Shown here: piece by piece, positions 1 through 64,000 of the stretch | How the letters are laid out: each line of letters starts with the position of its first letter | How positions within the stretch are numbered: position 1 is the stretch's first letter | Assembly (NCBI GenBank): GCA_000961695.1 | Contig: LADW01000041.1 | Location: 1 to 64,000 of the forward strand | DNA from: Hyphomonadaceae bacterium BRH_c29 | GTDB lineage: Bacteria > Pseudomonadota > Alphaproteobacteria > Caulobacterales > Hyphomonadaceae | Direction of reading: 5' to 3' | DNA: 64,000 nt | The notes under the pieces: model-generated | The model's input: only the letters and a program-made list of their open reading frames with translations | Told to the model about the DNA's origin: nothing | Database searches by the model: none | Position numbers and translations under genes: made by a program

Positions 1-66
1 GTCGATCGTCCGCACATCGTCGCCCGCCGCAACGCCCGCTGGGCCCGCCGCGCCGCACACGCCTGA
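1..66 (+). CDS. 3' end of a gene cut by the window edge
   Basis: An open frame runs from the first base to a TGA at 64-66 and gives 21 residues ending in RRNARWARRAAHA. The start lies outside the window, so the function cannot be assigned. The arginine-rich end closely resembles the end of the small gene at 828-998 (RRHRWARRNAHA), so the two may be related basic small proteins. A good intrinsic terminator follows at 100-139, which supports this being a real 3' end. Confidence 0.5.
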   Translation, partial: VDRPHIVARRNARWARRAAHA

Positions 67-99
67 TCGCGTCCCAGGCCCTCGCGGCCAATCAAGATT

Positions 100-139
100 G
101 CCCGCCCTTCCCCCGGGAAGCGGCGGGCTTTTTTTGTTT
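100..139 (+). terminator. Rho-independent terminator
   Basis: A GC-rich stem (GCCCGCC at 100-106 paired with GGCGGGC at 122-128) encloses a short loop and is followed at once by a run of seven T, then GTTT. It lies 34 bases after the truncated gene at 1-66 and would end that transcript. Confidence 0.8.
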
Positions 140-242
140 AGGAGCCACTCGACAATCGCGCCGCGTCCGGATACCCATCTTGAGGGGAAACACGCTACGC
201 GTTTCGGCAGCGGCGGTGTTCCAGACCGCGGGAGGAGCACGA

Positions 243-716
243 ATGGTGGTCCGAACAAAACTGGCCGGATGGGTCTGTTTGGGGCTGGCTGCAAGCCTCG
301 GGGCGAGTGCGGGCGGACCGGATGCTCCGGCGCCGGGCGACCTCGTCACTTTGAATGTCTATGGCTGCTCGCATGACGGGATGACGATCAACGTCACCAT
401 GGGTCAAACGTCTTGGACGGCGATAGATGCAACTGCGTTCACGTCATCGGGCCCTGCCCGGCTGCAGATAACCCGCATCAGTGGCGACACTTTCGAGATC
501 AAGGAAAGCCGCGACTATGCCGACGGCAGCATGCTGGCGTTCCAATCTAACGCGCAGATGAGCGAACGCGGCCCGCGCCTGACCTCCATGGTGACCATGG
601 ATTTGCCCGAGGGCGGCAGGCTAACCGCAGCGTCGGCTTTCAGCTTTGCCGACCTCGTTGATCAATGGATCGCCGCCGGGGACTGGGAAAACACAGACAT
701 CGATTGCGCAGACTAG
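243..716 (+). CDS. Hypothetical exported protein
   Basis: A 157-residue protein of unknown function. The first about 24 residues (MVVRTK, then a hydrophobic stretch ending near GASAG) look like a Sec signal peptide, so it should be periplasmic or secreted. The ATG at 243 is chosen because GGAGGAG lies five bases upstream at 231-237; a longer frame opening at 180 has no such site and would bury the signal peptide. The mature part is polar and probably beta-rich, with two cysteines far apart (one in the YGCSHDG segment, one in the last residues) that could form a disulfide. I do not recognise a family. Confidence 0.7.
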   Translation: MVVRTKLAGWVCLGLAASLGASAGGPDAPAPGDLVTLNVYGCSHDGMTINVTMGQTSWTAIDATAFTSSGPARLQITRISGDTFEIKESRDYADGSMLAFQSNAQMSERGPRLTSMVTMDLPEGGRLTAASAFSFADLVDQWIAAGDWENTDIDCAD

Positions 717-827
717 CGGCGGGCTTTTTTGTTTCAATCGGGACGTGATGGACGGCAAGCGTGGAGAGGTTCATACTGGTGCTATGTACGGCGCACGAAA
801 CGTCCGGCTTCAACATGGAGCCAGACA

Positions 828-998
828 ATGAAAAGCGATCCGAATTCCCCACGCGACAAAGGCAGGCGCCGCGACAGCAAGCCTGAGCGCATTGTGACCG
901 CATCCGAAGCAGCAAAAGCGGACGATTCCCAGCCGAAGCGCCTTCACCTGTTGGAGCAGCGCAGGCACCGCTGGGCCCGCCGCAACGCGCACGCCTGA
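828..998 (+). CDS. Small basic hypothetical protein (56 aa)
   Basis: A 56-residue, strongly basic, soluble protein beginning MKSDPNSPRDKGRRRD and ending RRHRWARRNAHA. GGAG sits seven bases before the ATG. Its last dozen residues match the end of the truncated gene at 1-66, which supports both being translated and perhaps paralogous. No catalytic motif is visible. The composition (Arg, Lys, Asp, Ser) fits a nucleic-acid- or ribosome-associated small protein, but that is a guess. It ends three bases before the 3' end of prmA on the other strand. Confidence 0.5.
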   Translation: MKSDPNSPRDKGRRRDSKPERIVTASEAAKADDSQPKRLHLLEQRRHRWARRNAHA

Positions 999-1001
999 AG
1001 A

Positions 1002-1859
1002 TCAGCCCGGCTGCTTCATGACCAGGGTTGACCAGCCGTCCTTGCGGATGCGGCGCTGGAACAGGAGGCCGTGGCCTTCGAAGGCCTGACGGACCTGTCC
1101 GGCCTGATGGTGCAGCAGACCCGACAGGATCACCGTGCCGCCGGGGGCGGTCAGGGTTGCGATCTCCGGCGAGAGACCGATCAGCGGGCGCATCAGGATG
1201 TTCGCGAACACCGTGTCATAGGGCGCAGCGCGGCGGATGCGCGGGGCGTTCGCGCCAGTTATGTGCATGGCCCGGAAGCGGGAGACATTGTTTTTCTTGG
1301 CATTCTCGTTCGCCACGACCACGCTGTCGAAGTCGATATCGGTGCCGAGCGCCATCGTGGCGCCAGCCTTCAGCGCGGCAATCGCCAGCACGCCAGAGCC
1401 CGTGCCAAGGTCCAGCACCCGGCCGATGGCGCGGCGGCGGCGGACTTCGTCCAGTGCGATCAGGCAGCCGAGTGTCGTGCCGTGATGGCCCGTGCCGAAA
1501 GCCGGTCCGGCCTCGATCAGCACGGCGATGCGGCCCGGCGCCATCTTGGCCAGCGCATGGCTGCCGGCCACGAAGAACGGCCCGGCGGACACAGGCGGCA
1601 GGCCTTCCAGCGACATGGTCACCCAGTCGCGCTCGATGACTTCCTCAACACGCGGCGACAGCTCCGGACTGGTCTCCAGGATGGTCGCCACACAGGCGTC
1701 TGCGTCTTCCTGCGTCTCCGCGAAAGCGTCGAGCCGCCAGATGCCGCGCCCGTCTTCCTTGCAGTCCACTGCGCCTGCAGGTGAGGGGTCGGCCCATGCC
1801 AGGGCGTCCCATGCTGCTTCCACCGGCGCCCGCGCGCCTCTTGCCGATATCTGATACAT
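1002..1859 (-). CDS. prmA: Ribosomal protein L11 methyltransferase
   Basis: PrmA trimethylates lysines and the N-terminus of ribosomal protein L11 using S-adenosylmethionine in the cytoplasm. From the start MYQISARGAR the protein is 285 residues, normal for the family. It shows the PrmA signature FGTGHHGTT near residues 121-129 and the SAM-binding motif I LDLGTGSG near 149-156, followed by the FANILMRPL segment where the family has its substrate-site NIL motif. An upstream ATG at 1895 would add 12 basic residues (MSRQGRPAKRRA) that are not typical of PrmA, so 1859 is preferred. It stands alone, convergent with the small gene at 828-998. Confidence 0.9.
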   Translation of the reverse strand: MYQISARGARAPVEAAWDALAWADPSPAGAVDCKEDGRGIWRLDAFAETQEDADACVATILETSPELSPRVEEVIERDWVTMSLEGLPPVSAGPFFVAGSHALAKMAPGRIAVLIEAGPAFGTGHHGTTLGCLIALDEVRRRRAIGRVLDLGTGSGVLAIAALKAGATMALGTDIDFDSVVVANENAKKNNVSRFRAMHITGANAPRIRRAAPYDTVFANILMRPLIGLSPEIATLTAPGGTVILSGLLHHQAGQVRQAFEGHGLLFQRRIRKDGWSTLVMKQPG

Positions 1860-1937
1860 GGCGCGGCGCTTAGCAGGTCGCCCCTGTCTGCTCAATCACT
1901 CATGTTTTTACGGACTGCCCTTGGAATCCTCTCATAG

Positions 1938-1954
1938 ATAACATATATTGTTAT
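1938..1954. promoter_or_regulatory. AT-rich inverted repeat before the TM2 gene
   Basis: ATAACA-TATAT-TGTTAT is a perfect 6-bp inverted repeat around five bases, lying 23 bases upstream of the TM2-protein start. In such GC-rich DNA an all-AT palindrome stands out. It may be an operator or overlap the -10 region. The binding protein is unknown. Confidence 0.4.
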
Positions 1955-1976
1955 TCGATATGAAGGAGAAACGGCC

Positions 1977-2273
1977 ATGAGCCTGACCACCGATGACATG
2001 ATCCTGATCGAGCAACGTGTCGCCAATGAGCGCAAGAGCGCTGGCGCGGCCTATCTGCTTTGGTTTTTCCTCGGCTTCGTCTCGGCGCACCGGTTCTATC
2101 TCGGCAAGCCGATCAGCGCGATCCTGCAGATCCTTTCCTATTTCATCCTGATCGGGTTCGTCTGGTGGTTCCTGGACTTCTTCCTGATCCCCTCGATCAT
2201 CGAAGACGACCTCGACAACAAGCGCGCCCGCATGGCCGGGTATCTCAGCCGCCGGGGACATTACGCCTACTGA
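1977..2273 (+). CDS. TM2 domain-containing membrane protein
   Basis: A 98-residue inner-membrane protein. After a charged N-terminus it has two transmembrane helices: about residues 24-36 running into AHRFYLGK, then about 42-66. The segment LWFFLGFVSAHRFYLGK is the classic TM2-domain signature (small turn between two helices with G-x-x-G-x-H-R-F-Y). TM2 proteins are widespread but their bacterial role is not settled. An excellent ribosome site (AAGGAGA) precedes the ATG, and an AT-rich palindrome lies just upstream. It appears monocistronic. Confidence 0.8.
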   Translation: MSLTTDDMILIEQRVANERKSAGAAYLLWFFLGFVSAHRFYLGKPISAILQILSYFILIGFVWWFLDFFLIPSIIEDDLDNKRARMAGYLSRRGHYAY

Positions 2274-2289
2274 TAGAACCGCTGCGCCC

Positions 2290-2325
2290 GTCCGCCGCGC
2301 CCCCATAGCGGACGAGAAATTTTCC
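2290..2325 (+). terminator. Weak terminator-like hairpin
   Basis: GTCCGC (2290-2295) pairs with GCGGAC (2308-2313). After five bases come four T residues. It would separate the TM2 gene from the acyl-CoA ligase gene, but the T-run is short and offset. Confidence 0.3.
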
Positions 2326-2330
2326 CTGTA

Positions 2331-2360
2331 GCCTCCCGGCACAACAACGTGTTGGGAGGC
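2331..2360 (+). promoter_or_regulatory. Hairpin covering the ribosome site of the acyl-CoA ligase gene
   Basis: GCCTCCC at 2331-2337 can pair with GGGAGGC at 2354-2360, with a further AACA/TGTT pairing inside. The right arm is the Shine-Dalgarno sequence of the gene starting at 2365. If transcribed, the hairpin would hide the ribosome site. It could equally be a DNA palindrome bound by a repressor. Confidence 0.4.
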
Positions 2361-2364
2361 ACGC

Positions 2365-3981
2365 ATGTACCAGGTTTCGCTGACGCAATCCTATTTCCCT
2401 GCCCATGGCGGACCGGAGCCAGCCCCGCAAAGCATTGGCGACATGCTGCGCGCCTCGGTGGCGCGTCACCCTTCCCAGCCTGCCCTGAAAGCGCTGGACT
2501 ATGACGGCGCCATCCTGCGCAGCTGGTCTTATGCCGAGCTCCTGTTCGATGCCGAACGCCTCGCCCGCGCGCTGGCCAGCCGCCACGCAGAAGGCGCGCG
2601 TGTCGCCGTCTATGCCAACAATGTCCCGGAATGGATCCTGCTGGAACTCGCCTGCGGCCTGGCTGGCGTGATCCTGGTCACGGTCAACCCGGCCTACCAG
2701 AAGCGCGAACTGAAATACGTGCTCGAACAATCCCGCTCCGAGGCGATCTATTATGTCGCCGACTTCCGGGGCAATCCAATGCAGGCCATCGCCGATGAGG
2801 TCTGCAATGAGATCCCGGCCATCCGGCACCGCATCCTGCTGACGGATCATGCTGCCCTATTCCATGGCGAAGCGGAGGGTGAGCTGCGCAATCCGGGCCC
2901 GCTCGATGCGGCGCAGATCCAGTACACATCCGGCACGACCGGCTTTCCCAAAGGGGCCCTGCTCCGCCATAATGGCCTCGTCCTGAACGGGCTTGAAAGC
3001 ATGAAACGCGCCGGGGTGAACAAGGGCGATACGTTCGTCCACAACATGCCGCTGTTTCATACGACGGGCTGCGCCGTTCTCGTCATGGGCGGTCTCGCCG
3101 TCGGCGCCACGATGCTTCTGGCGCCTGTGTTCGATCCGGTCATGATTGCCAAAGTGATGGAGCGAGAGCGGACGTATTTCATCCTGGGCGTGCCGACCAT
3201 GCTGGTCGCCCTGATCGAGGAGATCGAAAAGTCCGGCCGCGATGTCTCGTCCACACGGCGCATCATGTCCGGCGGATCGATGGTGCCGCCGGAACTGTGC
3301 CGCAAGGCGCGCAAGGTGTTCGGCGCCCCGATCCAGATCGTCTATGGCCAGACCGAGACCTGCCCCGTCCTCACCCAGGCCTGGTATGAAGATGATGAGG
3401 TCGACCTGACCCAGACCATCGGCCAGCCTGTGCCGCATACGGAGATTGCCATTCTCGATCCGGCAACGAACGAGGTGATGCCCATCGGTGAACAGGGCGA
3501 GATCTGCGCCCGCGCCTATTCGGTCATGATCGGCTATAATGACAATCCGGAGGCGACCGCCGCCACCATCGATTCCGATGGCTGGCTTCACACTGGCGAT
3601 CTCGGCCGGATGGACCCGCGCGGCTATGTGAAGATTACCGGCCGGGTGAAGGAAATGATCATCCGCGGCGGCGAAAATCTCTTCCCCGCCGAAATCGAGA
3701 ATGCCCTTCTGGAACATGACGCGATCTCGGAAATCGCCATTGTCGGCATCCCGGATGATAAATGGGGCGAGCAGGTCGCCTGCTTCATGCGCGGCAATTC
3801 AAAGCCGCATCCGAGCGATACCGAACTGAAGTCCTTTATCCGTGAACGCCTTTCACCGCAGAAGACGCCCGCCTACTGGATCTGGGTCGATGACTGGCCG
3901 CTCACCGGCTCCGGCAAGATCCAGCGCTTCAAACTGGCTGAAGCCTTCGAGCAAGGCGCCTATACCGATCAGGTGGAATAG
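2365..3981 (+). CDS. AMP-dependent acyl-CoA synthetase/ligase (FadD-like)
   Basis: A 538-residue member of the ANL superfamily that activates a carboxylic acid with ATP to an acyl-adenylate and transfers it to CoA. Motifs in order: the phosphate-binding loop YTSGTTGFPKG (about residues 187-197), YGQTET (adenine and active site), GWLHTGDLG with the ribose-binding Asp, the hinge GRVKEMIIRGGENLFPAEIE, and the C-terminal catalytic lysine in GSGKIQRFK. Length and layout fit medium- or long-chain fatty-acyl-CoA ligases, but the acyl specificity cannot be read from the sequence. The ribosome site GGGAGG is four to six bases from ATG and lies inside a hairpin. Its 3' end overlaps the convergent GFA gene by 13 bases. 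Confidence 0.88.
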   Translation: MYQVSLTQSYFPAHGGPEPAPQSIGDMLRASVARHPSQPALKALDYDGAILRSWSYAELLFDAERLARALASRHAEGARVAVYANNVPEWILLELACGLAGVILVTVNPAYQKRELKYVLEQSRSEAIYYVADFRGNPMQAIADEVCNEIPAIRHRILLTDHAALFHGEAEGELRNPGPLDAAQIQYTSGTTGFPKGALLRHNGLVLNGLESMKRAGVNKGDTFVHNMPLFHTTGCAVLVMGGLAVGATMLLAPVFDPVMIAKVMERERTYFILGVPTMLVALIEEIEKSGRDVSSTRRIMSGGSMVPPELCRKARKVFGAPIQIVYGQTETCPVLTQAWYEDDEVDLTQTIGQPVPHTEIAILDPATNEVMPIGEQGEICARAYSVMIGYNDNPEATAATIDSDGWLHTGDLGRMDPRGYVKITGRVKEMIIRGGENLFPAEIENALLEHDAISEIAIVGIPDDKWGEQVACFMRGNSKPHPSDTELKSFIRERLSPQKTPAYWIWVDDWPLTGSGKIQRFKLAEAFEQGAYTDQVE

Positions 3982-4460
3982 ATTGCGTCGAAATGGTCCC
4001 ACAGGGCCTGACGGGTTGAGTTGAAGGCTTCGATCACGAGCGCGTCGGTCGCGGCCACGGCATCCGGCGCGGCTTCCTCGACGAAGATGTGAGACGTGGG
4101 CACGGCCCAGGACGGATCGTCGAGCGTGCCGGCGCAGAGGATGACGAGATCCGGCGCCGCCTCCGGCAGGTGCCACATCCGCGTGCCGCAATCCTTGCAG
4201 CGCTCGATCGGGATCATGTGGCCACTCCCGCCCTTGCGGCGGAAGACGTCGAACGCGCCGGAGGCAATCTCCAATCCGTCTTTCGGCACATGCAGGTAGA
4301 GCCCGAATGTTACTCCCGAGAGGCGCTTGCAATCATCGCAATGGCAGGCATTGACCGCTTTGGGGCGGGCCCGGATCGCATAGCGGACAGCGCCGCAATG
4401 GCACCCGCCCATGATAGGGACGTCAGGAACAGGCGAACGGGGAATATCAGCGCGGATCAT
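3969..4460 (-). CDS. GFA family zinc protein (glutathione-dependent formaldehyde-activating-like)
   Basis: A 163-residue protein with the GFA/CENP-V fold. It has the zinc-binding cysteine sets of the family: GGCHCGAVRY near residues 18-27, CHCDDCKR near 39-46 and a CKDCGTR pair near 88-94. Family members bind two zincs and include S-hydroxymethyl-glutathione synthase, but most are uncharacterised, so the formaldehyde role is only by family name. An internal ATG at 4412 (MGGCHCG) is an alternative start. It faces the acyl-CoA ligase and shares 13 bases with its 3' end. Confidence 0.82.
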   Translation of the reverse strand: MIRADIPRSPVPDVPIMGGCHCGAVRYAIRARPKAVNACHCDDCKRLSGVTFGLYLHVPKDGLEIASGAFDVFRRKGGSGHMIPIERCKDCGTRMWHLPEAAPDLVILCAGTLDDPSWAVPTSHIFVEEAAPDAVAATDALVIEAFNSTRQALWDHFDAIYST

Positions 4461-4558
4461 GCACCTGACTTTATCCCCCGTTTCCGGGCTTTCAACTATC
4501 GGGTCATTTTAGCCGGCCCCGCTTGTCACCAAGGCGCTTCGCCGCCAACACTGGCGCC

Positions 4559-5476
4559 ATGCTGAAACGTCTGATCCCCGCCCTCGCCCTGATTGCCGCC
4601 TGCCACAGCGCCGCGGCTGAGACACCGGCCCCGGAAGCCGCGTCCTGGCGCCCGGTCGACCCGGAAAATCTCCTCCTGTTCGACATGGGCGAGGCGCAAG
4701 GCGTGATCGCGCTGGAACTCTTCCCTGAAGCCGCCCCGGCCAATGCGGCCGCCCTGCGCGACGCGGTCCGCAGCGGCTATTTCGATGGGGAGTTCTTCTA
4801 CCGGGTGATCGAGAACCATGTCGCCCAGGCCGGCAAGGAGTTCGACCAGAGCCTCAAAGGCATGCCCCTTGTACCACTGGAAGCTGAACGCGCGATCAGC
4901 CCGGACGGCTTCGACCCACTCGGCAATGGCGACCTGTTCGCTCCGGAAGTCGGCTCCCGCAAGGGCTTTGCCGTGGGGCGTGACGGTGACCACGAATGGC
5001 TGCTGAACTGCCCCGGTACGGTCGGCATGGCGCGGGACGAAGCCCCGGACACTGCCGTTGCCGAGTTTTACATACCCCTCACGCCGCGCCGCTATCTTGA
5101 CCGCAACTATACCGTGTTCGGCCGCGTCATCGGCGGCCTGGACGTCGTCAATCGCCTCGCCCGCGTCGAGCCCTCGACCGAGGAAGAAACCGAGGCCCTG
5201 TTCGGGGAGGACGCGCCGCTGGCCTACCAGATCAATCAGTATCGCCGCTCGAAACTTGATCCCAACAGGATCGTCTCGGCGAAAGTCGCCGCCGACCTGC
5301 CGGAAGCAGACCGGCCCGCCTATGAAGTGATGGCGACGCCAAGCCCGGCATGGGACGCCTTGAAAGAGAGCAAACGCGATTATGGATCGATCAGCGCCTT
5401 TGTCGTGACACCCCCAAAAGTGATCGATATTTGTTCATTACCCGTCCCGGCGCGCCTAATTAACGAGCAAAACTAG
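4559..5476 (+). CDS. Peptidylprolyl isomerase, cyclophilin type, probable lipoprotein
   Basis: A 305-residue extracytoplasmic cyclophilin that would catalyse prolyl cis-trans isomerisation during folding of envelope proteins. The start MLKRLIPALALIAAC gives a signal peptide with a lipobox (IAAC), so the mature protein is probably lipid-anchored. The cyclophilin core includes GVIALELFPEAAPA, FYRVIENHVAQAG (the FHRVI-x-x-F-x-x-Q-G motif with His replaced by Tyr), the FYIPL segment and VFGRVIGGLDVV. A longer frame opening at 4523 would place twelve residues before the signal peptide. The C-terminal about 100 residues after the cyclophilin core are variable and of unknown role. Confidence 0.82.
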   Translation: MLKRLIPALALIAACHSAAAETPAPEAASWRPVDPENLLLFDMGEAQGVIALELFPEAAPANAAALRDAVRSGYFDGEFFYRVIENHVAQAGKEFDQSLKGMPLVPLEAERAISPDGFDPLGNGDLFAPEVGSRKGFAVGRDGDHEWLLNCPGTVGMARDEAPDTAVAEFYIPLTPRRYLDRNYTVFGRVIGGLDVVNRLARVEPSTEEETEALFGEDAPLAYQINQYRRSKLDPNRIVSAKVAADLPEADRPAYEVMATPSPAWDALKESKRDYGSISAFVVTPPKVIDICSLPVPARLINEQN

Positions 5477-5568
5477 ACTCTGTTAATCCTGCCGACCGCA
5501 AAGCGCTTGGCCATCCGGCGCACTCTCAGCCTGTTTCCCCGCAAACAAAACAACGCGAGTGGAGGGCA

Positions 5569-5586
5569 AGTTCACGCGCGTGAACT
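5569..5586. promoter_or_regulatory. Perfect 18-bp palindrome upstream of amt
   Basis: AGTTCACGCGCGTGAACT is a perfect 18-bp inverted repeat with no central spacer. It ends 17 bases before the TTG start of the ammonium transporter and just before its ribosome site. This is a strong candidate operator for a dimeric regulator. It does not resemble the NtrC site consensus that I know, so the regulator is not identified. Confidence 0.55.
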
Positions 5587-5603
5587 GACTCAGGGAGCTT
5601 ACG

Positions 5604-6887
5604 TTGGGGTTCAAGACAATTGCGGCACGCTTCGGCGTGCTCATGACGCTGTGCGTGGCATCGGCTGCGCCCGCCTTCGCCGATACGGGTGACTCAGCCT
5701 GGATTCTGACCGCCACGGCGCTGGTCCTGTTCATGACGCTGCCGGGGCTCGCCCTCTTTTATGGCGGCCTTGTGCAGGCGAAAAACCTCTTGTCCGTGTT
5801 CATGCATTGCATGGCGATTGCCGCGCTGATGAGCCTTGTCTGGCTGGCTTGCGGCTATTCCATCGCTTTCGGGCCGGGAACCAGCGGCGTGATCGGCGGC
5901 TTCGCGAAATCCTTCGGCGCCGGGATGACCGGCGCGCCGCTCGCCGGCCAGTCCATTCCCGAGCCGCTGTTCCTGATGTTCCAGATGACGTTCGCCATCA
6001 TTACCCCGGCCCTGATCGTCGGGGCCTTTGCGGAGCGGGTGAATTTCGGCGCCATGCTGATCTTCTGCGCCGCCTGGCTGGTGCTCTGCTACGCGCCGGT
6101 CGCGCATTGGGTCTGGGGCGGCGGCTGGCTGGCGCAAATGGGCGTAGTCGATTTTGCCGGCGGCATCGTGGTGCACACGACGGCTGGCGTCTCGGCGCTG
6201 GCCTTTGCGCTCATCCTCGGCAAGCGGGCGCACTTCCCGCGCGACATGCGCCCACCGCACAGTCCCGGCTTTGTCATGCTCGGCGCCGCCATGCTCTGGG
6301 TCGGCTGGTTCGGCTTCAATGCAGGCTCCGCCCTCGGCGCCAACGCGGATGCGGCCCGCGCCATGCTGGTGACGCACACGTCCGCCGCCACCGCCGCGCT
6401 GGTCTGGATGGGCATCGAATGGGCGAGTTTCGGCAAGCCCACGCTGGTCGGTGTCGCGACAGGCATGGTCGCGGGCCTCGCGACGATCACACCCGCCGCC
6501 GGCTCCGTCGGCCCTGTCGGCGCGCTGATCATCGGCACGGCCAGCGCCTTCATCTGTTATGGCGCGGTCGGCCTGATCCGCCAGCGTCTGCAGATCGATG
6601 ACAGCCTGGACGTGTTCGCCGTGCATGGCGTGGGCGGCATTCTGGGCAGCCTGATGCTGCCCTTCCTTGCCGCGCTCGGGCCCCTCGCCCCCGGTTTGCA
6701 GAAACCGATAATGGCGCAATTCGGCGTGCAGTTACTCGGCGTGCTTGTGGTTGGCGTCCTGTCTGCCGTCGTGACGGCTGGCCTGCTCTACGCCATCCGC
6801 CTCGTCATGCCGCTTCGCGTGTCTCCGGAAGACGAGGAAGCGGGCCTCGATTCGGCGACGCATGGGGAAAGCGCCTATCACCAATAG
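5604..6887 (+). CDS. amt: Ammonium transporter
   Basis: A 427-residue inner-membrane Amt/Mep/Rh channel that conducts ammonium/ammonia. An N-terminal signal-like segment (to about residue 27) precedes DSAWILTATALVLFMTLPGLALFYGG, a hallmark of the family, and eleven hydrophobic helices follow. GGIVVHTTAGVSALAFAL (pore His region) and VHGVGGILGSL (second pore His) are both present, so the twin-histidine pore is intact. The start is TTG at 5604 with AGGGAG six bases before it. No glnK/glnB gene, the usual partner of amtB, lies next to it. An 18-bp palindrome sits immediately upstream. Confidence 0.93.
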   Translation: MGFKTIAARFGVLMTLCVASAAPAFADTGDSAWILTATALVLFMTLPGLALFYGGLVQAKNLLSVFMHCMAIAALMSLVWLACGYSIAFGPGTSGVIGGFAKSFGAGMTGAPLAGQSIPEPLFLMFQMTFAIITPALIVGAFAERVNFGAMLIFCAAWLVLCYAPVAHWVWGGGWLAQMGVVDFAGGIVVHTTAGVSALAFALILGKRAHFPRDMRPPHSPGFVMLGAAMLWVGWFGFNAGSALGANADAARAMLVTHTSAATAALVWMGIEWASFGKPTLVGVATGMVAGLATITPAAGSVGPVGALIIGTASAFICYGAVGLIRQRLQIDDSLDVFAVHGVGGILGSLMLPFLAALGPLAPGLQKPIMAQFGVQLLGVLVVGVLSAVVTAGLLYAIRLVMPLRVSPEDEEAGLDSATHGESAYHQ

Positions 6888-6944
6888 GCCAGCCTTCGGC
6901 CCGTTAACTTGACATCCCGGACGGGGCGCAGCACGCCATTCTAC

Positions 6945-7721
6945 ATGGAAGCTGCGTCACCCCCCCGCGAGATTGCGCCTGGCCTTTCCGGACTGAAAGG
7001 CATCGACCACGGCTTTTTTGGCCGCGCGGGCGGTGTCTCCACCGGACTCTATGCCAGCCTGAATGCCGGGCGCGGCTCGGACGACGATCCCGCCGCCGTC
7101 ATCCAGAACCGCGAGCGGATCCGTCAGGCACTCGGCGCAGACGCCCTGCTCTCCTGCCACCAGATCCACTCCGCTGAGGTCGTGCACGTGACCGAGGCCT
7201 GGAGCGACGAGCGCCCGCAAGCCGACGCGATGGTGACCGATGTGGCCGGGCTCGGCCTCTGCATCCTGACGGCAGACTGCACGCCGGTGCTCTTCGCTGA
7301 CGCCGAAGCCGGCGTGATCGGCGCGGCGCATGCCGGATGGAAAGGCGCGCTCGGCGGCGTACTGGAGGCAACGATTGCCTCAATGACGGAACTTGGCGCA
7401 AAACCTGGTCGCATCCGCGCCGCCATCGGGCCAACCATTGCGCAGGCGAGCTATGAAGTCGGGCCGGAATTCCGGGACACGTTCCTCGAAGCCTCCCCCG
7501 CCAGCGAACATCTGTTCAAACCCGGACGGTCAGACCGCTTCCATTTCGACCTGCCCGGATATTGCCGCGCCAGCCTCGCCGCCATGGACATCGGCCATGT
7601 CTCCGATCTCGGGCTCGACACATGCGCGCTGGAAGACGGCTATTTCTCCAATCGCCGGCGCAATCATCGCGGCGAACCGGACTATGGCCGAAATGCCTCA
7701 GTCATCGTGCTGCGCCCGTAA
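6945..7721 (+). CDS. pgeF: Peptidoglycan editing factor PgeF / multicopper polyphenol oxidase (YfiH family)
   Basis: A 258-residue protein of the YfiH/DUF152 family. Family knowledge: E. coli PgeF hydrolyses misincorporated amino acids (such as L-Ser) from UDP-MurNAc precursors, and homologues also act as adenosine-type purine nucleoside enzymes. Conserved metal ligands are visible in CHQIHSAEV, TADCTPVLFAD and AAHAGWKG, and GFFGRAGGVSTG is the usual N-terminal motif. The ATG at 6945 is preferred. A TTG at 6909 would add twelve residues; neither has a clear ribosome site. It lies 90 bases upstream of prs on the same strand. Confidence 0.85.
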   Translation: MEAASPPREIAPGLSGLKGIDHGFFGRAGGVSTGLYASLNAGRGSDDDPAAVIQNRERIRQALGADALLSCHQIHSAEVVHVTEAWSDERPQADAMVTDVAGLGLCILTADCTPVLFADAEAGVIGAAHAGWKGALGGVLEATIASMTELGAKPGRIRAAIGPTIAQASYEVGPEFRDTFLEASPASEHLFKPGRSDRFHFDLPGYCRASLAAMDIGHVSDLGLDTCALEDGYFSNRRRNHRGEPDYGRNASVIVLRP

Positions 7722-7811
7722 AAATTTGCATTGAGTGTGAGAGTCCGGTTGCGACTCGGGCCCGCCTGTTACAAAAGCTTCGCCATCAGGGGCAACAGGG
7801 TCAAAGCCGAC

Positions 7812-8750
7812 ATGAAACTTCTCGCTTGCAACGCAAACCGCCCGCTCGCTGAAGCCATTGCCGACTATCTCGACATGCGACTGACCCGATCAGAGGTCAA
7901 ATCCTTCGCGGACCAGGAAATCTTCGTCCGCATCGATGAGAACGTCCGCGGCGAGGATGTCTTCGTTATCCAGTCGACCTCCTTCCCGGCCAACGACAAT
8001 CTGATGCAGCTGCTGATCATGATGGACGCGCTGCGCCGCGCCTCGGCCCGCCGCATCACCGCCGTGATCCCCTATTTCGGTTATGCCCGCCAGGACCGCA
8101 AAACCGACGGCCGCACGCCGATCTCGGCCAAGCTCGTCGCCAACCTCATCTCCACCGCGGGCGCCGACCGCGTGCTGACCGTGGACCTGCACGCCGGCCA
8201 GATTCAGGGCTTCTTCGACATCCCGACCGACAATCTCTTCGGCAGCCCGGTCATGGTGGACGACATCAAGGAACGCTTCGGCAAGGACAAGATCGTGGTC
8301 GTCTCGCCAGATGTCGGCGGTGTGGTGCGCGCCCGTTCGCTCGCCAAGCGGCTCGACGATGCAGATCTCGCCATCGTCGACAAGCGCCGTCCGGAAGCCG
8401 GCAAGTCGGAAGTGATGAACATTATCGGCGATGTCTCCGGCAAGCGCTGCATCATGCTGGACGACATGTGCGATTCCGGTGGCACGCTGGCGAACGCCGC
8501 TGCGGCGCTGAAAGAAGCCGGCGCCAAGTCCGTCTCCGCCTATGTCAGCCACGGCGTTCTGTCGGGCAAAGCCGTTGAGCGGATCGAGAAATCGGTTCTG
8601 GACGAACTGGTCATGACCGACACGATTGCCCCGTCCGAGGCCGCGAAGAAGTCCAAATCCATCCGCATCCTGCCGATCGCCCCTCTCCTCGGCGAAGCCA
8701 TCCGCCGCATCGCCAACGAGGAAAGCGTCTCGAAACTCTTCGACCGCTAG
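7812..8750 (+). CDS. prs: Ribose-phosphate pyrophosphokinase
   Basis: PRPP synthetase transfers pyrophosphate from ATP to ribose 5-phosphate, feeding purine, pyrimidine, histidine and NAD synthesis. The start [15 protein letters not shown] gives 312 residues, the standard class I length. Motifs: [11 protein letters not shown] (ATP site), [15 protein letters not shown] (divalent-metal and PRPP signature) and the PRPP-binding loop [12 protein letters not shown]. The frame stays open upstream to 7731, but that extension has no family similarity. It lies downstream of pgeF and convergent with the gene at 8759, eight bases away. Confidence 0.95.
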
Positions 8751-8758
8751 GGCTGGAC

Positions 8759-9658
8759 CTAATTCCCCATTGACGGGGTAACCTTCCCGACACTGAGCGC
8801 ATGACTGAACATCGGGTCACCCCCGGTGCAATAATAGACCTCATCTTCCGCCACGAATTCCGGCGCGCTCGGCGTCAATTTGCGCATGCCATACATGCCC
8901 TCAGTTGACTGACTCATGCCGTAGCCACCCCTGTGAAACAGGTAGACCGACGCAGCCGGCATGAATTGCGCCAGCACATAGCCGGCAGGGGCCGTCCAGA
9001 AAGGCGTCTTGTTTCCGGCTTCGTCGAACCAGCCGCTTTCCGTGATCGACAGACGCGTGTGCATGTTGCCAGCATAGAGCAAGATCAGGTCACAACCGAT
9101 TGCTTCGCACGCCGCTTTGGAGTGCAGGGCCAGGTCAATATCCCGCTGCCCCAACGTCCGGTCGACCATGTCTGGCAAGTCGAGTGCAGCGGCCTGCTCT
9201 GCCTCCTCAACCGTCCGTTCACGCCGCTTATCTGCCGCGATGACGTGAATATCTGCCCCCGCCAGTTTCAGCGCCCTCAGCTGCAACAGCATGTTCCGCA
9301 TGGCATCTGACGTTCGTCCGTCGCCCGTATGGTGCATGGCGAACGCATCCATGGCCGCGACTTCATCCGGCGCAGCCATGACGGAATCGAGATCGTCCTG
9401 CCAGTCCGGCGGATATTCCAGTGCCACGACAATACGACGCCCGTTGCCGGCAGCCTGCGCCACTGCATTGCCGAACGCTTCGGGCATTTCTGTCGTACCG
9501 TGATATTCCCCGAACAAGATAGCTGAGTAAGCGGCAGCAAGGTCTTCGAAGGCGACGGCCTGCCCTTCCTCGCAAGCGGCAGGCTTGAACGTTGCCTCCT
9601 CCGCCTGCGCACCTGCCGCCAAAAAGGCCGCGACTGTAATTGCCTGAAATACCCTCAC
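8759..9658 (-). CDS. Exported protein, probable ChaN/Tiki-like (haem-binding uptake or EreA-like) fold
   Basis: A 299-residue protein with a clear Sec signal peptide (MRVFQAITVAAFLAAGAQA). The motif ILFGEYHGTTEMPEAF near residues 48-63 (GE-x-H followed by a helix) and a later LLYAGNMHTRL segment resemble the paired GE-x-H and G-x-x-H motifs of the ChaN/Tiki/TraB/erythromycin-esterase superfamily, which bind metal or haem. Four cysteines are present, some likely in disulfides. I cannot tell whether it is an enzyme or a haem binder. It appears to be transcribed alone. Confidence 0.5.
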   Translation of the reverse strand: MRVFQAITVAAFLAAGAQAEEATFKPAACEEGQAVAFEDLAAAYSAILFGEYHGTTEMPEAFGNAVAQAAGNGRRIVVALEYPPDWQDDLDSVMAAPDEVAAMDAFAMHHTGDGRTSDAMRNMLLQLRALKLAGADIHVIAADKRRERTVEEAEQAAALDLPDMVDRTLGQRDIDLALHSKAACEAIGCDLILLYAGNMHTRLSITESGWFDEAGNKTPFWTAPAGYVLAQFMPAASVYLFHRGGYGMSQSTEGMYGMRKLTPSAPEFVAEDEVYYCTGGDPMFSHALSVGKVTPSMGN

Positions 9659-9738
9659 GCCCCGATTGCCTCCGCCTTCTATTTATAAGGGTATGTTACT
9701 GTATAACCACGCCTGCGTCCAGCTTTTATTCTACGCCA

Positions 9739-10038
9739 TCACCGGCAGGTCAGACGGATCGACACATCTTCCTTATACGGTGTATCCAGAGGGTTGACGA
9801 AGGTGACCCACCAGACGCCGGGCTCGGCCGCGCGGCTTTCGGTGACGGTGAACGCACCACCGGTTGTCTGACGCGCCGAGACGCCGAGCTGCCCGGGCGG
9901 ACAATCCACCCGCAGCGTCGCCTCCCCGCCCGCCTGAAGCCGCAAGCTCTGCTCGCGTACGACAGTGTGCCTGGTGCCAGAAGGAATGGCGGCGCAGCCG
10001 GTCAGCAGCGCCGCCAGAAACAGGGCTGATACCCTCAT
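9739..10038 (-). CDS. Small hypothetical lipoprotein
   Basis: A 99-residue protein starting MRVSALFLAALLTGCAA, a signal peptide with a textbook lipobox (LTGC). The mature part of about 84 residues is probably beta-rich (SLRLQAGGEATLRVDCPP), with two further cysteines that may pair. No family is recognised. Its first four bases overlap the end of the BlaR1-M23 gene (10035-10038), so it is the last gene of the blaI-blaR1 operon and may work with that sensor at the envelope. Confidence 0.6.
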   Translation of the reverse strand: MRVSALFLAALLTGCAAIPSGTRHTVVREQSLRLQAGGEATLRVDCPPGQLGVSARQTTGGAFTVTESRAAEPGVWWVTFVNPLDTPYKEDVSIRLTCR

Positions 10039-11882
10039 CCTTCGATGCAGTATTCGAGAGGATAGGTCAGCCCCTTCACTTCGGCGGGCTTGCCGTCCGG
10101 ACCATTGATGGGTGCAAATCTTGCGTCTTTCAGTTCAGCCGCAGAATCCGCAAAAACCGGATTAGAACAGGCCGCAACCATGTTCCTTGGTTTTCCGTCT
10201 GTCCCGAGATCGAACAGAACATCGCAAGCTCCACTCAACATCTTTTCGACGGCCTCCGCCGGATAATAAGGCGTAGGTGGAGACACAGCAAAGGGCATGG
10301 AACCCGTATCGATAACCACTCCGGCCTGACGGTTCACCTCACGCGCCGTTTCCCGCCGGGCTAACCAATCCTCTGGACGCGTTCCACTTGCGAGCCAGGT
10401 ACCTGCCTTGATGCACGCTTCCGGACCCTCCGGCGGCAGAGGCGCAGCGGGCGCGGCGGGCGGCACCGGGACCTTCGCACCTGATCCCGCGCGAATGAAC
10501 AGGCTGTCGGCCAGGACGAGCCCCTCTTCTGCCTGCGGATCATCCGGCTTTTCACCATGCCAGACTTCGAAGTGGAGGTGCGGGCCAGTTGCCTGACCGG
10601 TTTGCCCGACAAGGCCGACAATGTCTCCGGGGTTCACGACATCCCCTTCCTTGACTTTCAGCTCCTGCAACTGCCCGAAACGGTACTGTCGGTCCCCTGC
10701 CCCTCTCAGGACAACGAGGTTGCCGTAGCCTTCTGTCATTCCGGATTTTGTCACAATACCGCCGGTCGGCGCATAGACAGGCGAGCCCTCCTGCGCCGCA
10801 AGATCGGTCCCGTTATGCCAACCAGGCTTACCCGTGATCCGTTGCGCCCGAATCCCAAATGCGCTGGTCAGCGTGGCTTCGTCCAGCACGGCGTGGCTAT
10901 AGACCAGCTCCGCGCCCGGCGCGGCGGCGGCGCCTTTGATCAGCATGCCCTGCGCGAGGGCGAGCGGTGCGGCGCAGGCGAGCGCGGCGGCCATGACGAG
11001 GCCGAGGCGGCGGGGCCGGGTTTTCTCGGTGAGCAATTGGTTGAGTCGCATTTTCAGATTCCCTTTCTTCCGGAGGATGAATGCCGCCACAGGCAGCACC
11101 GCCTCATCGCGCGAGATGCGCGCAGCCGTCGTCAGGGTTCGGGCATAGGCGATCCGGTCGCCTGTCAGTTCAACGGTTTCATCATCCACCACGGCCTCTC
11201 GCCAGAAGTCGAGCTGGTCTCGAATGCCCCAGGCAAAGGGAGAGAACCAGAACAGGTCCGCCACGATCCGTTCCAATGGCCGCGTGATGAGATCGCCGCG
11301 TTTCAGGTGAACCAGCTCGTGCACGATGACCTGCTGCGCGCCCTCCCCTCGCATCAACGAAGATGGAACGTAGACGGAGCGCTTGAACACGCCCGCCAGA
11401 AAGGGTGAGCCACGCGGAATGACCCGCACTTCCGGCACACGGGTGAGGCCCAGAGCCTCTGCCCAATGCCCCACGGGGCGGTTCGTTCTCAGCGCGCGCA
11501 CCTTGATGCGCTGCAGCCGCACCTGGCTGACCAGCCAGAGGGCGAAGCGCATCAGCCAGCCAGCAGCCAGCACGCCGAGCACCAGCGTGCCAATCTCCGG
11601 CAGGCGGAAAGCCGGCGCCGGGGCAGCAACAGCCACGCCGTCCTGCGGCACAATCATCAGGGGCTCCAGCATCGGAACGTCGGGCAGCGGGGCAAATTCC
11701 ATTGCCGGCAGGCCGGGCACGAAGAGAGAGGCGACGAACGGCGCGGCCAGCATCAGCGCGGCGCCGCGCCAGATCGCCTGCGCCAATTTCGGTGCGGGCT
11801 TCATCCGGCAGATCAGGCTGGCACCGGCCCAGACAAGGGCGCTCCAGCCAAGGGCAAGCAGGACCAGACCGGCGGGGCTCAT
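10035..11882 (-). CDS. blaR1: BlaR1-type M56 membrane metallopeptidase fused to M23 endopeptidase and TonB-like domain
   Basis: A 615-residue three-part protein. Residues 1-310 form a BlaR1/MecR1-type M56 module: four or so membrane segments with the zinc motif HELVH (188-192) and REAVVDDE after it. In this family it cleaves the partner repressor after a signal. About 325-445 is an M23 (LytM-like) peptidoglycan endopeptidase domain with all ligands visible (H356, D360 and HLH at 435-437). About 530-615 resembles a TonB C-terminal domain (PYYPAEAVEK and DVLFDLGTDGKPRN). BlaR1 proper carries a penicillin-binding sensor instead. The ATG at 11882 overlaps the repressor stop by four bases (ATGA). 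The combination suggests sensing of cell-wall material rather than a direct beta-lactam sensor, which is inference. Confidence 0.82.
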   Translation of the reverse strand: MSPAGLVLLALGWSALVWAGASLICRMKPAPKLAQAIWRGAALMLAAPFVASLFVPGLPAMEFAPLPDVPMLEPLMIVPQDGVAVAAPAPAFRLPEIGTLVLGVLAAGWLMRFALWLVSQVRLQRIKVRALRTNRPVGHWAEALGLTRVPEVRVIPRGSPFLAGVFKRSVYVPSSLMRGEGAQQVIVHELVHLKRGDLITRPLERIVADLFWFSPFAWGIRDQLDFWREAVVDDETVELTGDRIAYARTLTTAARISRDEAVLPVAAFILRKKGNLKMRLNQLLTEKTRPRRLGLVMAAALACAAPLALAQGMLIKGAAAAPGAELVYSHAVLDEATLTSAFGIRAQRITGKPGWHNGTDLAAQEGSPVYAPTGGIVTKSGMTEGYGNLVVLRGAGDRQYRFGQLQELKVKEGDVVNPGDIVGLVGQTGQATGPHLHFEVWHGEKPDDPQAEEGLVLADSLFIRAGSGAKVPVPPAAPAAPLPPEGPEACIKAGTWLASGTRPEDWLARRETAREVNRQAGVVIDTGSMPFAVSPPTPYYPAEAVEKMLSGACDVLFDLGTDGKPRNMVAACSNPVFADSAAELKDARFAPINGPDGKPAEVKGLTYPLEYCIEG

Positions 11883-12274
11883 GCCTTGTCGCCTTTCTTG
11901 TCCTCGGTCTGGTCGGCGGCGGCGTTGATGATGGCGTCCAGCTCGTCCAGCTCGGCGTCGGAGAGGTGCGGGCTTTCGGCAAAGAAGGCGGCCGGGATCG
12001 GCCCGTCCATGTCGAGCACCTGCCGGGCGAAATGGCGGACCAGCCCGCCCAGCGTCGCGGTCCGGTCGAGCGCGGCTGTGTAGACCGCCATGCCGTGCAC
12101 GTCGGCGCGGACCACCCAGCCCTTCTCTTCCATCCGCGCAATCACGGTGCGCGTGGTGGAGGGCTTCCACCCCTGCCCCGGCCCGACCGTGTCGTGCACT
12201 TCGCGGGCACTTTGCGGCCCGGCGGTCCAGAGGTGCTTCAGCACCGCAAGTTCGGAGGAATTGGGTTGGGACAT
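11879..12274 (-). CDS. blaI: BlaI/MecI/CopY family transcriptional repressor
   Basis: A 131-residue winged-helix repressor (133 if translation starts two codons earlier at 12280). The N-terminus SSELAVLKHLWTAGPQSAREVHD followed by TTRTVIARMEEKGWV is the typical BlaI DNA-binding domain; a C-terminal helical dimer domain follows. Partner BlaR1-type proteases cleave such repressors. The stop overlaps the start of the blaR1-like gene by four bases, so the two are translationally coupled. A perfect palindrome with the TACA/TGTA core of BlaI/MecI operators lies about 30 bases upstream, so self-repression is likely. Confidence 0.9.
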   Translation of the reverse strand: MSQPNSSELAVLKHLWTAGPQSAREVHDTVGPGQGWKPSTTRTVIARMEEKGWVVRADVHGMAVYTAALDRTATLGGLVRHFARQVLDMDGPIPAAFFAESPHLSDAELDELDAIINAAADQTEDKKGDKA

Positions 12275-12302
12275 GACCATCTCGCTATATTGATGATCAC
12301 TA

Positions 12303-12318
12303 CGCTACATTTGTAGCG
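12303..12318. promoter_or_regulatory. BlaI/MecI-type operator
   Basis: CGCTACATTTGTAGCG is a perfect 16-bp inverted repeat with the TACA-n2-TGTA core known for BlaI/MecI operators. It lies about 29 bases upstream of the divergence-free blaI start on the minus strand, where it would overlap the promoter. No second copy was seen near another gene in the window. Confidence 0.72.
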
Positions 12319-12363
12319 CATATTTGTCAAATGACGCGGAGCATTTTTGCGCCCGAAACGCAA

Positions 12364-12387
12364 ACGGCACCGGAAAGCCGGTGCCGT
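12364..12387 (-). terminator. Strong hairpin, probable terminator of the 12464 gene
   Basis: A ten-base stem (ACGGCACCGG with CCGGTGCCGT) closes a four-base loop. On the minus strand it is followed by TTTGCGTTT, so it fits a terminator for the small membrane-protein gene that ends at 12464. It also insulates that gene from the blaI promoter. Confidence 0.6.
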
Positions 12388-12420
12388 CTGATACATTTCA
12401 GGCCGCTTTATATTGCCCTT

Positions 12421-12453
12421 ACACGGTCTTTATACGGTGTTTTATACGGTCTT
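12421..12453. repeat. Three short tandem copies of an ACGGTnTTT motif
   Basis: The sequence reads ACACGGTCTT, TATACGGTGT, TTTATACGGTCTT in succession: three copies of a TATACGGT-like 8-mer at about 11-13 base spacing. This is close to one helical turn, so the copies could be phased protein sites. They lie directly after the stop of the 12464 gene. No function is evident. Confidence 0.35.
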
Positions 12454-12463
12454 GAGGCGGGAC

Positions 12464-12742
12464 TTATTCAACCGTCCAGCCACGCGGGGTGCGGCGGGCT
12501 TCCAGCGTGATCGTGTCCTTGCCAGCCGCCTCAGCCGTGCGGCGCGACCGGCGTCCACCGGCAAAGCGCATCACCAGCGCAGCGACGCCCAGAAGCACCC
12601 CTGCCATCGCGGTCATCACAGCCACGATCCCGGCGGTCAGAACCAGCATCATCCCGATCACCACCTGCACAAGCAGCGCAAGGCTGCCGCGAAGGGCGCT
12701 GGCGAAATCGAAACCGCTGGGATGGGGCGCTGTGCGTGTCAT
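12464..12742 (-). CDS. Hypothetical small inner-membrane protein
   Basis: A 92-residue protein starting MTRTAPHPSG with AAAGGAA seven bases upstream. Two adjacent hydrophobic segments (about residues 20-42 and 44-62) predict a helical hairpin in the membrane, followed by a basic patch (GGRRSRRTAEA) and a short polar tail. No family is recognised. It stands alone, between the blaI operator region and the TerB/DnaJ gene, with a strong hairpin terminator after it. Confidence 0.6.
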   Translation of the reverse strand: MTRTAPHPSGFDFASALRGSLALLVQVVIGMMLVLTAGIVAVMTAMAGVLLGVAALVMRFAGGRRSRRTAEAAGKDTITLEARRTPRGWTVE

Positions 12743-12832
12743 GGCAAATTCCTTTTGCCAGACCAACATGGCGGCAACATGGCCCCTCGTCAACGAAAGC
12801 GGGGCTGTCCCTCACACTTTCGTGTTGGCTGC

Positions 12833-13549
12833 CTAGTTTTCCTGCCGGATCAGCAGGCCGCGCTCGTTGCGGATCTGCGCATAGGCGGCTGTGATCGCAG
12901 CGGCCTTGGCGTGCGCGGCGTCCTCGAATTCACGCGGCGCGCCCATGTGAATTACACGGTCAGGGTGGTGATCCGCCATCAGCCGGCGATAGGCCGCGCG
13001 GATGATGTCGAAGTCCGCGTCATGCGCGACGCCGAGGACATGGTACGGGTCATTTCGATCCGGTCCCATATGGGCCGCCTTGATCCGGCGGAACGTGGCC
13101 TCATTGAAGCCGAAAGCCTGGGACACATTGCTCAGATAGGTCAGCTCGTCCTGTGTCACGACGCCGTCGGCGCCGGCGATCTGGAACAGACCGTCCATCA
13201 CGCCCTCCAGCAGGCAGGGCCGGTCATGGTAGCGCTTGCCGATCCGGCGGGCGTAGCCCTCATAGCCCCGCACCGTCTGGCGGGCGAGGTTGAACACGCG
13301 GCGGACATTGTCAGACTCTTCCGGCGGGGCGCGGAAGACGCGGGAGAAGACCATGATTTCCTTGTCGGAAACGGTGCCGTCCGCCTTGGCGAGCTTGGCG
13401 CCGAGGCCAACGACGGCGGCTGTAAAGCCCACGTCGTTCGGGTCCGGCGCACACGTGAAGTCTCCCGGTTCGCCGGAATCCTCGTCGTGTGTCATGTCGG
13501 GGTCGAAAAGGCGTTTGCCGCCTTCAAGTATTCGGATCCACAGGCTCAT
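12833..13549 (-). CDS. TerB-like / J-domain protein (DjlA-like co-chaperone)
   Basis: A 238-residue protein with two modules. Residues about 40-160 form a TerB-like helical domain (ADGTVSDKEI and ADGVVTQDEL repeats carrying acidic metal-binding residues). Residues about 168-238 form a C-terminal J-domain with the HPD tripeptide at 195-197 that stimulates DnaK ATPase. The order resembles DjlA but without the N-terminal membrane helix, so it should be cytoplasmic. The start MSLWIRILEGGKR at 13549 is chosen; the open frame continues to 13603 without a ribosome site. Confidence 0.82.
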   Translation of the reverse strand: MSLWIRILEGGKRLFDPDMTHDEDSGEPGDFTCAPDPNDVGFTAAVVGLGAKLAKADGTVSDKEIMVFSRVFRAPPEESDNVRRVFNLARQTVRGYEGYARRIGKRYHDRPCLLEGVMDGLFQIAGADGVVTQDELTYLSNVSQAFGFNEATFRRIKAAHMGPDRNDPYHVLGVAHDADFDIIRAAYRRLMADHHPDRVIHMGAPREFEDAAHAKAAAITAAYAQIRNERGLLIRQEN

Positions 13550-13629
13550 CTTCGCGATGTTATAGCAGGATTTTCCAGCCTTGGGAGGGCGCGATGCTGA
13601 CACTTCTGTGAAGCATACTTAATGAGTCC

Positions 13630-14520
13630 TCACTCGCGCGGCGGGGACCCCGCGCTGACAGCCGCCTTCAACTCTGCTACTTCCTGTTGCAGTTGCTTCA
13701 GAAGAGACACGATTTCGGTGCGCGCGTCGTCGGCTTCTTCACGCTCCTCCACAAACTCCTCCTCCAGCTCCTCAAGGCCTTCTTCCAAAACGGCTTTCTG
13801 CTCTGCAGCGAGGGAATCGACGACCAGGGCAATGAACAGGTTGAGAATGGCAAAACTCGCCACGAAGATGAAAATCATGAAGAACAGCCACGCCATCGGG
13901 TGGCCGTCATCGATCACTTTCTGCAACACCTCAAAGCGCCAGCCGTCCATGGTCATCACCTGGAACAGCGACAGGGCCGAGCTTGGCAGGTCACCAAACA
14001 GCTGTTTCACTTCCTCGGTTTCGGTGTCGCCATACATGTTGGTCGCCATCACGGCGGCCACGTACGTCACCAGCGCCAGCACAGCGACAATCGCGCCCAT
14101 GCCCGGCAGGGCCTTCAGCAGCGCTTCGGTGATCCGGCGCATAACCGGCACGATGTGCAGGAGGCGCAGCACCCTCAAGACGCGCATGGCCCGCAGCACG
14201 CTGAACGCCCCTGCCCCTGGAACCAGCGAAATGCCGACCACGATGAAGTCGAACCAGTTCCAGCCGAGCTTGAAGAATTGCAGCCGGTAGACCACCAGCT
14301 TCAGGAAGATTTCCATCGCGAAGATGTAGGTGACGGTGTGGTCAAACACCTCCATCGCGGTCACCAGATTCACGGGCAACGTCTCGCGATAGGTGAGCAC
14401 GCCCAGCACGATGGCATTGAGGATGATCAGGCCGGTGATGAACGTCCGGAACCATGGCCGCTCGATCGTGCGTTCCAGGGCGAAATTCGCCGTGCTCTGA
14501 TCCAGCGTCGCGCGCTTCAT
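13630..14520 (-). CDS. Bacterial voltage-gated cation channel (NaChBac/BacNav type)
   Basis: A 296-residue six-helix channel subunit. The voltage sensor S4 has four arginines at three-residue spacing (R110, R113, R116, R119). The pore loop reads LFQVMTMDGWRFEV, with filter residues T190-M191-D192-G193-W194. S6 follows (WLFFMIFIFVASFAILNLFIALVV), then a long acidic coiled coil (about 240-290) typical of BacNav tetramerisation tails. Known sodium-selective members carry T-L-E-S-W; here Glu is Asp and Ser is Gly, which resembles calcium-channel filters. The gene is monocistronic. Ion selectivity is inferred only. Confidence 0.88.
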   Translation of the reverse strand: MKRATLDQSTANFALERTIERPWFRTFITGLIILNAIVLGVLTYRETLPVNLVTAMEVFDHTVTYIFAMEIFLKLVVYRLQFFKLGWNWFDFIVVGISLVPGAGAFSVLRAMRVLRVLRLLHIVPVMRRITEALLKALPGMGAIVAVLALVTYVAAVMATNMYGDTETEEVKQLFGDLPSSALSLFQVMTMDGWRFEVLQKVIDDGHPMAWLFFMIFIFVASFAILNLFIALVVDSLAAEQKAVLEEGLEELEEEFVEEREEADDARTEIVSLLKQLQQEVAELKAAVSAGSPPRE

Positions 14521-14629
14521 GTCTGTCCCCTGATAGCGCCGCTGTGCGGGCGTCCTGTCAGTCTTCTGCCGCGAATTACCGGACCTGCCAAGCGCAGGCC
14601 CAAGGTGATTTCATGGCAGGCGCGCGGCG

Positions 14630-15103
14630 CTAATCCGCAGACGTGGTCGTGTCGGAGATGATCTTCCACGCGCCGTCGATCTTGCGCATCACCAGCGTGT
14701 AGAGACCCGACGGCGTGCCTTCGCGCCCTTCCAGCTTCCAGCGGCCATGGGCAATGGCGGCATCCGGGGCGAGCATGACGATCTCATATTCGTCGGTGAT
14801 CAGCGTGCCCATCGTCTCCGGCTCGCCATAGGTCGCGTGATAGCGCGCATTGGTCTGGTCCCAGCCGCGCGTGACATTGCCGCCGGAGGCAAAGCGCAGG
14901 TCCGGAGACTTCCAGTAGCCTTGCATGAAGGCGTCTATGTCGCCCCGGTTCCAGGCCGCATCCTGTTCTTCCAGCAGCGCCGTGATGGCGGCCACGTCAG
15001 ACACGCTCTGCGATGTGCCGGCGGCAATCGGCGCGCCGGTCTGGGTGGTGCAGCCAGCCAGTGGCAGCAGGGCGAGGGCGGCAGCGGCGAAAAGCGGTTT
15101 CAT
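14630..15103 (-). CDS. Lipoprotein with SnoaL/DUF4440 (NTF2-like) domain
   Basis: A 157-residue protein. MKPLFAAAALALLPLAGC is a lipoprotein signal with lipobox LAGC. The mature part has the NTF2-like pattern of DUF4440 proteins: a helix with LLEEQDAAWNRGDIDAFMQGYW, then beta strands (DLRFASGG, YEIVMLAPDAAIAHGRWKL, LYTLVMRKIDGAWKIISDTTT). Such domains bind small molecules or serve as enzymes; the role here is unknown. A basic, unrelated frame continues upstream to 15700 but has no similarity and overlaps the HdeD-like gene. Confidence 0.75.
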   Translation of the reverse strand: MKPLFAAAALALLPLAGCTTQTGAPIAAGTSQSVSDVAAITALLEEQDAAWNRGDIDAFMQGYWKSPDLRFASGGNVTRGWDQTNARYHATYGEPETMGTLITDEYEIVMLAPDAAIAHGRWKLEGREGTPSGLYTLVMRKIDGAWKIISDTTTSAD

Positions 15104-15198
15104 CACGGGGGCATGCTCCGGCAGGTAACTGATCCGATAGAGCCTAGTGCGCACCGAAGCGGGGGACCAGCCCCCTCTTCTGCCCTGATGGACGTGTC

Positions 15199-15729
15199 TT
15201 AAAGGTTGCGCAGCATCAGCCCGGCTGCGACCAGCCACAACCCGTTGGACATCAGGTCGATGCCCAGAAGAAGGCCCAGCAGGGTCGCTGCCGCTTCCGG
15301 CAGGTTCATCAGCACGAACACGGCCAGCAGGATCGAGATCACCCCGCCGACCACCAGCCAGAGCCAGGGCCGGAACGGGCGCAGATTGATCCCCGCCACG
15401 CAAAGCACGACGCCTTCGATCAGGAACAGGAAAGCCAGGATCAGCGTCAGCGAGACCAGCCCGCCGAGAACATTGGTCGCCAGCATCACACCCAGAAGGA
15501 TCTGCAACACACCCATGCCAAGGTCGAACCAGGACAGGCCGAACGGCGTGCGCAGCGTGAACGCGACCTGCATCACGCCCAGGAAAATGAACAGGAAGGC
15601 CACGATCTGCAGCACGACGACTGACGCGGCATAAGGGTTCACCAGCGCGAAGAAGCCGCCCAGAAGCGACAGGACTCCCATCGCCACATAAAGCCACCAA
15701 TGCCCACCAAGACCGCTAGGACGTTCCAT
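15199..15729 (-). CDS. HdeD-like / DUF308 membrane protein
   Basis: A 176-residue integral membrane protein with six predicted helices and repeated LLG/LLGV turns, matching the HdeD/DUF308 family (acid-resistance membrane protein in E. coli, role elsewhere unclear). The start MERPSGLGGHWW has GGAG about ten bases upstream and overlaps the end of ampG by 14 bases (15716-15729), so it is probably translated with ampG. It is the third gene of the hybrid kinase-ampG-HdeD operon. Confidence 0.75.
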   Translation of the reverse strand: MERPSGLGGHWWLYVAMGVLSLLGGFFALVNPYAASVVVLQIVAFLFIFLGVMQVAFTLRTPFGLSWFDLGMGVLQILLGVMLATNVLGGLVSLTLILAFLFLIEGVVLCVAGINLRPFRPWLWLVVGGVISILLAVFVLMNLPEAAATLLGLLLGIDLMSNGLWLVAAGLMLRNL

Positions 15730-17464
15730 CTGCCGATACTCCAGGTTTTGCAGCACCGGCCAGACGGGCCTGACGCCACCATTCAACAAGGCTCAATACC
15801 ACGGCGATGCCGCCGAGCCAAAACGTGACGATGAAGACGGTATAATAGCCATGGGTCTCGATCAGTTCACCCAGCCATGGACGGCCCAGCGTGCCGATCA
15901 GCATCGTCAGAGAGCCCAACAGCGCATACTGAACCGCCGCGAAACGCGGGTTCACGACAGAGGTCAGGAAGGCGACGACCGCCACGCTGGCAAAGCCGCC
16001 TGCCAGGTTTTCCCCGGCAATGGCGATCATCAGCCGCGCCATGCGGTTGCCTGCATCCGCCCCCTCGGCGTGTGGCGAGATGGCAGCAGCCCAGCCTGCA
16101 AATGCGCGCAACGGCTCGGCAATGTGGGTCCATTCCAGGAAGGCATCAATTCTGGCCCCGCCCATCGACAGGTCCGCAAAGAGGAGGTTCGTCGCCGCCG
16201 CCAGAATGGCGCCCATCACGAGGACCGGCATGCGTCCGATAAAGCTGATCACCATCGCCCCGAGCGCCGCCCCGGCCATGGTCATCAGGACCCCGAAGAA
16301 TTTCGAGGCGACTGCGACATCCGCCATGGAATGATGCAGCGCGCCGAACCGGTCATCGAGGTAGAATGGATAGGCAAAGGCACCCCAGACCGCGTCCGTA
16401 AAGCGATAAGTCAGCGCCAGCAGCAGCACGATCAGCGCGCCCCAGCCGAGGCGCCCGATCATCTCCATCAGCGGATCGAAAATGGCCCGGAACAGAGAGT
16501 GCAGCACTTTCACGCTGGTCGACTCCCCTGCCTTGTCGGGCACGACCAATCCGGGCTTGCGGCCAAAGAAGTAGAGCATCAGCGCCGCGAGGATCGCGGG
16601 CACCATCACCGTCAGCGCCACGATGACCGGTCCCTGGTCACGCACGAACGCCGTTCCGCTGGGCGGTGGGTCACGGGTCAGCGAGGTAAAGACGTGCCAG
16701 ACGATCATGCTGATTGCGACACCCCAGCCAATTGCCACGGCAGCGGTCAACACGCGCAGACGCGTTTCCGGCACGGTCGCCTGGAAGCTCTCGCGCGACC
16801 CGGCTGGCTCAGATGACAGTTCCGGTTCCGGCGCGATGAACGTGCCTGAAATGGCCAGAACCATCATCAGCGCAATCAGGCCATAGACCATGGCCCAGCC
16901 GATATATTCTGCCAGAAGGAGGGCGAGGAAACCGGTGACAAAGGTCGAAGCGCGATACCCGAACTGGTAGAGCGCCGCCATCAGATCCTTGTCTTCATCG
17001 CTGCGCGCGACTTCGATGCGCCACGCGTCCAGCACAATGTCGTGGGTGGCCGACAGAAGCGCCACGCCGAGAGCAACAATCGCAACAAGGCCGATCTGGC
17101 TGCCCGGATCGGAGAACGGCAGGATCAGCAGCAGAATCGCAATCGGCACCTGAAAGGACAGCAGCCATGTGCGGCGCGGACCGAGGAAAGGCGTCGGATG
17201 ATGCGCCGTCTGGAAAGCCGGCGACCAGAGATATTTGAACGCATAGCCAAGCGTGATCAGGGACAGCGTGCCAATCGTCGAAGGGTTCACGCCCTCCACC
17301 GTCAGCCAGGCGTTCAGCGTGCCCAGCACCGCCCCGAACGGCAGGCCGGCGGCCAGTGCCAGCAGCAACATGGCCACCATGCGGCGATCATTCAGCGCAC
17401 GAAACGCCCGGACAATGCGAGGGGGCTTCCGGACGTCGCCCGGCGCGGCGGCTTCTCCGCTCAT
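15716..17464 (-). CDS. ampG: AmpG-type MFS muropeptide permease
   Basis: A 582-residue major-facilitator transporter with about 14 hydrophobic segments. The pieces LGPRRTWLL and LLSATHDIVLDAWRIEVA match AmpG, which imports GlcNAc-anhydro-MurNAc peptides for cell-wall recycling and, in bacteria with inducible beta-lactamase, influences induction. It is longer than E. coli AmpG (491), with an insert after helix six. The ATG overlaps the stop of the hybrid kinase by four bases, and the 3' end overlaps the HdeD-like gene by 14. A close role with the kinase is suggested by this coupling. Confidence 0.85.
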   Translation of the reverse strand: MSGEAAAPGDVRKPPRIVRAFRALNDRRMVAMLLLALAAGLPFGAVLGTLNAWLTVEGVNPSTIGTLSLITLGYAFKYLWSPAFQTAHHPTPFLGPRRTWLLSFQVPIAILLLILPFSDPGSQIGLVAIVALGVALLSATHDIVLDAWRIEVARSDEDKDLMAALYQFGYRASTFVTGFLALLLAEYIGWAMVYGLIALMMVLAISGTFIAPEPELSSEPAGSRESFQATVPETRLRVLTAAVAIGWGVAISMIVWHVFTSLTRDPPPSGTAFVRDQGPVIVALTVMVPAILAALMLYFFGRKPGLVVPDKAGESTSVKVLHSLFRAIFDPLMEMIGRLGWGALIVLLLALTYRFTDAVWGAFAYPFYLDDRFGALHHSMADVAVASKFFGVLMTMAGAALGAMVISFIGRMPVLVMGAILAAATNLLFADLSMGGARIDAFLEWTHIAEPLRAFAGWAAAISPHAEGADAGNRMARLMIAIAGENLAGGFASVAVVAFLTSVVNPRFAAVQYALLGSLTMLIGTLGRPWLGELIETHGYYTVFIVTFWLGGIAVVLSLVEWWRQARLAGAAKPGVSADGTS

Positions 17465-18954
17465 GCGGCGCCGGCCTTGCCAGCTTTGGCGTCGGCGCCG
17501 GTCCAGTGGATGGCAAGCTCACGCAGGGCCTGTGGTTCAATCGGTTTGGCGACGACATCATTCGCCCCGGCGGCAATGGCCTGGCGCTCGATATCGGGGT
17601 TCACCTCAGCGGAGACAGCGATCATCGGCACATCGGAGCCTTCGGCACGCAGATGACGCATGGCTTCGAAGCCGTCCATTTCGGGCATGCGGAGGTCCAT
17701 CAGGATCAGGGCTGGATTCATGCTCTTCGCGGCCTCCAGGGCTTCGATACCCGTGGAGGCGACTGTGACCGTAAATCCGGCCGATTCCAAGGCACGCCGT
17801 GCAATCATCGCATTGACCGGATTGTCGTCGGCGATCAGCACACGGCCAGCCCCGGTCAGCCGTTCGGGCTCGTCCGCCGGCATGCCGCCCGTCTTGACCA
17901 CATAGACCCGTTCAACCAGCGACGACGCGCGAAGCGGCCGGACCAGCCAGCCGGCACAGCCCATCGCCTTGAAGCGGGCAATCGCGCCGCGGTCTTCCGG
18001 ACGCAGGACGACCAGCGAGGGCGCCTTGCGGGCCAGCGCGCGAACGGTCTCTTCCGGTTGTTCGGCCCCGATCAGCAAAACTTCGACCTCCGGCGGCACA
18101 TGGCCGGAGGACACATCGATAAAGACCGGCCGGGCCGAGGCGTCGATCAGGGCAGATGTCGCCGCCAGGCAAGTCGCGGCTGGCAGACCGGCCAGGCCGA
18201 CCACCGCGTCCAGCACCGGCAGGTCATGGGTCGGCGGCAGATTCGCCCGCTTCAGTGGCAGGCGCACGGAGAAACACGTGCCAAGCCCCGGCGCACCGGT
18301 CACATCGATGCTGCCGCCCAGCAGGTCTGTCAGGCGTTTGACGATGGCGAGGCCGAGGCCCACGCCGCCATCCTTGTAGGCATCCTGCCGGCTGTTCTGG
18401 CGGAAGGCCTCAAACAGGCGGTCACGGTCGCCCGGCGCGATGCCGGGGCCGGTATCGATGATGCGATATTCAAGCCCGTCTTCATGCGCGTGAATGTCCA
18501 GCAGGACCGCGCCCGTTTCGGTGAATTTCAACGCATTGCCGACCAGATTGAACAGGATCTGGCGGATCCGCCCGGCATCGCCCGAATAAGACGGCATGGG
18601 CAGGTCTGACGCGCGCGCGGCAATGTCGAGCCCGGCGGCGTGAGCGCGGGGGCTTAGCAATTCGACCACTTCGCGGCCAAGGCGCACCGGGCAGAAAGCC
18701 TCGGTTTCGAGCTCAATTTCGGAGGAATCCAGGCGTGCATAGTCGAGCACATTGTTCAGCAGATCTAGCAGGCGTGAGCCGCTAAGGCGGATCGCCTCGG
18801 CATATTCGCGCTGCGACGGTTCCAGCTCCGTCTCCAGCAGAAGCGAGACAGTGCCGAGAATCCCGTTCAACGGTGTGCGGATTTCGTGGCTCGCCGTAGC
18901 AAGGAACGTGTCTTCGGGGCGCTTGGCGCCGGGCAGCAGATGTGGCTTGTCCAT
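17461..18954 (-). CDS. Soluble hybrid histidine kinase / response regulator
   Basis: A 497-residue protein with no membrane segment and no recognisable sensor domain. Numbered from the ATG at 18954: an H-box ATASHEIRTPLNG with His at about 23; a HATPase domain (NLVGNALKFT, DTGPGIAPG, GVGLGLAIVKRL); a degenerate receiver-like segment (about 245-355); and a C-terminal receiver with acidic pair near 376-377, phospho-acceptor Asp near 420 (LILMDLRMPEMDG) and Lys near 470. AGGA precedes this ATG; a TTG at 18969 is an alternative. It is the first gene of an operon with ampG and HdeD-like. Confidence 0.88.
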   Translation of the reverse strand: MDKPHLLPGAKRPEDTFLATASHEIRTPLNGILGTVSLLLETELEPSQREYAEAIRLSGSRLLDLLNNVLDYARLDSSEIELETEAFCPVRLGREVVELLSPRAHAAGLDIAARASDLPMPSYSGDAGRIRQILFNLVGNALKFTETGAVLLDIHAHEDGLEYRIIDTGPGIAPGDRDRLFEAFRQNSRQDAYKDGGVGLGLAIVKRLTDLLGGSIDVTGAPGLGTCFSVRLPLKRANLPPTHDLPVLDAVVGLAGLPAATCLAATSALIDASARPVFIDVSSGHVPPEVEVLLIGAEQPEETVRALARKAPSLVVLRPEDRGAIARFKAMGCAGWLVRPLRASSLVERVYVVKTGGMPADEPERLTGAGRVLIADDNPVNAMIARRALESAGFTVTVASTGIEALEAAKSMNPALILMDLRMPEMDGFEAMRHLRAEGSDVPMIAVSAEVNPDIERQAIAAGANDVVAKPIEPQALRELAIHWTGADAKAGKAGAA

Positions 18955-19019
18955 GCCATCATCCTGCAACAGACGCTTTAGGATTTGCTTAAATCGCCAG
19001 CACGTTTCAGCCCGCTTTC

Positions 19020-20567
19020 CTAACGCGCCATGGCTTCGGCGCTTACCCCTTCTCCCTGCCCCGGCGGACGCTGGCGATAGGACAGCGCTTCGGCGATGTG
19101 AACGCGGCGTACCGCATCGACGCCATCAAGATCGGCAATCGTGCGCGCAACCTTCAACACGCGGGTATAGCCCCGTGCGGTGAGGTTCAGCCGCACAGCG
19201 GCATCGGCCAGCAGGGCGGCCCCCGGCTGGTCTGGCCGGGCGACCTGCTCCAGTTCCGGGAGCGGCGCATCGGAATTGAGCGGACGGCGCGTATCGCTGA
19301 CGGCATCGCCAAACCGGTCTGACTGAATGTCACGGGCCGTCGCGACCCGCGCGCGCGCCTCCGCTGTGCCTTCGGTAGGCCCCGGCAGGCCAAGGTCTAC
19401 GGCGGTGACAGGCGGCGTATCGTAATAGAGATCAATCCGGTCCAGGAACGGGCCGGACAGGCGCGACTGGTATTGCTGGGCGCATTTCGGCCCACGCGTG
19501 CAGGCCGCAGCGCCCGGCCCGCCGCCGCACCGGCAGGGGTTCATCGCCGCGATCAGTTGAAAGCGCGCGGGATAGCGCACATGCCGGTTGGCCCGCGCGA
19601 CCACGGCCTCCCCCGCTTCAAGCGGCTGACGCAGACTATCCAGCACATGGCCCGGAAATTCGGGCAGCTCATCGAGGAACAGCACGCCATGATGGGCCAG
19701 CGAAACCTCGCCTGGCTTGGCCTTGATGCCGCCGCCGACCAAGGCGGCCATGGAGGCCGAATGGTGCGGCGCCCGGAACGGCCGTGTGCGCGACAGGCGC
19801 CCACGCTCCAGCAGGCCGGCAATCGACTGGATCTGCGAGACTTCCAGCAATTCGCGGGCACTTAGCGGCGGCAACAGGCCCGGCAGGCGCTGGGCCAGCA
19901 TGGATTTGCCAGACCCCGGCGGCCCGCAGAACAGGAGATTGTGCCCACCCGCCGCCGCGATCTCCAGCACGCGCTTGGCGCCTTCCTGCCCCTTCACATC
20001 CGAAAGGTCGGGCCCAGGTGGCGGCTCTGCCAGCAGGCCGGCCTTCGGCGCGCCAATCACCTCGCGCCCGGTGAAATGATTGATCAGCGCAATCAGGCTG
20101 CGCGCGGCGACGACACTGCCGCCTGCCCAGGCCGCTTCGGCGCCGCAGATTTCCGGACAGATCAGGCGCAGATCCATCGACTCCGCCGCCATGGCCGCCG
20201 GCAGCACGCCGACCGTCTCCCCAAGGCCGCCATCCAGCGACAGCTCACCAATCGCGGCATAGGCTTCCAGCTGGTCCGCCGGGATGACGCCCATAATGGC
20301 CAGCATGGCGAGCGCGATGGCGAGGTCGTAGTGACTACCCTCTTTCGGCAGGTCTGCCGGGGCGAGGTTCACGATCACACGCTTGGGCGGCAAGGCGAGG
20401 CCGAGCGAGGCAAAGGCGGCGCGCACGCGCTCCCGACTTTCGCCAACGGCCTTGTCCGGCAGGCCGACAATGTGGAAATTCGGGTTTCCGCCAGTGAGTT
20501 GCACCTGAACGTCAACAGGCCGCGCATCGACGCCCTCAAACGCAAATGTCGTCACCCGGCAGACCAT
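19020..20567 (-). CDS. comM: ComM/YifB family Mg-chelatase-like AAA+ ATPase
   Basis: A 515-residue AAA+ protein. The N-terminal domain has VGLPDKAVGESRERVRAA and YDLAIALAML, the ComM/YifB pattern. Walker A is GPPGSGKS (215-222), Walker B is VLFLDELPEF, and a C4-type segment (NPCRCGG, CTRGPKC) follows. The C-terminal helical lid contains LTARGYTRVLKVARTIADL. Family knowledge: ComM is a hexameric helicase promoting branch migration in natural transformation. The start MVCRVTTFAFEGVDA at 20567 fits the family; an upstream open extension to 20642 does not. It follows dusA on the same strand. Confidence 0.9.
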   Translation of the reverse strand: MVCRVTTFAFEGVDARPVDVQVQLTGGNPNFHIVGLPDKAVGESRERVRAAFASLGLALPPKRVIVNLAPADLPKEGSHYDLAIALAMLAIMGVIPADQLEAYAAIGELSLDGGLGETVGVLPAAMAAESMDLRLICPEICGAEAAWAGGSVVAARSLIALINHFTGREVIGAPKAGLLAEPPPGPDLSDVKGQEGAKRVLEIAAAGGHNLLFCGPPGSGKSMLAQRLPGLLPPLSARELLEVSQIQSIAGLLERGRLSRTRPFRAPHHSASMAALVGGGIKAKPGEVSLAHHGVLFLDELPEFPGHVLDSLRQPLEAGEAVVARANRHVRYPARFQLIAAMNPCRCGGGPGAAACTRGPKCAQQYQSRLSGPFLDRIDLYYDTPPVTAVDLGLPGPTEGTAEARARVATARDIQSDRFGDAVSDTRRPLNSDAPLPELEQVARPDQPGAALLADAAVRLNLTARGYTRVLKVARTIADLDGVDAVRRVHIAEALSYRQRPPGQGEGVSAEAMAR

Positions 20568-20638
20568 CACCCATTTCCCTTCCAGCGGGAAAATGGTTAA
20601 CACGGGTTGCCGAACAAAGAAAGAACAAAATTCGGCGA

Positions 20639-21613
20639 TCAAGCAGGAATGTGTGAGCGCACCGCTTCAAGGGCCGCGTCCAGGTCGTCCAGGCCGGCGC
20701 CTGCGCGGGGGGCGCGTTCAGACAGGGTGCGACGCCATAGACGCGCGCCGGGCTGGCCATTGAACAGGCCAAGCATGTGCCGGGTCATGGCGTGCAGGCC
20801 CACCCCTTCCCCAAGGCGCGCGGCCATATAGGGCCGGTAGGCTTCGATGGCATCGAAGGGCGAGACGACAGCGCCATCGCCGAACAGGGCCGCATCGACC
20901 TCGCCCAGCAAGCCAGGTGTCTGGTAGGCTGCCCGGCCCAGCATGACGCCGTCAAAGCGCTGGAGGTGTTCCGCACACGCCGCGATGTCCGGAATGCCGC
21001 CATTGAGGATGAGGGTCAGGTCAGGCCGTTCGGCTTTCAGCTCAGCGACGAGGTCATAGTCGAGTGGCGGGATGTCCCGGTTCTCTTTCGGCGACAGGCC
21101 CTTCAGCCACGCCTTGCGGGCATGCACGGTAAAGACATTGCAGCCTGCGGCAGAGACCTTGTCGATAAAGGTGAACAGCGTCTCACGCGCCGGAAGATCA
21201 TCAATCGCGATGCGGCACTTCACCGTGACCGGAATGGAGACGGCGGCTTTCATCGCGGCGACGCAGCTGGCCACAAGATCCGGCTCCGCCATCAGGCAGG
21301 CCCCGAAGGCGCCGGACTGAACGCGCTCGGAAGGGCAGCCACAATTCAGGTTCACTTCGTCATAGCCGAAGCCTTCGGCGATCCGGGCTGCCTCGGCCAG
21401 TTTGCCCGGTTCACTGCCGCCGAGCTGTAGCACAACGGGGTGTTCAACCTCGCTATAACCGATCAGGCGCTGACGATCACCGTGGATCACGGCATCGGCC
21501 GTGACCATCTCGGTCCAGAGCAAGGCGCGCTTCGACAGGCACCGGTGGAAGACGCGGCAATGCCGGTCCGTCCAGTCCATCATCGGCGCAACTGAGAAGC
21601 GATAGTCGATCAT
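20639..21613 (-). CDS. dusA: tRNA-dihydrouridine synthase A
   Basis: A 324-residue flavin enzyme that reduces uridines in the tRNA D-loop. DusA signatures are clear: APMMDWTDRHCR, NLNCGCPSERVQSGAFGACLM with catalytic Cys at about 93, and HARKAWLKGLSPKENR. The ATG at 21613 gives the usual N-terminus; a TTG at 21649 preceded by GAGGGGG would add twelve residues and place the start only ten bases after the preceding gene, so dusA may be read through from the flagellar operon. This is odd company for a tRNA-modification gene. Confidence 0.9.
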   Translation of the reverse strand: MIDYRFSVAPMMDWTDRHCRVFHRCLSKRALLWTEMVTADAVIHGDRQRLIGYSEVEHPVVLQLGGSEPGKLAEAARIAEGFGYDEVNLNCGCPSERVQSGAFGACLMAEPDLVASCVAAMKAAVSIPVTVKCRIAIDDLPARETLFTFIDKVSAAGCNVFTVHARKAWLKGLSPKENRDIPPLDYDLVAELKAERPDLTLILNGGIPDIAACAEHLQRFDGVMLGRAAYQTPGLLGEVDAALFGDGAVVSPFDAIEAYRPYMAARLGEGVGLHAMTRHMLGLFNGQPGARLWRRTLSERAPRAGAGLDDLDAALEAVRSHIPA

Positions 21614-21659
21614 GGGCGGTCTTGTGGCGAGGCGGCCGTCAAAGATCAAGCTGTCCCCC

Positions 21660-21995
21660 TCAGGGGCGCTCGCCTTCCCGGCGCAGGCGTTCTTCTGAGT
21701 CGAACGCCTTTTTCAGCGCTTCACGTGCAGTGAAATACTCGCCTTCTTTCTCAGAGATTTTCGCGCGGCAGGCCTGGATGGCCCAGATCTGACGCTGGCT
21801 GAACCCGTGTTCGTACGAGAGAATGTGAGCCTCGATCCCGCCGCCTTCGCCGTTCAGGGTCGCAAATTCCGCCTCCAACCGCTTCAGTTCCGTCATCAGG
21901 GCTGTCAGCTCCTGCTGCACACTGAGCAAGACCTGTTCGGCCCGTTGGCGCTTCAGGGCGACGAGTTTCTTTAGAGACGGCTTGGTCGCAGCCAA
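21660..21995 (-). CDS. Small coiled-coil protein after flhB, possibly FliJ/YscO-like
   Basis: A 111-residue, charged, alpha-helical protein beginning (M)AATKPSLKKLVALKRQRAEQ, with long heptad-like stretches. There is no suitable ATG. A TTG at 21995 is chosen because GGAG lies seven bases before it, only four bases past the flhB stop. FliJ and its relatives are short coiled coils acting with FliI at the export gate, and no other fliJ was seen in the window, so this is the best candidate. The assignment rests on length, coiled-coil character and position only. Confidence 0.5.
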   Translation of the reverse strand: MAATKPSLKKLVALKRQRAEQVLLSVQQELTALMTELKRLEAEFATLNGEGGGIEAHILSYEHGFSQRQIWAIQACRAKISEKEGEYFTAREALKKAFDSEERLRREGERP

Positions 21996-21999
21996 TGCC

Positions 22000-23076
22000 C
22001 TACTCCATATGCTTGCGGATGCGCTCAACGAAGTTGATCGCGGCGGCAACGGCGGCGAAGTGTTCGGGTCGGATTTCCTGGTCTACTTCAACAAGGGCGT
22101 AGATGGACCGCGCCGCAGGCGGGTCGCGATAGATCGGAATATTGTTGGCCGTTGCCGTCTCGCGGATACGGGCAGCGAGATGGTCGACGCCCTTGGCGAC
22201 ACAGACCGGCGCCTTGCTGTTCTCCGGGTCCCATTTCAGCGCGACCGCATAGTGCTCCGGGTTCACCATGATGACCGTGGCGTCCTTCACATTGGTCAGC
22301 ATCTGACCGCGTGAAATCTGGGCCGCCTTCTGCCTTCGCTGCTGCTTCAGCTGTGGGTCGCCCTCGCTCTGTTTCATTTCCTTCTTCATGTCTTCGCGCG
22401 TCATCTTCAGCTGGTTCGCATGGAGGCGGCGCTGCAGCGGCAGGTCGACAGCCGCGAGGACGAACTGAAACAGCAGGAACCAGAAGATCAGCTTCAGAAC
22501 CTGATTGAAGGTGAATTCTGCAAACTGGCCGGCCTGCACGGCGCTGGAAGCGTAATAGTCCTGCACAAGCTGGAACAGGAAGACGACGGCAATTGTCGCG
22601 GCGAAGAGCAGTTTGATCGTGTCCTTGAGGAAGTCGAGCAGCCCGCGCATGCCGTACTTCTTCTTCAGGTTCTCAGCTGGCGAGAGCTTTTTCATGTCCG
22701 CCTGGATCTTCTTGGCGGAGAAGGAAATCGAACGTTGTGCCACCAGCGACAGAAGGACAATCGCGGCGAGGATCAGCAGGATCGGCGAGAACTTGATCAG
22801 GATCGTCGACAGCAAGGACCAGGTCTCCACGCCGCCGGAATCAAAGACGTCCTCTGAGAGGGAGTCGATATGGTAGAGCATGGCCGAGAAGTCCTGGAAC
22901 ACGGAATTTCCGACCGAGACCTGAAGGACCAGGGCTGCCACCATGGTGGCAGCGATCAGCGCAAACGTGTTGGCTTCCTTCGACTGCGGAATGTTGCCTT
23001 CTTCACGCGCCTGCTGGCGGCGCTGTTCGGTGGCCTCGAATTCCTTCTCGCCGCTGTCCTCTTCCTGCTCAGCCAT
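22000..23076 (-). CDS. flhB: Flagellar export gate protein FlhB
   Basis: A 358-residue inner-membrane protein, the substrate-specificity switch of the flagellar type III export apparatus. The N-terminal EATEQRRQQAREEGNIPQSKE is typical, followed by four membrane helices and a cytoplasmic domain. The autocleavage site is NPEH (residues 272-275) in place of the usual NPTH: Asn, Pro and His are kept and Thr is replaced by Glu. It follows fliR by nine bases in the flgBC-fliE-fliQ-flhA-fliR-flhB operon. Confidence 0.95.
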   Translation of the reverse strand: MAEQEEDSGEKEFEATEQRRQQAREEGNIPQSKEANTFALIAATMVAALVLQVSVGNSVFQDFSAMLYHIDSLSEDVFDSGGVETWSLLSTILIKFSPILLILAAIVLLSLVAQRSISFSAKKIQADMKKLSPAENLKKKYGMRGLLDFLKDTIKLLFAATIAVVFLFQLVQDYYASSAVQAGQFAEFTFNQVLKLIFWFLLFQFVLAAVDLPLQRRLHANQLKMTREDMKKEMKQSEGDPQLKQQRRQKAAQISRGQMLTNVKDATVIMVNPEHYAVALKWDPENSKAPVCVAKGVDHLAARIRETATANNIPIYRDPPAARSIYALVEVDQEIRPEHFAAVAAAINFVERIRKHME

Positions 23077-23085
23077 GGCCTTCCC

Positions 23086-23841
23086 TCATTTCCAGACCAC
23101 GATATCAGGAATCCGGCCTTCCCACACCACCAGAAGCCCCATGATGGAAATCGCCAGCAGGATCGTGCCCGCGCCAATCATCAGCGGCGCACCGACAAAG
23201 GCCACCATCAGCGAAGGCAGCGCCTTGTTGATGAAACCGAGGCAGATATTGTAGAGCAGGTTCACCGCAACGAAGGGCCAGGCCAGCATGATGGCAAATC
23301 CGAACGCGGAAAAGAATGCCTGAACCAGCATGTCCGTATTCATCGCATCCATCGCGCCGATGGGGATGTCCGTATAGAGGCGCAAGAGACTGGCCATTGC
23401 CTTGATGTGAAAGTCTGCCGACAGCAACAAGGCCGCCCCCGCCATTGAGAGCAGGTTTGCCGTCATCGTCTGTTGTTCATGCTCCAGCGCGATCCCCAGA
23501 AGCTGGGACAGACCAATCGACTGCGAGATCACCGTTCCGGCAATGTTGAGCGTCCAGATCGTGACCCGAAGCACGACACCAAGGCCGAATCCGATGGCGA
23601 CCTCGGTGGCGATAACGCCCGCATAGGACGCGAAGGAATCCGTTGGCGGTGCGGTCATGAAGCCGGTCATGGAGAACGCCGCCGAGAGCCCCAGCAGGAT
23701 CAGGACACGCGTCTGCACCGGGACGGTCTGTTCTCCGATGCCCGGCATGAAAAAAATGACGAAGCTCAGCCGCGCGACAACCGCCAGGACGAGCGCGATC
23801 CAGGTGGCCAGCGCATCCGGGATCAGCCCGACATCGGGCAT
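23086..23841 (-). CDS. fliR: Flagellar export gate protein FliR
   Basis: A 251-residue membrane protein of the export gate, forming the pore complex with FliP and FliQ. Six or so hydrophobic segments and family pieces such as ARLSFVIFFMPGIGEQTVPVQTRVLI and the FNLGMIAL-like VNLLYNICLGFINKALPS region are seen. The ATG shares one base with the flhA stop (TGATG), so the genes are translationally coupled. Confidence 0.93.
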   Translation of the reverse strand: MPDVGLIPDALATWIALVLAVVARLSFVIFFMPGIGEQTVPVQTRVLILLGLSAAFSMTGFMTAPPTDSFASYAGVIATEVAIGFGLGVVLRVTIWTLNIAGTVISQSIGLSQLLGIALEHEQQTMTANLLSMAGAALLLSADFHIKAMASLLRLYTDIPIGAMDAMNTDMLVQAFFSAFGFAIMLAWPFVAVNLLYNICLGFINKALPSLMVAFVGAPLMIGAGTILLAISIMGLLVVWEGRIPDIVVWK

Positions 23842-25919
23842 CAGACAACGCCGATAATATACGGCTTCGTCTTGGCGTTGATTTCCTCATACGCCAGAAC
23901 GGCATTACGAATGCCTTTGCTGACGAGCACGGTCTGAAGGAAGCGGCGGCGGCGGGACGTGGTCGCAATCGATGCAATCACGCCCTTCTTGGCGGCTTCG
24001 TTCAGTTTCGACTGGACCAGATTCGTCAGCTCGCCGAACAGTTCGGGCGGAAGGGCAATGTCGCTGCCGCCATTCTCATTGACGACTTCATACTGAGAAA
24101 ATTTCTGTTCCCAGTTTGTGGAGAGCTGGACCAGTGGCAGACGCCCCTGCTCGTCCTGCAGACGGTCGACAATCTGGAAGGCGAGGCGCTGGCGCACCAA
24201 TTCGACAGAGCGCTGGATGTTCGCACCGGACTGTTTGGCCTCAGCAAGCGTCTCGACGATGAGGAACAGATTGCGGATGGACACCCGCTCTTCCAGCAGC
24301 AGCCGGACAACCGACAGGAGCAGTTCCGGCGTGACCTTGCCGGGAATGTACTCGTCGAGGAACCGGCGGTTGGAGGCAGCCCGGTCGGGGTCGGACACCT
24401 TGGTCAGCGCGTCCAGCGTGTCGAGCATGACCATGCGGGTGAAGATCAGGGAGAAGTTCGACTGGATGACTTCCAGCATGTGCGTTGCCAGAACTTCGAT
24501 CGGCTCAACGGCTGGAATACCGGATGCCGCCAGTTCCTGTTTCTTGCCGGAGGTGAGCCAGCGGGCGGCGGCCTTGTAGACCGGCTCTTTGACCTTCTCG
24601 CCATCGAGGTGCGGCAGTTGATCGTCTTCCAGAAGCGCCAGGACAGACCCCGGCCGGAGGAAACCGGAATCGATCCGGACCCCCTGGATCCGGATACGAT
24701 ATTCGTTTTTCTTCAGGGTCGGATTGTCGGTCATCCGGATCGGCGGCAACACGAACCCGTACTCCTCGGCAATGTACCTTCGGATCTTCTGAATACGGCT
24801 TTCGAACCCATTGTCTCCCAGAAGGACCAGGTTGACGAGGTCCGGGGCGACTTCGAGGTGGATCTCGTCTGCGTGGATGGAGTCGCCGAACTTGACCGGC
24901 TCGGGCAGCGCGTCCTCGGCGCGTTCCTCGGCCTTGGCATCTGCCTTACGGTTCTGCTGGTGAGTCAGCCAGCCCGCAACGCCGAAGCCGATGGCGGCCA
25001 GCATGAACGGAATAAATGGCAAGCCCGGGAACAGGGCGAAGACAAACAGGATGCCGGCAACGATGAACAGCGCCGCCGAGTTCGCGCCAAGCTGGGCAAC
25101 AAGTGCAAGGTCGATCGCGCCGTCTTCCCGGCCCTTCGACAGAAGCATGGCGGCGGCAACCGAGACGATGACAGACGGGATTTGAGAGACGAGACCGTCA
25201 CCGACCGTCAGGATCGAGTAATTGCTGAGCGCTTCGGAGAAGCTGAGATGGTGCACGGTCAGGCCAATCCCGATACCCGCCACAAGGTTCAGCGCCGTGA
25301 TCAACAGACCGGCAATGGCGTCGCCCTTCACGAATTTCGAGGCACCGTCCAGCGAGCCGAGGAAGGCGGCTTCTTCCTGTTCCTTCTGGCGGCGTTTCTT
25401 CGCTTCTTCATGCGAGATCGCCCCAACCGCGAGGTCGGAGTCGATGGCCAGCTGCTTGCCCGGCATGGCATCCAAAGCGAAGCGCGCGCCAACTTCTGCC
25501 ATCCGGCCCGCACCCTTGGTGATGACCATGAAGTTCACGATCACCAGAACGCCAAACACGACGAGGCCGACGAAAAGGTTTCCGCCCATGATGAACATGG
25601 CAAAGCCCTGGATCACGCCGCCCGCTGCATCGGTGCCGGTGTGGCCATCTCCGATGATCAGCTTGGTCGACGACACGTTCAGCGCGAGGCGCAGGATCAG
25701 CGAGGCCAGAAGCACACTTGGAAAGGACGAGAAATCCAGCGGCTTCTCGATGAAAATGGCCGTCGTGAAAATCAGGATGGCAAAGGCGAACGAGCAGGTC
25801 AGGCCAATGTCCATCACCCATGCCGGCACAGGCAGGATCATGACCAGGATGACCATCATCAGGCCGATGGCCAGAAGCGCTGTTGGATTCGACAACCCGA
25901 AGAGTTTCTGAGTCTGCAC
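23841..25919 (-). CDS. flhA: Flagellar export gate protein FlhA
   Basis: A 692-residue protein, normal for FlhA. The N-terminal half has eight membrane helices and the FHIPEP signature region (VITKGAGRMAEVGARFALDAMPGKQLAID). The C-terminal half is the cytoplasmic nonameric ring domain that binds export chaperones. It drives export using the proton motive force. It lies eight bases after fliQ and overlaps fliR by one base. Confidence 0.97.
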   Translation of the reverse strand: MQTQKLFGLSNPTALLAIGLMMVILVMILPVPAWVMDIGLTCSFAFAILIFTTAIFIEKPLDFSSFPSVLLASLILRLALNVSSTKLIIGDGHTGTDAAGGVIQGFAMFIMGGNLFVGLVVFGVLVIVNFMVITKGAGRMAEVGARFALDAMPGKQLAIDSDLAVGAISHEEAKKRRQKEQEEAAFLGSLDGASKFVKGDAIAGLLITALNLVAGIGIGLTVHHLSFSEALSNYSILTVGDGLVSQIPSVIVSVAAAMLLSKGREDGAIDLALVAQLGANSAALFIVAGILFVFALFPGLPFIPFMLAAIGFGVAGWLTHQQNRKADAKAEERAEDALPEPVKFGDSIHADEIHLEVAPDLVNLVLLGDNGFESRIQKIRRYIAEEYGFVLPPIRMTDNPTLKKNEYRIRIQGVRIDSGFLRPGSVLALLEDDQLPHLDGEKVKEPVYKAAARWLTSGKKQELAASGIPAVEPIEVLATHMLEVIQSNFSLIFTRMVMLDTLDALTKVSDPDRAASNRRFLDEYIPGKVTPELLLSVVRLLLEERVSIRNLFLIVETLAEAKQSGANIQRSVELVRQRLAFQIVDRLQDEQGRLPLVQLSTNWEQKFSQYEVVNENGGSDIALPPELFGELTNLVQSKLNEAAKKGVIASIATTSRRRRFLQTVLVSKGIRNAVLAYEEINAKTKPYIIGVV

Positions 25920-25927
25920 GGATGGGC

Positions 25928-26191
25928 CTATTCTGAGATAATCGGTAAGACGTAATTATTGAACAAATCGAGCGCGATGCGGGTCATGTAGCCAAGCGAC
26001 AGAAAGAACACGACGACCACGGCAAAGATCTTCGGAATGAAGGTCAGCGTCATTTCCTGGATCGAGGTCAGCGCCTGCAGCAGACCGATCACAAAGCCCA
26101 GCACCAGCGTCGTCACCAGGATCGGCATCGCCATCATGGCAGCGCCCCAGATGTGCGCGCGAAGGATTTCGAAGATCTCTGACTCAGACAT
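25928..26191 (-). CDS. fliQ: Flagellar export protein FliQ
   Basis: An 87-residue protein with two membrane helices and the conserved core MMAMPILVTTLVLGFVIGLLQALTSIQEMTLTF (read as two parts around GLLQA). FliQ packs around FliP/FliR in the export gate. Length is normal (about 88). It sits between fliE and flhA with short gaps. Confidence 0.95.
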   Translation of the reverse strand: MSESEIFEILRAHIWGAAMMAMPILVTTLVLGFVIGLLQALTSIQEMTLTFIPKIFAVVVVFFLSLGYMTRIALDLFNNYVLPIISE

Positions 26192-26206
26192 GCCCTGCCT
26201 CGGACC

Positions 26207-26512
26207 CTAGACCGGCATCCGCAGCAGTTCCTGATAGGCTTCCACAACCTTGTCGCGGATCGTCACGGCTGCATCGAGCATCATTTCGGCATTGGCGAGC
26301 GCGGCAACCATGGCATGCGGATCGGCTCCAGAGACCGCAGTCTGCATGGCCGAACCTTCTGCCTGCTGCAGGGCTGACCGGAAATCGGAAATCCCCTCGG
26401 CAACGACGTTCTTTTCACCGCCCGTCTTGGCCGCAGCGCCAGCCGAGCCGGCAGCCTCCGCAGGACGCGTGGTATTGAGCGCCGTATAGGCGTTAAACCC
26501 CACAATCGACAT
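26207..26512 (-). CDS. fliE: Flagellar hook-basal body protein FliE
   Basis: A 101-residue protein joining the MS-ring/export gate to the proximal rod. The C-terminal two thirds (FRSALQQAE, MVAALANAEMMLDAAVTIRDKVVEAYQELLRMPV) match the family pattern; the N-terminus is a flexible Ala-rich stretch. It is in the usual flgB-flgC-fliE order, 23 bases after flgC. Confidence 0.93.
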   Translation of the reverse strand: MSIVGFNAYTALNTTRPAEAAGSAGAAAKTGGEKNVVAEGISDFRSALQQAEGSAMQTAVSGADPHAMVAALANAEMMLDAAVTIRDKVVEAYQELLRMPV

Positions 26513-26535
26513 GACCCATCTCCCCTCTTACCGCC

Positions 26536-26919
26536 TCAGCGGCGTAAAACATCCAACAGGGACTGGTACATCGTCCGCGCCTGTTGGAACGCGTTCAGAT
26601 TGGCTTCGTAGGTACGATTGGCATCGCGCAGATCCGCCATTTCCGTCATCAGGGAAACATTGGACATGGTGACGTACCCTTCCTGGTCGGCCATGGGATG
26701 AGACGGGTCGTACTCCCGTTCGCCCGGTGACTCATCCAGCATGACCTTGGTGGCACTGAAATCCGCGCCCTGACCGGGCAGCGCTTCCTGAAGCAGCAGC
26801 TTGCGGCGGTATCCGGGCGTGTCGACGTTCGAGATGTTCTCGGAGGCGACGGTGATGCGTTGCTGCTCCAGCGACATGCCGGAGACTGCCTGCATCATGA
26901 TGGTCTTCAGCGGATTCAT
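26536..26919 (-). CDS. flgC: Flagellar proximal rod protein FlgC
   Basis: A 127-residue rod protein. It has the N-terminal flagellar rod motif (SLEQQRITVASENISNVDTPGYRRK) and a C-terminal helix (MADLRDANRTYEANLNAFQQARTMYQSLLDVLRR in family register). It is exported without a cleaved signal. It follows flgB by 11 bases. Confidence 0.95.
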   Translation of the reverse strand: MNPLKTIMMQAVSGMSLEQQRITVASENISNVDTPGYRRKLLLQEALPGQGADFSATKVMLDESPGEREYDPSHPMADQEGYVTMSNVSLMTEMADLRDANRTYEANLNAFQQARTMYQSLLDVLRR

Positions 26920-26930
26920 TCAGACCTCCC

Positions 26931-27290
26931 TCAATACTTGCCGAGCGCGGTGCGCATCAGTTGAAGTGATTTCGAATAGACCGTCAGCGCCTGGTCGTGC
27001 TGACTGGCGGCTTCCGCAGACCGGAACAGCTCCATCTCGACACTCACCGAGTTTCCGCTGGGAGACTCCGGCGTGTTCGCGTCAACCATCTTGAACGACG
27101 TGTTGAGCCCCGTATGCGCAGCAGCACCACCCGCCGCGCGCTTCAGATAGGCGTCGAACGATTCAAGCTGTTTCGCCTTGTAACCGGGCTCATCGGCGTG
27201 CGCGATATTGGTCGCGCTCACCTTCTGGCTTTCCGCAGCATACCGCGCCATTGCGCCGTAGATCTCGAAGAGCGGGAGCTGGGAAATCAT
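26931..27290 (-). CDS. flgB: Flagellar proximal rod protein FlgB
   Basis: A 119-residue rod protein with the segment VSATNIAHADEPGYKAKQ, the rod signature (N-I-A-N-x-x-T-P-G-Y type, here AHADEPGY). It is the first gene of the long minus-strand operon running to flhB and possibly dusA. Its upstream region, shared with fliI on the other strand, contains TTAAC and GTTAAC motifs suited to CtrA-type control. Confidence 0.93.
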   Translation of the reverse strand: MISQLPLFEIYGAMARYAAESQKVSATNIAHADEPGYKAKQLESFDAYLKRAAGGAAAHTGLNTSFKMVDANTPESPSGNSVSVEMELFRSAEAASQHDQALTVYSKSLQLMRTALGKY

Positions 27291-27306
27291 GACGGATTCG
27301 CCTTCT

Positions 27307-27354
27307 TTAACTCGTTAACCAGATTTCAATGGATATGTTGAACAAAGAGTTAAC
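27307..27354. promoter_or_regulatory. TTAAC-rich divergent control region between flgB and fliI
   Basis: TTAACTCGTTAA (27307-27318) is a near-perfect inverted repeat of TTAAC, and GTTAAC recurs at 27349-27354. Caulobacter CtrA binds TTAA-n7-TTAA and TTAAC half-sites at early flagellar promoters. The spacing here is not the full consensus, so binding is possible but unproven. Confidence 0.4.
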
Positions 27355-27385
27355 CCAGAAGCCGGTTTTGTTAGGATTTAGCAGA

Positions 27386-28735
27386 ATGCCGATGTCGGCC
27401 AGCGCCGCCTCCCTCACGCTCTACACCTTGTGGGGGACCGTTACCGAGGTCGCGCCTGGCATGGTAAAAATCGCTGGAATCAGCGAACTGGCTGGCATTG
27501 GCAATGAAATAATCATTGAAAAACAGGACATGACCGTCCTGGGAGAAATCCTGTCGATTTCCGGGGAGAGCGTCACGGCACTGCTTTTCTCACCCTGTGA
27601 TGCGATCCGTATCGGCGATGCCGTCCAGATCCAGCAGGAACCCCGGATCGAGCCCGGTGACCACTGGCTGGGCCAGATCATTAACTATCGCGGCGATGTC
27701 ACCGGCACCAATGCGCCCCCCCCGCCCGCACACGCGACCAACCGCCGCCTGAACACCGCGCCCCTGCCAGCGCATGCCCGACGCGGCATCGGCGACCGGC
27801 TGGCATCCGGCTGGATGGTCACCGATACGCTGCTGCCGATCTGCCAGGGCCAGCGCCTCGGCCTGTTCGCAGGCTCGGGCGTCGGTAAATCCACCTTTCT
27901 CGGCTCGCTCGCAGCAGGCCTTGAAGCGGACCGGGTCGTCATCGCGCTGATCGGCGAACGCTCACGCGAGGTGAATGACTTCGTCCGCAAGACGTTGCCC
28001 CAATCCATCATGTCGAAGACCGTGGTTGTCGCAGCCACCGCCAGCGAGCCGCCCGGCGCCAAGAAGCGGGCCGCCTATTGCGCCATGACCACCGCCGAAC
28101 ACTTCCGGGACGAAGGACACAATGTCCTCATCCTGTTCGACTCCATCACGCGCTTCGCCGAAGCCCACCGCGAGACCGCGCTGATGGCCGGTGAAACCCC
28201 GGCGCTCAACGCCTTTCCACCATCGACTGTCCGGGTCATCGCGGAACTAGCCGAGCGTTCTGGCCCCGGCCTGGGCAACAAGGGTGACATCACGGCCGTT
28301 TACTCCGTCCTCGTCGCTGGGTCTGATATGGAAGAACCGGTCGCCGATATGATCCGCGGCATCCTGGATGGCCACATCATCCTGTCGCGGCAGATCGCCG
28401 AGCGCCAGCGCTATCCCGCCATCGACGTTCTGCGCTCTGTCTCGCGCGCCCTGCCCCATGCGGCGACCGAGGATGAAAACGCGACCATCCGACAATGCCG
28501 CCGCACGCTGGCATTGTACGAAGAACTCGAACCCATGCTCAGGGCAAACCTCTACGAATTCGGCAGGGATGCGGAATCGGATGGAGCAATTGCCCTCTTC
28601 CCAGCGCTTGATCGCTTCATGGGCACAAAGAACAATGCCGATATACCGGCTGCGTTTGCAGAACTTCGGAAAATCCTGGGGTCGGCCAGCGCGGAACCAG
28701 GCAGCGCCGAGGTGCCGCCTAGCTCAGCAAGCTGA
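27386..28735 (+). CDS. fliI: Flagellum-specific ATPase FliI
   Basis: An export ATPase related to F1-beta. From the ATG at 27386 (AGGA nine bases upstream) it is 449 residues; ATGs from 27329 would add 19 residues and lack a ribosome site. Walker A is AGSGVGKST, Walker B is ILFDSITR, and family segments GERSREVNDFV and RSGPGLGNKGDITAVYSVL are present. It is divergent from flgB, and its 3' end overlaps the DUF1217-type gene by 17 bases. fliJ does not follow it, unlike the common order; a candidate lies after flhB. Confidence 0.95.
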   Translation: MPMSASAASLTLYTLWGTVTEVAPGMVKIAGISELAGIGNEIIIEKQDMTVLGEILSISGESVTALLFSPCDAIRIGDAVQIQQEPRIEPGDHWLGQIINYRGDVTGTNAPPPPAHATNRRLNTAPLPAHARRGIGDRLASGWMVTDTLLPICQGQRLGLFAGSGVGKSTFLGSLAAGLEADRVVIALIGERSREVNDFVRKTLPQSIMSKTVVVAATASEPPGAKKRAAYCAMTTAEHFRDEGHNVLILFDSITRFAEAHRETALMAGETPALNAFPPSTVRVIAELAERSGPGLGNKGDITAVYSVLVAGSDMEEPVADMIRGILDGHIILSRQIAERQRYPAIDVLRSVSRALPHAATEDENATIRQCRRTLALYEELEPMLRANLYEFGRDAESDGAIALFPALDRFMGTKNNADIPAAFAELRKILGSASAEPGSAEVPPSSAS

Positions 28736-29549
28736 GGAACAGGTTCTCGCTGCCCTGACTGCCGATCCCGCCGCCGAGCAATGTCAGCGCAGCCGATGCG
28801 GACGAGTAAGACGTCGATCCATTTTCGATCGTGTCCATCGCCAGATAGCGCTGGATCATCTTTTCGGTGGCGGCCGGCGTACTGAGGTCGGACATGTCGC
28901 TGATCCCCAGAACAGATGTGATCCGCTCTTTAAGAATATCGGCCTGACGGTCGAGGTCCAGGTTGCTGATCCCGTCGGGAAGGTTGAACGCCGTCTCCAT
29001 CACCGTGCGCGTCGGCACATCGCCGAGAATTCGGTAGAGGATCGTCTTGTCACTGGACTCGGTACCGGTAATCTTTGAAATCTCGGATTGGTAGTTCAGC
29101 GCGAGACGCATTGTGTCGTCGACCTCGCCAACCGCAGACTGGAATGATTGCGCCTCATAATTGACGGCAACCTTGGCACGCTGATTCGAAGACAGGAGAA
29201 TCTTGCCATCGATCGGAAACAGCGTCTCCGCGAATTCTGTATACTTGGTATTGTTCAAGCGCGGTAGAAAAGTGCTCTCCGGATCGGCAACTTCTTCCAG
29301 CGCCTTGCGGATGAAGCCGGTCTTCCATTCCTCGCCGGACAGCCCAAACGCGGTCATAGTAATGCGGACGAGGCGTTTGTCCTTCAGAAAATCCTCTACC
29401 GACACAGAGCTGGAAAACTTGTCCAGCATATAATCCCGGTCATTCCGGACTTGCGGCGACTCCGTGAAACTCTCGAGTTGGCGCGTATACGTCGACTGCA
29501 GGAACTGCCAGCCTCCAATTCCGGAAAGCGGGATCGCCGGCTGGAACAT
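28719..29549 (-). CDS. DUF1217-type flagellar-cluster protein
   Basis: A 276-residue soluble helical protein starting MFQPAIPLSGIGGWQFLQSTY. The segments ESFTESPQVRNDRDYMLDKF, FLKDKRLVRITMTAFGLSGEEWKTGFIRKALEE and DIPLILYRILGDVPTRTVMETAFNLP-like text resemble DUF1217, a family found in alphaproteobacterial flagellar clusters with no settled role. It begins four bases before the end of flbT, so it is the last gene of the flaF-flbT operon. The frame opens further upstream to 29621 but overlaps flbT. A motor or flagellin-assembly role is inferred from context. Confidence 0.65.
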   Translation of the reverse strand: MFQPAIPLSGIGGWQFLQSTYTRQLESFTESPQVRNDRDYMLDKFSSSVSVEDFLKDKRLVRITMTAFGLSGEEWKTGFIRKALEEVADPESTFLPRLNNTKYTEFAETLFPIDGKILLSSNQRAKVAVNYEAQSFQSAVGEVDDTMRLALNYQSEISKITGTESSDKTILYRILGDVPTRTVMETAFNLPDGISNLDLDRQADILKERITSVLGISDMSDLSTPAATEKMIQRYLAMDTIENGSTSYSSASAALTLLGGGIGSQGSENLFLSLLS

Positions 29550-29553
29550 GATG

Positions 29554-29988
29554 TCAGGCGACCTTCGCCTCGGGCATGCGCATGGAGCCGCGCACCGGCA
29601 AGGCCAGAAGTTCCGCTTCAATCGGCAGGATCTGACGCAGATGGCACATGGCCGAATAGTAGTTCCCGCGCTCCACCATGGAGCGCAGCACCGGAATCAG
29701 GTCGCCATCAATGTGCCCGAACGCATCTTCCAGACGGGCGCATTCGGCATCGATTGCAGGCAGCGTCGTCTCTTCCTTGAGGTCACCCGTCACGAGAAGC
29801 TGGATCGCATAGTAAACCTGCTTGACCGGCGTATCGACCTCTTCCGGACGCATCGCATCGCGGCAACGCAAGACCCGGGCATCGCCTTCGACGACACGAA
29901 TGCGCGCTGGCTTGTCGCCATTTTCGAGCGTCGCGCCATTGACGATAAACCGCTCACCTGGCGCAATTTTGAAAACGAGACCGGACAT
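29554..29988 (-). CDS. flbT: Flagellin mRNA regulator FlbT
   Basis: A 144-residue protein with the FlbT pattern (LVFKIAPGERFIVNGATLENGDKPARI, LRCRDAMRPEEVDTPVKQVYYAIQLL). In Caulobacter FlbT represses flagellin translation by acting on the flagellin mRNA leader; in some other alphaproteobacteria it is needed for flagellin expression. Its ATG shares one base with the flaF stop, so they are coupled. The flagellin gene lies just upstream of flaF. Confidence 0.93.
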   Translation of the reverse strand: MSGLVFKIAPGERFIVNGATLENGDKPARIRVVEGDARVLRCRDAMRPEEVDTPVKQVYYAIQLLVTGDLKEETTLPAIDAECARLEDAFGHIDGDLIPVLRSMVERGNYYSAMCHLRQILPIEAELLALPVRGSMRMPEAKVA

Positions 29989-30377
29989 CAGAGACCCTCC
30001 CCAGCGGCTGGGGCCGCGCTCGCGCCAGACAGCCCCATCATGATCGACTGATTGATTTCGATCAGGTCAGCGATATCTCCGCTACCGGACAATATTTTCA
30101 TGCTGTTTTGACGGACAAACTCGGCGAGATACAGAAGGCTACGCTTCATCTCCTCCGGTAAAGCGTTGCCCGGATTGAGAAGATCGATCGCGATCGTCGT
30201 CCACAATTGCTGATTCCGGTGAATGGCCTCTGCCCAGTCTGTTGGTTGAACAGTGTCGGCATCAGAAACGTTGCGCAGTTCGTTCGTGATCTGCTGGAAT
30301 AACGCAATTTCTAAGTCTTTTTCCCCAGCAGTGCGTTGCGTGACCTCACCATAAGCCTTGAAAGCAAGTGACTGCAA
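29988..30377 (-). CDS. flaF: Flagellar biosynthesis regulator FlaF
   Basis: A 129-residue helical protein with family features (AYGEVTQRTAGEKDLEIALFQQITNEL, NQQLWTTIAIDLLNPGNALPEEMKRSLLYLAEFV). FlaF is needed for flagellin synthesis or secretion in Caulobacter and works opposite FlbT. The start is TTG at 30377, decided by a perfect AGGAGG five bases upstream. It lies 68 bases downstream of the flagellin gene on the same strand. Confidence 0.92.
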   Translation of the reverse strand: MQSLAFKAYGEVTQRTAGEKDLEIALFQQITNELRNVSDADTVQPTDWAEAIHRNQQLWTTIAIDLLNPGNALPEEMKRSLLYLAEFVRQNSMKILSGSGDIADLIEINQSIMMGLSGASAAPAAGEGL

Positions 30378-30407
30378 TGCGTCCTCCTGGAGTAACTAGG
30401 GCGACGG

Positions 30408-30431
30408 CCCGGAAACCATCAGGCTTCCGGG
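30408..30431 (-). other. Inverted repeat between flagellin and flaF
   Basis: CCCGGAA (30408-30414) pairs with TTCCGGG (30425-30431). On the minus strand the hairpin lies just after the flagellin stop but has no following T-run, so it may stabilise the flagellin mRNA end rather than terminate it. Confidence 0.4.
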
Positions 30432-30445
30432 CTGCCGGGTTGATA

Positions 30446-31693
30446 TTAGCGGAACAGCGACAGCAGCTGCTGCGGCGCTTTGTTAGCGATAGACAGTGAC
30501 TGGACGCCCAACTGCTGCTGGACCTGAAGGGCCTGCAGTTTTGCCGAGGCAGCTTCCATGTCGGCATCGACGAGACCACCGATCCCAGAAGTCATGGAGT
30601 CGATCAGCGAACCTACGAAGTCAGTCTGGTTCTCAATACGGGTCTGCGACGAACCGAAGGCAGCAGCGGCGTCGATGGACGTCTGCAGCAGCGATTCGAT
30701 CGAGGTCAGAGCAGATGTCGCGCCAGCATCCGAGGTCACGTCAATGTTGGCAATGGCGCCAAGGCCGCCCGGCGTTGCGGCAGCCGTACCACCGGTCGCC
30801 GATTCAGCCGTCAGCGTGAGGTTTTGGCCCGACGAGTTGGTGATCGTGATCACATCATCTGTGCGGGAAACCGAGTAGTTGGTATCGCCGGTAGCCGAGA
30901 GGAAGGCACTTACCTGGCTGGAGAGGGCTGCAGCAACCGAATTGGCGCTGTCATTCGTTCCAGCAACGTATTCAAACGTGCGCTGACCGATGCTGTTGGC
31001 GGTGGCCGAGTCATCGAGGACGAGGCGGTAGGAGTTACCGTCAGCGACCGATGCGATGGTGATAGCCTGCGAAGCACCATCAGCAACCGTAGCGCCCGTG
31101 CCAGCAGCGGTGCCGCCATTGTTGATGATCGTCGTGTCGGTGACGGCCGTTGCACCGAACGTCGCGCCCGATGCCGTGTTGCTGATCGACAGGTCCTGAC
31201 GGGCGACGTTGATGTAAGAAGCGGAAACCGAGCCGCCGGAGCTGCGGTCAAGCGACGACAGGATTTTCATGTCAGCCGAAGACGAGCCGTCGATCAGGTT
31301 CAGGCCGTTGAACTGAGCAGCGCCGACAACGGAGCCAATGTTTTCACGGATCTCACCGATCTGGGTCTGGATCTTCGAGCGATCAACGTTTGCGCCCTGT
31401 GCGCTGACGATCAGGCTCTTCATGTCCTGGAGAAGCTCAGTGACTTTCTCAGAAGCCACACGCGCGACACCGACGGTGGATGAGCCAAGGTTCAGTGAGT
31501 CGGAGATGGTTTTGAAGCTTTCCACGTCGGTCGACATGACCGTGGAGATCGCCCAGATCGCCGCATTGTCTTTAGCGCTTGAAACAGATTTGCCTGTCGA
31601 GATCTCATTTTGAACCGAAGCAAGATCCATATTGATATTGCGCAGCGTGTCGAGAGCGACCATCGAACTGGTATTAGTCAGAATACTGGACAT
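30446..31693 (-). CDS. Flagellin
   Basis: A 415-residue filament subunit. N-terminal D0/D1: SSILTNTSSMVALDTLRNINMDLASVQNEISTGKSVSSAKDNAAIWAIS in family register. C-terminal D1/D0: SSQTRIENQTDFVGSLIDSMTSGIGGLVDADMEAASAKLQALQVQQQLG and a Phe-Arg end. The central about 200 residues are Ser/Thr/Ala-rich and variable. No second flagellin was seen in the window. A GG-n10-GC element lies about 78 bases upstream, and flaF and flbT follow directly. Confidence 0.97.
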   Translation of the reverse strand: MSSILTNTSSMVALDTLRNINMDLASVQNEISTGKSVSSAKDNAAIWAISTVMSTDVESFKTISDSLNLGSSTVGVARVASEKVTELLQDMKSLIVSAQGANVDRSKIQTQIGEIRENIGSVVGAAQFNGLNLIDGSSSADMKILSSLDRSSGGSVSASYINVARQDLSISNTASGATFGATAVTDTTIINNGGTAAGTGATVADGASQAITIASVADGNSYRLVLDDSATANSIGQRTFEYVAGTNDSANSVAAALSSQVSAFLSATGDTNYSVSRTDDVITITNSSGQNLTLTAESATGGTAAATPGGLGAIANIDVTSDAGATSALTSIESLLQTSIDAAAAFGSSQTRIENQTDFVGSLIDSMTSGIGGLVDADMEAASAKLQALQVQQQLGVQSLSIANKAPQQLLSLFR

Positions 31694-31768
31694 TTTTTAT
31701 TCCCATCCCTTAAGGAACGAGGCCTGCGAACTAAGCGCGGCCCGATTGATGTTCTTTTGTCATCCTGA

Positions 31769-31786
31769 CTGCGGAAATACCGCCAA
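31769..31786 (-). promoter_or_regulatory. Candidate sigma-54 promoter of the flagellin gene
   Basis: On the minus strand TTGGCGGTATTTCCGCAG has GG-n10-GC with TTGGC at -24 and GCA at -12, a fair match to TTGGCAC-n5-TTGCA. It places transcription start about 65 bases before the flagellin ATG at 31693. Late flagellar genes in Caulobacter use sigma-54, so the class fits. Confidence 0.5.
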
Positions 31787-31842
31787 CCCCTCCAGGTTTC
31801 CCGTTCTGGATACAGGCTGGTCATGTACAACCAGTTAACCAG

Positions 31843-32223
31843 TCAGGCCTTTTTCTGGAATTGTCCGGTGATTTCGGTAAACGCCACCCTGCCCCCGGTT
31901 TGGGTATAGGATCCGACATAGGCATTGGCGTGCTGAGACTCCAGACGATGGATTGCGCTGCGCAGCCCGTTGCGGATTGCATCGAAGTGGACGGCATTTT
32001 CTTTTGCCAGCACAACGATCTCAGTCATCGGTTGGCGATACATCACAGGCACGTCAGCCGGATCCAATGTTCCGAACGCATTCTGAAGTTCATCCATCGC
32101 AGCAAGCTTGATATCCGCAAGAGATATTGTCTCGCGCGGCTGGCCAGATATCAGGAGTTGCCTTTCCTCGATCAGCGCGTCTTTTAGACGAGATATTTCC
32201 TGCTGTATGAGCGCATGGGTCAT
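31843..32223 (-). CDS. flgN: FlgN-like export chaperone
   Basis: A 126-residue helical protein beginning MTHALIQQEISRLKDALIEERQLLISG, with a mid-segment IKLAAMDELQNAFG and a C-terminal helix ending in ESQHANAYVGSYTQTGG. This resembles FlgN, the chaperone for hook-junction proteins FlgK and FlgL, although identity is low across the family. The ATG overlaps the stop of the rod-binding gene by four bases. flgK and flgL occur at 44-46 kb. Confidence 0.6.
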   Translation of the reverse strand: MTHALIQQEISRLKDALIEERQLLISGQPRETISLADIKLAAMDELQNAFGTLDPADVPVMYRQPMTEIVVLAKENAVHFDAIRNGLRSAIHRLESQHANAYVGSYTQTGGRVAFTEITGQFQKKA

Positions 32224-32540
32224 ATCGCGTCATCCTGTTGCGGTTGTTGGTGCGCGGCGATGGAGCGATCGACCGCTTCACCAAGGCCCATCGGGTGCGC
32301 TTTGGAAAGGTCCGCTGCAATCGACTCCACGACATAACGCGAGAATGTCTCAGCTGCCTGCCCGCCACCTTGCGCGAACGCCTTGTCCAGACCGGCATAG
32401 GTCAGCATCTCGGTCCACAGCATCTGTTCGAAACGTTTTCCGATCTCGGACGGTTCTGATTTCTCTCCCAATGGTTCGGGCTTGGTCTGCCCGGTGGCCA
32501 CTGTTGGCGTGAAACTCTGGACTGAGACAGGCATCGTCAT
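32220..32540 (-). CDS. flgJ: Rod-binding protein (FlgJ N-terminal domain type)
   Basis: A 106-residue protein carrying the rod-binding domain only: RFEQMLWTEMLTYAGLDKAFAQGGGQAAETFSRYVVESIAADLSK in family register. It lacks the muramidase domain found on enterobacterial FlgJ, as in many alphaproteobacteria where a separate lytic enzyme is used. The start MTMPVSVQSF at 32540 has GGGGAG upstream; the frame runs back to 32573 without one. It overlaps the flgN-like gene by four bases. Confidence 0.8.
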   Translation of the reverse strand: MTMPVSVQSFTPTVATGQTKPEPLGEKSEPSEIGKRFEQMLWTEMLTYAGLDKAFAQGGGQAAETFSRYVVESIAADLSKAHPMGLGEAVDRSIAAHQQPQQDDAI

Positions 32541-32621
32541 CTCTTGCTCCCCCGGATCTGGAACTGACCTCAAATCGGGCCGTCGAAATCAGAACAAAAA
32601 CTCAGCCACAAGTCAGCCGCG

Positions 32622-32636
32622 TTAACGCTGTTTTCA
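32622..32636 (+). promoter_or_regulatory. CtrA-like site upstream of fliK
   Basis: TTAA-CGCTGTT-TTCA is one base off the TTAA-n7-TTAA CtrA consensus. It lies 53 bases upstream of fliK and in the shared region with the rod-binding gene on the other strand. Possible, not proven. Confidence 0.3.
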
Positions 32637-32688
32637 TGTCCTTTGGTTGTAACTTGGTTAATATTCGGATGGGGTATGGTAACCGATC

Positions 32689-34068
32689 ATGACATTCTCG
32701 ATTGAACCGGACCTGACCTCCCAGAAGGTCAGCACACTTGCTGGGCGGAAAGAGACTTCCAGAACGTCCAGCGATGCCGGCGAAAAATTTGCCCGTTTCC
32801 TGGCGCAAGACACACGTGAACAGGACGCGGATCCGCAAACCCAAGCTGCGTCCAACCGGAAAGCAGCAGATACTGAAGTATCGGCAGCCACGCCTCTTCT
32901 GCATGCAGAAGCCTCCCCGAACGAGCTTCTCGGTGATAAGCCCCAGGAAAGCGACTTGGAGTTACCTGCAATAGCGGAGCCCGAAGTTGATGTTCAGGAA
33001 AAGCTGACCGCAAAAGCCGGGGACGACAAAGCGGACACGATCGAAGCGGACGACGCTTCAGACGCGGACGAGGCGCAGGTCTTGTTGGCGCAAACCACTT
33101 CGCAAGCCCAGACCGAGCCGACACCTTCTACAAAGCAACCGGCGGACGGCGTTCGCAGCTCGACCGCCGCTCAAGCAGACCCGGCAGCAGGCGCCCCGGA
33201 TGCCGCCATACAGAATGCTGTGGCGTCACCCGAAGCCCAGTCCATGCTGGTGACCGCGACCAATCCCGAGGCGACGAAACCCTCCGCGTCACGTACATCA
33301 ACGGAGACGCAGAGGACAATTACGGCGACCGCAGTCGCCTCCGCATCAACGCCCGGCCTCGCCGCAGCGCCCCAAACCAACGCAAACAAACCGGATGGGG
33401 CTTTGACGCCCGGAAAACCCACAACCTCGGTCAAACCATCGTCAGAGACTGAGGCGCTTGAGGCGTTTTCCACGGCCGAATTGGCGAGCGACAACGTTAC
33501 CCGCGATACCAAACACGCAGCAGGCATGTCCCCTACCCCGGACGGAACGCTTCTCGCCTCTGCCCCTGCCGCAGCATCGGTCCCCGCCAGCCAGCCCGCA
33601 CAGATTCAACAGCCTCAGATGACGCCGACCAACGCATTGGTCACGGCCAGCCCGGCTGACACCGTAAAAATCATCACCGACACAATCGCCGCGCCGGACG
33701 ATGCACCCGACCGGATCACGGTCCAGCTCGATCCGCCGGAACTCGGCCGGGTCTCCATCGACTTCAAGTTCGACTCCCATGGTCTGCAACATGTCACGGT
33801 CACGGGGGAGAATCCCGAAGCGTTACGTCAGCTGCGTTTGATGCATTTCGAACTGACCCAGGCGCTCGAGCGCAGCGGCCTGTCCAGTCAGAACATGACC
33901 TTCCAGCAGCAGCAGCAATCCGGCCAGCAACACGCCCAGTCGTCACCGGCGCGCAGCCTGTTTGCGACACAGGATTCTGACACGTCCAATTCCCCCCTGA
34001 TCACTCCGGCTGTCCAGCTGGCGCGACCGCCCCGGACGGCCGGCGGCGGGCTCAACATCAGACTTTAA
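32689..34068 (+). CDS. fliK: Flagellar hook-length control protein FliK
   Basis: A 459-residue exported ruler. The N-terminal three quarters are low-complexity Ala/Glu/Ser/Pro/Thr-rich. The C-terminal hook-length domain is clear: DRITVQLDPPELGRVSIDFKF, then HVTVTGENPEALRQLRL. A Gln-rich run (FQQQQQSGQQ) follows. It interacts with FlhB to switch export from hook to filament proteins. It precedes flgD by 12 bases. Confidence 0.9.
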   Translation: MTFSIEPDLTSQKVSTLAGRKETSRTSSDAGEKFARFLAQDTREQDADPQTQAASNRKAADTEVSAATPLLHAEASPNELLGDKPQESDLELPAIAEPEVDVQEKLTAKAGDDKADTIEADDASDADEAQVLLAQTTSQAQTEPTPSTKQPADGVRSSTAAQADPAAGAPDAAIQNAVASPEAQSMLVTATNPEATKPSASRTSTETQRTITATAVASASTPGLAAAPQTNANKPDGALTPGKPTTSVKPSSETEALEAFSTAELASDNVTRDTKHAAGMSPTPDGTLLASAPAAASVPASQPAQIQQPQMTPTNALVTASPADTVKIITDTIAAPDDAPDRITVQLDPPELGRVSIDFKFDSHGLQHVTVTGENPEALRQLRLMHFELTQALERSGLSSQNMTFQQQQQSGQQHAQSSPARSLFATQDSDTSNSPLITPAVQLARPPRTAGGGLNIRL

Positions 34069-34080
34069 GGAACAAAACCG

Positions 34081-34710
34081 ATGTCCGACGTCTCAGGAGC
34101 CTCCGCGCAAGCTTTCAGCAGCGAGTACAATTCGTTTCTCAAATTGCTGACGGCCCAGGTCCGGAACCAGGACCCGCTCGAACCTATGGACTCGACGCAA
34201 TTCGTTGATCAGCTGGCAACCTTCTCCTCGCTCGAACAGCAGGTGAATTCGAACAAGGCTCTCGACAATATCGCATCATTGATTGGTGGGCTGCATTCCT
34301 CAATCCTGGCCGGACAATGGCTGGGCGAGACGGTCGCTATCGACACATCCTGGGCGCCCTATAAGGGAGATGCGGTCGAATACGTTGTCGATATTCCGGA
34401 CTCCACCGACAAAGCTGTGCTGAAGGTGCGAGACAAAGACGGCAATGAAATCTGGTCAAAAACGCTGGACGCGGACTCCGCGACCTACACCTGGAATGGC
34501 GAAACGACATCCGGCGAAGACCTTGCCGATGATGGCCTCTACCAGTTCGAAGTCCAGATGTACAAGAACGACGAACTCCAGCGCACGACGTCGCCGCGCT
34601 TCATCGCAACCGTCACTGGAGTGACCATGGACGAGCAAGGCACGTTGCTGCTCGAGACATCTGCCAACCTGACGACCGAAATGGCCAATGTGGAGAAATA
34701 CAGAGGCTAG
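34081..34710 (+). CDS. flgD: Flagellar hook capping protein FlgD
   Basis: A 209-residue scaffold that caps the growing hook. The N-terminus FLKLLTAQVRNQDPLEPMDSTQFVDQLATFSSLEQQVNSN is the family hallmark; the C-terminal part has the Ig-like FlgD domain with TWNGETTSGEDLADDGLYQFEV. It follows fliK in the same operon and is convergent with the FliL-like gene. Confidence 0.95.
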   Translation: MSDVSGASAQAFSSEYNSFLKLLTAQVRNQDPLEPMDSTQFVDQLATFSSLEQQVNSNKALDNIASLIGGLHSSILAGQWLGETVAIDTSWAPYKGDAVEYVVDIPDSTDKAVLKVRDKDGNEIWSKTLDADSATYTWNGETTSGEDLADDGLYQFEVQMYKNDELQRTTSPRFIATVTGVTMDEQGTLLLETSANLTTEMANVEKYRG

Positions 34711-34755
34711 GTTTGCTCTTTTGATCGGCGGCGCCGGAGCGCCCTGCCTGGTGGC

Positions 34756-35310
34756 CTACAGGTCCTGCTGGGCAATATCCACGATCAGCACGTTCTGAAT
34801 ACCGGATGGAACGGCCTTCTGGAGGTTCAGAAGAATCATGGCCCGAAGCGTTTCGTAGCTTTCCACATCGGTGATGTTGTCAAACGTCTGACCGTCATTG
34901 CTCAGCTCAATCAGCGTGGTCATGATGTTGTCGCGGATCTTTGGCTCCATGGAAAAGAGCTTCTGCGAGACGCTGGAATCGGCTTCGAGATTGATGTTCA
35001 GGATGACAAGGCTCTCGACCTTGCGGTCGTGCATGAGCGGCACGATGAACTCACGGGTAAACTTGAAATAGACGACATCGCCGGATGCGGCGTTGTCGCC
35101 ATGCCCTGAAGATTCCTTCTTGTCGCCGTGAGACTCTTTTTTCTCACCGCCATGACTTTCGGGCGCCCCATGCGCGTCCGCTTCCTTCTCGGGCTTTTCG
35201 TGTTCGCTTGTGCTGGCGGCTGCAGACAAACCTGTTTTCACGAAGTGCCCGGTTATCCCGCCGGCCAGAATGCAGACGACGGCAACCACCGCAGAGATGA
35301 TGTGCTTCAT
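34756..35310 (-). CDS. FliL-like basal-body protein with His-rich linker
   Basis: A 184-residue protein with an N-terminal membrane helix (about residues 5-22), then a linker rich in His, Glu and Lys (about 35-73, for example HGAPESHGGEKKESHGDKK), then a FliL-like periplasmic domain (FIVPLMHDRKVESLVILNINLEADSS, IRDNIMTTLIELS). FliL rings surround stator units and support torque. A second FliL is at 51947. The His-rich linker could bind metal. It is the last gene of the fliM-motA-flgF-flgG-flgA-flgH operon. Confidence 0.75.
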   Translation of the reverse strand: MKHIISAVVAVVCILAGGITGHFVKTGLSAAASTSEHEKPEKEADAHGAPESHGGEKKESHGDKKESSGHGDNAASGDVVYFKFTREFIVPLMHDRKVESLVILNINLEADSSVSQKLFSMEPKIRDNIMTTLIELSNDGQTFDNITDVESYETLRAMILLNLQKAVPSGIQNVLIVDIAQQDL

Positions 35311-35325
35311 GTCGTCCCCCTACCC

Positions 35326-36030
35326 CTAGAACGGCAGGATCTTGTCCAGCAGTTTCGGGATTGCCTTGCGGCCGTTCGGACCGGTCGTATCGCCTTCATT
35401 GACATAAGAGAGCTGTGCATCGGCGATCTTGTCATAGGTTACGGTATTGGTCCGGGTTATGTCCTGGGCGCGAATGACGCCCGAGACGCTAAGATAGCGG
35501 ATCTCGTTACTGACCCGGGTCTGTTGATAACCCTGAATGATTAAGTTCCCGTTCGGCTCGACGCCGACAACGCGTGCAGCGAGCGTGAACGTGATCTTTT
35601 CGGCCCGGTTCACCGCGCCATTGCCCGCCATGTTCGAATTGCGCTGGAAGTCGATCGCCGGCGAAACGCTGGCAGAGCCAGGCAGGGCATTGTTGATCAT
35701 ATCCGGCAGGCCCAGCAGCGCATCCACGCTCATATCCTCGCTGGACCCCTGACTGCGCGAGAGCGAGCTCTTCAGGTTCGCCTGGTCGTCCATCTCGACC
35801 AACACGGTGAGCAGGTCGCCGACAGCTTTGGCCCGCCGCATGGCCAGAAGCGCATTCGGAGAGGTCGCCCAGAGTGACGGATTGGGCTGGCCCAGCGTAT
35901 CCATGTTGATCTCCGTGCCTGCCCAGGGCCCCGCATATTGGGGCACCGCTTCCGGCTGGTGCTGGAGCGGCGCGCTGGCACAGGCAGTGACGGTCGTGGC
36001 GAGAAGCGCCGTGGAAATGAAGCTTTTCAT
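35326..36030 (-). CDS. flgH: Flagellar L-ring protein FlgH
   Basis: A 234-residue outer-membrane lipoprotein. The start MKSFISTALLATTVTAC places the lipidated Cys at 17. FlgH-type segments: SLWATSPNALLAMRRAKAVGDLLTVLV, SLSRSQG, ITFTLAARVVGVEPNGNLIIQGYQQTRVSNEIRYLSVSGVIR in family register. It forms the L-ring bushing. Its ATG overlaps the flgA stop by four bases. Confidence 0.95.
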   Translation of the reverse strand: MKSFISTALLATTVTACASAPLQHQPEAVPQYAGPWAGTEINMDTLGQPNPSLWATSPNALLAMRRAKAVGDLLTVLVEMDDQANLKSSLSRSQGSSEDMSVDALLGLPDMINNALPGSASVSPAIDFQRNSNMAGNGAVNRAEKITFTLAARVVGVEPNGNLIIQGYQQTRVSNEIRYLSVSGVIRAQDITRTNTVTYDKIADAQLSYVNEGDTTGPNGRKAIPKLLDKILPF

Positions 36031-36431
36031 TGTGCCAATACCCATCCGTTTTCCTGAACGATGCCCTGCACCGTCTGCTTGGACTGTTGATTGAGGACCG
36101 TGACGGACTCGTTCAGCCCCGCTTCACCAAGCGCCCGACCGGTCGCCGAGATTTCCAGTCCGCCCTTGATGTACTTTACCGTGACAACCTGATTGCGCCG
36201 CACAAGGATCGGCGCGCGGGTGTTCTCGTAAGTGATCGGCTTTCCTGCATAGACAGTGCGAACCACTTCGCGTCCAAGCAGCGGATCGCCAATCGCATTG
36301 TCCCCCTCCTCGGTCGTCGCATTGTAGGACGTGACCGGGTCGCCGGAGCGAATGACTTCCGCGGCCACGAGGGACGAGGAATCGGCAAAGGCCGTCAGCA
36401 GGCCGAGCCCGAGGGCAAAAACAGACATCAT
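36027..36431 (-). CDS. flgA: Flagellar P-ring chaperone FlgA
   Basis: A 134-residue periplasmic protein with a signal-like N-terminus (MMSVFALGLGLLTAFA) and a SAF-like domain (IGDPLLGREVVRTVYAGKPITYEN, VTVKYIKGGLEISATGRALGEAGLNESV). It is shorter than enterobacterial FlgA (219) and corresponds to its C-terminal half, a common alphaproteobacterial form. FlgA assists P-ring assembly from FlgI. It lies between flgG and flgH. Confidence 0.85.
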   Translation of the reverse strand: MMSVFALGLGLLTAFADSSSLVAAEVIRSGDPVTSYNATTEEGDNAIGDPLLGREVVRTVYAGKPITYENTRAPILVRRNQVVTVKYIKGGLEISATGRALGEAGLNESVTVLNQQSKQTVQGIVQENGWVLAQ

Positions 36432-36433
36432 GA

Positions 36434-37219
36434 CTATTTCACCCGCGTGGTCGCAGCGAGCATCTCGTCGGACGCTGTGATCACCTTTGAATTCATTTCA
36501 TAGCCGCGCTGGGCTTCGATGAGTTCGGAGATTTCCTTCACGACGTCCACCCCAGACCCTTCGAGAAAGCCCTGGCGGATGTAGCCTGCGCCTTCTGTGC
36601 CCGCGACAACCTGGGTGGCCGTTCCGGACGCCTGCGTCTCACGGAACATGTTGTCACCCAAAGCCTCAAGCCCCTTCTCGTTGACAAAGCGAACGAGTTG
36701 GATGTTGCCGATCGACTGCCCCGTGGTTCCGCCAGCGAAGTAGGCGACGACTTCACCGTCCCGGCTGATCGAGATCTTCTGTGCGTCCTGGGGAATGGTG
36801 ATCCCGTCCGCAAGCGGAAAGCCGTCCATCGTGACAATCTGGCCGTCTGGGCCTCGATTGAGTTTGCCGTCCCGCGTATAAGCCGGTTCACCTGAAGGCA
36901 GGGTCACCTCGAAAAATCCGGACCCGTCAATGGCAAGGTCGAGTTCGCCATCCGTCGGGTTGAGGGCTCCCTGGGTCAGCTCCATCGAAACCGTTGACGG
37001 ACGAACCCCGGTGCCGATCTGGATCCCTGCCGGCACAAGCGTGCCAACCTGCGATGTCGACGTGCCTGGCGTCAGGTATTGCTGATAGACCAGATCGGAA
37101 AACTCCGCACTGCGGGGCCGGTAAGCCGCCGTGCTCATGTTGGCGATGTTGTTCGAGATGACATCGACGCGCATTTGCTGCGCTGCCATGCCCGTCGCGG
37201 CGATTTGTAGAGATTTCAC
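36434..37219 (-). CDS. flgG: Flagellar distal rod protein FlgG
   Basis: A 261-residue rod protein. It begins MKSLQIAATGMAAQQMRVDVISNNIANMSTAAYRP, contains DGELDLAIDGSGFFEV and ends with the C-terminal flagellar signature EISELIEAQRGYEMNSKVITASDEML. Length matches E. coli FlgG (260). It follows flgF by 31 bases. Confidence 0.96.
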   Translation of the reverse strand: MKSLQIAATGMAAQQMRVDVISNNIANMSTAAYRPRSAEFSDLVYQQYLTPGTSTSQVGTLVPAGIQIGTGVRPSTVSMELTQGALNPTDGELDLAIDGSGFFEVTLPSGEPAYTRDGKLNRGPDGQIVTMDGFPLADGITIPQDAQKISISRDGEVVAYFAGGTTGQSIGNIQLVRFVNEKGLEALGDNMFRETQASGTATQVVAGTEGAGYIRQGFLEGSGVDVVKEISELIEAQRGYEMNSKVITASDEMLAATTRVK

Positions 37220-37250
37220 ATCCTGCTCCTTCTCTTACTCAAGTCTGTTT

Positions 37251-37988
37251 CTATCCGTTACGGATTGCACTGATGATCTGGCCGATGCGCTGGTCTTCAC
37301 GCTCGAACAGGGTCTGTCCGGCTTCATAAGCGCGTTGCACTTCGATCATGCGCGCGACTTCCAGAACGGGCGATACATTCGATTGCTCCAGCGCGCCCTG
37401 TACAATTTCATTGTTCTCCGCTGGCTTGTGACCATCGGGAGCGGAAAAGTACGAATTGGAATCGCGCACAAGCGTGGCTTCCTGATCGACGGTGACGACG
37501 CCCACCTGCCCGACATCCTGCGGCGGAATACCATCGCCGGAACTGACCGAAACCGTGCCGTCTGAAGCAATGCGTATCTGGCTCGCATTCTGAGGAATGT
37601 TGATCGGGCTTCCGCCCGCGCTCAGTAAGGCGCTGCCATTCGCATCGACCAGTTTCCCGTCGGGAGAGATCTGAAAATTTCCGGCGCGCGTGAGACGTTG
37701 CCCCTGCGGTGCATCGACGAGGAAAAACCCGTCGCCCTGGATCGCAAGGTCAAGTTGGCCACCTGTGATCTTCAGTGCACCCTGCGCCATTGCGAAGCTA
37801 TGCCCGGCCAATCCACCCATAGAGAGCGATGATGACTGCGATCCGGTGGCAACGAGGAACTCCCCGAACATGGCTCTGTCGGATTTGTATCCCGTCGTGC
37901 TGGAGTTCGCGAGATTGTTCGCAACAACCTGCATTTCCTGCATCAGACCCTGTTGGCGGCCGAGCATCGTGTAGATGGCGTTGGACAT
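37251..37988 (-). CDS. flgF: Flagellar proximal rod protein FlgF
   Basis: A 245-residue rod protein with MQVVANNLANSSTTGYKSD near the start, GGQLDLAIQGDGFFLV in the middle and ARMIEVQRAYEAGQTLFEREDQRI at the end. Its ATG shares one base with the stop of the upstream 588-residue gene, so it is translationally coupled to it. Confidence 0.95.
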   Translation of the reverse strand: MSNAIYTMLGRQQGLMQEMQVVANNLANSSTTGYKSDRAMFGEFLVATGSQSSSLSMGGLAGHSFAMAQGALKITGGQLDLAIQGDGFFLVDAPQGQRLTRAGNFQISPDGKLVDANGSALLSAGGSPINIPQNASQIRIASDGTVSVSSGDGIPPQDVGQVGVVTVDQEATLVRDSNSYFSAPDGHKPAENNEIVQGALEQSNVSPVLEVARMIEVQRAYEAGQTLFEREDQRIGQIISAIRNG

Positions 37989-39754
37989 TAGTTCGCCCCT
38001 CCGGTCACTGTTGACGTGGACGCATCCGGCTTTTTGAGCACGGTGGCCACTTTTGCCATGGCGAGTTTCTTTTTTGGCTTCGCGGCAAGGTCGCGCGCGG
38101 TTTGACGCATCGCAAAGACGCGATCGGCGCGCTGCTTCTGGACCGGATCATCCAGTCTCGTTGCTGCGCTGTAGATGGTGTCCGACACGATCCAGCGTCC
38201 CTCTGCGGCATCCAGCTCAATCAGAGTCAGGAGAGCTTCCGGTTCAGGGTCGAGGCGCACCTCGAAGCCCCGGAGAGCCGCCACATTGCCTTGCCGGATC
38301 GCGGCTTCGGCAGCGAGCAGATTCAGGCGGGCATTGTCAGGATAAGTCTCTGCCCAAGTGGTGACGGCATCATACTCGTCGCGCTGGAGTTCCAGTCCAG
38401 CGAGCTCCGTGATGACAGAATCGTCTGCCCCTGCCCGGCCCATCAGCTCTCGCGTCAGTGACACGAGGCCGAAGCGGACCGCAAGCGAAGCGCCGGAACG
38501 ATAGAGCCCTGACCGCTCAGGCGCCGCGTCCAGAATGCCCGGATCTGATACGAGCGCATTGATCGCGGCAAGATTGCGCAGGCGGTTGTCGCTCGAAAGA
38601 TCCCGCTCCAGTCCGTTCGTAAACTGACGCCGGATTTCCGTCTGAGCAGCTTCGTTCTGCAGCGCCGGCATGCCGGACAACTCCATGATTGGCTGGTAGT
38701 GCGAGCTGTCGCTGAGTTCCTGAAGGGCGAATTGGAGACTGGCGGCCAGCGCACGATCATCGCCGGTCTGACCAAATTTTTTCATCAAATTGCCCAGCAA
38801 GATTTCTTCATGCACCCCGCCGAGCGGCTTGCCACGGCGCATCAGGGCGGCCAGCGCCTCTTCCTGATATTCCGGTTCGTTTAGGAATGCCCGCACGGCC
38901 TTGTCCGAATCCGGACGCTTTTCGCCAAGGTCTATGATCGCTTTGACGAATTGAAGCTGCGTGGCGCTATCGACCTGCTCGGGCGTGAAATCTGCGAACA
39001 GCTTCACGGGCAGAACCCGCTCGCCGCGCTTGTCCAGCTGCGGCACCACCATCGCGGCGAGGTCTGCGCGCAACCGGAAAGGAAGTTTACGGAAGCCGTT
39101 GAGGTTTTCGTTGAGGCGCGCAACGCCCTCGTCCTGGTCATTTGCCAGAAGGGCCGCCGCCAACCAGATCCCGGTGCGCTCATGGCAATCTGCCAGCTTC
39201 CGGAAATAATCGATGTCCACCCGCTCGCGATTCTCCATCAGGCTCGCCACTTTGCGGTAGGCCGTCGCGTCGGGCCCGGGCACTGACCGCATCACCATGG
39301 CGGTTTCGGAATAGAGACCAAGCGCGAGATAGGCCTTGGCAAGTGTGAAACTGGAGGCAGCCTCCCCCTCCCCGCTCCGCGCCACGGCGCCTTCCTGGAA
39401 AGAGTGAATCTGCTGGTAACGGTCGAAGGCTTCGAGGTCGGCGAAGTCGAGCGGGTTCGGGCCCGTGCAATTCACTTCTTCCGGAAATGGCGCCGGCTGG
39501 CGCAGGCGTACGCCGAGCGCAGGCTTCTCAACCGCGACGACGTCTTCGGACGTTTCCTCTTCAGGCAGGCCTTCCGCACCGTTCGGAGTCAAAAGGCCCT
39601 CATTGATGGCTTGGCGAACGAACTGGTCGAGTTCCGTACCGAGTTGCATCGGCTGACCCTGCTCCGTTTCAGACGCAGTTGCAGTGTCCTCAAGCGCGAG
39701 GGAGACCGGCGCGAGGCTGCAGCTGAGCAGAAGGAGGAGGGTAAGCCGCTTCAT
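37988..39754 (-). CDS. Large periplasmic helical-repeat protein coupled to motA, possibly MotC-like
   Basis: A 588-residue protein with a Sec signal peptide (MKRLTLLLLLSCSLAPVSLA). The mature part is almost wholly alpha-helical with TPR/Sel1-like stretches (for example FTLAKAYLALGLYSETAMVM near 140 and LNLLAAEAAIRQGNVAALRGF near 475). It ends in a Lys-rich tail (AAKPKKKLAMAK). I do not recognise a named family. Its ATG overlaps the motA stop by four bases and its stop overlaps the flgF start, so it is co-translated with stator and rod genes. Rhizobial MotC is a periplasmic motor protein whose chaperone MotE has a homologue at 52974; this could be a distant analogue. Confidence 0.6.
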   Translation of the reverse strand: MKRLTLLLLLSCSLAPVSLALEDTATASETEQGQPMQLGTELDQFVRQAINEGLLTPNGAEGLPEEETSEDVVAVEKPALGVRLRQPAPFPEEVNCTGPNPLDFADLEAFDRYQQIHSFQEGAVARSGEGEAASSFTLAKAYLALGLYSETAMVMRSVPGPDATAYRKVASLMENRERVDIDYFRKLADCHERTGIWLAAALLANDQDEGVARLNENLNGFRKLPFRLRADLAAMVVPQLDKRGERVLPVKLFADFTPEQVDSATQLQFVKAIIDLGEKRPDSDKAVRAFLNEPEYQEEALAALMRRGKPLGGVHEEILLGNLMKKFGQTGDDRALAASLQFALQELSDSSHYQPIMELSGMPALQNEAAQTEIRRQFTNGLERDLSSDNRLRNLAAINALVSDPGILDAAPERSGLYRSGASLAVRFGLVSLTRELMGRAGADDSVITELAGLELQRDEYDAVTTWAETYPDNARLNLLAAEAAIRQGNVAALRGFEVRLDPEPEALLTLIELDAAEGRWIVSDTIYSAATRLDDPVQKQRADRVFAMRQTARDLAAKPKKKLAMAKVATVLKKPDASTSTVTGGAN

Positions 39755-40617
39755 GCCGCCTTTTTAAGCTCCCGTATTGCCTGTTCCACCTCGTCGAAGG
39801 ATGGACGCACCCGCGCTGGCGCATGGCGGCGGGCCACCTCCACCGAAATGTTGACCGGGTTGTGGTGAAGGTTGGACACGAGCAGACCGCCGATCGTGGC
39901 GTAGAAGAGATGTTCTTCCGTACGGTTCAGCTTCACTTTGTTCGCAAACGGACCAACGATACCATAGGCCAGAAACACGCCGAGGAACGTACCGACCAGA
40001 GCGCCGCCGATCATGCCGCCCAGGATTTCCGGGGGCTTGTCGATGGAGGCCATCGTCTTGATAACGCCCAGAACGGCCGCCACAATCCCGAGGGCAGGCA
40101 GGGCATCCGCCATATTCTGCAGCGCGTGAGCGCCGTGCAGACTGTCTTCCTGTAACCCTTCAAGCTGAGATTCCAGAAGTTCTTCGACCTGATGAACATT
40201 GTCGAAGTTCATGATCATCGAACGGATCGTGTCGCAAATCATCTCGACGGCTGAATGGTCTTTCAGGATCTTCGGGTATTTCTTGAAAATCTCGGAATCG
40301 TTTGGCGCCTCGATGTGGGGCTCAATGTCGACCGGGTTCTGCTTCAGGACATTCAGAAGCTCATGCATTAGGCACAGAAGATCCTGATAGTCCTTCTTGT
40401 TCCATTTGGGGCCTTTAAAGACTGACCCCATGTCCCCCAACGTGTGCTTGATCGTGGTCATGTCGTTGGCAGCCAGGAATGCCCCGATGGCGGCGCCGCC
40501 GATCATCATGCCCTCAAATGGCAGGGCATGGGTGATGATATGCATCTTGCCGCCGGCCAGAACATAACCACCGAAGACCATGATCACGGTCACAACCATT
40601 CCAAAAATTGCGTTCAC
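39751..40617 (-). CDS. motA: Flagellar stator protein MotA
   Basis: A 288-residue inner-membrane stator subunit with four helices. Family marks: FEGMMIGGAAIGAFLAAN, the ALPALGIVAAVLGVIKTM helix with the conserved Pro, and the last helix FLGVFLAYGIVGP with the second Pro. The charged cytoplasmic loop that contacts FliG is present. The start is GTG at 40617 with AGGGAG eight bases before it. It sits between fliM-like and the 588-residue gene, apart from motB, which is read from the other strand. Confidence 0.96.
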   Translation of the reverse strand: MNAIFGMVVTVIMVFGGYVLAGGKMHIITHALPFEGMMIGGAAIGAFLAANDMTTIKHTLGDMGSVFKGPKWNKKDYQDLLCLMHELLNVLKQNPVDIEPHIEAPNDSEIFKKYPKILKDHSAVEMICDTIRSMIMNFDNVHQVEELLESQLEGLQEDSLHGAHALQNMADALPALGIVAAVLGVIKTMASIDKPPEILGGMIGGALVGTFLGVFLAYGIVGPFANKVKLNRTEEHLFYATIGGLLVSNLHHNPVNISVEVARRHAPARVRPSFDEVEQAIRELKKAA

Positions 40618-40655
40618 TTCTCAACTCCCTTCAACGATCACCACACGGATGATCG

Positions 40656-41549
40656 CTATGACTCCGCGATTTCCTGCACAAAGCTCACAGAAACAGGCGT
40701 GCTCAGCTTGAGCGCCCTCTGTCGCTTCCAGACACCCAGCTCACCTGAGCCGATGTCCACGCTTCCATTGATTGTTTCAGCCGTCAGGCTGAGCTTGCCA
40801 GCAACCGCTCCGGAAAGCGGCAGCACGGTGCCGATTTCCAATTTCGCGCACTCTCCGATGGTCAGGGACAAGCGCTCAAGCACGGCGTCCAGTGTCATGG
40901 TGGAGGCCCGGACGCTATCGCTCAGCGTCTTCTGGCTGTGATGGCGCGCCTGCGCCTTCTGGTCCGCTGCCGCACGCAAGCTGTTGCGCGCGAACTGCTG
41001 CATGAAATCAAAGGGGCAGAAGAACCAGACATGCGAGTTTTCCCCGTCGATCCTGAGCTGGAACTCGATCTGGAGGTATCGGCTGGCGGCATCGAACCGG
41101 CCGGCAGCCCCGACAGGATCAGTGAAGGGCGCAGCGCCCTTTCCGGCTTTCATCAGGCCCGCGGCAATCTCGCCCCACAGATCTGTTCCGGCCTGCTCGG
41201 CAAGAAGCTTCAGGAACAGCGGTGACGCGTCGGTTATACTGGCGACATCCTGGTTCATACGGACAGCAGCATTGCGCACGGCGCCTGCAGTATCGATGGC
41301 GATTCCGGCAAGGCCCGGCGAGTTCTCCACAGCAAAATAGAACGCGACTTCATGCTCCAGCATGTGCTGGGCATCCGTGCCGTTAACGACCCGGCGCCCG
41401 GTAAGTGCCACGTCCGGCAGAGTTCCATAGGTTCTCGCAGCCCAGTCGCGGGTGCGGGTCTGCAACTGCTGCCAGAATTGGCGCATTTGCAGGATGCTGG
41501 GGGGTACTCCTGCCCCAGCTTCAATTTTTTTACGCAGAACTGCAGACAC
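40656..41549 (-). CDS. fliM: Divergent flagellar switch protein FliM
   Basis: A 297-residue protein. The last about 75 residues (LDAVLERLSLTIGECAKLEIGTVLPL, then GSVDIGSGELGVWKRQRALKLS) form a SpoA domain as in FliM/FliN, and the middle (about 50-200) fits the CheC-like FliM core. The usual N-terminal LSQDEIDALL peptide that binds phospho-CheY is not seen; the start reads MSAVLRKKIEAGAGVPPS. It starts with GTG at 41549. Position upstream of motA supports FliM. FliN is separate at 49388. Confidence 0.75.
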   Translation of the reverse strand: MSAVLRKKIEAGAGVPPSILQMRQFWQQLQTRTRDWAARTYGTLPDVALTGRRVVNGTDAQHMLEHEVAFYFAVENSPGLAGIAIDTAGAVRNAAVRMNQDVASITDASPLFLKLLAEQAGTDLWGEIAAGLMKAGKGAAPFTDPVGAAGRFDAASRYLQIEFQLRIDGENSHVWFFCPFDFMQQFARNSLRAAADQKAQARHHSQKTLSDSVRASTMTLDAVLERLSLTIGECAKLEIGTVLPLSGAVAGKLSLTAETINGSVDIGSGELGVWKRQRALKLSTPVSVSFVQEIAES

Positions 41550-41564
41550 AGTTTGCCACCTTTA

Positions 41565-41644
41565 TTAACGGACCGTCCCGTCCCATTAACCTGTGATGCT
41601 GCGTTACCGGTTGAGAAACCATTAACGTGCGGTGGCAAGTTAAC
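41565..41644. promoter_or_regulatory. Cluster of TTAAC motifs between fliM and motB
   Basis: Four TTAAC copies occur at 41565, 41586, 41622 and 41640 in 80 bases. TTGA-GAAACCA-TTAA at 41611-41625 is one base from TTAA-n7-TTAA. More TTA-rich text (GGTTAGGGTTAATGGTTAG) covers the motB start. This divergent region is the best candidate in the window for CtrA-type binding at early flagellar promoters. Confidence 0.5.
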
Positions 41645-41715
41645 CATCGTCGTCGCAGCGTTCCTTCATGGCCGTCTGCTAGAAAGCACCCTACTGGCTC
41701 GAATGGTTAGGGTTA

Positions 41716-42528
41716 ATGGTTAGCAAGCAAGAAGCCGTCGTTCACACGACAATCATCAAGCGGAAGAAGATCGTGAAAGCGGCCGGACACCATGGTGGTG
41801 CCTGGAAAGTCGCTTACGCGGACTTCGTGACCGCCATGATGGCGTTCTTCCTTCTGATGTGGCTGCTCAACGCCACAACGGAGGAGCAGCGCAAAGGTAT
41901 TGCTGACTACTTCAACCCGACCATCCCGATCAGCCGAATCTCCGGCGGCGGGTCGGACGGCCTCAACGGCTCCTCTATCTTCACAGAAGAAACCTACGCC
42001 AAGATGGGCACAGGGGCCTCGCGCTCGCAATCGGTCGGCGGTCACGGCAAACAGGGTTCTGAAGCCGAGAAAGCCATCACGGCGCAGCTGGAAGACCTCA
42101 AGAAGGGCCTCACCGAAGACGGGCATCGGATTTCCGAGCACATGCTGATCAAGATGTCTCCGGAAGGGATCGTCGTTGAAATCACCGACTCCGAGCAAAC
42201 CCCCCTCTTCCCGGTCGGCTCCAGCCATCCGTCAGAGCTCCTGGACAACCTTATGGCCCAAGTGGCCGGTTCGTTCGGCAGTTTCGAGAACAAGGTCAAG
42301 ATTGTCGGTCACACCGACGACCGCACCTATCGAAATGCTGCCGTGTACGACAACTGGAATCTCTCGGCCGACCGGGCGAACACGGCTCGTCGTCTACTGG
42401 TACGCGCTGGCATGCCGGCCGACCGTATTCAGGAAGTTTCAGGCAAGGCGGCCTCCGAGCCTCTGATCCTGGACGATCCGTCTGCGCCTCAGAACCGCCG
42501 GATCTCGATTACCATCCTGACCCGATAA
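41716..42528 (+). CDS. motB: Flagellar stator protein MotB
   Basis: A 270-residue stator subunit. One N-terminal helix carries the proton-binding Asp at residue 36 (VAYADFVTAMMAFFLLMWLL). A plug/linker follows, then a C-terminal OmpA-like peptidoglycan-binding domain (KIVGHTDDRTYR, LSADRANTARRLLVRAGM, NRRISITI). The single-Asp helix fits a proton-driven motor. The ATG at 41716 lies in TTA-rich DNA. motA lies on the opposite strand at 39751. Confidence 0.95.
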   Translation: MVSKQEAVVHTTIIKRKKIVKAAGHHGGAWKVAYADFVTAMMAFFLLMWLLNATTEEQRKGIADYFNPTIPISRISGGGSDGLNGSSIFTEETYAKMGTGASRSQSVGGHGKQGSEAEKAITAQLEDLKKGLTEDGHRISEHMLIKMSPEGIVVEITDSEQTPLFPVGSSHPSELLDNLMAQVAGSFGSFENKVKIVGHTDDRTYRNAAVYDNWNLSADRANTARRLLVRAGMPADRIQEVSGKAASEPLILDDPSAPQNRRISITILTR

Positions 42529-42537
42529 ATTTACCAG

Positions 42538-42564
42538 GTTAAGGCGAGTTATCTCGCCATTAAC
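42538..42564. other. Hairpin between motB and flgE
   Basis: GTTAAGGCGAG pairs with CTCGCCATTAAC around a four-base loop, with one A bulge: an 11-bp stem 10 bases after the motB stop. No T-run follows, so it may be an mRNA stabiliser, a partial terminator or a TTAAC-containing protein site. Confidence 0.45.
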
Positions 42565-42610
42565 CAACCAGATCTACTTTCGGCTGCGTCACTTTGCAGG
42601 AGCAACCGAC

Positions 42611-43915
42611 ATGAGCATTTCTTCGTCCCTGAACGCGGGAGTGATGGGGTTGAGTGTCAACTCCGCCCGCCTTTCCACCATCTCCGACAACATCGCCAAC
42701 TCGTCGACCTATGGCTACAAACGCAGCCAGGTGGACTTCTCGAGCATGGTGCTCAAGCAACGCTCGTCCGCCTATGCGGCCGGCGGTGTTCGTGTGCAGT
42801 CGTACAAGGATGTTTCAGCGACAGGACCGCTCACCTCCACTGGCAACGCGACCGATATCGCCGTCGCAGGCCGCGGTCTCATTCCTGTAACGAATAGCGG
42901 CGGCATCGGCGCTGTTCCCTCCGAACGTTCGCTCATGATGGTGCCGACCGGTTCATTTTATACTGACCAGAACGGCTACCTTCGTACCCAGAGTGGCATG
43001 TTCCTGCTTGGTTGGCCGGCAGACTCCTCAGGCGACATTGGCAATGTCAGCCGCAATAGCGGCCTGAACCTCGAGCCTGTGAACATCGCGACCTCGCAGT
43101 TCACGGCGTCGCCAACGACCAGTATGGAGCTCGGCATCAACCTTCCGGCCGACGCAACCACTGCCGGTGGTTCGGGCGATCCTTATTCCCTGCCAATCGA
43201 ATACTTCGACAATCTTGGCCGCGCGCAGACGCTGACGATGGAATTCACACCGGTTGTGCCCGGCTCAGGCTCATCGAACGCTTGGGATGTAAAATTCCTG
43301 GACAGTGCCGGCGATCCGCTGACTTCTATTGGCGATCTGAACCTCGTGTTTGACGACACCGCCGCAAATGGCGGACGGATTGCCTCAGCCACAGCCAGCG
43401 GTGGCGTCTCCTATGATGCGGCTACGGGCAAGCTGTCGATGACTCTTGAGCATGGCCCGGTCAGCATCTTCATCGGCCGACCCGACGATAGCGCCGGCAT
43501 TACCCAGCTGGCAGGTCCTTACTCGCCGACCGCTGTGACCAAGGATGGCGCGCCGCTGGGCGATCTGGCTTCGGTCGAGATCGACGAGAACGGCTTTTTG
43601 CAAGCAGTCTACGATACCGGTCTGCGTCGTACGCTCTACCAGATCCCGGTCGGAGATGTTCCGAACATGAACGGCCTGACGGCGCTCGACGGCCAGGCTT
43701 TCTCGGTCTCCTCCTCCTCGGGTAGCCTCTATCTCTGGGACGCAGGTTCCGGCCCGGTCGGAACGGTTTCGGGTTACTCGCTGATGGAATCGGCCACGGA
43801 TATCGCGGCCGAACTGACCGACCTGATCGAAACGCAACGCGCCTATTCTTCAAACGCAAAGATCGTTCAGACCGTGGATGAAATGCTTCAGGAAACCACG
43901 AATCTGAAGCGCTGA
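42611..43915 (+). CDS. flgE: Flagellar hook protein FlgE
   Basis: A 434-residue hook subunit. The N-terminus VNSARLSTISDNIANSSTYGYKRSQVDFSSMV is the hook/rod signature; the middle has PIEYFDNLGRAQTLTMEFTP and related D1/D2 folds; the C-terminus ends AAELTDLIETQRAYSSNAKIVQTVDEML. GCAGGAG precedes the ATG. It starts the flgE-flgK-flgL-flgI operon. Confidence 0.95.
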   Translation: MSISSSLNAGVMGLSVNSARLSTISDNIANSSTYGYKRSQVDFSSMVLKQRSSAYAAGGVRVQSYKDVSATGPLTSTGNATDIAVAGRGLIPVTNSGGIGAVPSERSLMMVPTGSFYTDQNGYLRTQSGMFLLGWPADSSGDIGNVSRNSGLNLEPVNIATSQFTASPTTSMELGINLPADATTAGGSGDPYSLPIEYFDNLGRAQTLTMEFTPVVPGSGSSNAWDVKFLDSAGDPLTSIGDLNLVFDDTAANGGRIASATASGGVSYDAATGKLSMTLEHGPVSIFIGRPDDSAGITQLAGPYSPTAVTKDGAPLGDLASVEIDENGFLQAVYDTGLRRTLYQIPVGDVPNMNGLTALDGQAFSVSSSSGSLYLWDAGSGPVGTVSGYSLMESATDIAAELTDLIETQRAYSSNAKIVQTVDEMLQETTNLKR

Positions 43916-43941
43916 TCCGCGCCCCGGGGGACGGCACGTAA

Positions 43942-45390
43942 GTGACCATATCGAGCGCCATTCACGCAGCACAAACCGGCCTTAAGATCACAAGTCAAAG
44001 GGCCGACATTGTTGCAACTAACGTCGCAAACTCGACGACGGCGGGCTATGTCCGCCGGTCCCTCGTTGTCGCCGAGAACATTCTCGGTGGCGCTTCGGCG
44101 GGCGTGCGCTCGGCCGGCATCGCCCGCTCCGGCGACGAGATGCTTTCGGCCGAGCGCCGCACGCTGGGCAGCGACCTCTCGCAGTCTGACGTGCTCGCTT
44201 CAACCTGGAACACGATTTCCACACGCGTCGGCAGCACGGCCAGTGGCTCAGGTATCTTCACGCTCTTCTCAGGCTTCGAAACGGCGCTTTCAAACCTTGC
44301 CGTCTCCCCGGAGTCCGGATCCGACATGAATGCTGTGCTTCAGTCGGCAAACTCCCTCGTCAACGAATTCAACAACCTGTCCGACTTCGCGACCAATCTG
44401 CGCTCTGAAGTAGACCGCGAAATTGCAGATGGCGTCACCACAGTGAACTCTGCTCTGAAGGGCATTGAGACCATCAACGCCAAACTCGCCAAGATCGACC
44501 GCACATCCGGCCAGGCCGCAGCGCTGATCGACGAGCGTGGACGCCTGCTCGACCAGATATCGGAATACATGCCGGTACAGACGGTCCAGCGCGATAGCGG
44601 CGCAATCGACATTGTTACGCCGGAAGGTGTCTATCTTCTGCAGAGCACCGCCCGGCAGATCGAATTCACCCCCTCCTCTGCCTTCGGGCCCGAGCAAACT
44701 CTCGCCGATGGAGACCTGTCCGGTCTGACCGTAGGCGGAATTTCCATTACCCCCGGCACATCCTCCTATGGCGCTGTCTCCAGCGGCATGTTCGGCGCGC
44801 TGTTCACGCTGCGCGACACAGACATGCCCGCGTTCAGCGCCCAGCTCGACACGCTGGCCAGCGACCTCATTGCACGCCTGTCTGATGATTCCATCGACCC
44901 GACGAAAGCACCGGGCGCGCAAGGCCTGTTTATCGATTCCGACGGCTCCGGCGATCCCGGCCTTGCCGGTCGTCTCGCCCTGAACCCAGCGGTCGATCCG
45001 GACCAGGGCGGCCAGATGTGGCGGCTGCGCGACGGCATCGGCGCCGCGAGTGAAGGTCCTTCCGGCGATGCAACGATCCTGAACAAGATGCTGGACGCGA
45101 TCAAGTCGGTCCGCCCGATCAATTCCAGTGGCATTCAGGGCAGTTATTCATCCAGCGAACTGCTCGCCCAGTTTGCCTCGAACACCGGCCAGAAGCGCGT
45201 CAGCCACGAAGCGATCCTGTCATCGACGTCCGCCCAATACACGGTGATGGCCGATGCGGAACTGTCCGAGACGGGGGTCGACGTGGACCAGCAGATGCAA
45301 GACCTCCTGCTGATCGAACAAGCCTACGCCGCCAATGCCCGAGTGATCCAGATTGCCAGCAATATGATCGACCGGTTGATGGAGATCTGA
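43942..45390 (+). CDS. flgK: Hook-filament junction protein FlgK (HAP1)
   Basis: A 482-residue junction protein. The N-terminal GLKITSQRADIVATNVANSTTAGYVRR and the C-terminal VDVDQQMQDLLLIEQAYAANARVIQIASNMIDRLM are the terminal helices of FlgK. The start is GTG at 43942. It follows flgE by 26 bases and flgL comes four bases later. The filament cap gene fliD is not in the window. Confidence 0.93.
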   Translation: MTISSAIHAAQTGLKITSQRADIVATNVANSTTAGYVRRSLVVAENILGGASAGVRSAGIARSGDEMLSAERRTLGSDLSQSDVLASTWNTISTRVGSTASGSGIFTLFSGFETALSNLAVSPESGSDMNAVLQSANSLVNEFNNLSDFATNLRSEVDREIADGVTTVNSALKGIETINAKLAKIDRTSGQAAALIDERGRLLDQISEYMPVQTVQRDSGAIDIVTPEGVYLLQSTARQIEFTPSSAFGPEQTLADGDLSGLTVGGISITPGTSSYGAVSSGMFGALFTLRDTDMPAFSAQLDTLASDLIARLSDDSIDPTKAPGAQGLFIDSDGSGDPGLAGRLALNPAVDPDQGGQMWRLRDGIGAASEGPSGDATILNKMLDAIKSVRPINSSGIQGSYSSSELLAQFASNTGQKRVSHEAILSSTSAQYTVMADAELSETGVDVDQQMQDLLLIEQAYAANARVIQIASNMIDRLMEI

Positions 45391-45394
45391 CGAC

Positions 45395-46372
45395 ATGCGC
45401 CTGACCCTTCCCGTCACCCTGCATTCCGCCGGTCTGAATGAGACCGTAAACCGGCTTCGAGACCGGCTCGATACGACCTCGGTAGAGGCTGTGACAGGTC
45501 AATACCAGGATCTGACCGCACATCTGTCCGGCCGTATCGGCAAGGCGATGCTGGGTCAGAAGGCCGTCTCCGATATCGCAAACGAGCGCACACAACTGAC
45601 CCTTCGGGGCGGCCGGCTCGACGTCATTCAGCAAACCCTGACATCGGTAGACGACAATATCGGCCAGCTGAGCGTGCGCATGAAAGGCGCGCTCGGTTCG
45701 GAAGACTTCACCGCCCGTGAAGCGGTTGTCCGAGACGCTCAGGCGGCTCTTGAAGCGACGTTCTCGGCACTGAACACGCGCCATGGCGAACGATACCTGT
45801 TCGCGGGCGACGCCACCAACACGAAGCCGTTCGCGGATGCTGACATTTTCCTCTCCGACGTCCGCTCCATGGCCGCGACAGCGACCGATGCAGCAGATTT
45901 TGCCACACAGATGGACACCTATTTCAACACACCCGGCGGTGGTTGGCAGTCCGGTATCTATTCCGGAACTTCCACGTCCTCTGATCCAGCTGGCGTGACG
46001 GGCACTGACCCGGCCATTACGCAGAGCCTCTGGGGCCTGGCCGTTCTTGCCCTTTCCGGATCCGATGAAACGCTCGCGCTATTTGATGGCAACAGCGATG
46101 CCGTTCTGGCGGCATCCGATACTCTGGCAGATGGCCAGGCTGCGCTGACCAATGTACGTGCCCAACGTGGTATCCAACAGGCTCAAATCAGTTCATCCCT
46201 CGACTCACTCGATGTTGAGGAAACGATCCTGACGCAAACATTCAACCAGATGACCGCCCGCGACCAGTATGAAGCCGCATCGGAACTGAAACAGCTCGAA
46301 ACCGGTCTTGAAGCATCCTACACCCTTACCGCCAGGCTTTCGAATCTCAGCCTGCTGAACTTCATGAGGTAA
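45395..46372 (+). CDS. flgL: Hook-filament junction protein FlgL (HAP3)
   Basis: A 325-residue flagellin-like junction protein. The N-terminal part carries DLTAHLSGRIGKAMLGQKAVSDIANERTQL, and ERYLFAGDATNTKPFA is the characteristic GxxGTxxPF-type segment. The C-terminus ENMTARDQYEAASELKQLETGLEASYTLTARLSNLSLLNFMR matches flagellin D0 (in register). It lies between flgK and flgI. Confidence 0.9.
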   Translation: MRLTLPVTLHSAGLNETVNRLRDRLDTTSVEAVTGQYQDLTAHLSGRIGKAMLGQKAVSDIANERTQLTLRGGRLDVIQQTLTSVDDNIGQLSVRMKGALGSEDFTAREAVVRDAQAALEATFSALNTRHGERYLFAGDATNTKPFADADIFLSDVRSMAATATDAADFATQMDTYFNTPGGGWQSGIYSGTSTSSDPAGVTGTDPAITQSLWGLAVLALSGSDETLALFDGNSDAVLAASDTLADGQAALTNVRAQRGIQQAQISSSLDSLDVEETILTQTFNQMTARDQYEAASELKQLETGLEASYTLTARLSNLSLLNFMR

Positions 46373-46376
46373 CACC

Positions 46377-47480
46377 ATGAAACTGTCTGCGCTGATCTTC
46401 GCGGTTTTCTCGGCCGCAACACTCTCCTTCTCCGCCGTCGCGGACATCCGGATCCGGGACATCGTTGATGTTGAAGGCATCCGCGAGAACGACCTGGTCG
46501 GCTATGGCATCGTGGTCGGCCTGAATGGCACGGGCGACACGGTAAAAAACTCCCCGTTCACCGAGGACTCCCTCTCCTATATGCTCGAGCGTCTCGGCGT
46601 GAACGTGCAGGGCGAGGAAATCAAGCCGAAGAATGTCGCCGCAGTTCTCGTCACGGCCACCCTGCCCTCTTTCGCGCGCTCTGGCTCCAGCATCGACGTG
46701 ACCGTCGCTTCAATCGGCGACGCCAAGAGCCTCGAAGGCGGAACGCTGATCCTGACGCCGATGAAGGGCGCAGACAATGAGATCTACGCGGTCGCACAGG
46801 GCTCGATCATCGTCAGCGGTATTGATGTCCAGGCGCAAGGCGCACGCGAGACGCGCGGAACGCCGACGACCGGTGCGGTCCCGAACGGCGCCAGAGTCGA
46901 ACGCGAACTGGACTATGACTTCAACCAGCTCGGCCAGCTGACGCTCTCCCTGCGTAATCCGGACTTCACCACGGCAGCGCGGATCGAGGATGCGATCAAT
47001 GGCGAAATGGGCCAACGGGTCGCCTATATGCGCGATCCGGGCACCGTCGAACTCGACTTTGCCTTGCTGCAGGACTCCCCGGCCCGCGTTCTGGCCAACA
47101 TCGAGAACCTGACCGTCCCGGTCGTGACACCGGCGCGGATCGTGATCGATGAAAAGTCCGGCACCATTGTCCTTGGAGAGGACGTGAGCATTTCCAGGGT
47201 CGCGATCGCGCAAGGCAATATCTCGATCAAGATCTCGGAAACGCCGGTCGCGTCCCAACCAAACGCCTTTGGGCGGGGCGAAACCGAGGTCCTGCCACGG
47301 TCCGAGATTTCCATCGGACAGACAGGCAGCGGCAATATCGCCATTCTGCAGCCGAACGTGACCCTGTCAGAGCTGATCTCAGGGCTTAACGCCCTCGGTG
47401 TAACGCCGCAGGAAATGTCAGACATCATACGCTCAATGAAGACTGCCGGCGCAATCCACGCCGAACTGGTCATTCGCTAG
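46377..47480 (+). CDS. flgI: Flagellar P-ring protein FlgI
   Basis: A 367-residue periplasmic ring protein with a signal peptide (first about 21 residues). Conserved text: RIRDIVDVEGIRENDLVGYGIVVGLNGTGD, KNVAAVLVTATLPSFARSGSSIDVTVASIGDAKSLEGGTLILTPMKGAD (in register), and a C-terminal LNALGVTPQEMSDIIRSMKTAGAIHAELVIR. Length matches the family. It is the last gene of its operon and faces fliG. Confidence 0.97.
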   Translation: MKLSALIFAVFSAATLSFSAVADIRIRDIVDVEGIRENDLVGYGIVVGLNGTGDTVKNSPFTEDSLSYMLERLGVNVQGEEIKPKNVAAVLVTATLPSFARSGSSIDVTVASIGDAKSLEGGTLILTPMKGADNEIYAVAQGSIIVSGIDVQAQGARETRGTPTTGAVPNGARVERELDYDFNQLGQLTLSLRNPDFTTAARIEDAINGEMGQRVAYMRDPGTVELDFALLQDSPARVLANIENLTVPVVTPARIVIDEKSGTIVLGEDVSISRVAIAQGNISIKISETPVASQPNAFGRGETEVLPRSEISIGQTGSGNIAILQPNVTLSELISGLNALGVTPQEMSDIIRSMKTAGAIHAELVIR

Positions 47481-47509
47481 GGATTATCTGAAAGCAGAGC
47501 CTGGACGCT

Positions 47510-48619
47510 TCAGGCGCCCTGGCTCTCCTGGCGTTCCAGAACAATCAGGCCGCGGCGTTTGAGGCCCATCAGCGTGTTCAGGAATTCGCGCTGCACGATT
47601 TCAGCCGCATCCGGTGTCATGGGCTTTGCCGAACCGAGATCGTCGCGGAACTGGTCTGCCAGGCGCGAGGAAATGCTGCCCAGCAGATAGTCTGACACTT
47701 TTCCATTTGCCCCCTGCAGGCTGCTCAGGAGCTTCAGCAGGAAAGACTGGTCAACTTCGCGGAACACGACCGGCACAGCATTTTTCGGCAGCAGGTCCGG
47801 CAAGCCATCGATGGTGAAGATCGACTTCTCGATGCCTTCCAGCTTGTCCTCGTGCTTGGAGCGCAGAAAGGCCACGAGACTGTCGCGCTTCTCCGACGAG
47901 ATCAGGCTGAGCAGCTCTCCCACATTGGAGAGATTGTCGCCTTCTTCCTCGGACACTTCCTGAACGATGTTGAGAAATTCCATCTCGACCATGCGGCCGA
48001 GGACCTGCTCCACACCGGGATCTGTCTTACGCGGTTCGACCATGTGGCCAATCATCGGACCCAGCTTCTCGCCGTCCATATGGCCAAGCACTTCAGACGC
48101 GACAGACACGTCCAGCTTCTGCAGAATCAAGGCAATCAGGTTCGGAGAAAGGCGCGCCAAGTAGGTCGCGATCTGCTTCGGTTCCTTGCGCTCGACGCGT
48201 TCCCATACCGTCAGTTCCTCACCGTCTTCATCGACCGTATCGGACTTGGTTTCCTGGAACAGCACGTTCAGGCGGCCAGGTTCCACGACACTGGTGAGCA
48301 CTTCCTTCGCCCGTGTGCGTCCGCCGCGCATAGCGCCACTGGTGCGCCGCAGGTGGCCGATGAAATCCATGACGATCTCGATCAGCTCGTCGCGCGTCAG
48401 CATCGAGATATTCTCGAGCGCCGTAGCGACCTTGGCGACGGCCGCATCGTCGAGCTTCTCGACAATCGGCTTGGCGGCGCTCTCTCCCAGAAGGGCGATG
48501 ATCACGGCCGCGCGCTGGGCAGAGCTGATCGGGGCCGGCTGCGGGGCACGGGCAGCCATCTGCTGGGCGCGGCGCGCCGGAAGGCTTTCGACATTTGAAG
48601 CAGACAGGGCTGAGCTCAT
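47510..48619 (-). CDS. fliG: Flagellar motor switch protein FliG
   Basis: A 369-residue rotor protein. N-terminal (AAVIIALLGESAAKPIVEKLDDAAVAKVATAL), middle (LARLSPNLIALILQKLDVSVASEVLGHM with EHPQ-like region) and C-terminal domains (TIDGLPDLLPKNAVPVVFREVDQSFLLKLL, with charged residues that meet MotA) are present. Its ATG overlaps the fliP stop by four bases; having fliG after fliP rather than directly after fliF is unusual. Confidence 0.93.
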   Translation of the reverse strand: MSSALSASNVESLPARRAQQMAARAPQPAPISSAQRAAVIIALLGESAAKPIVEKLDDAAVAKVATALENISMLTRDELIEIVMDFIGHLRRTSGAMRGGRTRAKEVLTSVVEPGRLNVLFQETKSDTVDEDGEELTVWERVERKEPKQIATYLARLSPNLIALILQKLDVSVASEVLGHMDGEKLGPMIGHMVEPRKTDPGVEQVLGRMVEMEFLNIVQEVSEEEGDNLSNVGELLSLISSEKRDSLVAFLRSKHEDKLEGIEKSIFTIDGLPDLLPKNAVPVVFREVDQSFLLKLLSSLQGANGKVSDYLLGSISSRLADQFRDDLGSAKPMTPDAAEIVQREFLNTLMGLKRRGLIVLERQESQGA

Positions 48620-49401
48620 CCTGCATATCCGCGCAAAATGGCTTCCGTAATCTTAAGCCAGCCGTCCGCCAGAACAAAAAATCCCAGTTTGAACGGCAGA
48701 GACACAACAGTTGGCGGCACCATCATCATACCGACGGCCATCAGGACCGAGGCGACGACCAGGTCGATCACCATGAAGGGCAGGAAGATCACGAAACCGA
48801 TCTGGAAAGCATGCTTCACTTCGGACAGCATGAAGCCCGTGGCCAACAGCGGGAAAGACGGCGCCTCCCCTTCAGCCAGCGGCCGGTTGAGCGCATCGCT
48901 GAGCACAATGATCGTTTCAGGATCGGTCCGGCCGGTCATGAATGTGCGAAACGGGTCTGTGGTCGTGACCCAGGCCTGCTCTTCCGTCAGCACGCCGTCC
49001 ATGTAAGGCGAGATCCCGTTGTCCCAGGCACTGGTGAAGACCGGCTCCATCACAAAGAAGGTCAGGAACATGGCCAGCGCCATGATCATCATATTGGGCG
49101 GAGCTGACGGAACGCCGATCGCCTGGCGCATGAATGAAAAGACGATCACCATGAACGGCAGACAGGTGACCATCATGGCTATGGCAGGCACGAGGCTGAG
49201 CACCGAGACCAGCAGGAACAGCTGGATTACGGAACGGCTGAGGCCACCCTGGCCATTGCCGTTCAGGACGTCGTTCAGGCTCGGCACCGGATCAAGTGCC
49301 GGCGCACCTTGTGCATGTGCGGCGAGCCCAAAGCCCACCGCCACGAAAACGAATACTATGCTGAAGCGGAGGAAAAGACCCCCTGCCCTAGCCCAGATCA
49401 T
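48616..49401 (-). CDS. fliP: Flagellar export gate protein FliP
   Basis: A 261-residue protein with a cleavable signal-like N-terminus (to about AAHA) and four helices. Family blocks: LSLVPAIAMMVTCLPFMVIVFSFMRQAIG, PSAPPNMMIMALAMFLTFFVMEPV, and IGFVIFLPFMVIDLVVASVLMAVGMMMVPP (in register). It forms the core pore of the gate. It overlaps fliN by 14 bases and fliG by four. No fliO was seen. Confidence 0.96.
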   Translation of the reverse strand: MIWARAGGLFLRFSIVFVFVAVGFGLAAHAQGAPALDPVPSLNDVLNGNGQGGLSRSVIQLFLLVSVLSLVPAIAMMVTCLPFMVIVFSFMRQAIGVPSAPPNMMIMALAMFLTFFVMEPVFTSAWDNGISPYMDGVLTEEQAWVTTTDPFRTFMTGRTDPETIIVLSDALNRPLAEGEAPSFPLLATGFMLSEVKHAFQIGFVIFLPFMVIDLVVASVLMAVGMMMVPPTVVSLPFKLGFFVLADGWLKITEAILRGYAG

Positions 49402-49711
49402 CGTAGGCCTGCTCCGGTATCTCCGTGATCTTCACGCCAAGCGAGCCGTCTTCGGTTTCCACCAGTTCGCCTTTTGCGATGATCTTGTTGTCGATGGTCA
49501 GATCGACCGGATCCTCAATGCGTGAGGTCAGCGGGACGATGGATTCCGGTTGAAGCTCCAGAATCTCCGACACGCTGAGACGCGCTTGACCAATCGATAC
49601 GGTCACGGTCACTGGCACACTGAAGATGGTTCGCCGGTGCTGGTTTGCAGATGATGCATCACGGCGTTCCATGTCTGCGGCCTTCGATTCGGCTTCCATT
49701 GGGGTGGCCAT
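49388..49711 (-). CDS. fliN: Flagellar switch protein FliN
   Basis: A 107-residue C-ring protein with one SpoA domain: VPVTVTVSIGQARLSVSEILELQPESIVPL, then DPVDLTIDNKIIAKGELVETEDGSLGVKITEI (in register). It begins MATPMEAESK at 49711; the frame continues upstream to 49960 inside fliH and that part is not coding. FliN forms the bottom of the switch and also helps FliH dock. It lies between fliH and fliP. Confidence 0.92.
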   Translation of the reverse strand: MATPMEAESKAADMERRDASSANQHRRTIFSVPVTVTVSIGQARLSVSEILELQPESIVPLTSRIEDPVDLTIDNKIIAKGELVETEDGSLGVKITEIPEQAYDDLG

Positions 49712-49715
49712 GAGT

Positions 49716-50312
49716 CTACTCCTCGATGAGTGTTTGTGCGGGGTCCAGATGGGCAAGGCAGGCTGCCAGCAGGCCCTCGAAATCAAATGTGACGCCGCCG
49801 GTCTTCCACGAAACCTGCACGCGGGGGTCGTCCGAAATGCTCGCCGGAACAAGCGTGTAGCGCCCGGCCATGCCCGGATGGCGGGCAATAATCGGCTCCA
49901 GCTTTTCCAGCATGTGTGGACGCGCGCGGATCTCGACGGCAGGGGCCGATGCAGGCACAAGGCGGGTCAGGTGCTGGCCGATCTCTTCAGCCAGGAATTT
50001 ACGTGACAGTTCCGGAAACAGGCGGGCGGCCAGCGACTGGGTGACCTGCATCGCCTGATTGCGGGATTCAGATTCAATCCGCGTCAGGGCCGACGACAAT
50101 TGGCCGATCAGACCGTCCACCTCGGCCAGCGACGGACCGAGGTCCACCTCGGGCGACGCGACGTCTTCCTCGACAATTTCCTCAACAGGCGCAGCAACCG
50201 TGGGGCGTGCGGCAGCGGCCTTCATTTGACCCAGCATGCGCCGCAGCTGTTCTGCCGGATGCTGATCATCCTTGTCGAACCGCGGCAGGCTTGAAAGCAG
50301 GGCGTTACTCAT
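49716..50312 (-). CDS. fliH: FliH-type regulator of the export ATPase
   Basis: A 198-residue protein: Ala/Pro/Glu-rich N-terminal half, then a FliH/HrpE-like C-terminal domain (QSLAARLFPELSRKFLAEEIGQHL, VEIRARPHMLEKLEPIIARHP). FliH binds FliI and restrains its ATPase; the Caulobacter equivalent is called FlbE. It overlaps the fliF stop by eight bases and precedes fliN by four. Confidence 0.75.
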   Translation of the reverse strand: MSNALLSSLPRFDKDDQHPAEQLRRMLGQMKAAAARPTVAAPVEEIVEEDVASPEVDLGPSLAEVDGLIGQLSSALTRIESESRNQAMQVTQSLAARLFPELSRKFLAEEIGQHLTRLVPASAPAVEIRARPHMLEKLEPIIARHPGMAGRYTLVPASISDDPRVQVSWKTGGVTFDFEGLLAACLAHLDPAQTLIEE

Positions 50313-51819
50313 TGACGGCCACCTTACGGTCTTCGTTCAGCCATTCCTGAAGGATCGCTGCGGCGTCGTCCTGTCGTTCTGTGGCGTAATCTTTCAGCGA
50401 AAGGAACGGATCAGCGGCAATCGCGTCGAGCCCGCCAGCGGCGTCGGTATCATCCATTCCCAGCGCATTCTGCTTAGGCTGTTTCAGCAGCGGACGCACC
50501 ACACCGAGAGCCAGCACGATCACGACAAGACCCAGCACAAGGATCTGAATGCCGGACCACATGTAACGTTCCATCAGCTGGTCCATCATGCTCGGCGCGG
50601 CGACAAGGTCATCGACCGGCGCGACCTGAAAAGGCATGAACTCCACCGTCAGATTGTCCCCGCGGCCAAGGTCCAGCCCGATCGCGGACATGACGAGCTG
50701 GCGGAAGTCAGCCACCATCTGGTCGTTCACTGTCGCTGCATCCGGTGCTGCAGCATCCAGTCCCAGCACCTGTTCGTTGAGAAGCACGGCCACCGAGATG
50801 CGCTCAACCTGACCCGGCATGCGCTCGGTTTCGGTCCGCGTCTCGTTGATCTCGTAGGAGACAGATTCAGATGAATTCTTGGTCGAGCTATTGCTCTGGT
50901 TGCCTGTCGGGCTGGCGCCTTGTGGCAGGTTGCTCGACACGGTCAGCGCACCGGATGTGCCGCCGCGGGTCTCAGCGACATCGCCGGTCGTGCGGCTGCG
51001 GACGACGCGGGAATCCGGATCATAGGTGATGGCTGAGGTACGCTGGCGCTCGCGGCTGACATCGACGGAGACCGACACGCGAGCGTTGCCCGGTCCGACG
51101 CGCGCCTCGATCAGGCGCATGATCTTTTGTTCCAGCTGGGCTTCCTGGGACTCGGCCTGCACGCCCGGCTGTTCGGACGAGTTCATACCAGGTCCGGCCA
51201 GAATGCCCTTGTTGAGATCGATCACGGCGACCTCTTCCGGGCTCAGGCCGGATACGGCGAGCGCGACGAGGTACTGGATACCCTGCGCCTGATTGGCCGT
51301 CAGATCGTGAGCTGAAGACAAGGTCACCGATGCGGTCTGCGCCGGGTCAGAGCGGGAAAATCCCGAACGCAGGCTTGCACCGATGTGCACGCGCGCTGAC
51401 TGGACCCCCGGAACTGACAAGATGGTGCGTGTCAGCTCCCCCTCTTTCGCGCGCCAATAGGCGGCGTTGTACATCTCGGAAGTGACCGAGAAGCCGTTTA
51501 CGTTGTCGAGCAGTTCATAGCCCTGCACCGATTGTTTCGGCAAACCATCACGGGCCAGCGCGAAGCGGACCGAATCACGATCCTTCTGCGGCACGAGGAT
51601 CGCATCGCCCTTGATCTCGTATTTCGTCGCATTCTTGTCGAGTGCGTCGATGATCTCGCCGGTTACGGCGGGATCGAGCCCCGAATACAGCAATGCCATA
51701 GGCTGTTTCATGGCCCCCTGGACCATGAAGGTCATGACGGCGACCACCCCCAGCACGGAGAGCGCCAGCATGATCTGCCGGCTCACTGGTAAGGCTTTGA
51801 GGTTGTCGAGAAAATTCAT
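50305..51819 (-). CDS. fliF: Flagellar MS-ring protein FliF
   Basis: A 504-residue ring protein with two membrane helices (about residues 15-37 and 428-448). RBM domains: LYSGLDPAVTGEIIDALDKN, VNGFSVTSEMYNAAYWRAKEGELTRTILSVPGVQSARVHI (in register), and a C-terminal FliG-binding tail (ATERQDDAAAILQEWLNEDR). It heads the fliF-fliH-fliN-fliP-fliG operon and is divergent from fliL. Confidence 0.96.
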   Translation of the reverse strand: MNFLDNLKALPVSRQIMLALSVLGVVAVMTFMVQGAMKQPMALLYSGLDPAVTGEIIDALDKNATKYEIKGDAILVPQKDRDSVRFALARDGLPKQSVQGYELLDNVNGFSVTSEMYNAAYWRAKEGELTRTILSVPGVQSARVHIGASLRSGFSRSDPAQTASVTLSSAHDLTANQAQGIQYLVALAVSGLSPEEVAVIDLNKGILAGPGMNSSEQPGVQAESQEAQLEQKIMRLIEARVGPGNARVSVSVDVSRERQRTSAITYDPDSRVVRSRTTGDVAETRGGTSGALTVSSNLPQGASPTGNQSNSSTKNSSESVSYEINETRTETERMPGQVERISVAVLLNEQVLGLDAAAPDAATVNDQMVADFRQLVMSAIGLDLGRGDNLTVEFMPFQVAPVDDLVAAPSMMDQLMERYMWSGIQILVLGLVVIVLALGVVRPLLKQPKQNALGMDDTDAAGGLDAIAADPFLSLKDYATERQDDAAAILQEWLNEDRKVAVNE

Positions 51820-51880
51820 GAATCGGCACTTCCCGTATCTGGGCGGATCGGTGGAATGGTTAATATCTGGCCGAAAATTA

Positions 51881-51895
51881 TTAACGGTTCCTTTA
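51881..51895 (+). promoter_or_regulatory. CtrA-like site between fliF and fliL
   Basis: TTAA-CGGTTCC-TTTA matches TTAA-n7-TTAA with one mismatch. A further TTAA lies about 20 bases upstream (GGTTAATATC). It is 50 bases before fliL and 60 before fliF on the other strand, suitable for a divergent early flagellar promoter. Confidence 0.42.
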
Positions 51896-51946
51896 CCCGA
51901 AGACCTAAATAAGAAGCCTTGGGAGTCTTGGGATACTGGGAACCGG

Positions 51947-52474
51947 ATGGCGAAGAAAAGTGCGGCGAAAGCTGGCGAACAAGCCGTGGAGGGCGGTGTT
52001 CAGACTGGCGCGAAAAAGTCGGGCGGCGGGATCGTCGGCCTGGCCATTCTTGCTGTGGGCGCCATGACCAGTTCCTTCGCCACCGTCTACGTTCTGGCGT
52101 CTGATCCACCGACCGGACCAACCGCCTGCCCGGTTGCTGAAACAGGTCCGGTTGCTGACCCCATCGCGCAAAAGGATCAGTCCTACGTCGAACTGCGCGA
52201 CATCCTGATCACGATCGGCAGTGAGCCCGCGACCCGTTACCTGAAGATGAAACTCGCCGTGGTAACCGACGCAGAAGGCACCAGTATGGTTCAAAGCGCC
52301 GAACCGGTGCTGATCGACGCGTTTACCAACTACCTCCGGTCGGTCGAACTCAGTGATTTCGAAAACCCCGATTTCTACGCTCATATGCGCGAGCAACTGG
52401 GCCGACGGGCCGAGCTGGTACTGGGCGGGGGTGTCTCCGACGGCGTCCTGATCACTGAATTCCTGTTGAGGTGA
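51947..52474 (+). CDS. fliL: Flagellar basal body-associated protein FliL
   Basis: A 175-residue inner-membrane protein: a Lys/Ala/Gly-rich N-terminal cytoplasmic part, one membrane helix (about 29-52) and a periplasmic FliL domain (YVELRDILITIGSEPATRYLKMKLAVV, VLIDAFTNYLRSVELSDFENPDFYAHMREQLGRR in register). It begins MAKKSAAKAG at 51947; an upstream frame in phase is antisense to fliF. It overlaps the next gene by four bases. A second FliL-like gene is at 34756. Confidence 0.9.
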   Translation: MAKKSAAKAGEQAVEGGVQTGAKKSGGGIVGLAILAVGAMTSSFATVYVLASDPPTGPTACPVAETGPVADPIAQKDQSYVELRDILITIGSEPATRYLKMKLAVVTDAEGTSMVQSAEPVLIDAFTNYLRSVELSDFENPDFYAHMREQLGRRAELVLGGGVSDGVLITEFLLR

Positions 52475-52944
52475 GCGCCATGCCGATTCAAGCCACCGAC
52501 ATCGCCATCATCCTCGTTTCGTTCGCTGCATGCGTTTACTGCTTCGTGCTGAACCGCCGCCTGAAGGCGCTGCAGAACACACGGGACGGTCTCGGCGCAA
52601 CCATCATGGCCATGAACAAATCCGTCGCCGCCATGTCCAGCTCGACAAAAGACACTCGCTCGCATGTCGGCGAAATGGCTGCGCGCCTCTCCACACAGCT
52701 GGAAGACGCCAAACAGACCTGCATCCGCCTGGAACAGCTCAAAGCCTCGCTGGAAGCCACCCAGAAGGACGCCGTCGACCAGGTCACAGCCTCGCAAGCT
52801 GAACTCAGCACGATGATGCGCATCATCCTCGATCAGTCCAAGACCCGCATCATGGACATGAACCGTGTCATGCAAGAGATGCGCGAAATGACCGAAGCCG
52901 CCGACGAAGACTATCGCCCCCTTGCCGAAACAACGGGGCGCTGA
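52471..52944 (+). CDS. Membrane coiled-coil protein after fliL (DUF6468-like)
   Basis: A 157-residue protein: one N-terminal membrane helix (about residues 8-26), then a long cytoplasmic or periplasmic coiled coil (about 30-130) rich in Met, Ser, Gln and Lys. It starts with GTG at 52471, overlapping the fliL stop by four bases; an ATG three codons later (52480) is possible. In alphaproteobacteria a similar gene (DUF6468, from memory) follows fliL. Its function is unknown, but the coupling implies a basal-body or stator role. Confidence 0.6.
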   Translation: MSAMPIQATDIAIILVSFAACVYCFVLNRRLKALQNTRDGLGATIMAMNKSVAAMSSSTKDTRSHVGEMAARLSTQLEDAKQTCIRLEQLKASLEATQKDAVDQVTASQAELSTMMRIILDQSKTRIMDMNRVMQEMREMTEAADEDYRPLAETTGR

Positions 52945-52973
52945 CCCGCTCAACTCTGAACTGGTTACCCGCC

Positions 52974-53591
52974 ATGAAGTCCCTCAAAAACAGCCGCTCC
53001 TACGTCCTGCTCACCCTCGGCTTCCTGTTCACGCTGGGCGCCGCAGTGCGGTTCCTGCCGAGCAATCTGGCCATTGCCGAATCTACCCATGCCCCGGACC
53101 ACGCCGACAAGCTCGCCTCTGCTGTGGCTGCCACCGCGGCCCTGCCCGATCCACGTCAGATCGATCAGGTCTGCTTCAACGCGGAGACAGCCGCCCTCCT
53201 GGCAGACGACCAGAAGAAGCTGAAAGAACAGCAAGCGGCCCTGCAGGAGCTGGAACTCGAGCTTCTCTCCCGCCAGCAGGAACTCGACCGCCGTGCGTCA
53301 GACCTTGAGGCCGTGCAGCAGACGCTCCAGGAGCGCTGGGGCCAGCTACAGGACGCCTCGAACGACGACATGGAACACCTCGCCCGCATGTACGGGACGA
53401 TGAAACCGGACCAGGCGGCCTCAATTTTCAATCAGATGGATTCTGATTTTGCTGCTGGCTTCATGCGCCTGATGCGCTCTGAACAAGCGGGCATGATCCT
53501 CGCAGGCATGGAGACACGGAAAGCCTATGCCGTCAGTCTCAAGCTGGCCGCGCTGAACGAAGACGTCCGGAACGCATCGAGCGACAACTAG
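52974..53591 (+). CDS. motE: MotE-type periplasmic motility protein
   Basis: A 205-residue protein with an N-terminal membrane or signal segment (about 10-35), a coiled-coil region (about 75-125: KKLKEQQAALQELELELLSRQQEL) and a C-terminal MgtE-N-like helical domain (MYGTMKPDQAASIFNQMDSDFAAGFMRLMRSEQAGMILAGM in register). Rhizobial MotE has this layout and is described as a chaperone for the motility protein MotC. It lies 29 bases after the coiled-coil gene, in the fliL operon. Confidence 0.78.
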   Translation: MKSLKNSRSYVLLTLGFLFTLGAAVRFLPSNLAIAESTHAPDHADKLASAVAATAALPDPRQIDQVCFNAETAALLADDQKKLKEQQAALQELELELLSRQQELDRRASDLEAVQQTLQERWGQLQDASNDDMEHLARMYGTMKPDQAASIFNQMDSDFAAGFMRLMRSEQAGMILAGMETRKAYAVSLKLAALNEDVRNASSDN

Positions 53592-53643
53592 ACCAACCGC
53601 AATTTCCATCAGATGATGGACAAGGGTGCGTTGCCGAGCTAAA

Positions 53644-53661
53644 AGATAGCAATGACTATCT
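53644..53661. promoter_or_regulatory. AT-rich inverted repeat upstream of the cytochrome operon
   Basis: AGATAG-CAATGA-CTATCT is a perfect 6-bp inverted repeat with a six-base spacer, lying about 34 bases before the cytochrome c start. Its AT content contrasts with the surroundings. It may be an operator of the three-gene oxidase operon. Confidence 0.35.
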
Positions 53662-53695
53662 AAACCCAAAAGGGTGCCGGTCGGGAGGTTGTGTG

Positions 53696-54076
53696 GTGAG
53701 GAAATTCTGCGGCTTGCTTTTGCTGGCATCCATAAGCGCCTGTTCGCAGCCCCCAGCCGAATCCGGACCGGCAATTGTGGTGCCTGATGCCGCCCACGTC
53801 TCCCTCGCCGAAACTCTGGTTCCGGCTGATCCCACTCTTGCCGCCATTTATGACCGGTCCTGCCGGGCGTGCCATGCGCTGGACGGGCTTGGGGCGCCGC
53901 TGAGCGGTCACACCGCCGCCTGGACCCCACGGCTGGAGGAACGCGGCCTGGAGGGCGTCCTCGCTTCAGTCCACACCGGACGCGGCGCCATGCCGCCCAT
54001 GGGCTACTGCCCTGACTGCACGGATGAGGATTTCCGCGCCCTCATTGAATTCATGTCCACGGAGGGCCAGCCATGA
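53696..54076 (+). CDS. Lipoprotein cytochrome c (class I, mono-haem)
   Basis: A protein of 126 residues from GTG at 53696 (GGGAGG seven bases upstream; a GTG at 53693 is the alternative). The signal peptide ends in a lipobox ISAC, so it is probably lipid-anchored. One haem motif CRACH sits near residue 56-60, with HALDGLGAPL after it and an axial Met candidate in GAMPPMG. Two more cysteines (YCPDC) near residue 105 could form a disulfide, as in some c5-type cytochromes. It overlaps the FAD oxidase gene by four bases and may accept its electrons. Confidence 0.82.
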   Translation: MRKFCGLLLLASISACSQPPAESGPAIVVPDAAHVSLAETLVPADPTLAAIYDRSCRACHALDGLGAPLSGHTAAWTPRLEERGLEGVLASVHTGRGAMPPMGYCPDCTDEDFRALIEFMSTEGQP

Positions 54077-55497
54077 GCACGACCCGGCGCGCGATCCTGC
54101 TCGGCTCTGCCGGGCTCGCCACAGCTGTCGCAATTCCCGGCGTCCAGTACGCCGCCTGGAGCATGAAGGATTTCACGCGCGACGGGTACAATCCCGGCCT
54201 GCCGCCTGCCCCGGACGGAGAAGTCGCCTGGTCGAACTGGTCTGGCATCCAGCAATCCACGCCGAAGCAGATTGCCGTGCCAGCCACCGAAGACGAACTC
54301 GCCACCGCCATTACCGGCGCGCAGCGCGTCCGACCGGTCGGCAGTGGACATTCCTTCACAGGCCTCGTCCCCTCAGAGCATCTGATCGTGGATGCCAGCC
54401 GCTTTTCCGGACTGGTGTCGTCAGACGCCGCCACGGGCATCGTCACGATTGGCGCGGGCACGCGCATTCGGCAGGCGGCTCGCGAGCTGGACGCCGCTGG
54501 CCTCGCTCTGCAGAATCTGCCGGACGTCGATGTGCAGACACTGGCGGGTTCTTTCTCCACATCAACGCACGGCACGGGCCGGACGCTACAGCCGCTGCAC
54601 GCGCATGTCGAAGGCTTCCGGCTCGTGACCGCGTCCGGAGACGTGCGTGATGTCACCGCCGCCTCCGACCCTGCTTTGTTCTCCGCTGGCCGCGTGTCGC
54701 TCGGCGCGCTCGGCGTGATCACCCAGTACACGCTGAAATGCGTGCCCGCCTACAATCTGAAGCGCCGCGTCTGGGTCGACACGCTGGACAATATCATGGA
54801 CCAGGCGATGGCGCTTTCAGAGCAGCATCGCAATTTCGAGTTCTACTATTTTCCCTTCACCGGAATGGCCGCCGGCATCTCTCATGACATGTTCGAAGGC
54901 GAAGTCTCCGGCCGCGTTTCGGATGAGGACGAAGACACGCTGTCGGGCCTGAAAGACCTGCGCGACATCTTCGGATGGGCGCCCTGGCTGCGGCGACGCA
55001 TTGCTGCCGGCAGCCTGCCACATGGCGTCGTGGAAGAAAGCTCCGATGCCTATTGGAAACTGCTCTCCACCGCCCGGCCGACAAAGTTCAACGAGATGGA
55101 ATACCATATCCCGCTCGAGAACGGCCTGACTTGCCTGAGGGCAATCATCGGTGCCCTCGAATCCCGCAAGGACACGTTCTTCCCGATGGAAGTCCGCATC
55201 ACGGCGCCAGATGATGCCTGGCTCAGCCCCTTCAATGACGGGCCGCGCATGTCGATCGCGACGCATGCCGCCGTGGACGAGCCTTACGACTATTTCTTCT
55301 CGGTTCTGGAACCGATCCATCGCGCCCATGGCGGCCGGCCTCATTGGGGAAAGCTGCATTCGCTCGGCAAGGACGAGCTGATGGGCCTGTATCCAGATTA
55401 TCAGACCTTCCTGGACCTTCGCGCCACACTCGACCCGGACGGCAAGTTCTTAAATTCGCATCTGGCGCACTTGTTCGGAGAAGATTTCGATGCCTGA
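54073..55497 (+). CDS. Tat-exported FAD-linked oxidase (aldonolactone oxidase type)
   Basis: A 474-residue VAO-family flavoprotein. The start MSTTRRAILLGSAGLA is a twin-arginine signal, so it is exported folded with FAD. The FAD domain contains RPVGSGHSFTGL with His 93 in the place where aldonolactone oxidases bind FAD covalently, and VDVQTLAGSFSTSTHGTG. The C-terminal half matches the D-arabinono-1,4-lactone oxidase domain. The substrate may be a sugar alcohol or aldonolactone, but is not known. It overlaps the cytochrome gene by four bases and the PLP-enzyme gene by eight. Confidence 0.82.
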   Translation: MSTTRRAILLGSAGLATAVAIPGVQYAAWSMKDFTRDGYNPGLPPAPDGEVAWSNWSGIQQSTPKQIAVPATEDELATAITGAQRVRPVGSGHSFTGLVPSEHLIVDASRFSGLVSSDAATGIVTIGAGTRIRQAARELDAAGLALQNLPDVDVQTLAGSFSTSTHGTGRTLQPLHAHVEGFRLVTASGDVRDVTAASDPALFSAGRVSLGALGVITQYTLKCVPAYNLKRRVWVDTLDNIMDQAMALSEQHRNFEFYYFPFTGMAAGISHDMFEGEVSGRVSDEDEDTLSGLKDLRDIFGWAPWLRRRIAAGSLPHGVVEESSDAYWKLLSTARPTKFNEMEYHIPLENGLTCLRAIIGALESRKDTFFPMEVRITAPDDAWLSPFNDGPRMSIATHAAVDEPYDYFFSVLEPIHRAHGGRPHWGKLHSLGKDELMGLYPDYQTFLDLRATLDPDGKFLNSHLAHLFGEDFDA

Positions 55498-56773
55498 ATT
55501 TTCGCGTCGCACCCTGTTTCTGGGTGGCGCTGCCGTCATCGCTGGAGGAGCCGTCCTGATGAACAAACCGCATGACCACAGCGGGCCGCGAGATCCATAT
55601 TTTCTCAGCATCCAGGCCGCCCTGATCGGTGCTGGTATCGCCTGGCCGACGCTCGTGATCGACCGCGCACGCCTGTCGGAAAACGTCCGGACCCTGAAAA
55701 CGCACCTGCCATCCGGCATGGGCTATCGCATCGTCGCCAAGTCCCTGCCCTCGATTGACCTGATCTCGCATATCCGGAACCTGTCCGGCACCGACCGGCT
55801 GATGACGTTCAACCAGCCCATGCTGTCCAAACTCTCGGTCGACATGCCGGAAGCGAGCCAGCTCGTCGGCAAGCCGCTGCCTGTACACGCTGCGAAACAC
55901 TATTTCGAAACCCTGCCGGCAAATACCAGCGCGGCGGCGGACAACATTCAATGGTTGATCGATACGCCTGCGAGGCTGCAGCAATATTCCGCGCTTGCTG
56001 CAGACCTCGGCCGGACGCTGAAACTCGTTCTGGAACTGGATGTCGGCCTGCACCGGGGTGGTTTCGAACCGGGTCCTGCGCTCGGCGCCACGATCGAAGC
56101 GATCGAAGCCGACCCCAATCTCGAATTCACCGGCTTCATGGGGTACGAGCCGCACATCCCATCCCTGCCGACCACCATGGGCTGGCGCGACAAGGCTTTG
56201 AAAGGCGCATGGAACACTTATGAGACCGCTTTGGCACAGGCCAACGATCTGATCGGAAGCGATAGAATGCCCGGTCTCACTCGCAATGCCGCTGGCAGCC
56301 CGACCTATCGCTACTACCAGTCCACCGACATCGCCAACGAAGTCTCCGCGGGCTCCTGCCTCGTCAAGCCGACGCATTTCGACACCGAATTGCTGGAACC
56401 GCACCAGCCAGCCAGCTTCATTGCGACCCCGGTGATCAAGTCTCTCGACAAAACCCGCCTGCCCGGCCTCGAATTTGCGAGCGGCCCGTCTGCGGCGTGG
56501 AACCCAAATTCGAAAAAGACGATCTTCATCCATGGCGGCCACTGGCTGGCCAAACCGGTCGACCCGCCGGGCCTTGAATACAACAAGACTTTCGGACGCT
56601 CCTCGAACCAGGAAATGATGAATGCCGGGCCGGAGCTTTCCATTCAGCCAGACGAGTTTGTGTTCCTGCGGCCGGAGCAGAGCGAAGCCGTCTTCCTGCA
56701 GTTCGGAGACATCGCGGTCTATGAGGATGGCGCGATCGTTGACACCTGGCCGGTCTTCCCGATTTCCGCATAA
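55490..56773 (+). CDS. Tat-exported PLP enzyme, alanine-racemase-like fold (DSD1/D-threonine-aldolase-like)
   Basis: A 427-residue fold-type III PLP enzyme. The start MPEFSRRTLFLGGAAVIAGG is a twin-arginine signal, so the enzyme works outside the cytoplasm. The N-terminal barrel carries the PLP lysine at about 84 in YRIVAKSLPS, and GLHRGGF and GFMGYEPH match D-serine dehydratase-like and D-threonine-aldolase-like proteins. The C-terminal metal-site region (HGGHWLAKPV) is present. It overlaps the oxidase gene by eight bases. A role on D- or beta-hydroxy amino acids, perhaps feeding the oxidase, is inferred; the true substrate is unknown. Confidence 0.75.
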   Translation: MPEFSRRTLFLGGAAVIAGGAVLMNKPHDHSGPRDPYFLSIQAALIGAGIAWPTLVIDRARLSENVRTLKTHLPSGMGYRIVAKSLPSIDLISHIRNLSGTDRLMTFNQPMLSKLSVDMPEASQLVGKPLPVHAAKHYFETLPANTSAAADNIQWLIDTPARLQQYSALAADLGRTLKLVLELDVGLHRGGFEPGPALGATIEAIEADPNLEFTGFMGYEPHIPSLPTTMGWRDKALKGAWNTYETALAQANDLIGSDRMPGLTRNAAGSPTYRYYQSTDIANEVSAGSCLVKPTHFDTELLEPHQPASFIATPVIKSLDKTRLPGLEFASGPSAAWNPNSKKTIFIHGGHWLAKPVDPPGLEYNKTFGRSSNQEMMNAGPELSIQPDEFVFLRPEQSEAVFLQFGDIAVYEDGAIVDTWPVFPISA

Positions 56774-56978
56774 GTTTATTGTGAACCCGATCGGCATTGG
56801 TGCGTTGCAGCCACAGCGATGTCGTTAACTCACAGCCCTCTCCCTTTTTTCGCCATGAATCGGGTGTCTTTGCGGCCGCGAAGCGCTACGTCCAGCAGCT
56901 ATCGTCCCCCGCTCCCTCATGCTAAGGCGACTGCCGCCCGACAGGTCCGGCCCGTAAGGTTAAAAGGAGAGCCCCCTC

Positions 56979-57503
56979 GTGAACCCGTGGAGACTGCCCA
57001 TCATTTCTGCAATCGCCTTCAGCCTGGCCACAACACCGGCCATGGCAGAGCGTGAAGGCCGCGACGACATGACGGTGCTCGGCTATGTCGAGGATGTCCA
57101 CGTCGGCAAGTTAGGCCTTGAAATGAAAGGCAAACTTGATACCGGCGCCGATTCCTCATCGGTCTATGCCCGCGACGTGAAAGTGTACAAGAAGTCCGGC
57201 AAGGACGACTGGGTGACATTTCGCCTGCGCGGCAAGAATGGCCGCACAGTCCGCTACGATCAGGACGTGCGCCGCTTTGCGCTCATCAAGCTTAAAACCG
57301 GCGGCACGATCCGCCGTCCTGTAATTCACCTGCCCGTTTGTCTCGGAGGCGTACGCGGCCTGGCGGAAGTCAATCTTGCCGACCGTGAGGACTTTGAATA
57401 CGACATCCTGATCGGTCGCGAATTCCTCGCGTCCCGCATCCTGGTCGATTCTGCCTCGACCTTCATTGCAGACGACGAATGTAACGTACCTGAGCGTGAC
57501 TAG
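56979..57503 (+). CDS. Exported retropepsin-like protease (RimB / PF05618 type)
   Basis: A 174-residue protein with a signal peptide (first about 23 residues, ending TPAMA). It has the aspartic-protease motif LDTGADSSSV (Asp 54, TGAD) and ILIGREFL, as in the so-called ATP-dependent zinc protease family, now seen as retropepsin-like. The Pseudomonas RimB protein of this family removes glutamates added by RimK. The start is GTG at 56979 with AAAGGAGA upstream. Unlike RimB it appears exported. It is the first gene of a three-gene operon with the 7TM and RimK-like genes. Confidence 0.8.
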   Translation: MNPWRLPIISAIAFSLATTPAMAEREGRDDMTVLGYVEDVHVGKLGLEMKGKLDTGADSSSVYARDVKVYKKSGKDDWVTFRLRGKNGRTVRYDQDVRRFALIKLKTGGTIRRPVIHLPVCLGGVRGLAEVNLADREDFEYDILIGREFLASRILVDSASTFIADDECNVPERD

Positions 57504-59031
57504 TACCTTTCACACCCGCCTCCTGGCACTTGTGCTGACGGTGATCGCGCTGACGATCTTCGGCATCAAGGTATTCCAGTACAAGTACCCGCTCACGCCG
57601 GGGGCCCAGACCACAACCTGGGACTTTGAAGTCTATCTCGACTTTGACACGGCCAATCAACCGGTACGCATCGAAACCTTTATTCCGTCAAACAGCGACA
57701 CCCGCAGCGTGTCGCAGGAACAATACTATAATGGCGCCTTCGGCCTGCGCCTCGAGTCCGATGACGAAGATGGCCGCAAGGCGATCTGGACCTACCGTTA
57801 TCCGGATGACCGCAAAGTGCTGCGCTATCGCGCGCGCCTCGAAGGCGAGACCCAGCGCTCCCCCCTGCCTGCCGAGATGCACCGTCCGGCAGACCGCGAA
57901 CCACCAGGCTCGCTCAACGATCTTGAACGCCAGGCCTTTATCGTCTGGTCATCGGACATGCGCCGGCGCTCAGCTGACAATGAATCCCTCGCGGAACTGA
58001 TCCTGCAGGAGATCTTCGTCGAGAAGGACGCTGATGAGATCGAGGCGTTGCTGCCGGCCCTGCCCCCGCCGCTCGACCGGCTGACACTTGCGGCTGAAGC
58101 CCTGCAGAGCCAGGGAATCCGCGCGCGCGTCGCGAATGGCGTGTATCTGGATGAGGCCCGCCGGCGTACCGAAGTGCAGCATTGGCTCGAATACCATGTC
58201 GAGGGGCGCGACAAGCGCTACTTCATCGGGCCGGACCCGAAAGAGTTCTTCACCATCTGGTATGGCACGGAAGAAATGATCCGCGCAGACGGCGTGTTCG
58301 ACTTCGAACCGCAAGTCTCGATCCAACCCATAGATTCCTCGACCTCAGACGTCGTGCGCAAAGCTGCCCGCGAGGCACGCAATCCGGTCGAGCTGTTCAG
58401 TTTCGACCGCCTGCCGGTGACCACGCAACTGGTCTACCAGGTGCTGATCACCATTCCTGCAGGCATCGTTCTGCTGGTCTTCATGCGCCAATTTATCGGG
58501 ATCGAGACGCTCGGCACGTTCATGCCCATTCTGATCGGCATCGCGTTCCGCGAGACGGCCCTGCTGAATGGCATTATCCTGTTCACCATGCTGGTCGCGC
58601 TCGGCCTTGCCATGCGATTCTATCTCGAGAAGCTCCGATTACTGCTGGTGCCCCGGCTCGCGGTGGTGCTGATCTTCATCGTGATCTGCATGGCGGTCAT
58701 CGCGCAGGTCTTCAATGGCGCAAACATGCGCATGGGCTTGTCCATCTCGCTGTTCCCGATGGTGATCTTGACCATGACGATCGAACGCATGTCGATCATG
58801 TGGGAAGAGTATTCCGCCGAAGACGCCATCAAGGCGGGCGCCGGGTCCCTGCTGATCGCATCCCTCTCGTATCTGGTGATGACGAACCAGCATGTTGAAT
58901 ACCTGCTGTTCAACTTCCCTGAACTGTTGCTGATCCTGATGGCAGCCTGCCTGCTGATGGGCAAATATACCGGCCTGCGCGTCAGCGAGATCATCCGTTT
59001 CCGTGAACTGGCGAAGCAGGCGGAAAAATGA
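57496..59031 (+). CDS. Inactive transglutaminase fused to seven-helix membrane domain
   Basis: A 511-residue protein from GTG at 57496 (521 from TTG at 57466; neither has a clear ribosome site). One N-terminal helix is followed by a periplasmic domain to about residue 300 with a transglutaminase-like fold but no cysteine, so it cannot be catalytic. Seven hydrophobic helices follow (about 315-500). This architecture is known from RimK-like ligase operons and was proposed to handle peptides across the membrane. It overlaps the previous stop by eight bases and the next start by four. Confidence 0.8.
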   Translation: MTSTFHTRLLALVLTVIALTIFGIKVFQYKYPLTPGAQTTTWDFEVYLDFDTANQPVRIETFIPSNSDTRSVSQEQYYNGAFGLRLESDDEDGRKAIWTYRYPDDRKVLRYRARLEGETQRSPLPAEMHRPADREPPGSLNDLERQAFIVWSSDMRRRSADNESLAELILQEIFVEKDADEIEALLPALPPPLDRLTLAAEALQSQGIRARVANGVYLDEARRRTEVQHWLEYHVEGRDKRYFIGPDPKEFFTIWYGTEEMIRADGVFDFEPQVSIQPIDSSTSDVVRKAAREARNPVELFSFDRLPVTTQLVYQVLITIPAGIVLLVFMRQFIGIETLGTFMPILIGIAFRETALLNGIILFTMLVALGLAMRFYLEKLRLLLVPRLAVVLIFIVICMAVIAQVFNGANMRMGLSISLFPMVILTMTIERMSIMWEEYSAEDAIKAGAGSLLIASLSYLVMTNQHVEYLLFNFPELLLILMAACLLMGKYTGLRVSEIIRFRELAKQAEK

Positions 59032-59993
59032 TCCGCACCTGGATTGCCCTGCGCAAAGCCGGACTGCTTGGCATCAATGAGCGGAATCTCCGTCTCGTAA
59101 ATGACCTCAATCCGCGTCGCCTCATGCGGCTTGTGAATGACAAGACCGAGACCAAACGCCTCGCCATCGAAGCCGGCATCGCGACGCCGGAACTCTATGG
59201 CCTGATCCGCAACCCGCTGGACATGCGCAACCTAGAAAAGCTTCTGGACAAGCCGGATGGCTGCGTGATCAAGCCGGCAAATGGCTCGCAGGGCAACGGT
59301 ATCCAGGTCATTCTAGGGCCGATGCGCGGCGGCTGGCGCCGGTCCAACGGCCAGCGCGCCCTACTTGAAGACCTCCGCTTCCACGTTAACAACATCCTCT
59401 CAGGCATGTACTCCCTGTCCGGACAACCGGATGTGGCCATGATCGAATACCGGGTGAAATTCGACGAGGTGTTTGACCCGATCAGCTTCGGCGGCGTGCC
59501 GGACATCCGTATCATCGTGCTGCGCGGCATTCCCTTTGTCGCCATGGTGCGCCTGCCGACAGCAGAATCCGACGGCAAGGCCAACCTGCACAAGGGCGGC
59601 GTCGGTGTTGGGCTGGACCTCGTGACCGGCCGCACCATGCACGGTATGCAAAATGGCAAGACAACGGAAATCCATCCGGACACAGCCAACCCCCTGAGCA
59701 ACCTCAAAGTCCCTCATTGGGACGAGATGCTTCTGATGGCCGCCAAAGCCTATGAAGTGACAGGGCTCGGCTATCTTGGTGCGGACATCGTGCTCGACAA
59801 GGGCAAGGGGCCGCTGCTGCTCGAACTGAATGCCCGCCCGGGCCTTGCGATCCAGGTCGCAAACCGCATGGGCATCCTTCCTCTGGTCAATGCCACCCTC
59901 AAGGCAGATACGGAAGGGATGAGCGCTGAAGAGCGCGTGGAGATGGCGAAAAAGCTCTATCGCAGCTTCGCCCCCGAACGCATCTTCGCCTAA
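59028..59993 (+). CDS. RimK-like ATP-grasp alpha-L-glutamate ligase
   Basis: A 321-residue ATP-grasp enzyme expected to form an amide bond between an amino acid and a peptide or small molecule, with ATP. Motifs: CVIKPANGSQGNGIQVI (ATP-grasp N-loop), DIRIIVLRGIPFVAMVRLP, a metal/phosphate region (GADIVLDKGKGPLLLELNARPGL in register) with the Asn-Ala-Arg signature. It is cytoplasmic. Its ATG overlaps the 7TM gene by four bases, and its stop overlaps the Anbu gene on the other strand by four. Substrate unknown. Confidence 0.85.
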   Translation: MIRTWIALRKAGLLGINERNLRLVNDLNPRRLMRLVNDKTETKRLAIEAGIATPELYGLIRNPLDMRNLEKLLDKPDGCVIKPANGSQGNGIQVILGPMRGGWRRSNGQRALLEDLRFHVNNILSGMYSLSGQPDVAMIEYRVKFDEVFDPISFGGVPDIRIIVLRGIPFVAMVRLPTAESDGKANLHKGGVGVGLDLVTGRTMHGMQNGKTTEIHPDTANPLSNLKVPHWDEMLLMAAKAYEVTGLGYLGADIVLDKGKGPLLLELNARPGLAIQVANRMGILPLVNATLKADTEGMSAEERVEMAKKLYRSFAPERIFA

Positions 59994-60736
59994 GCGGGAT
60001 CGTCCCCGAAACAGAAATCCGGCAATGACTGGAAGGCGAGCTTAAGCGCGTCGCCCCAGCTGCGTGAGATTGTGTGGAAATACGGATCATTCTCGTCCAC
60101 ACGCTGACGGTGCGTGACACGCAGCCCATCTTCCTCGACGACTTGTAGGTCCAGCGGCATTCCTACGGACAGATTGGCCTTCAGGGTCGAGTCGAATGAC
60201 ACGTAGAGCAGCTTCACAGCTTCTTCGAAGCTCATTTCCCTATCATAGGCGCGCAGCAGGATCGGACGGCCATACTTGGTCTCACCGACCTGGAAGAAGG
60301 GGGTCTCTTCGCTGGCTTCAATGAAGTTGCCTTCGGGGTAGATTAGGAAGAGGCGCGAGCTCATCCCATTGATCTGGCCGCCCACGATGATCGTCGCACC
60401 GAAGTCCGCCTCGGATTCGGGACCGGTCATCTTTTGCGTCTTGATCACTTCCTTGAGCGTGTCGCCAATAATATTGGCGATCTGGAACATGGTTGGCGCC
60501 TCCAAAAGGCTGGGCCTGCGCTCATGCGGGACCTTGGTGCGCTCATCCAGAAGACTGATCACGGCCTGCGACGTCGCGAGGTTCCCCGCCGTCAATACGG
60601 TAATCACACGCTCGCCTGGAATCTCCCAGGTGAACATCTTCCGAAACTTCGAGATATTGTCGACACCCGCATTCGTGCGCGTGTCAGACATGAAGATGAG
60701 CCCTTCGTTGAGCCGCATCGCCACGCAATATGTCAC
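59990..60736 (-). CDS. anbu: Anbu, proteasome-type peptidase
   Basis: A 248-residue beta-type proteasome homologue. The first residues are Met-Thr-Tyr-Cys-Val-Ala; Thr 2 would be the nucleophile after Met removal, with Asp/Lys partners in MSDTRTNAG and KFRKMF. Family blocks: FIVTAGNLATSQAV-like ITVLTAGNLATSQAV, and MPLDLQVVEEDGL. Anbu assembles as a helical or stacked particle in published structures. It is the last gene of the ATP-grasp-alpha-E-transglutaminase-Anbu operon and ends tail to tail with the RimK-like gene. Confidence 0.88.
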   Translation of the reverse strand: MTYCVAMRLNEGLIFMSDTRTNAGVDNISKFRKMFTWEIPGERVITVLTAGNLATSQAVISLLDERTKVPHERRPSLLEAPTMFQIANIIGDTLKEVIKTQKMTGPESEADFGATIIVGGQINGMSSRLFLIYPEGNFIEASEETPFFQVGETKYGRPILLRAYDREMSFEEAVKLLYVSFDSTLKANLSVGMPLDLQVVEEDGLRVTHRQRVDENDPYFHTISRSWGDALKLAFQSLPDFCFGDDPA

Positions 60737-60760
60737 TTCGAACCCCTCCGGTCCCGCACG

Positions 60761-61561
60761 CTATTGTTGGACCTGAACCGAAACAGACATTGCTTCGCTC
60801 TCGCCGCCATACATCACGCCAGATAGCGGACCAGCTTCGCGATAGTCGAGGCCAGTTGCAACCTGAATGTACCGTTCGTCGGGAGAAACGCGATTTGACG
60901 CATCAAATCCCACCCATCCGAGTCCGTCGACCCAGGCTTCCGCCCAGGCATGCCCTGCGTCCTGATCGACCCGGTCGAGCATCATCAGGTAGCCGCTGGA
61001 ATAGCGCGCCGGAAAGCCCAACAGCCGCGCAGCCGACAGGAAGACATGCGTATGGTCCTGGCAAACGCCCTGCCCGAAGGCGAGCGCTTCCTCGGCCGTC
61101 GTTTTCGGCCCTGTCAGGGTCGTGTCATAGATGACGGTCTCGGCGACCAGATCCATCAAGGCATGTAACGTCCCGAGGTCTCGCGCCGGGTCCTTGCCGA
61201 GCTGCCCGACCATCGCCCGGACCCCCTTCCCGGCGACCGTGAGCGGCGTGGACCGGAGGTAAAGCCAAAGCGGCGGCATCATGCGCCCGCCGCTCAGCAC
61301 ACCGGACGTATCGCGCGTCTCCACTTCCCCCTGGCAGGAGATCGACACACGCTGCGCGCCCTGCTCAATCGAGACCAGCTCGACATTGTTGCCATGCTGG
61401 TCGAGGTAACGCGCTTCACTCTTTGCACCCTCAAGAAAGAGATCCCATGAAATGACGGTCTGCCCGTCCGTGTCATGCGGGCGCTTGCGCACCTGGTGCA
61501 GCGCATAGACCGCTGCCTTCTGGTAATTATAGACTGTAGTATGATCGATGCGGAGTCTCAT
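60761..61561 (-). CDS. Transglutaminase-like cysteine protease
   Basis: A 266-residue protein with an N-terminal beta domain (MRLRIDHTTVYNYQKAA) and a catalytic transglutaminase core. The triad is intact: Cys 167 in GVCQDHTH, His 204 in AGHAWAEAW, Asp 220 in GFDASN. Bacterial members mostly act as peptidases or amidases. It stands three bases after the alpha-E gene and 24 before anbu, the usual neighbours in this conserved operon. Confidence 0.9.
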   Translation of the reverse strand: MRLRIDHTTVYNYQKAAVYALHQVRKRPHDTDGQTVISWDLFLEGAKSEARYLDQHGNNVELVSIEQGAQRVSISCQGEVETRDTSGVLSGGRMMPPLWLYLRSTPLTVAGKGVRAMVGQLGKDPARDLGTLHALMDLVAETVIYDTTLTGPKTTAEEALAFGQGVCQDHTHVFLSAARLLGFPARYSSGYLMMLDRVDQDAGHAWAEAWVDGLGWVGFDASNRVSPDERYIQVATGLDYREAGPLSGVMYGGESEAMSVSVQVQQ

Positions 61562-61564
61562 GGC

Positions 61565-62509
61565 TTACTCGCTGAACCTGTAGTCGGCTTCGATCTGGGC
61601 CGAGAAGGCCGCATTCTCTGCCATGAAACCGGTCAGGAACTCGTGCAGCCCCTCCTCAAAGACGAGGCTGATATTCAAAGCCGTCAGCCGATTTTCCTGC
61701 CGGATTGCAAGTTCATGCGCCGGCGTGCTTGCCTGATACTCCACCTTGAGCCGTCCGAGATGCTCCGTAATCATATCGTAGCAGAAGGCCAGAGACCGCG
61801 GCAGACGGGCATCAAAAATCAGAAAGTCTGCAATCGCAATCGGGCTCGCTGTGCCACCATGCAGCCAATAGAAACTGCGCTCGGCAGACGCAGACCGAAG
61901 GATCATTTCCCATTGCACATTGTCGAGCGAAGAGCCAATCGAGGCGCTGGACGGCAGAAGGACATAATACTTCGTATCGAGAATACGGGATGTATTGTCG
62001 GCGCGCTCAACCAGAGTGCCGATCTGGATAAAATCGTAGATGTCGTTGCGAAGCATCGTGCCGGTAATCGCGCCGCGCACCTGCGCACCCTGACGACGCA
62101 CCAGTGACAGCACTTCAGGCAAGTCCCGCTCTGGCACCGGGCGGCGCAGGATATCGCGCACGCTCATCCAGGCATCGTTGATCGCTTCCCAGACTTCCCG
62201 CGTCAGGGCGGTACGGGTCATCCGGGCATTTTCCCGCGCCGCATGCAATGCGCCCAGCACGCTGGTCGGATTTTCCTTGTCGCGCAGGACGAAATCCATC
62301 ACCTTGTCGGATCGGAAGATCTCATGTTTGGCGAGATAAGAGTCCGCACACCCGGCGGTGGTGACCACTGAACGCCATTCCTCTGAATTTGATTCCGCGC
62401 GCGTCAACGCCATGCGGAAGCCCGCCTCCGCCAGACGGGTCGTGTTCTCTGCTCTTTCCAGATACCGCGCGAGCCAGAAGAGGCCGGCGGCTGTTCGGCC
62501 GAGCATCAT
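61565..62509 (-). CDS. Alpha-E domain protein (COG2307 type)
   Basis: A 314-residue all-alpha protein. The conserved segments GRTAAGLFWLARYLERAENTTRLAE, FIQIGTLVERADNTSRILDTKYYVLLP and EDSDNVQWE-like SLDNVQWEMILRSASAE are the alpha-E signature with repeated Arg-x-x-Glu-Asn/Arg motifs. Its biochemical role is unknown; it always accompanies permuted ATP-grasp genes. It lies two bases after the ATP-grasp stop and three before the transglutaminase start. Confidence 0.9.
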   Translation of the reverse strand: MMLGRTAAGLFWLARYLERAENTTRLAEAGFRMALTRAESNSEEWRSVVTTAGCADSYLAKHEIFRSDKVMDFVLRDKENPTSVLGALHAARENARMTRTALTREVWEAINDAWMSVRDILRRPVPERDLPEVLSLVRRQGAQVRGAITGTMLRNDIYDFIQIGTLVERADNTSRILDTKYYVLLPSSASIGSSLDNVQWEMILRSASAERSFYWLHGGTASPIAIADFLIFDARLPRSLAFCYDMITEHLGRLKVEYQASTPAHELAIRQENRLTALNISLVFEEGLHEFLTGFMAENAAFSAQIEADYRFSE

Positions 62510-62511
62510 CT

Positions 62512-63945
62512 CTAGTCCTCCTTCAGCACCCAGGTATCCTTGGTGCCTCCTCCCTGGCTGGAATTTACGACCAAAGAGCCCTTCTTCATGGCAACTCGCG
62601 TCAATCCGCCGGGCGTGACTTCCACACCTTCCGGCGAGACCAGAACAAAGGGGCGCAGGTCCACATGGCGAGGCGCCAGACCTGCCTTCGTCAGCACAGG
62701 GACCGTCGAAAGCGCCAGCGTCGGCTGAGCAATATAATTGCCCGGCTTCGCCATCAGCTTGGCCCGGAAGGCCTTGATCTCTGCCTTGCTGGCGGCAGGT
62801 CCGACCAGCATGCCATAACCGCCCGACCCGTGAACCTCTTTTACAACCAGTTCTTCCAGATGCTCCAGCACATAGGCCAGCGCGTCCCTCTCGGCGCAGC
62901 GCCAGGTCGGCACGTTCTGCAGGATCGGCTTCTGGCCGGTATAGAATTCGACGATTTCCGGCATGTAGGAATAGATCGCCTTGTCGTCGGCAATACCGGT
63001 GCCGGGCGCATTGGCGATAGTTATGCCACCAGAGCGATAGACGTCGAAAATTCCTGCCACGCCCAGCATAGAATCCGACCGAAAATTCAGCGGGTCGAGA
63101 TAATCGTCATCGATCCGGCGATAGATCACATCCACGGGCTCATAGCCGCGTGTCGTGCGCATCGCTATCCGGCCATCCGTGACACGAAGGTCATGCCCTT
63201 CGACCAGTTCCACACCCATCTGGTCCGCAAGGAAGGCATGTTCGAAATAGGCCGAGTTGTGGATGCCCGGCGTCAACACCGCCACGGTCGGACGTTTGCC
63301 CTCAGCGGCCGGAGGCCCGCAGCGCTCCAGCGATCGACGCAACATGGTCGGGTATTGCTGAACCGGATGGACCTTGATGCGCGAGAAGAGTTCCGGGAAC
63401 ATCTTCAGCATCGTCTCGCGGTTTTCCAGCATGTAGGAAACGCCGCTCGGCGTGCGGGCATTGTCTTCCAGAACGTAGAATTCGTTCGGCCCGGTCCGCA
63501 CCAGGTCCACCCCGACAATATGGGTGTAGATGCCGCCCGGCGGGTCCATGCCGATCATCTTCGGAAGGAACGCTTCGTTCTCCCGGATCAAATGTTCCGG
63601 CACCCGACCAGCGCGCAGGATTTCCTGGCGGTGATAGATATCATGCAGGAAGGCATTGATCGCCGTCACCCGCTGTTCGATGCCGCGCACCAGATTGGCC
63701 CACTCCCCCGCGCCGATGATGCGGGGGATGAGATCGAACGGGATCAGCCGCTCGTCTGCCTCGGACTGGCCATAGACGTTGAACGTGATGCCGGTACGCC
63801 GGAAGAAAGCCTGCGCATCCAGCGACTTCTTCAGCATGTCAGGCCGGCTCATTTCCTGCAGCCAACCGGAATAGCTCGAATAGGGGGCCCGAACGTTGCC
63901 GTCGAACCCGCCCATTTCATCAAAAAACTGAGGTGCCTCTCCCAT
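62512..63945 (-). CDS. Circularly permuted ATP-grasp ligase (COG2308 type)
   Basis: A 477-residue enzyme from ATG at 63945 (MGEAPQFFDEMGG); the frame extends to 63981 with no better start. Family motifs: GIYTHIVGVDLVRTGPNEFYVLEDNARTPSGVSYMLENR, VYRRIDDDYLDPLNFR-like IYRRIDDDYLDPLNF, IANAPGTGIADDKAIYSYMPEIV, and VVKEVHGSGGYGMLVGP (in register). It is predicted to join amino groups to carboxyls with ATP. It is the first gene of the operon; its promoter lies near or beyond 63945. Confidence 0.9.
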   Translation of the reverse strand: MGEAPQFFDEMGGFDGNVRAPYSSYSGWLQEMSRPDMLKKSLDAQAFFRRTGITFNVYGQSEADERLIPFDLIPRIIGAGEWANLVRGIEQRVTAINAFLHDIYHRQEILRAGRVPEHLIRENEAFLPKMIGMDPPGGIYTHIVGVDLVRTGPNEFYVLEDNARTPSGVSYMLENRETMLKMFPELFSRIKVHPVQQYPTMLRRSLERCGPPAAEGKRPTVAVLTPGIHNSAYFEHAFLADQMGVELVEGHDLRVTDGRIAMRTTRGYEPVDVIYRRIDDDYLDPLNFRSDSMLGVAGIFDVYRSGGITIANAPGTGIADDKAIYSYMPEIVEFYTGQKPILQNVPTWRCAERDALAYVLEHLEELVVKEVHGSGGYGMLVGPAASKAEIKAFRAKLMAKPGNYIAQPTLALSTVPVLTKAGLAPRHVDLRPFVLVSPEGVEVTPGGLTRVAMKKGSLVVNSSQGGGTKDTWVLKED

Positions 63946-64000
63946 AGAGACAGGAACGCACGCACCGCACCGCCCGGTCAAGCGGCCAGATCAGGCCGTC

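Follow-up and report, generated by a model that had tools for sequence, protein, structure and literature searches.

A sphBCD-type operon in a Hyphomonadaceae bacterium and its possible role in the extracytoplasmic breakdown of sphingoid bases

Three overlapping genes encode a cytochrome, an FAD enzyme and a PLP enzyme with export signals

The window analysed here is a stretch of 64,000 nucleotides from Hyphomonadaceae bacterium BRH_c29 (contig LADW01000041.1, positions 1 to 64,000). One strand carries, in this order, genes for a SphB-like cytochrome c, a SphC-like FAD enzyme and a SphD-like PLP enzyme (Table 1). A preliminary description of the sequence had noted that the genes overlap by 4 and 8 bases, which is borne out by their coordinates (54076/54073 and 55497/55490), and that all three products carry export signals. 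Such signals are present, namely a lipobox, ISAC (ISA-C), in gene 1 and twin-arginine (Tat) signals in gene 2 (STTRR, then a hydrophobic stretch) and gene 3 (FSRRTLFLGG, likewise followed by a hydrophobic stretch), as judged by eye and with simple scripts, without SignalP. Gene 1, which starts with a GTG codon at either 53693 or 53696, encodes a single CxxCH motif and matches PF13442 (4e-15). The product of gene 2 matches PF01565 and PF04030 and scores 459.3 bits against TIGR01679, above the curated cut-off of 292.25; its assignment as an aldonolactone-oxidase-type FAD enzyme holds, with the catalytic residues kept. Gene 3 matches PF01168 (1.2e-15). The trio of overlapping genes for a cytochrome lipoprotein, a Tat-signal FAD enzyme and a Tat-signal fold-III PLP enzyme is thus confirmed.

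Table 1. Features of the sphBCD-type operon in the window
Feature	Position	Strand	Evidence
SphB-like monohaem cytochrome c lipoprotein	53693..54076	+	53.8% identical over 80 aa to SphB of P. aeruginosa
Haem site CRACH of SphB-like protein	53861-53875	+	
SphC-like Tat-signal FAD enzyme	54073..55497	+	TIGR01679 / VAO fold family; 38% identical over 425 aa to SphC of P. aeruginosa
Twin-arginine signal of SphC	54073..54150	+	STTRRAILLGSAGLATAVAIPG, judged by eye
Predicted covalent FAD site, His93 in GSGHSF	54349..54351	+	Aligns with the histidine of GSGHSF in 2vfr, a xylitol (alditol) oxidase
Pro150 (position of the oxygen gatekeeper Ala113 in GalDH) and the invariant Asp151	54520..54525	+	Aligned with GalDH and the A113G variant of GalDH
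Glu373-x-Arg375, predicted catalytic	55189..55197	+	49/49 homologues; Arg taken as counterpart of GalDH Arg388 (PMC11099136)
Lys427 of HWGK, predicted catalytic	55351..55353	+	49/49 homologues; taken as counterpart of GalDH Lys456
SphD-like Tat-signal fold-III PLP enzyme	55490..56773	+	42% identical over 401 aa to SphD of P. aeruginosa
Twin-arginine signal of SphD	55490..55564	+	FSRRTLFLGGAAVIAGGAVLM, judged by eye
Lys84, predicted PLP Schiff-base lysine	55739..55741	+	51/51 homologues; aligned with first lysine of HAKTHKS in D-threonine-aldolase-like proteins
E-Q-S-E replacing the H-C-D motif of PF14031-type enzymes	56675..56686	+	Alignment; no PF14031 match at E 0.01

The locus corresponds to sphBCD of Pseudomonas aeruginosa

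The P. aeruginosa sphBCD genes (PA5328-PA5326) encode the same series of cytochrome c lipoprotein, Tat FAD oxidoreductase and fold-III PLP enzyme, and lie beside sphR. The window proteins are 38-54% identical to these and the active-site residues are common to both sets. The Tat signal of P. aeruginosa SphC is published, and the annotated start of P. aeruginosa SphD in its database record apparently misses an in-frame candidate Tat signal. The SphD family motifs and the export signals are kept between Hyphomonas and Pseudomonas, which suggests that SphD is exported too. The loci differ in that the window SphC has proline at the gatekeeper position where P. aeruginosa SphC has alanine, and in that no SphR homologue was detected among the window ORFs at E 1e-8.

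Nor did the window's genome give a match to the PF04734 ceramidase, which occurs in 7 of 105 genomes of the family, four of them without SphD. No serine palmitoyltransferase (SPT) was found in the window's genome at E 1e-120, a threshold at which the Caulobacter and E. coli controls were positive and no match reached the curated cut-off of the SPT family; the strongest seven of 15 PF00155 matches include a single alpha-oxoamine synthase, 5-aminolevulinate synthase. Across the family, SphD is present in 7/16 genomes with an SPT match at E 1e-120 versus 52/89 without, and the distribution of the module follows neither the ceramidase nor the SPT genes. A search of the genome for a SphA-like porin (PF13557) gave no match, as did its controls. 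Since the ceramidase, SPT and SphR searches were empty, homology is the only genomic tie of this locus to sphingolipids.

Pairing of sphC and sphD is conserved across genomes

Gene 3 was found in 59 of the 105 genomes, of which 55 have gene 2 no more than about 50 nt away (figures counted by hand from the tables); the remaining four, all of one genus (g7), gave no gene-2 match at E 1e-20. This pairing is more than chance. Loss of synteny, of the PLP lysine or of the FAD site had been named in the preliminary description as grounds for abandoning it; these grounds did not arise, since the synteny, the PLP lysine (51/51 homologues) and the FAD histidine (49/49, alignment A3) are all conserved. 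Among the best 80 of 296 loci, SphC is present in 78, in 76 of which it is directly upstream of SphD, and a SphB-like cytochrome is present in 30, all of which have an exported SphC. Within the stretch examined, 19 of the 30 Hyphomonadaceae loci (L037-L066) lack a SphB-like cytochrome. Clustering of flanking ORFs (53 regions including the window; best 80 of 296 loci) revealed no widely common partner beyond the module. In three of four loci where SphC is exported and SphD is not, a DUF819 transporter-like gene lies within the operon; the DUF819 literature gives a transporter clan and names no substrate. Other SphC relatives adjoin D-threonine-aldolase-like proteins with the metal motif, or an exported class-V PLP protein. 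The D-threonine-aldolase-like protein of L084 shows no H-C-D motif in the end portion read here and was not counted as the metal type.

SphC combines a predicted covalent-flavin histidine with a non-glycine gatekeeper

SphC belongs to the same sequence family as GalDH, GULO, ALO and AldO and shares their Arg/Lys catalytic pair and FAD site. Its GSGHSF histidine aligns with that of 2vfr, which binds FAD. Unlike these enzymes it is Tat-exported, has a PLP partner and combines His93 with Pro150. Asp151 does not vary in the 101 homologues retained; AldO and GalDH have serine there, and the aspartate may be a site for an amine.

The gatekeeper residue is glycine in 37 of 37 unexported SphC homologues versus one (L194) of 64 exported ones. 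L263 was left out of this comparison, as His93 and the catalytic residues are missing from it, and L175, L181 and L267, at first classed as 'none', were counted as exported after inspection by eye showed a Tat-like N-terminus. The SphC tree requires at least four changes of location and at least three of the gate residue; of four independent pairs, three agree and one shows no difference, and with so few independent events the sign test gives p 0.25. The aldonolactone oxidases that use O2 pair a glycine gatekeeper with the covalent-flavin histidine (PMC11099136), a pair that SphC does not have. We had considered Pro150 as a closed oxygen gate and gave this up, keeping the correlation alone. 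Proline is common at this position in VAO-family oxidases, and Pro150 is no proof of a dehydrogenase because 2vfr, an oxidase, has alanine there.

The proposal that the cytochrome c is the likely electron acceptor is supported. A parallel exists in another flavoprotein superfamily, where Tat export and an operonic cytochrome c, which replaces O2, mark the amine dehydrogenases NicA2 and Pnao, and relatives without signal and CytC are oxidases; these enzymes differ from SphC in their chemistry, and the available text of that study mentions no PLP partner (PMC12224317).

SphD resembles D-hydroxy-amino-acid enzymes and lacks their metal motif

The description of gene 3 as a fold-III PLP enzyme also holds. 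Its predicted model (pLDDT 93.9) is closest to solved structures that act on D-hydroxy-amino acids: D-threonine and hydroxyaspartate aldolases (VIA Z 34.0-34.9) and, within an overall range of 31.7-34.9, D-hydroxyaspartate/D-serine dehydratases; alanine racemases score 24.1-26.9 among the matches listed. The PLP lysine is likewise common to SphD and D-threonine aldolase, BhcC and D-serine dehydratase. SphD differs from PF14031-type enzymes in the replaced H-C-D motif, in an identity of 15-18% and in being exported. The PF14031 H-x-C/D residues are metal ligands, and no PF14031 domain was detected in gene 3 at E 0.01. In 51 SphD homologues, the first metal-motif position is E, Q, H, T, S, N or R, the second always Gln, and the third Ser (50) or Thr (1). 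The score against the BhcC 3-hydroxy-D-aspartate aldolase model NF045642 is 33.1 bits, short of the cut-off of 690. The sequence suggests that SphD is no ordinary D-threonine aldolase. His222, conserved in 51/51 sequences of alignment A2, is not proposed as catalytic because P. aeruginosa SphD has Phe there.

Other PLP enzymes outside the cytoplasm include the fold-III racemase BsrV (VIA Z 25.9 versus SphD) and PvdN, which NCBIfam names periplasmic and which, unlike SphD, is of class V (fold I). The M. tuberculosis lactone dehydrogenase locus, a possible FAD/PLP neighbour pair, gave no lead in a search. Among the papers listed, literature searches for matching systems turned up none besides sph, and on SphD biochemistry none judged relevant beyond the sph papers.

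Discussion

We consider it rather probable that the trio is a sphBCD operon for the extracytoplasmic oxidation and then cleavage of sphingoid bases or of amino alcohols closely related to them. SphC, with covalent FAD, would be exported folded by Tat and would take a hydride from the C1 alcohol of a sphingoid base and, in the manner of alditol oxidases, probably another from the hydrated aldehyde, the electrons passing to the membrane-anchored cytochrome SphB and on to the respiratory chain. The product would be a 2-amino-3-hydroxy aldehyde or acid, a beta-hydroxy amino compound that SphD would cleave. Oxidation at C1 of D-erythro bases (2S,3R) swaps the order of priorities around C2, so this product would be D at the alpha carbon, and thus of the substrate class of the enzymes nearest to SphD. 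Our basis is the operon, the export signals, the active-site residues, the fold, the conservation and the match to P. aeruginosa sphBCD, from which we infer the substrate in Hyphomonas, the C1 regiochemistry, the stereochemical match and the SphD reaction. Counting against it, SphC is just 38% identical to its P. aeruginosa counterpart and is a member of a broad family; the empty ceramidase, SPT and SphR searches and the 19 Hyphomonadaceae loci without a SphB-like cytochrome weigh on the same side. The preliminary description thus stands as to export, enzyme types, acceptor and synteny, and not as to the order of reactions or its suggestion of free D-Ser, D-Thr or D-Ala as substrate; a long-chain amino alcohol (sphingoid base) is the likelier substrate, and the metal motif of D-threonine aldolase-type enzymes is missing from the PLP enzyme.

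It had also been proposed that the set oxidises the product of a prior cleavage. In P. aeruginosa the metabolism of sphingosine requires sphBC, and growth with this lipid does not depend on sphD (PMC11893366); we therefore place oxidation first, so that the proposed order is probably reversed. An oxidation-then-cleavage scheme is already published, and as sphD transposon mutants showed small defects in survival on sphingosine, SphD is not irrelevant (PMC3900636). Those defects, and the g7 genomes that keep SphD without SphC, would also suit a pathway in which SphD, like sphingosine-1-phosphate lyase or D-threonine aldolase, cleaves first and SphC oxidises the released aldehyde or alcohol; AldO-type enzymes can oxidise aldehydes. 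We nevertheless give this order little credence, given the sphBC requirement and the retention of SphC and cytochrome without SphD in C. crescentus (PMC11893366) and in loci L252 and L253. Against our own reading, the same study reports that SphB and SphC may act indirectly, that C. crescentus sphBC gave no significant complementation, that a C. crescentus sphC deletion had an effect limited to a very small concentration range and that deletion of sphBC in P. fluorescens WCS365 gave no phenotype (PMC11893366).

Identities of 38-42%, the differing PLP partners of SphC relatives and the ceramidase and SPT distributions leave room for the same architecture acting outside Pseudomonas on a different amino alcohol or beta-hydroxy amino compound, such as modified cell-wall or algal amino alcohols; we judge this unlikely, as Hyphomonas and Pseudomonas share the operon order, the export signals and the SphD motifs, and as Asp151 and the catalytic set are invariant. 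It is also improbable that SphC oxidises C3 rather than C1, with SphD acting on the 3-keto product or being a racemase. In GalDH, a relative whose mechanism has been studied, the alcohol oxidised is the secondary one at C2 (PMC11099136), and alanine racemases are among the SphD neighbours; however, the nearest solved relative of SphC with a named activity is the xylitol oxidase 2vfr, and SphD is closer to the D-threonine aldolase/dehydratase group. Xylitol oxidase acts on terminal alcohols.

On mammalian epithelia sphingosine acts as an antimicrobial lipid; plants also release sphingoid bases, and some bacteria synthesise them. The operon is of a known kind, and the comparison adds new clues to its chemistry: the SphD Tat signal, the missing metal motif, the gatekeeper correlation and DUF819 in compartment variants. 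A wider picture, which we put forward tentatively and hold to be less likely than not, is that proteobacteria widely break down sphingoid bases entirely outside the cytoplasm, with C1 oxidation by SphC giving a D-beta-hydroxy amino acid and SphD, in a subfamily of its own, being a Tat-exported, metal-independent D-aldolase. The compartment would have switched several times, the acceptor being cytochrome c outside and O2 (glycine gate) inside, and DUF819 would carry the intermediate across the membrane where SphC is outside and SphD inside. The sphBCD-type module is present in many alpha- and gammaproteobacteria. The gene cluster, already known from Pseudomonas, bears on how bacteria destroy sphingosine, and the comparison supplies residues and compartment variants that bear on the roles of SphC and SphD.

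An sphBCD operon in the window

The three genes encode a monohaem cytochrome c with a lipobox (gene 1, SphB-like), an FAD protein with a Tat signal that scores 459 bits against TIGR01679 (cut-off 292; gene 2, SphC-like) and an Ala_racemase_N protein with a Tat signal (gene 3, SphD-like). ORF coordinates confirmed the positions and the overlaps of 4 and 8 bases given in the preliminary description, and the sequence bears out the lipobox on gene 1 and the Tat signals on genes 2 and 3 that it had reported. The window's own genome contains a single PF04030 match and five PF01168 matches, four of which are above the cut-off. Flagellar-looking genes lie upstream of the trio, including a FliF-like protein (by eye) and a FlbB match under the cut-off, and an RloA-type retropepsin, an inactive-transglutaminase membrane protein (RloB-like, score under cut-off) and a RimK-related ATP-grasp ligase are encoded consecutively at its other side.

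A protein search of plasmid records retrieved a Pseudomonas aeruginosa record in which genes for a cytochrome c5, a D-arabinono-1,4-lactone oxidase and a DSD1-family protein are followed by a 'transporter' gene and sphR. This gene set is the sph locus, and the window trio is ordinary in kind, an sphBCD operon whose value lies in its detail. According to the Pseudomonas study, normal growth with sphingosine and its metabolism require sphB and sphC, whereas sphD is dispensable under the same conditions; its authors did not identify the product and regard orthologues outside Pseudomonas as difficult to establish. Deletion had little or no effect in the sphBC-only strains P. fluorescens WCS365 and C. 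crescentus (DiGianivittorio et al., 2025; PMC11893366). Two loci (L252 and L253) encode the cytochrome and a Tat-signal SphC in the window's gene order with no SphD, like C. crescentus, reported to have sphBC without sphD (PMC11893366), and they cluster with a named Caulobacteraceae row in the tree.

The window's genome yielded no match to the PF04734 ceramidase and none to serine palmitoyltransferase (SPT) at E 1e-120, and no SphR homologue was found in the window at E 1e-8; the sphingolipid link in this genome is one of homology alone. SphD was present in 7/16 SPT-matching genomes of the family versus 52/89 others (counted by hand), hence the module is not tied to sphingolipid synthesis. Ceramide synthesis genes have been reported in H. 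neptunium (PMC11324152).

Coordinates of features in the window and at the compared loci
Feature	Location	Coordinates	Strand
Flagellar-looking genes	Window	50305-53591	
Gene 1 (SphB-like)	Window	53693-54076	+
Gene 2 (SphC-like)	Window	54073-55497	+
Gene 3 (SphD-like)	Window	55490-56773	+
Retropepsin, membrane protein, ATP-grasp ligase	Window	56979-59993	
SphD upstream open frame	L274 (P. aeruginosa)	6929-6997	
DUF819 gene	L178 (Pseudovibrio)	3709-4887	
DUF819 gene	L185 (Mangrovicoccus)	2799-3983	
DUF819 gene	L272 (R. pomeroyi)	14609-15754	
DUF819 gene	L273 (Yoonia)	10517-11683	
Class-V PLP locus (coordinates plus upstream)	L116 (genome G007)	7016-9803	
Unrelated CxxCH lipoprotein	L088 (same region as L138)	6280-6765	
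Unrelated CxxCH lipoprotein	L089 (same region as L157)	6295-6783	

Conservation and gene pairing

Across 105 genomes belonging to the window's family, 59 have gene 3 and 63 have gene 2 (E 1e-20). The two genes lie no more than about 50 nt apart in 55 of the 59 (counted by hand); the remaining four, which have no gene 2, belong to one genus (g7). At the g7 loci (L077-L080) the SphD homologue, with no SphC match, has porin-like and aldehyde-dehydrogenase-like neighbours (by eye). A phylum sample of 398 genomes contained gene 3 in 23 and gene 2 in 35 (E 1e-30), and the two adjoin in 21/23 gene-3 genomes, with gaps of up to ~165 nt; in G273 one gene, MFS-like by eye, separates them, and in G363 gene 3 is present with no gene-2 match at E 1e-30. 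A scan of genome contigs gave 296 relatives of gene 3, and the best 80, in which Hyphomonadaceae are over-represented, include Hyphomonas, Henriciella, Maricaulis, Sphingomonadaceae, Parvibaculaceae, Roseiarcus, Pseudovibrio, Caulobacteraceae, Halieaceae, Hydrocarboniphaga and others. Of these 80 loci, 78 have gene 2, which lies directly upstream of gene 3 in 76; it is missing from L158 (a fragment at a contig end) and L195 (gene 3 alone). Thirty of the 80 carry a gene-1-like cytochrome (phmmer E 1e-3), with gene 2 exported in 30/30; among the Hyphomonadaceae loci L037-L066 such a cytochrome is seen in 11/30 (upstream flank 0.6-1.5 kb). The window's genus and many other lineages share the gene order SphB-SphC-SphD, together with the export signals and the active sites. 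Two Hyphomonas species with no SphB-like cytochrome have a different, unrelated cytochrome c-like CxxCH lipoprotein directly downstream of SphD.

Export variants and the gatekeeper residue

The gene-3 protein carries a Tat signal in 60 of the best 80 of 296 loci. No gene-1-like cytochrome was found at the 15 loci where neither the gene-2 nor the gene-3 protein is signalled (14 from the script plus L184, labelled 'exported' only through an overlong ORF start and counted as unexported since two other signal assignments agree). Four loci combine an exported gene 2 with an unexported gene 3: L178, L185, L272 (by the annotated start) and L194. A DUF819 gene (PF05684) lies between genes 2 and 3 at L178 and L185, follows them at L272 (TetR-cytochrome-FAD-PLP-DUF819) and follows the FAD gene at L273 (cytochrome-FAD-DUF819, with the PLP gene nearby on the opposite strand); L194 has no DUF819 match at the locus. 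SphC is exported and SphD unexported at three of the four DUF819 loci (L178, L185 and L272), and the DUF819 protein, placed in the CPA/AT transporter clan (PMC8396727), is a candidate transporter of the oxidised intermediate. In another alphaproteobacterial family, an MFS-like protein (by eye; no NCBIfam match at 1e-10) precedes an unexported gene 2-gene 3 pair (L270). SphC copies without the cytochrome may use O2, because most Tat enzymes tested in a different flavoprotein superfamily are reported to be oxidases when their operon has no cytochrome (PMC12224317).

Alignment with GalDH and its A113G variant places window Pro150 on Ala113, which is reported to shield the flavin from O2 (PMC11099136). 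Removal of near-duplicates at 90% left 102 homologues, and L263, which has no active site, was then excluded; three of those counted were reassigned to exported by eye. This gatekeeper is Pro in 57, Ala in three, Ser in three and Gly in one of the 64 exported homologues, and Gly in 37/37 unexported ones; it is Ala in P. aeruginosa SphC and Gly in an Eleftheria terrae homologue outside the counted set. On a quick tree, location changes at least four times and the residue at least three times, and independent pairs agree in 3/4 cases with none opposite (p 0.25). Location and gatekeeper go together, an association striking by count, yet based on few evolutionary events. Reading the residue as an oxygen gate calls for caution, as xylitol oxidase (2vfr) has Ala at this position and Pro is reportedly common there in VAO-family oxidases.

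Relatives of gene 2 at L083, L254, L256 and L258 adjoin proteins with the H-C-D motif (Pfam check for L083 alone); these TIGR01679-type oxidases are unexported, have Gly as gatekeeper and form a parallel oxidase-aldolase pair with the D-threonine-aldolase-like proteins. At L116 the place of SphD, after a cytochrome c and a Tat-signal gene 2, is taken by a class-V PLP protein whose N-terminus looks Tat-like and which is distantly similar to SufS and PvdN; a TonB receptor (by eye) and a DAO-family gene lie nearby.

Active sites of SphC and SphD

His93, Asp151, Glu373, Arg375, His398 and Lys427 are invariant in 49/49 aligned SphC homologues. Arg375 and Lys427 are taken, through shared motifs, as putative counterparts of GalDH Arg388 and Lys456, reported to touch the substrate oxygen (PMC11099136). 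AldO and GalDH have Ser where window SphC has Asp151, and an acid here would suit an amine.

In SphD, Lys84, His188-Arg189-Gly190-Gly191, Asn266, Gly269-Ser270, Trp352, Ser371, Gln397 and Glu399 are invariant in 51/51 homologues. Among the matches listed, its predicted model (mean pLDDT 93.9) gave VIA Z 31.7-34.9 with D-threonine aldolases, BhcC, hydroxyaspartate and D-serine dehydratases, and 24.1-26.9 with alanine racemases. A PF14031 search of window SphD gave no match; where D-threonine-aldolase-like relatives have the H-C-D motif, it reads E-Q-S (E-Q-S-E in the window, x-Q-S-E across its family). SphD thus resembles D-threonine-aldolase/D-serine-dehydratase enzymes in fold but falls outside their metal-dependent group, with the metal motif absent by sequence. 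By textbook stereochemistry, oxidising D-erythro sphingoid bases at C1 would swap the CIP priorities at C2 and yield a D-alpha-amino product, which would match the D-specific fold group in which SphD falls.

The consulted passages of the sph papers mention a periplasmic location for SphB and SphC only. In the P. aeruginosa SphD record the frame is open to a GTG 69 nt upstream of the annotated start, from which the N-terminus reads V-NRRKFMFAGLGAGALLAGAAAW, a Tat-like signal; an ATG 51 nt upstream would omit the arginines. The annotated start may be too late, and since the in-frame GTG gives a Tat-like signal, P. aeruginosa SphD is probably exported too.

The new elements are the wider range of the module, the SphD Tat signal, the absent metal motif, the link between location and gatekeeper and the stereochemical argument. 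They bring the chemistry of bacterial sphingosine breakdown down to testable named residues, compartments and stereochemistry.
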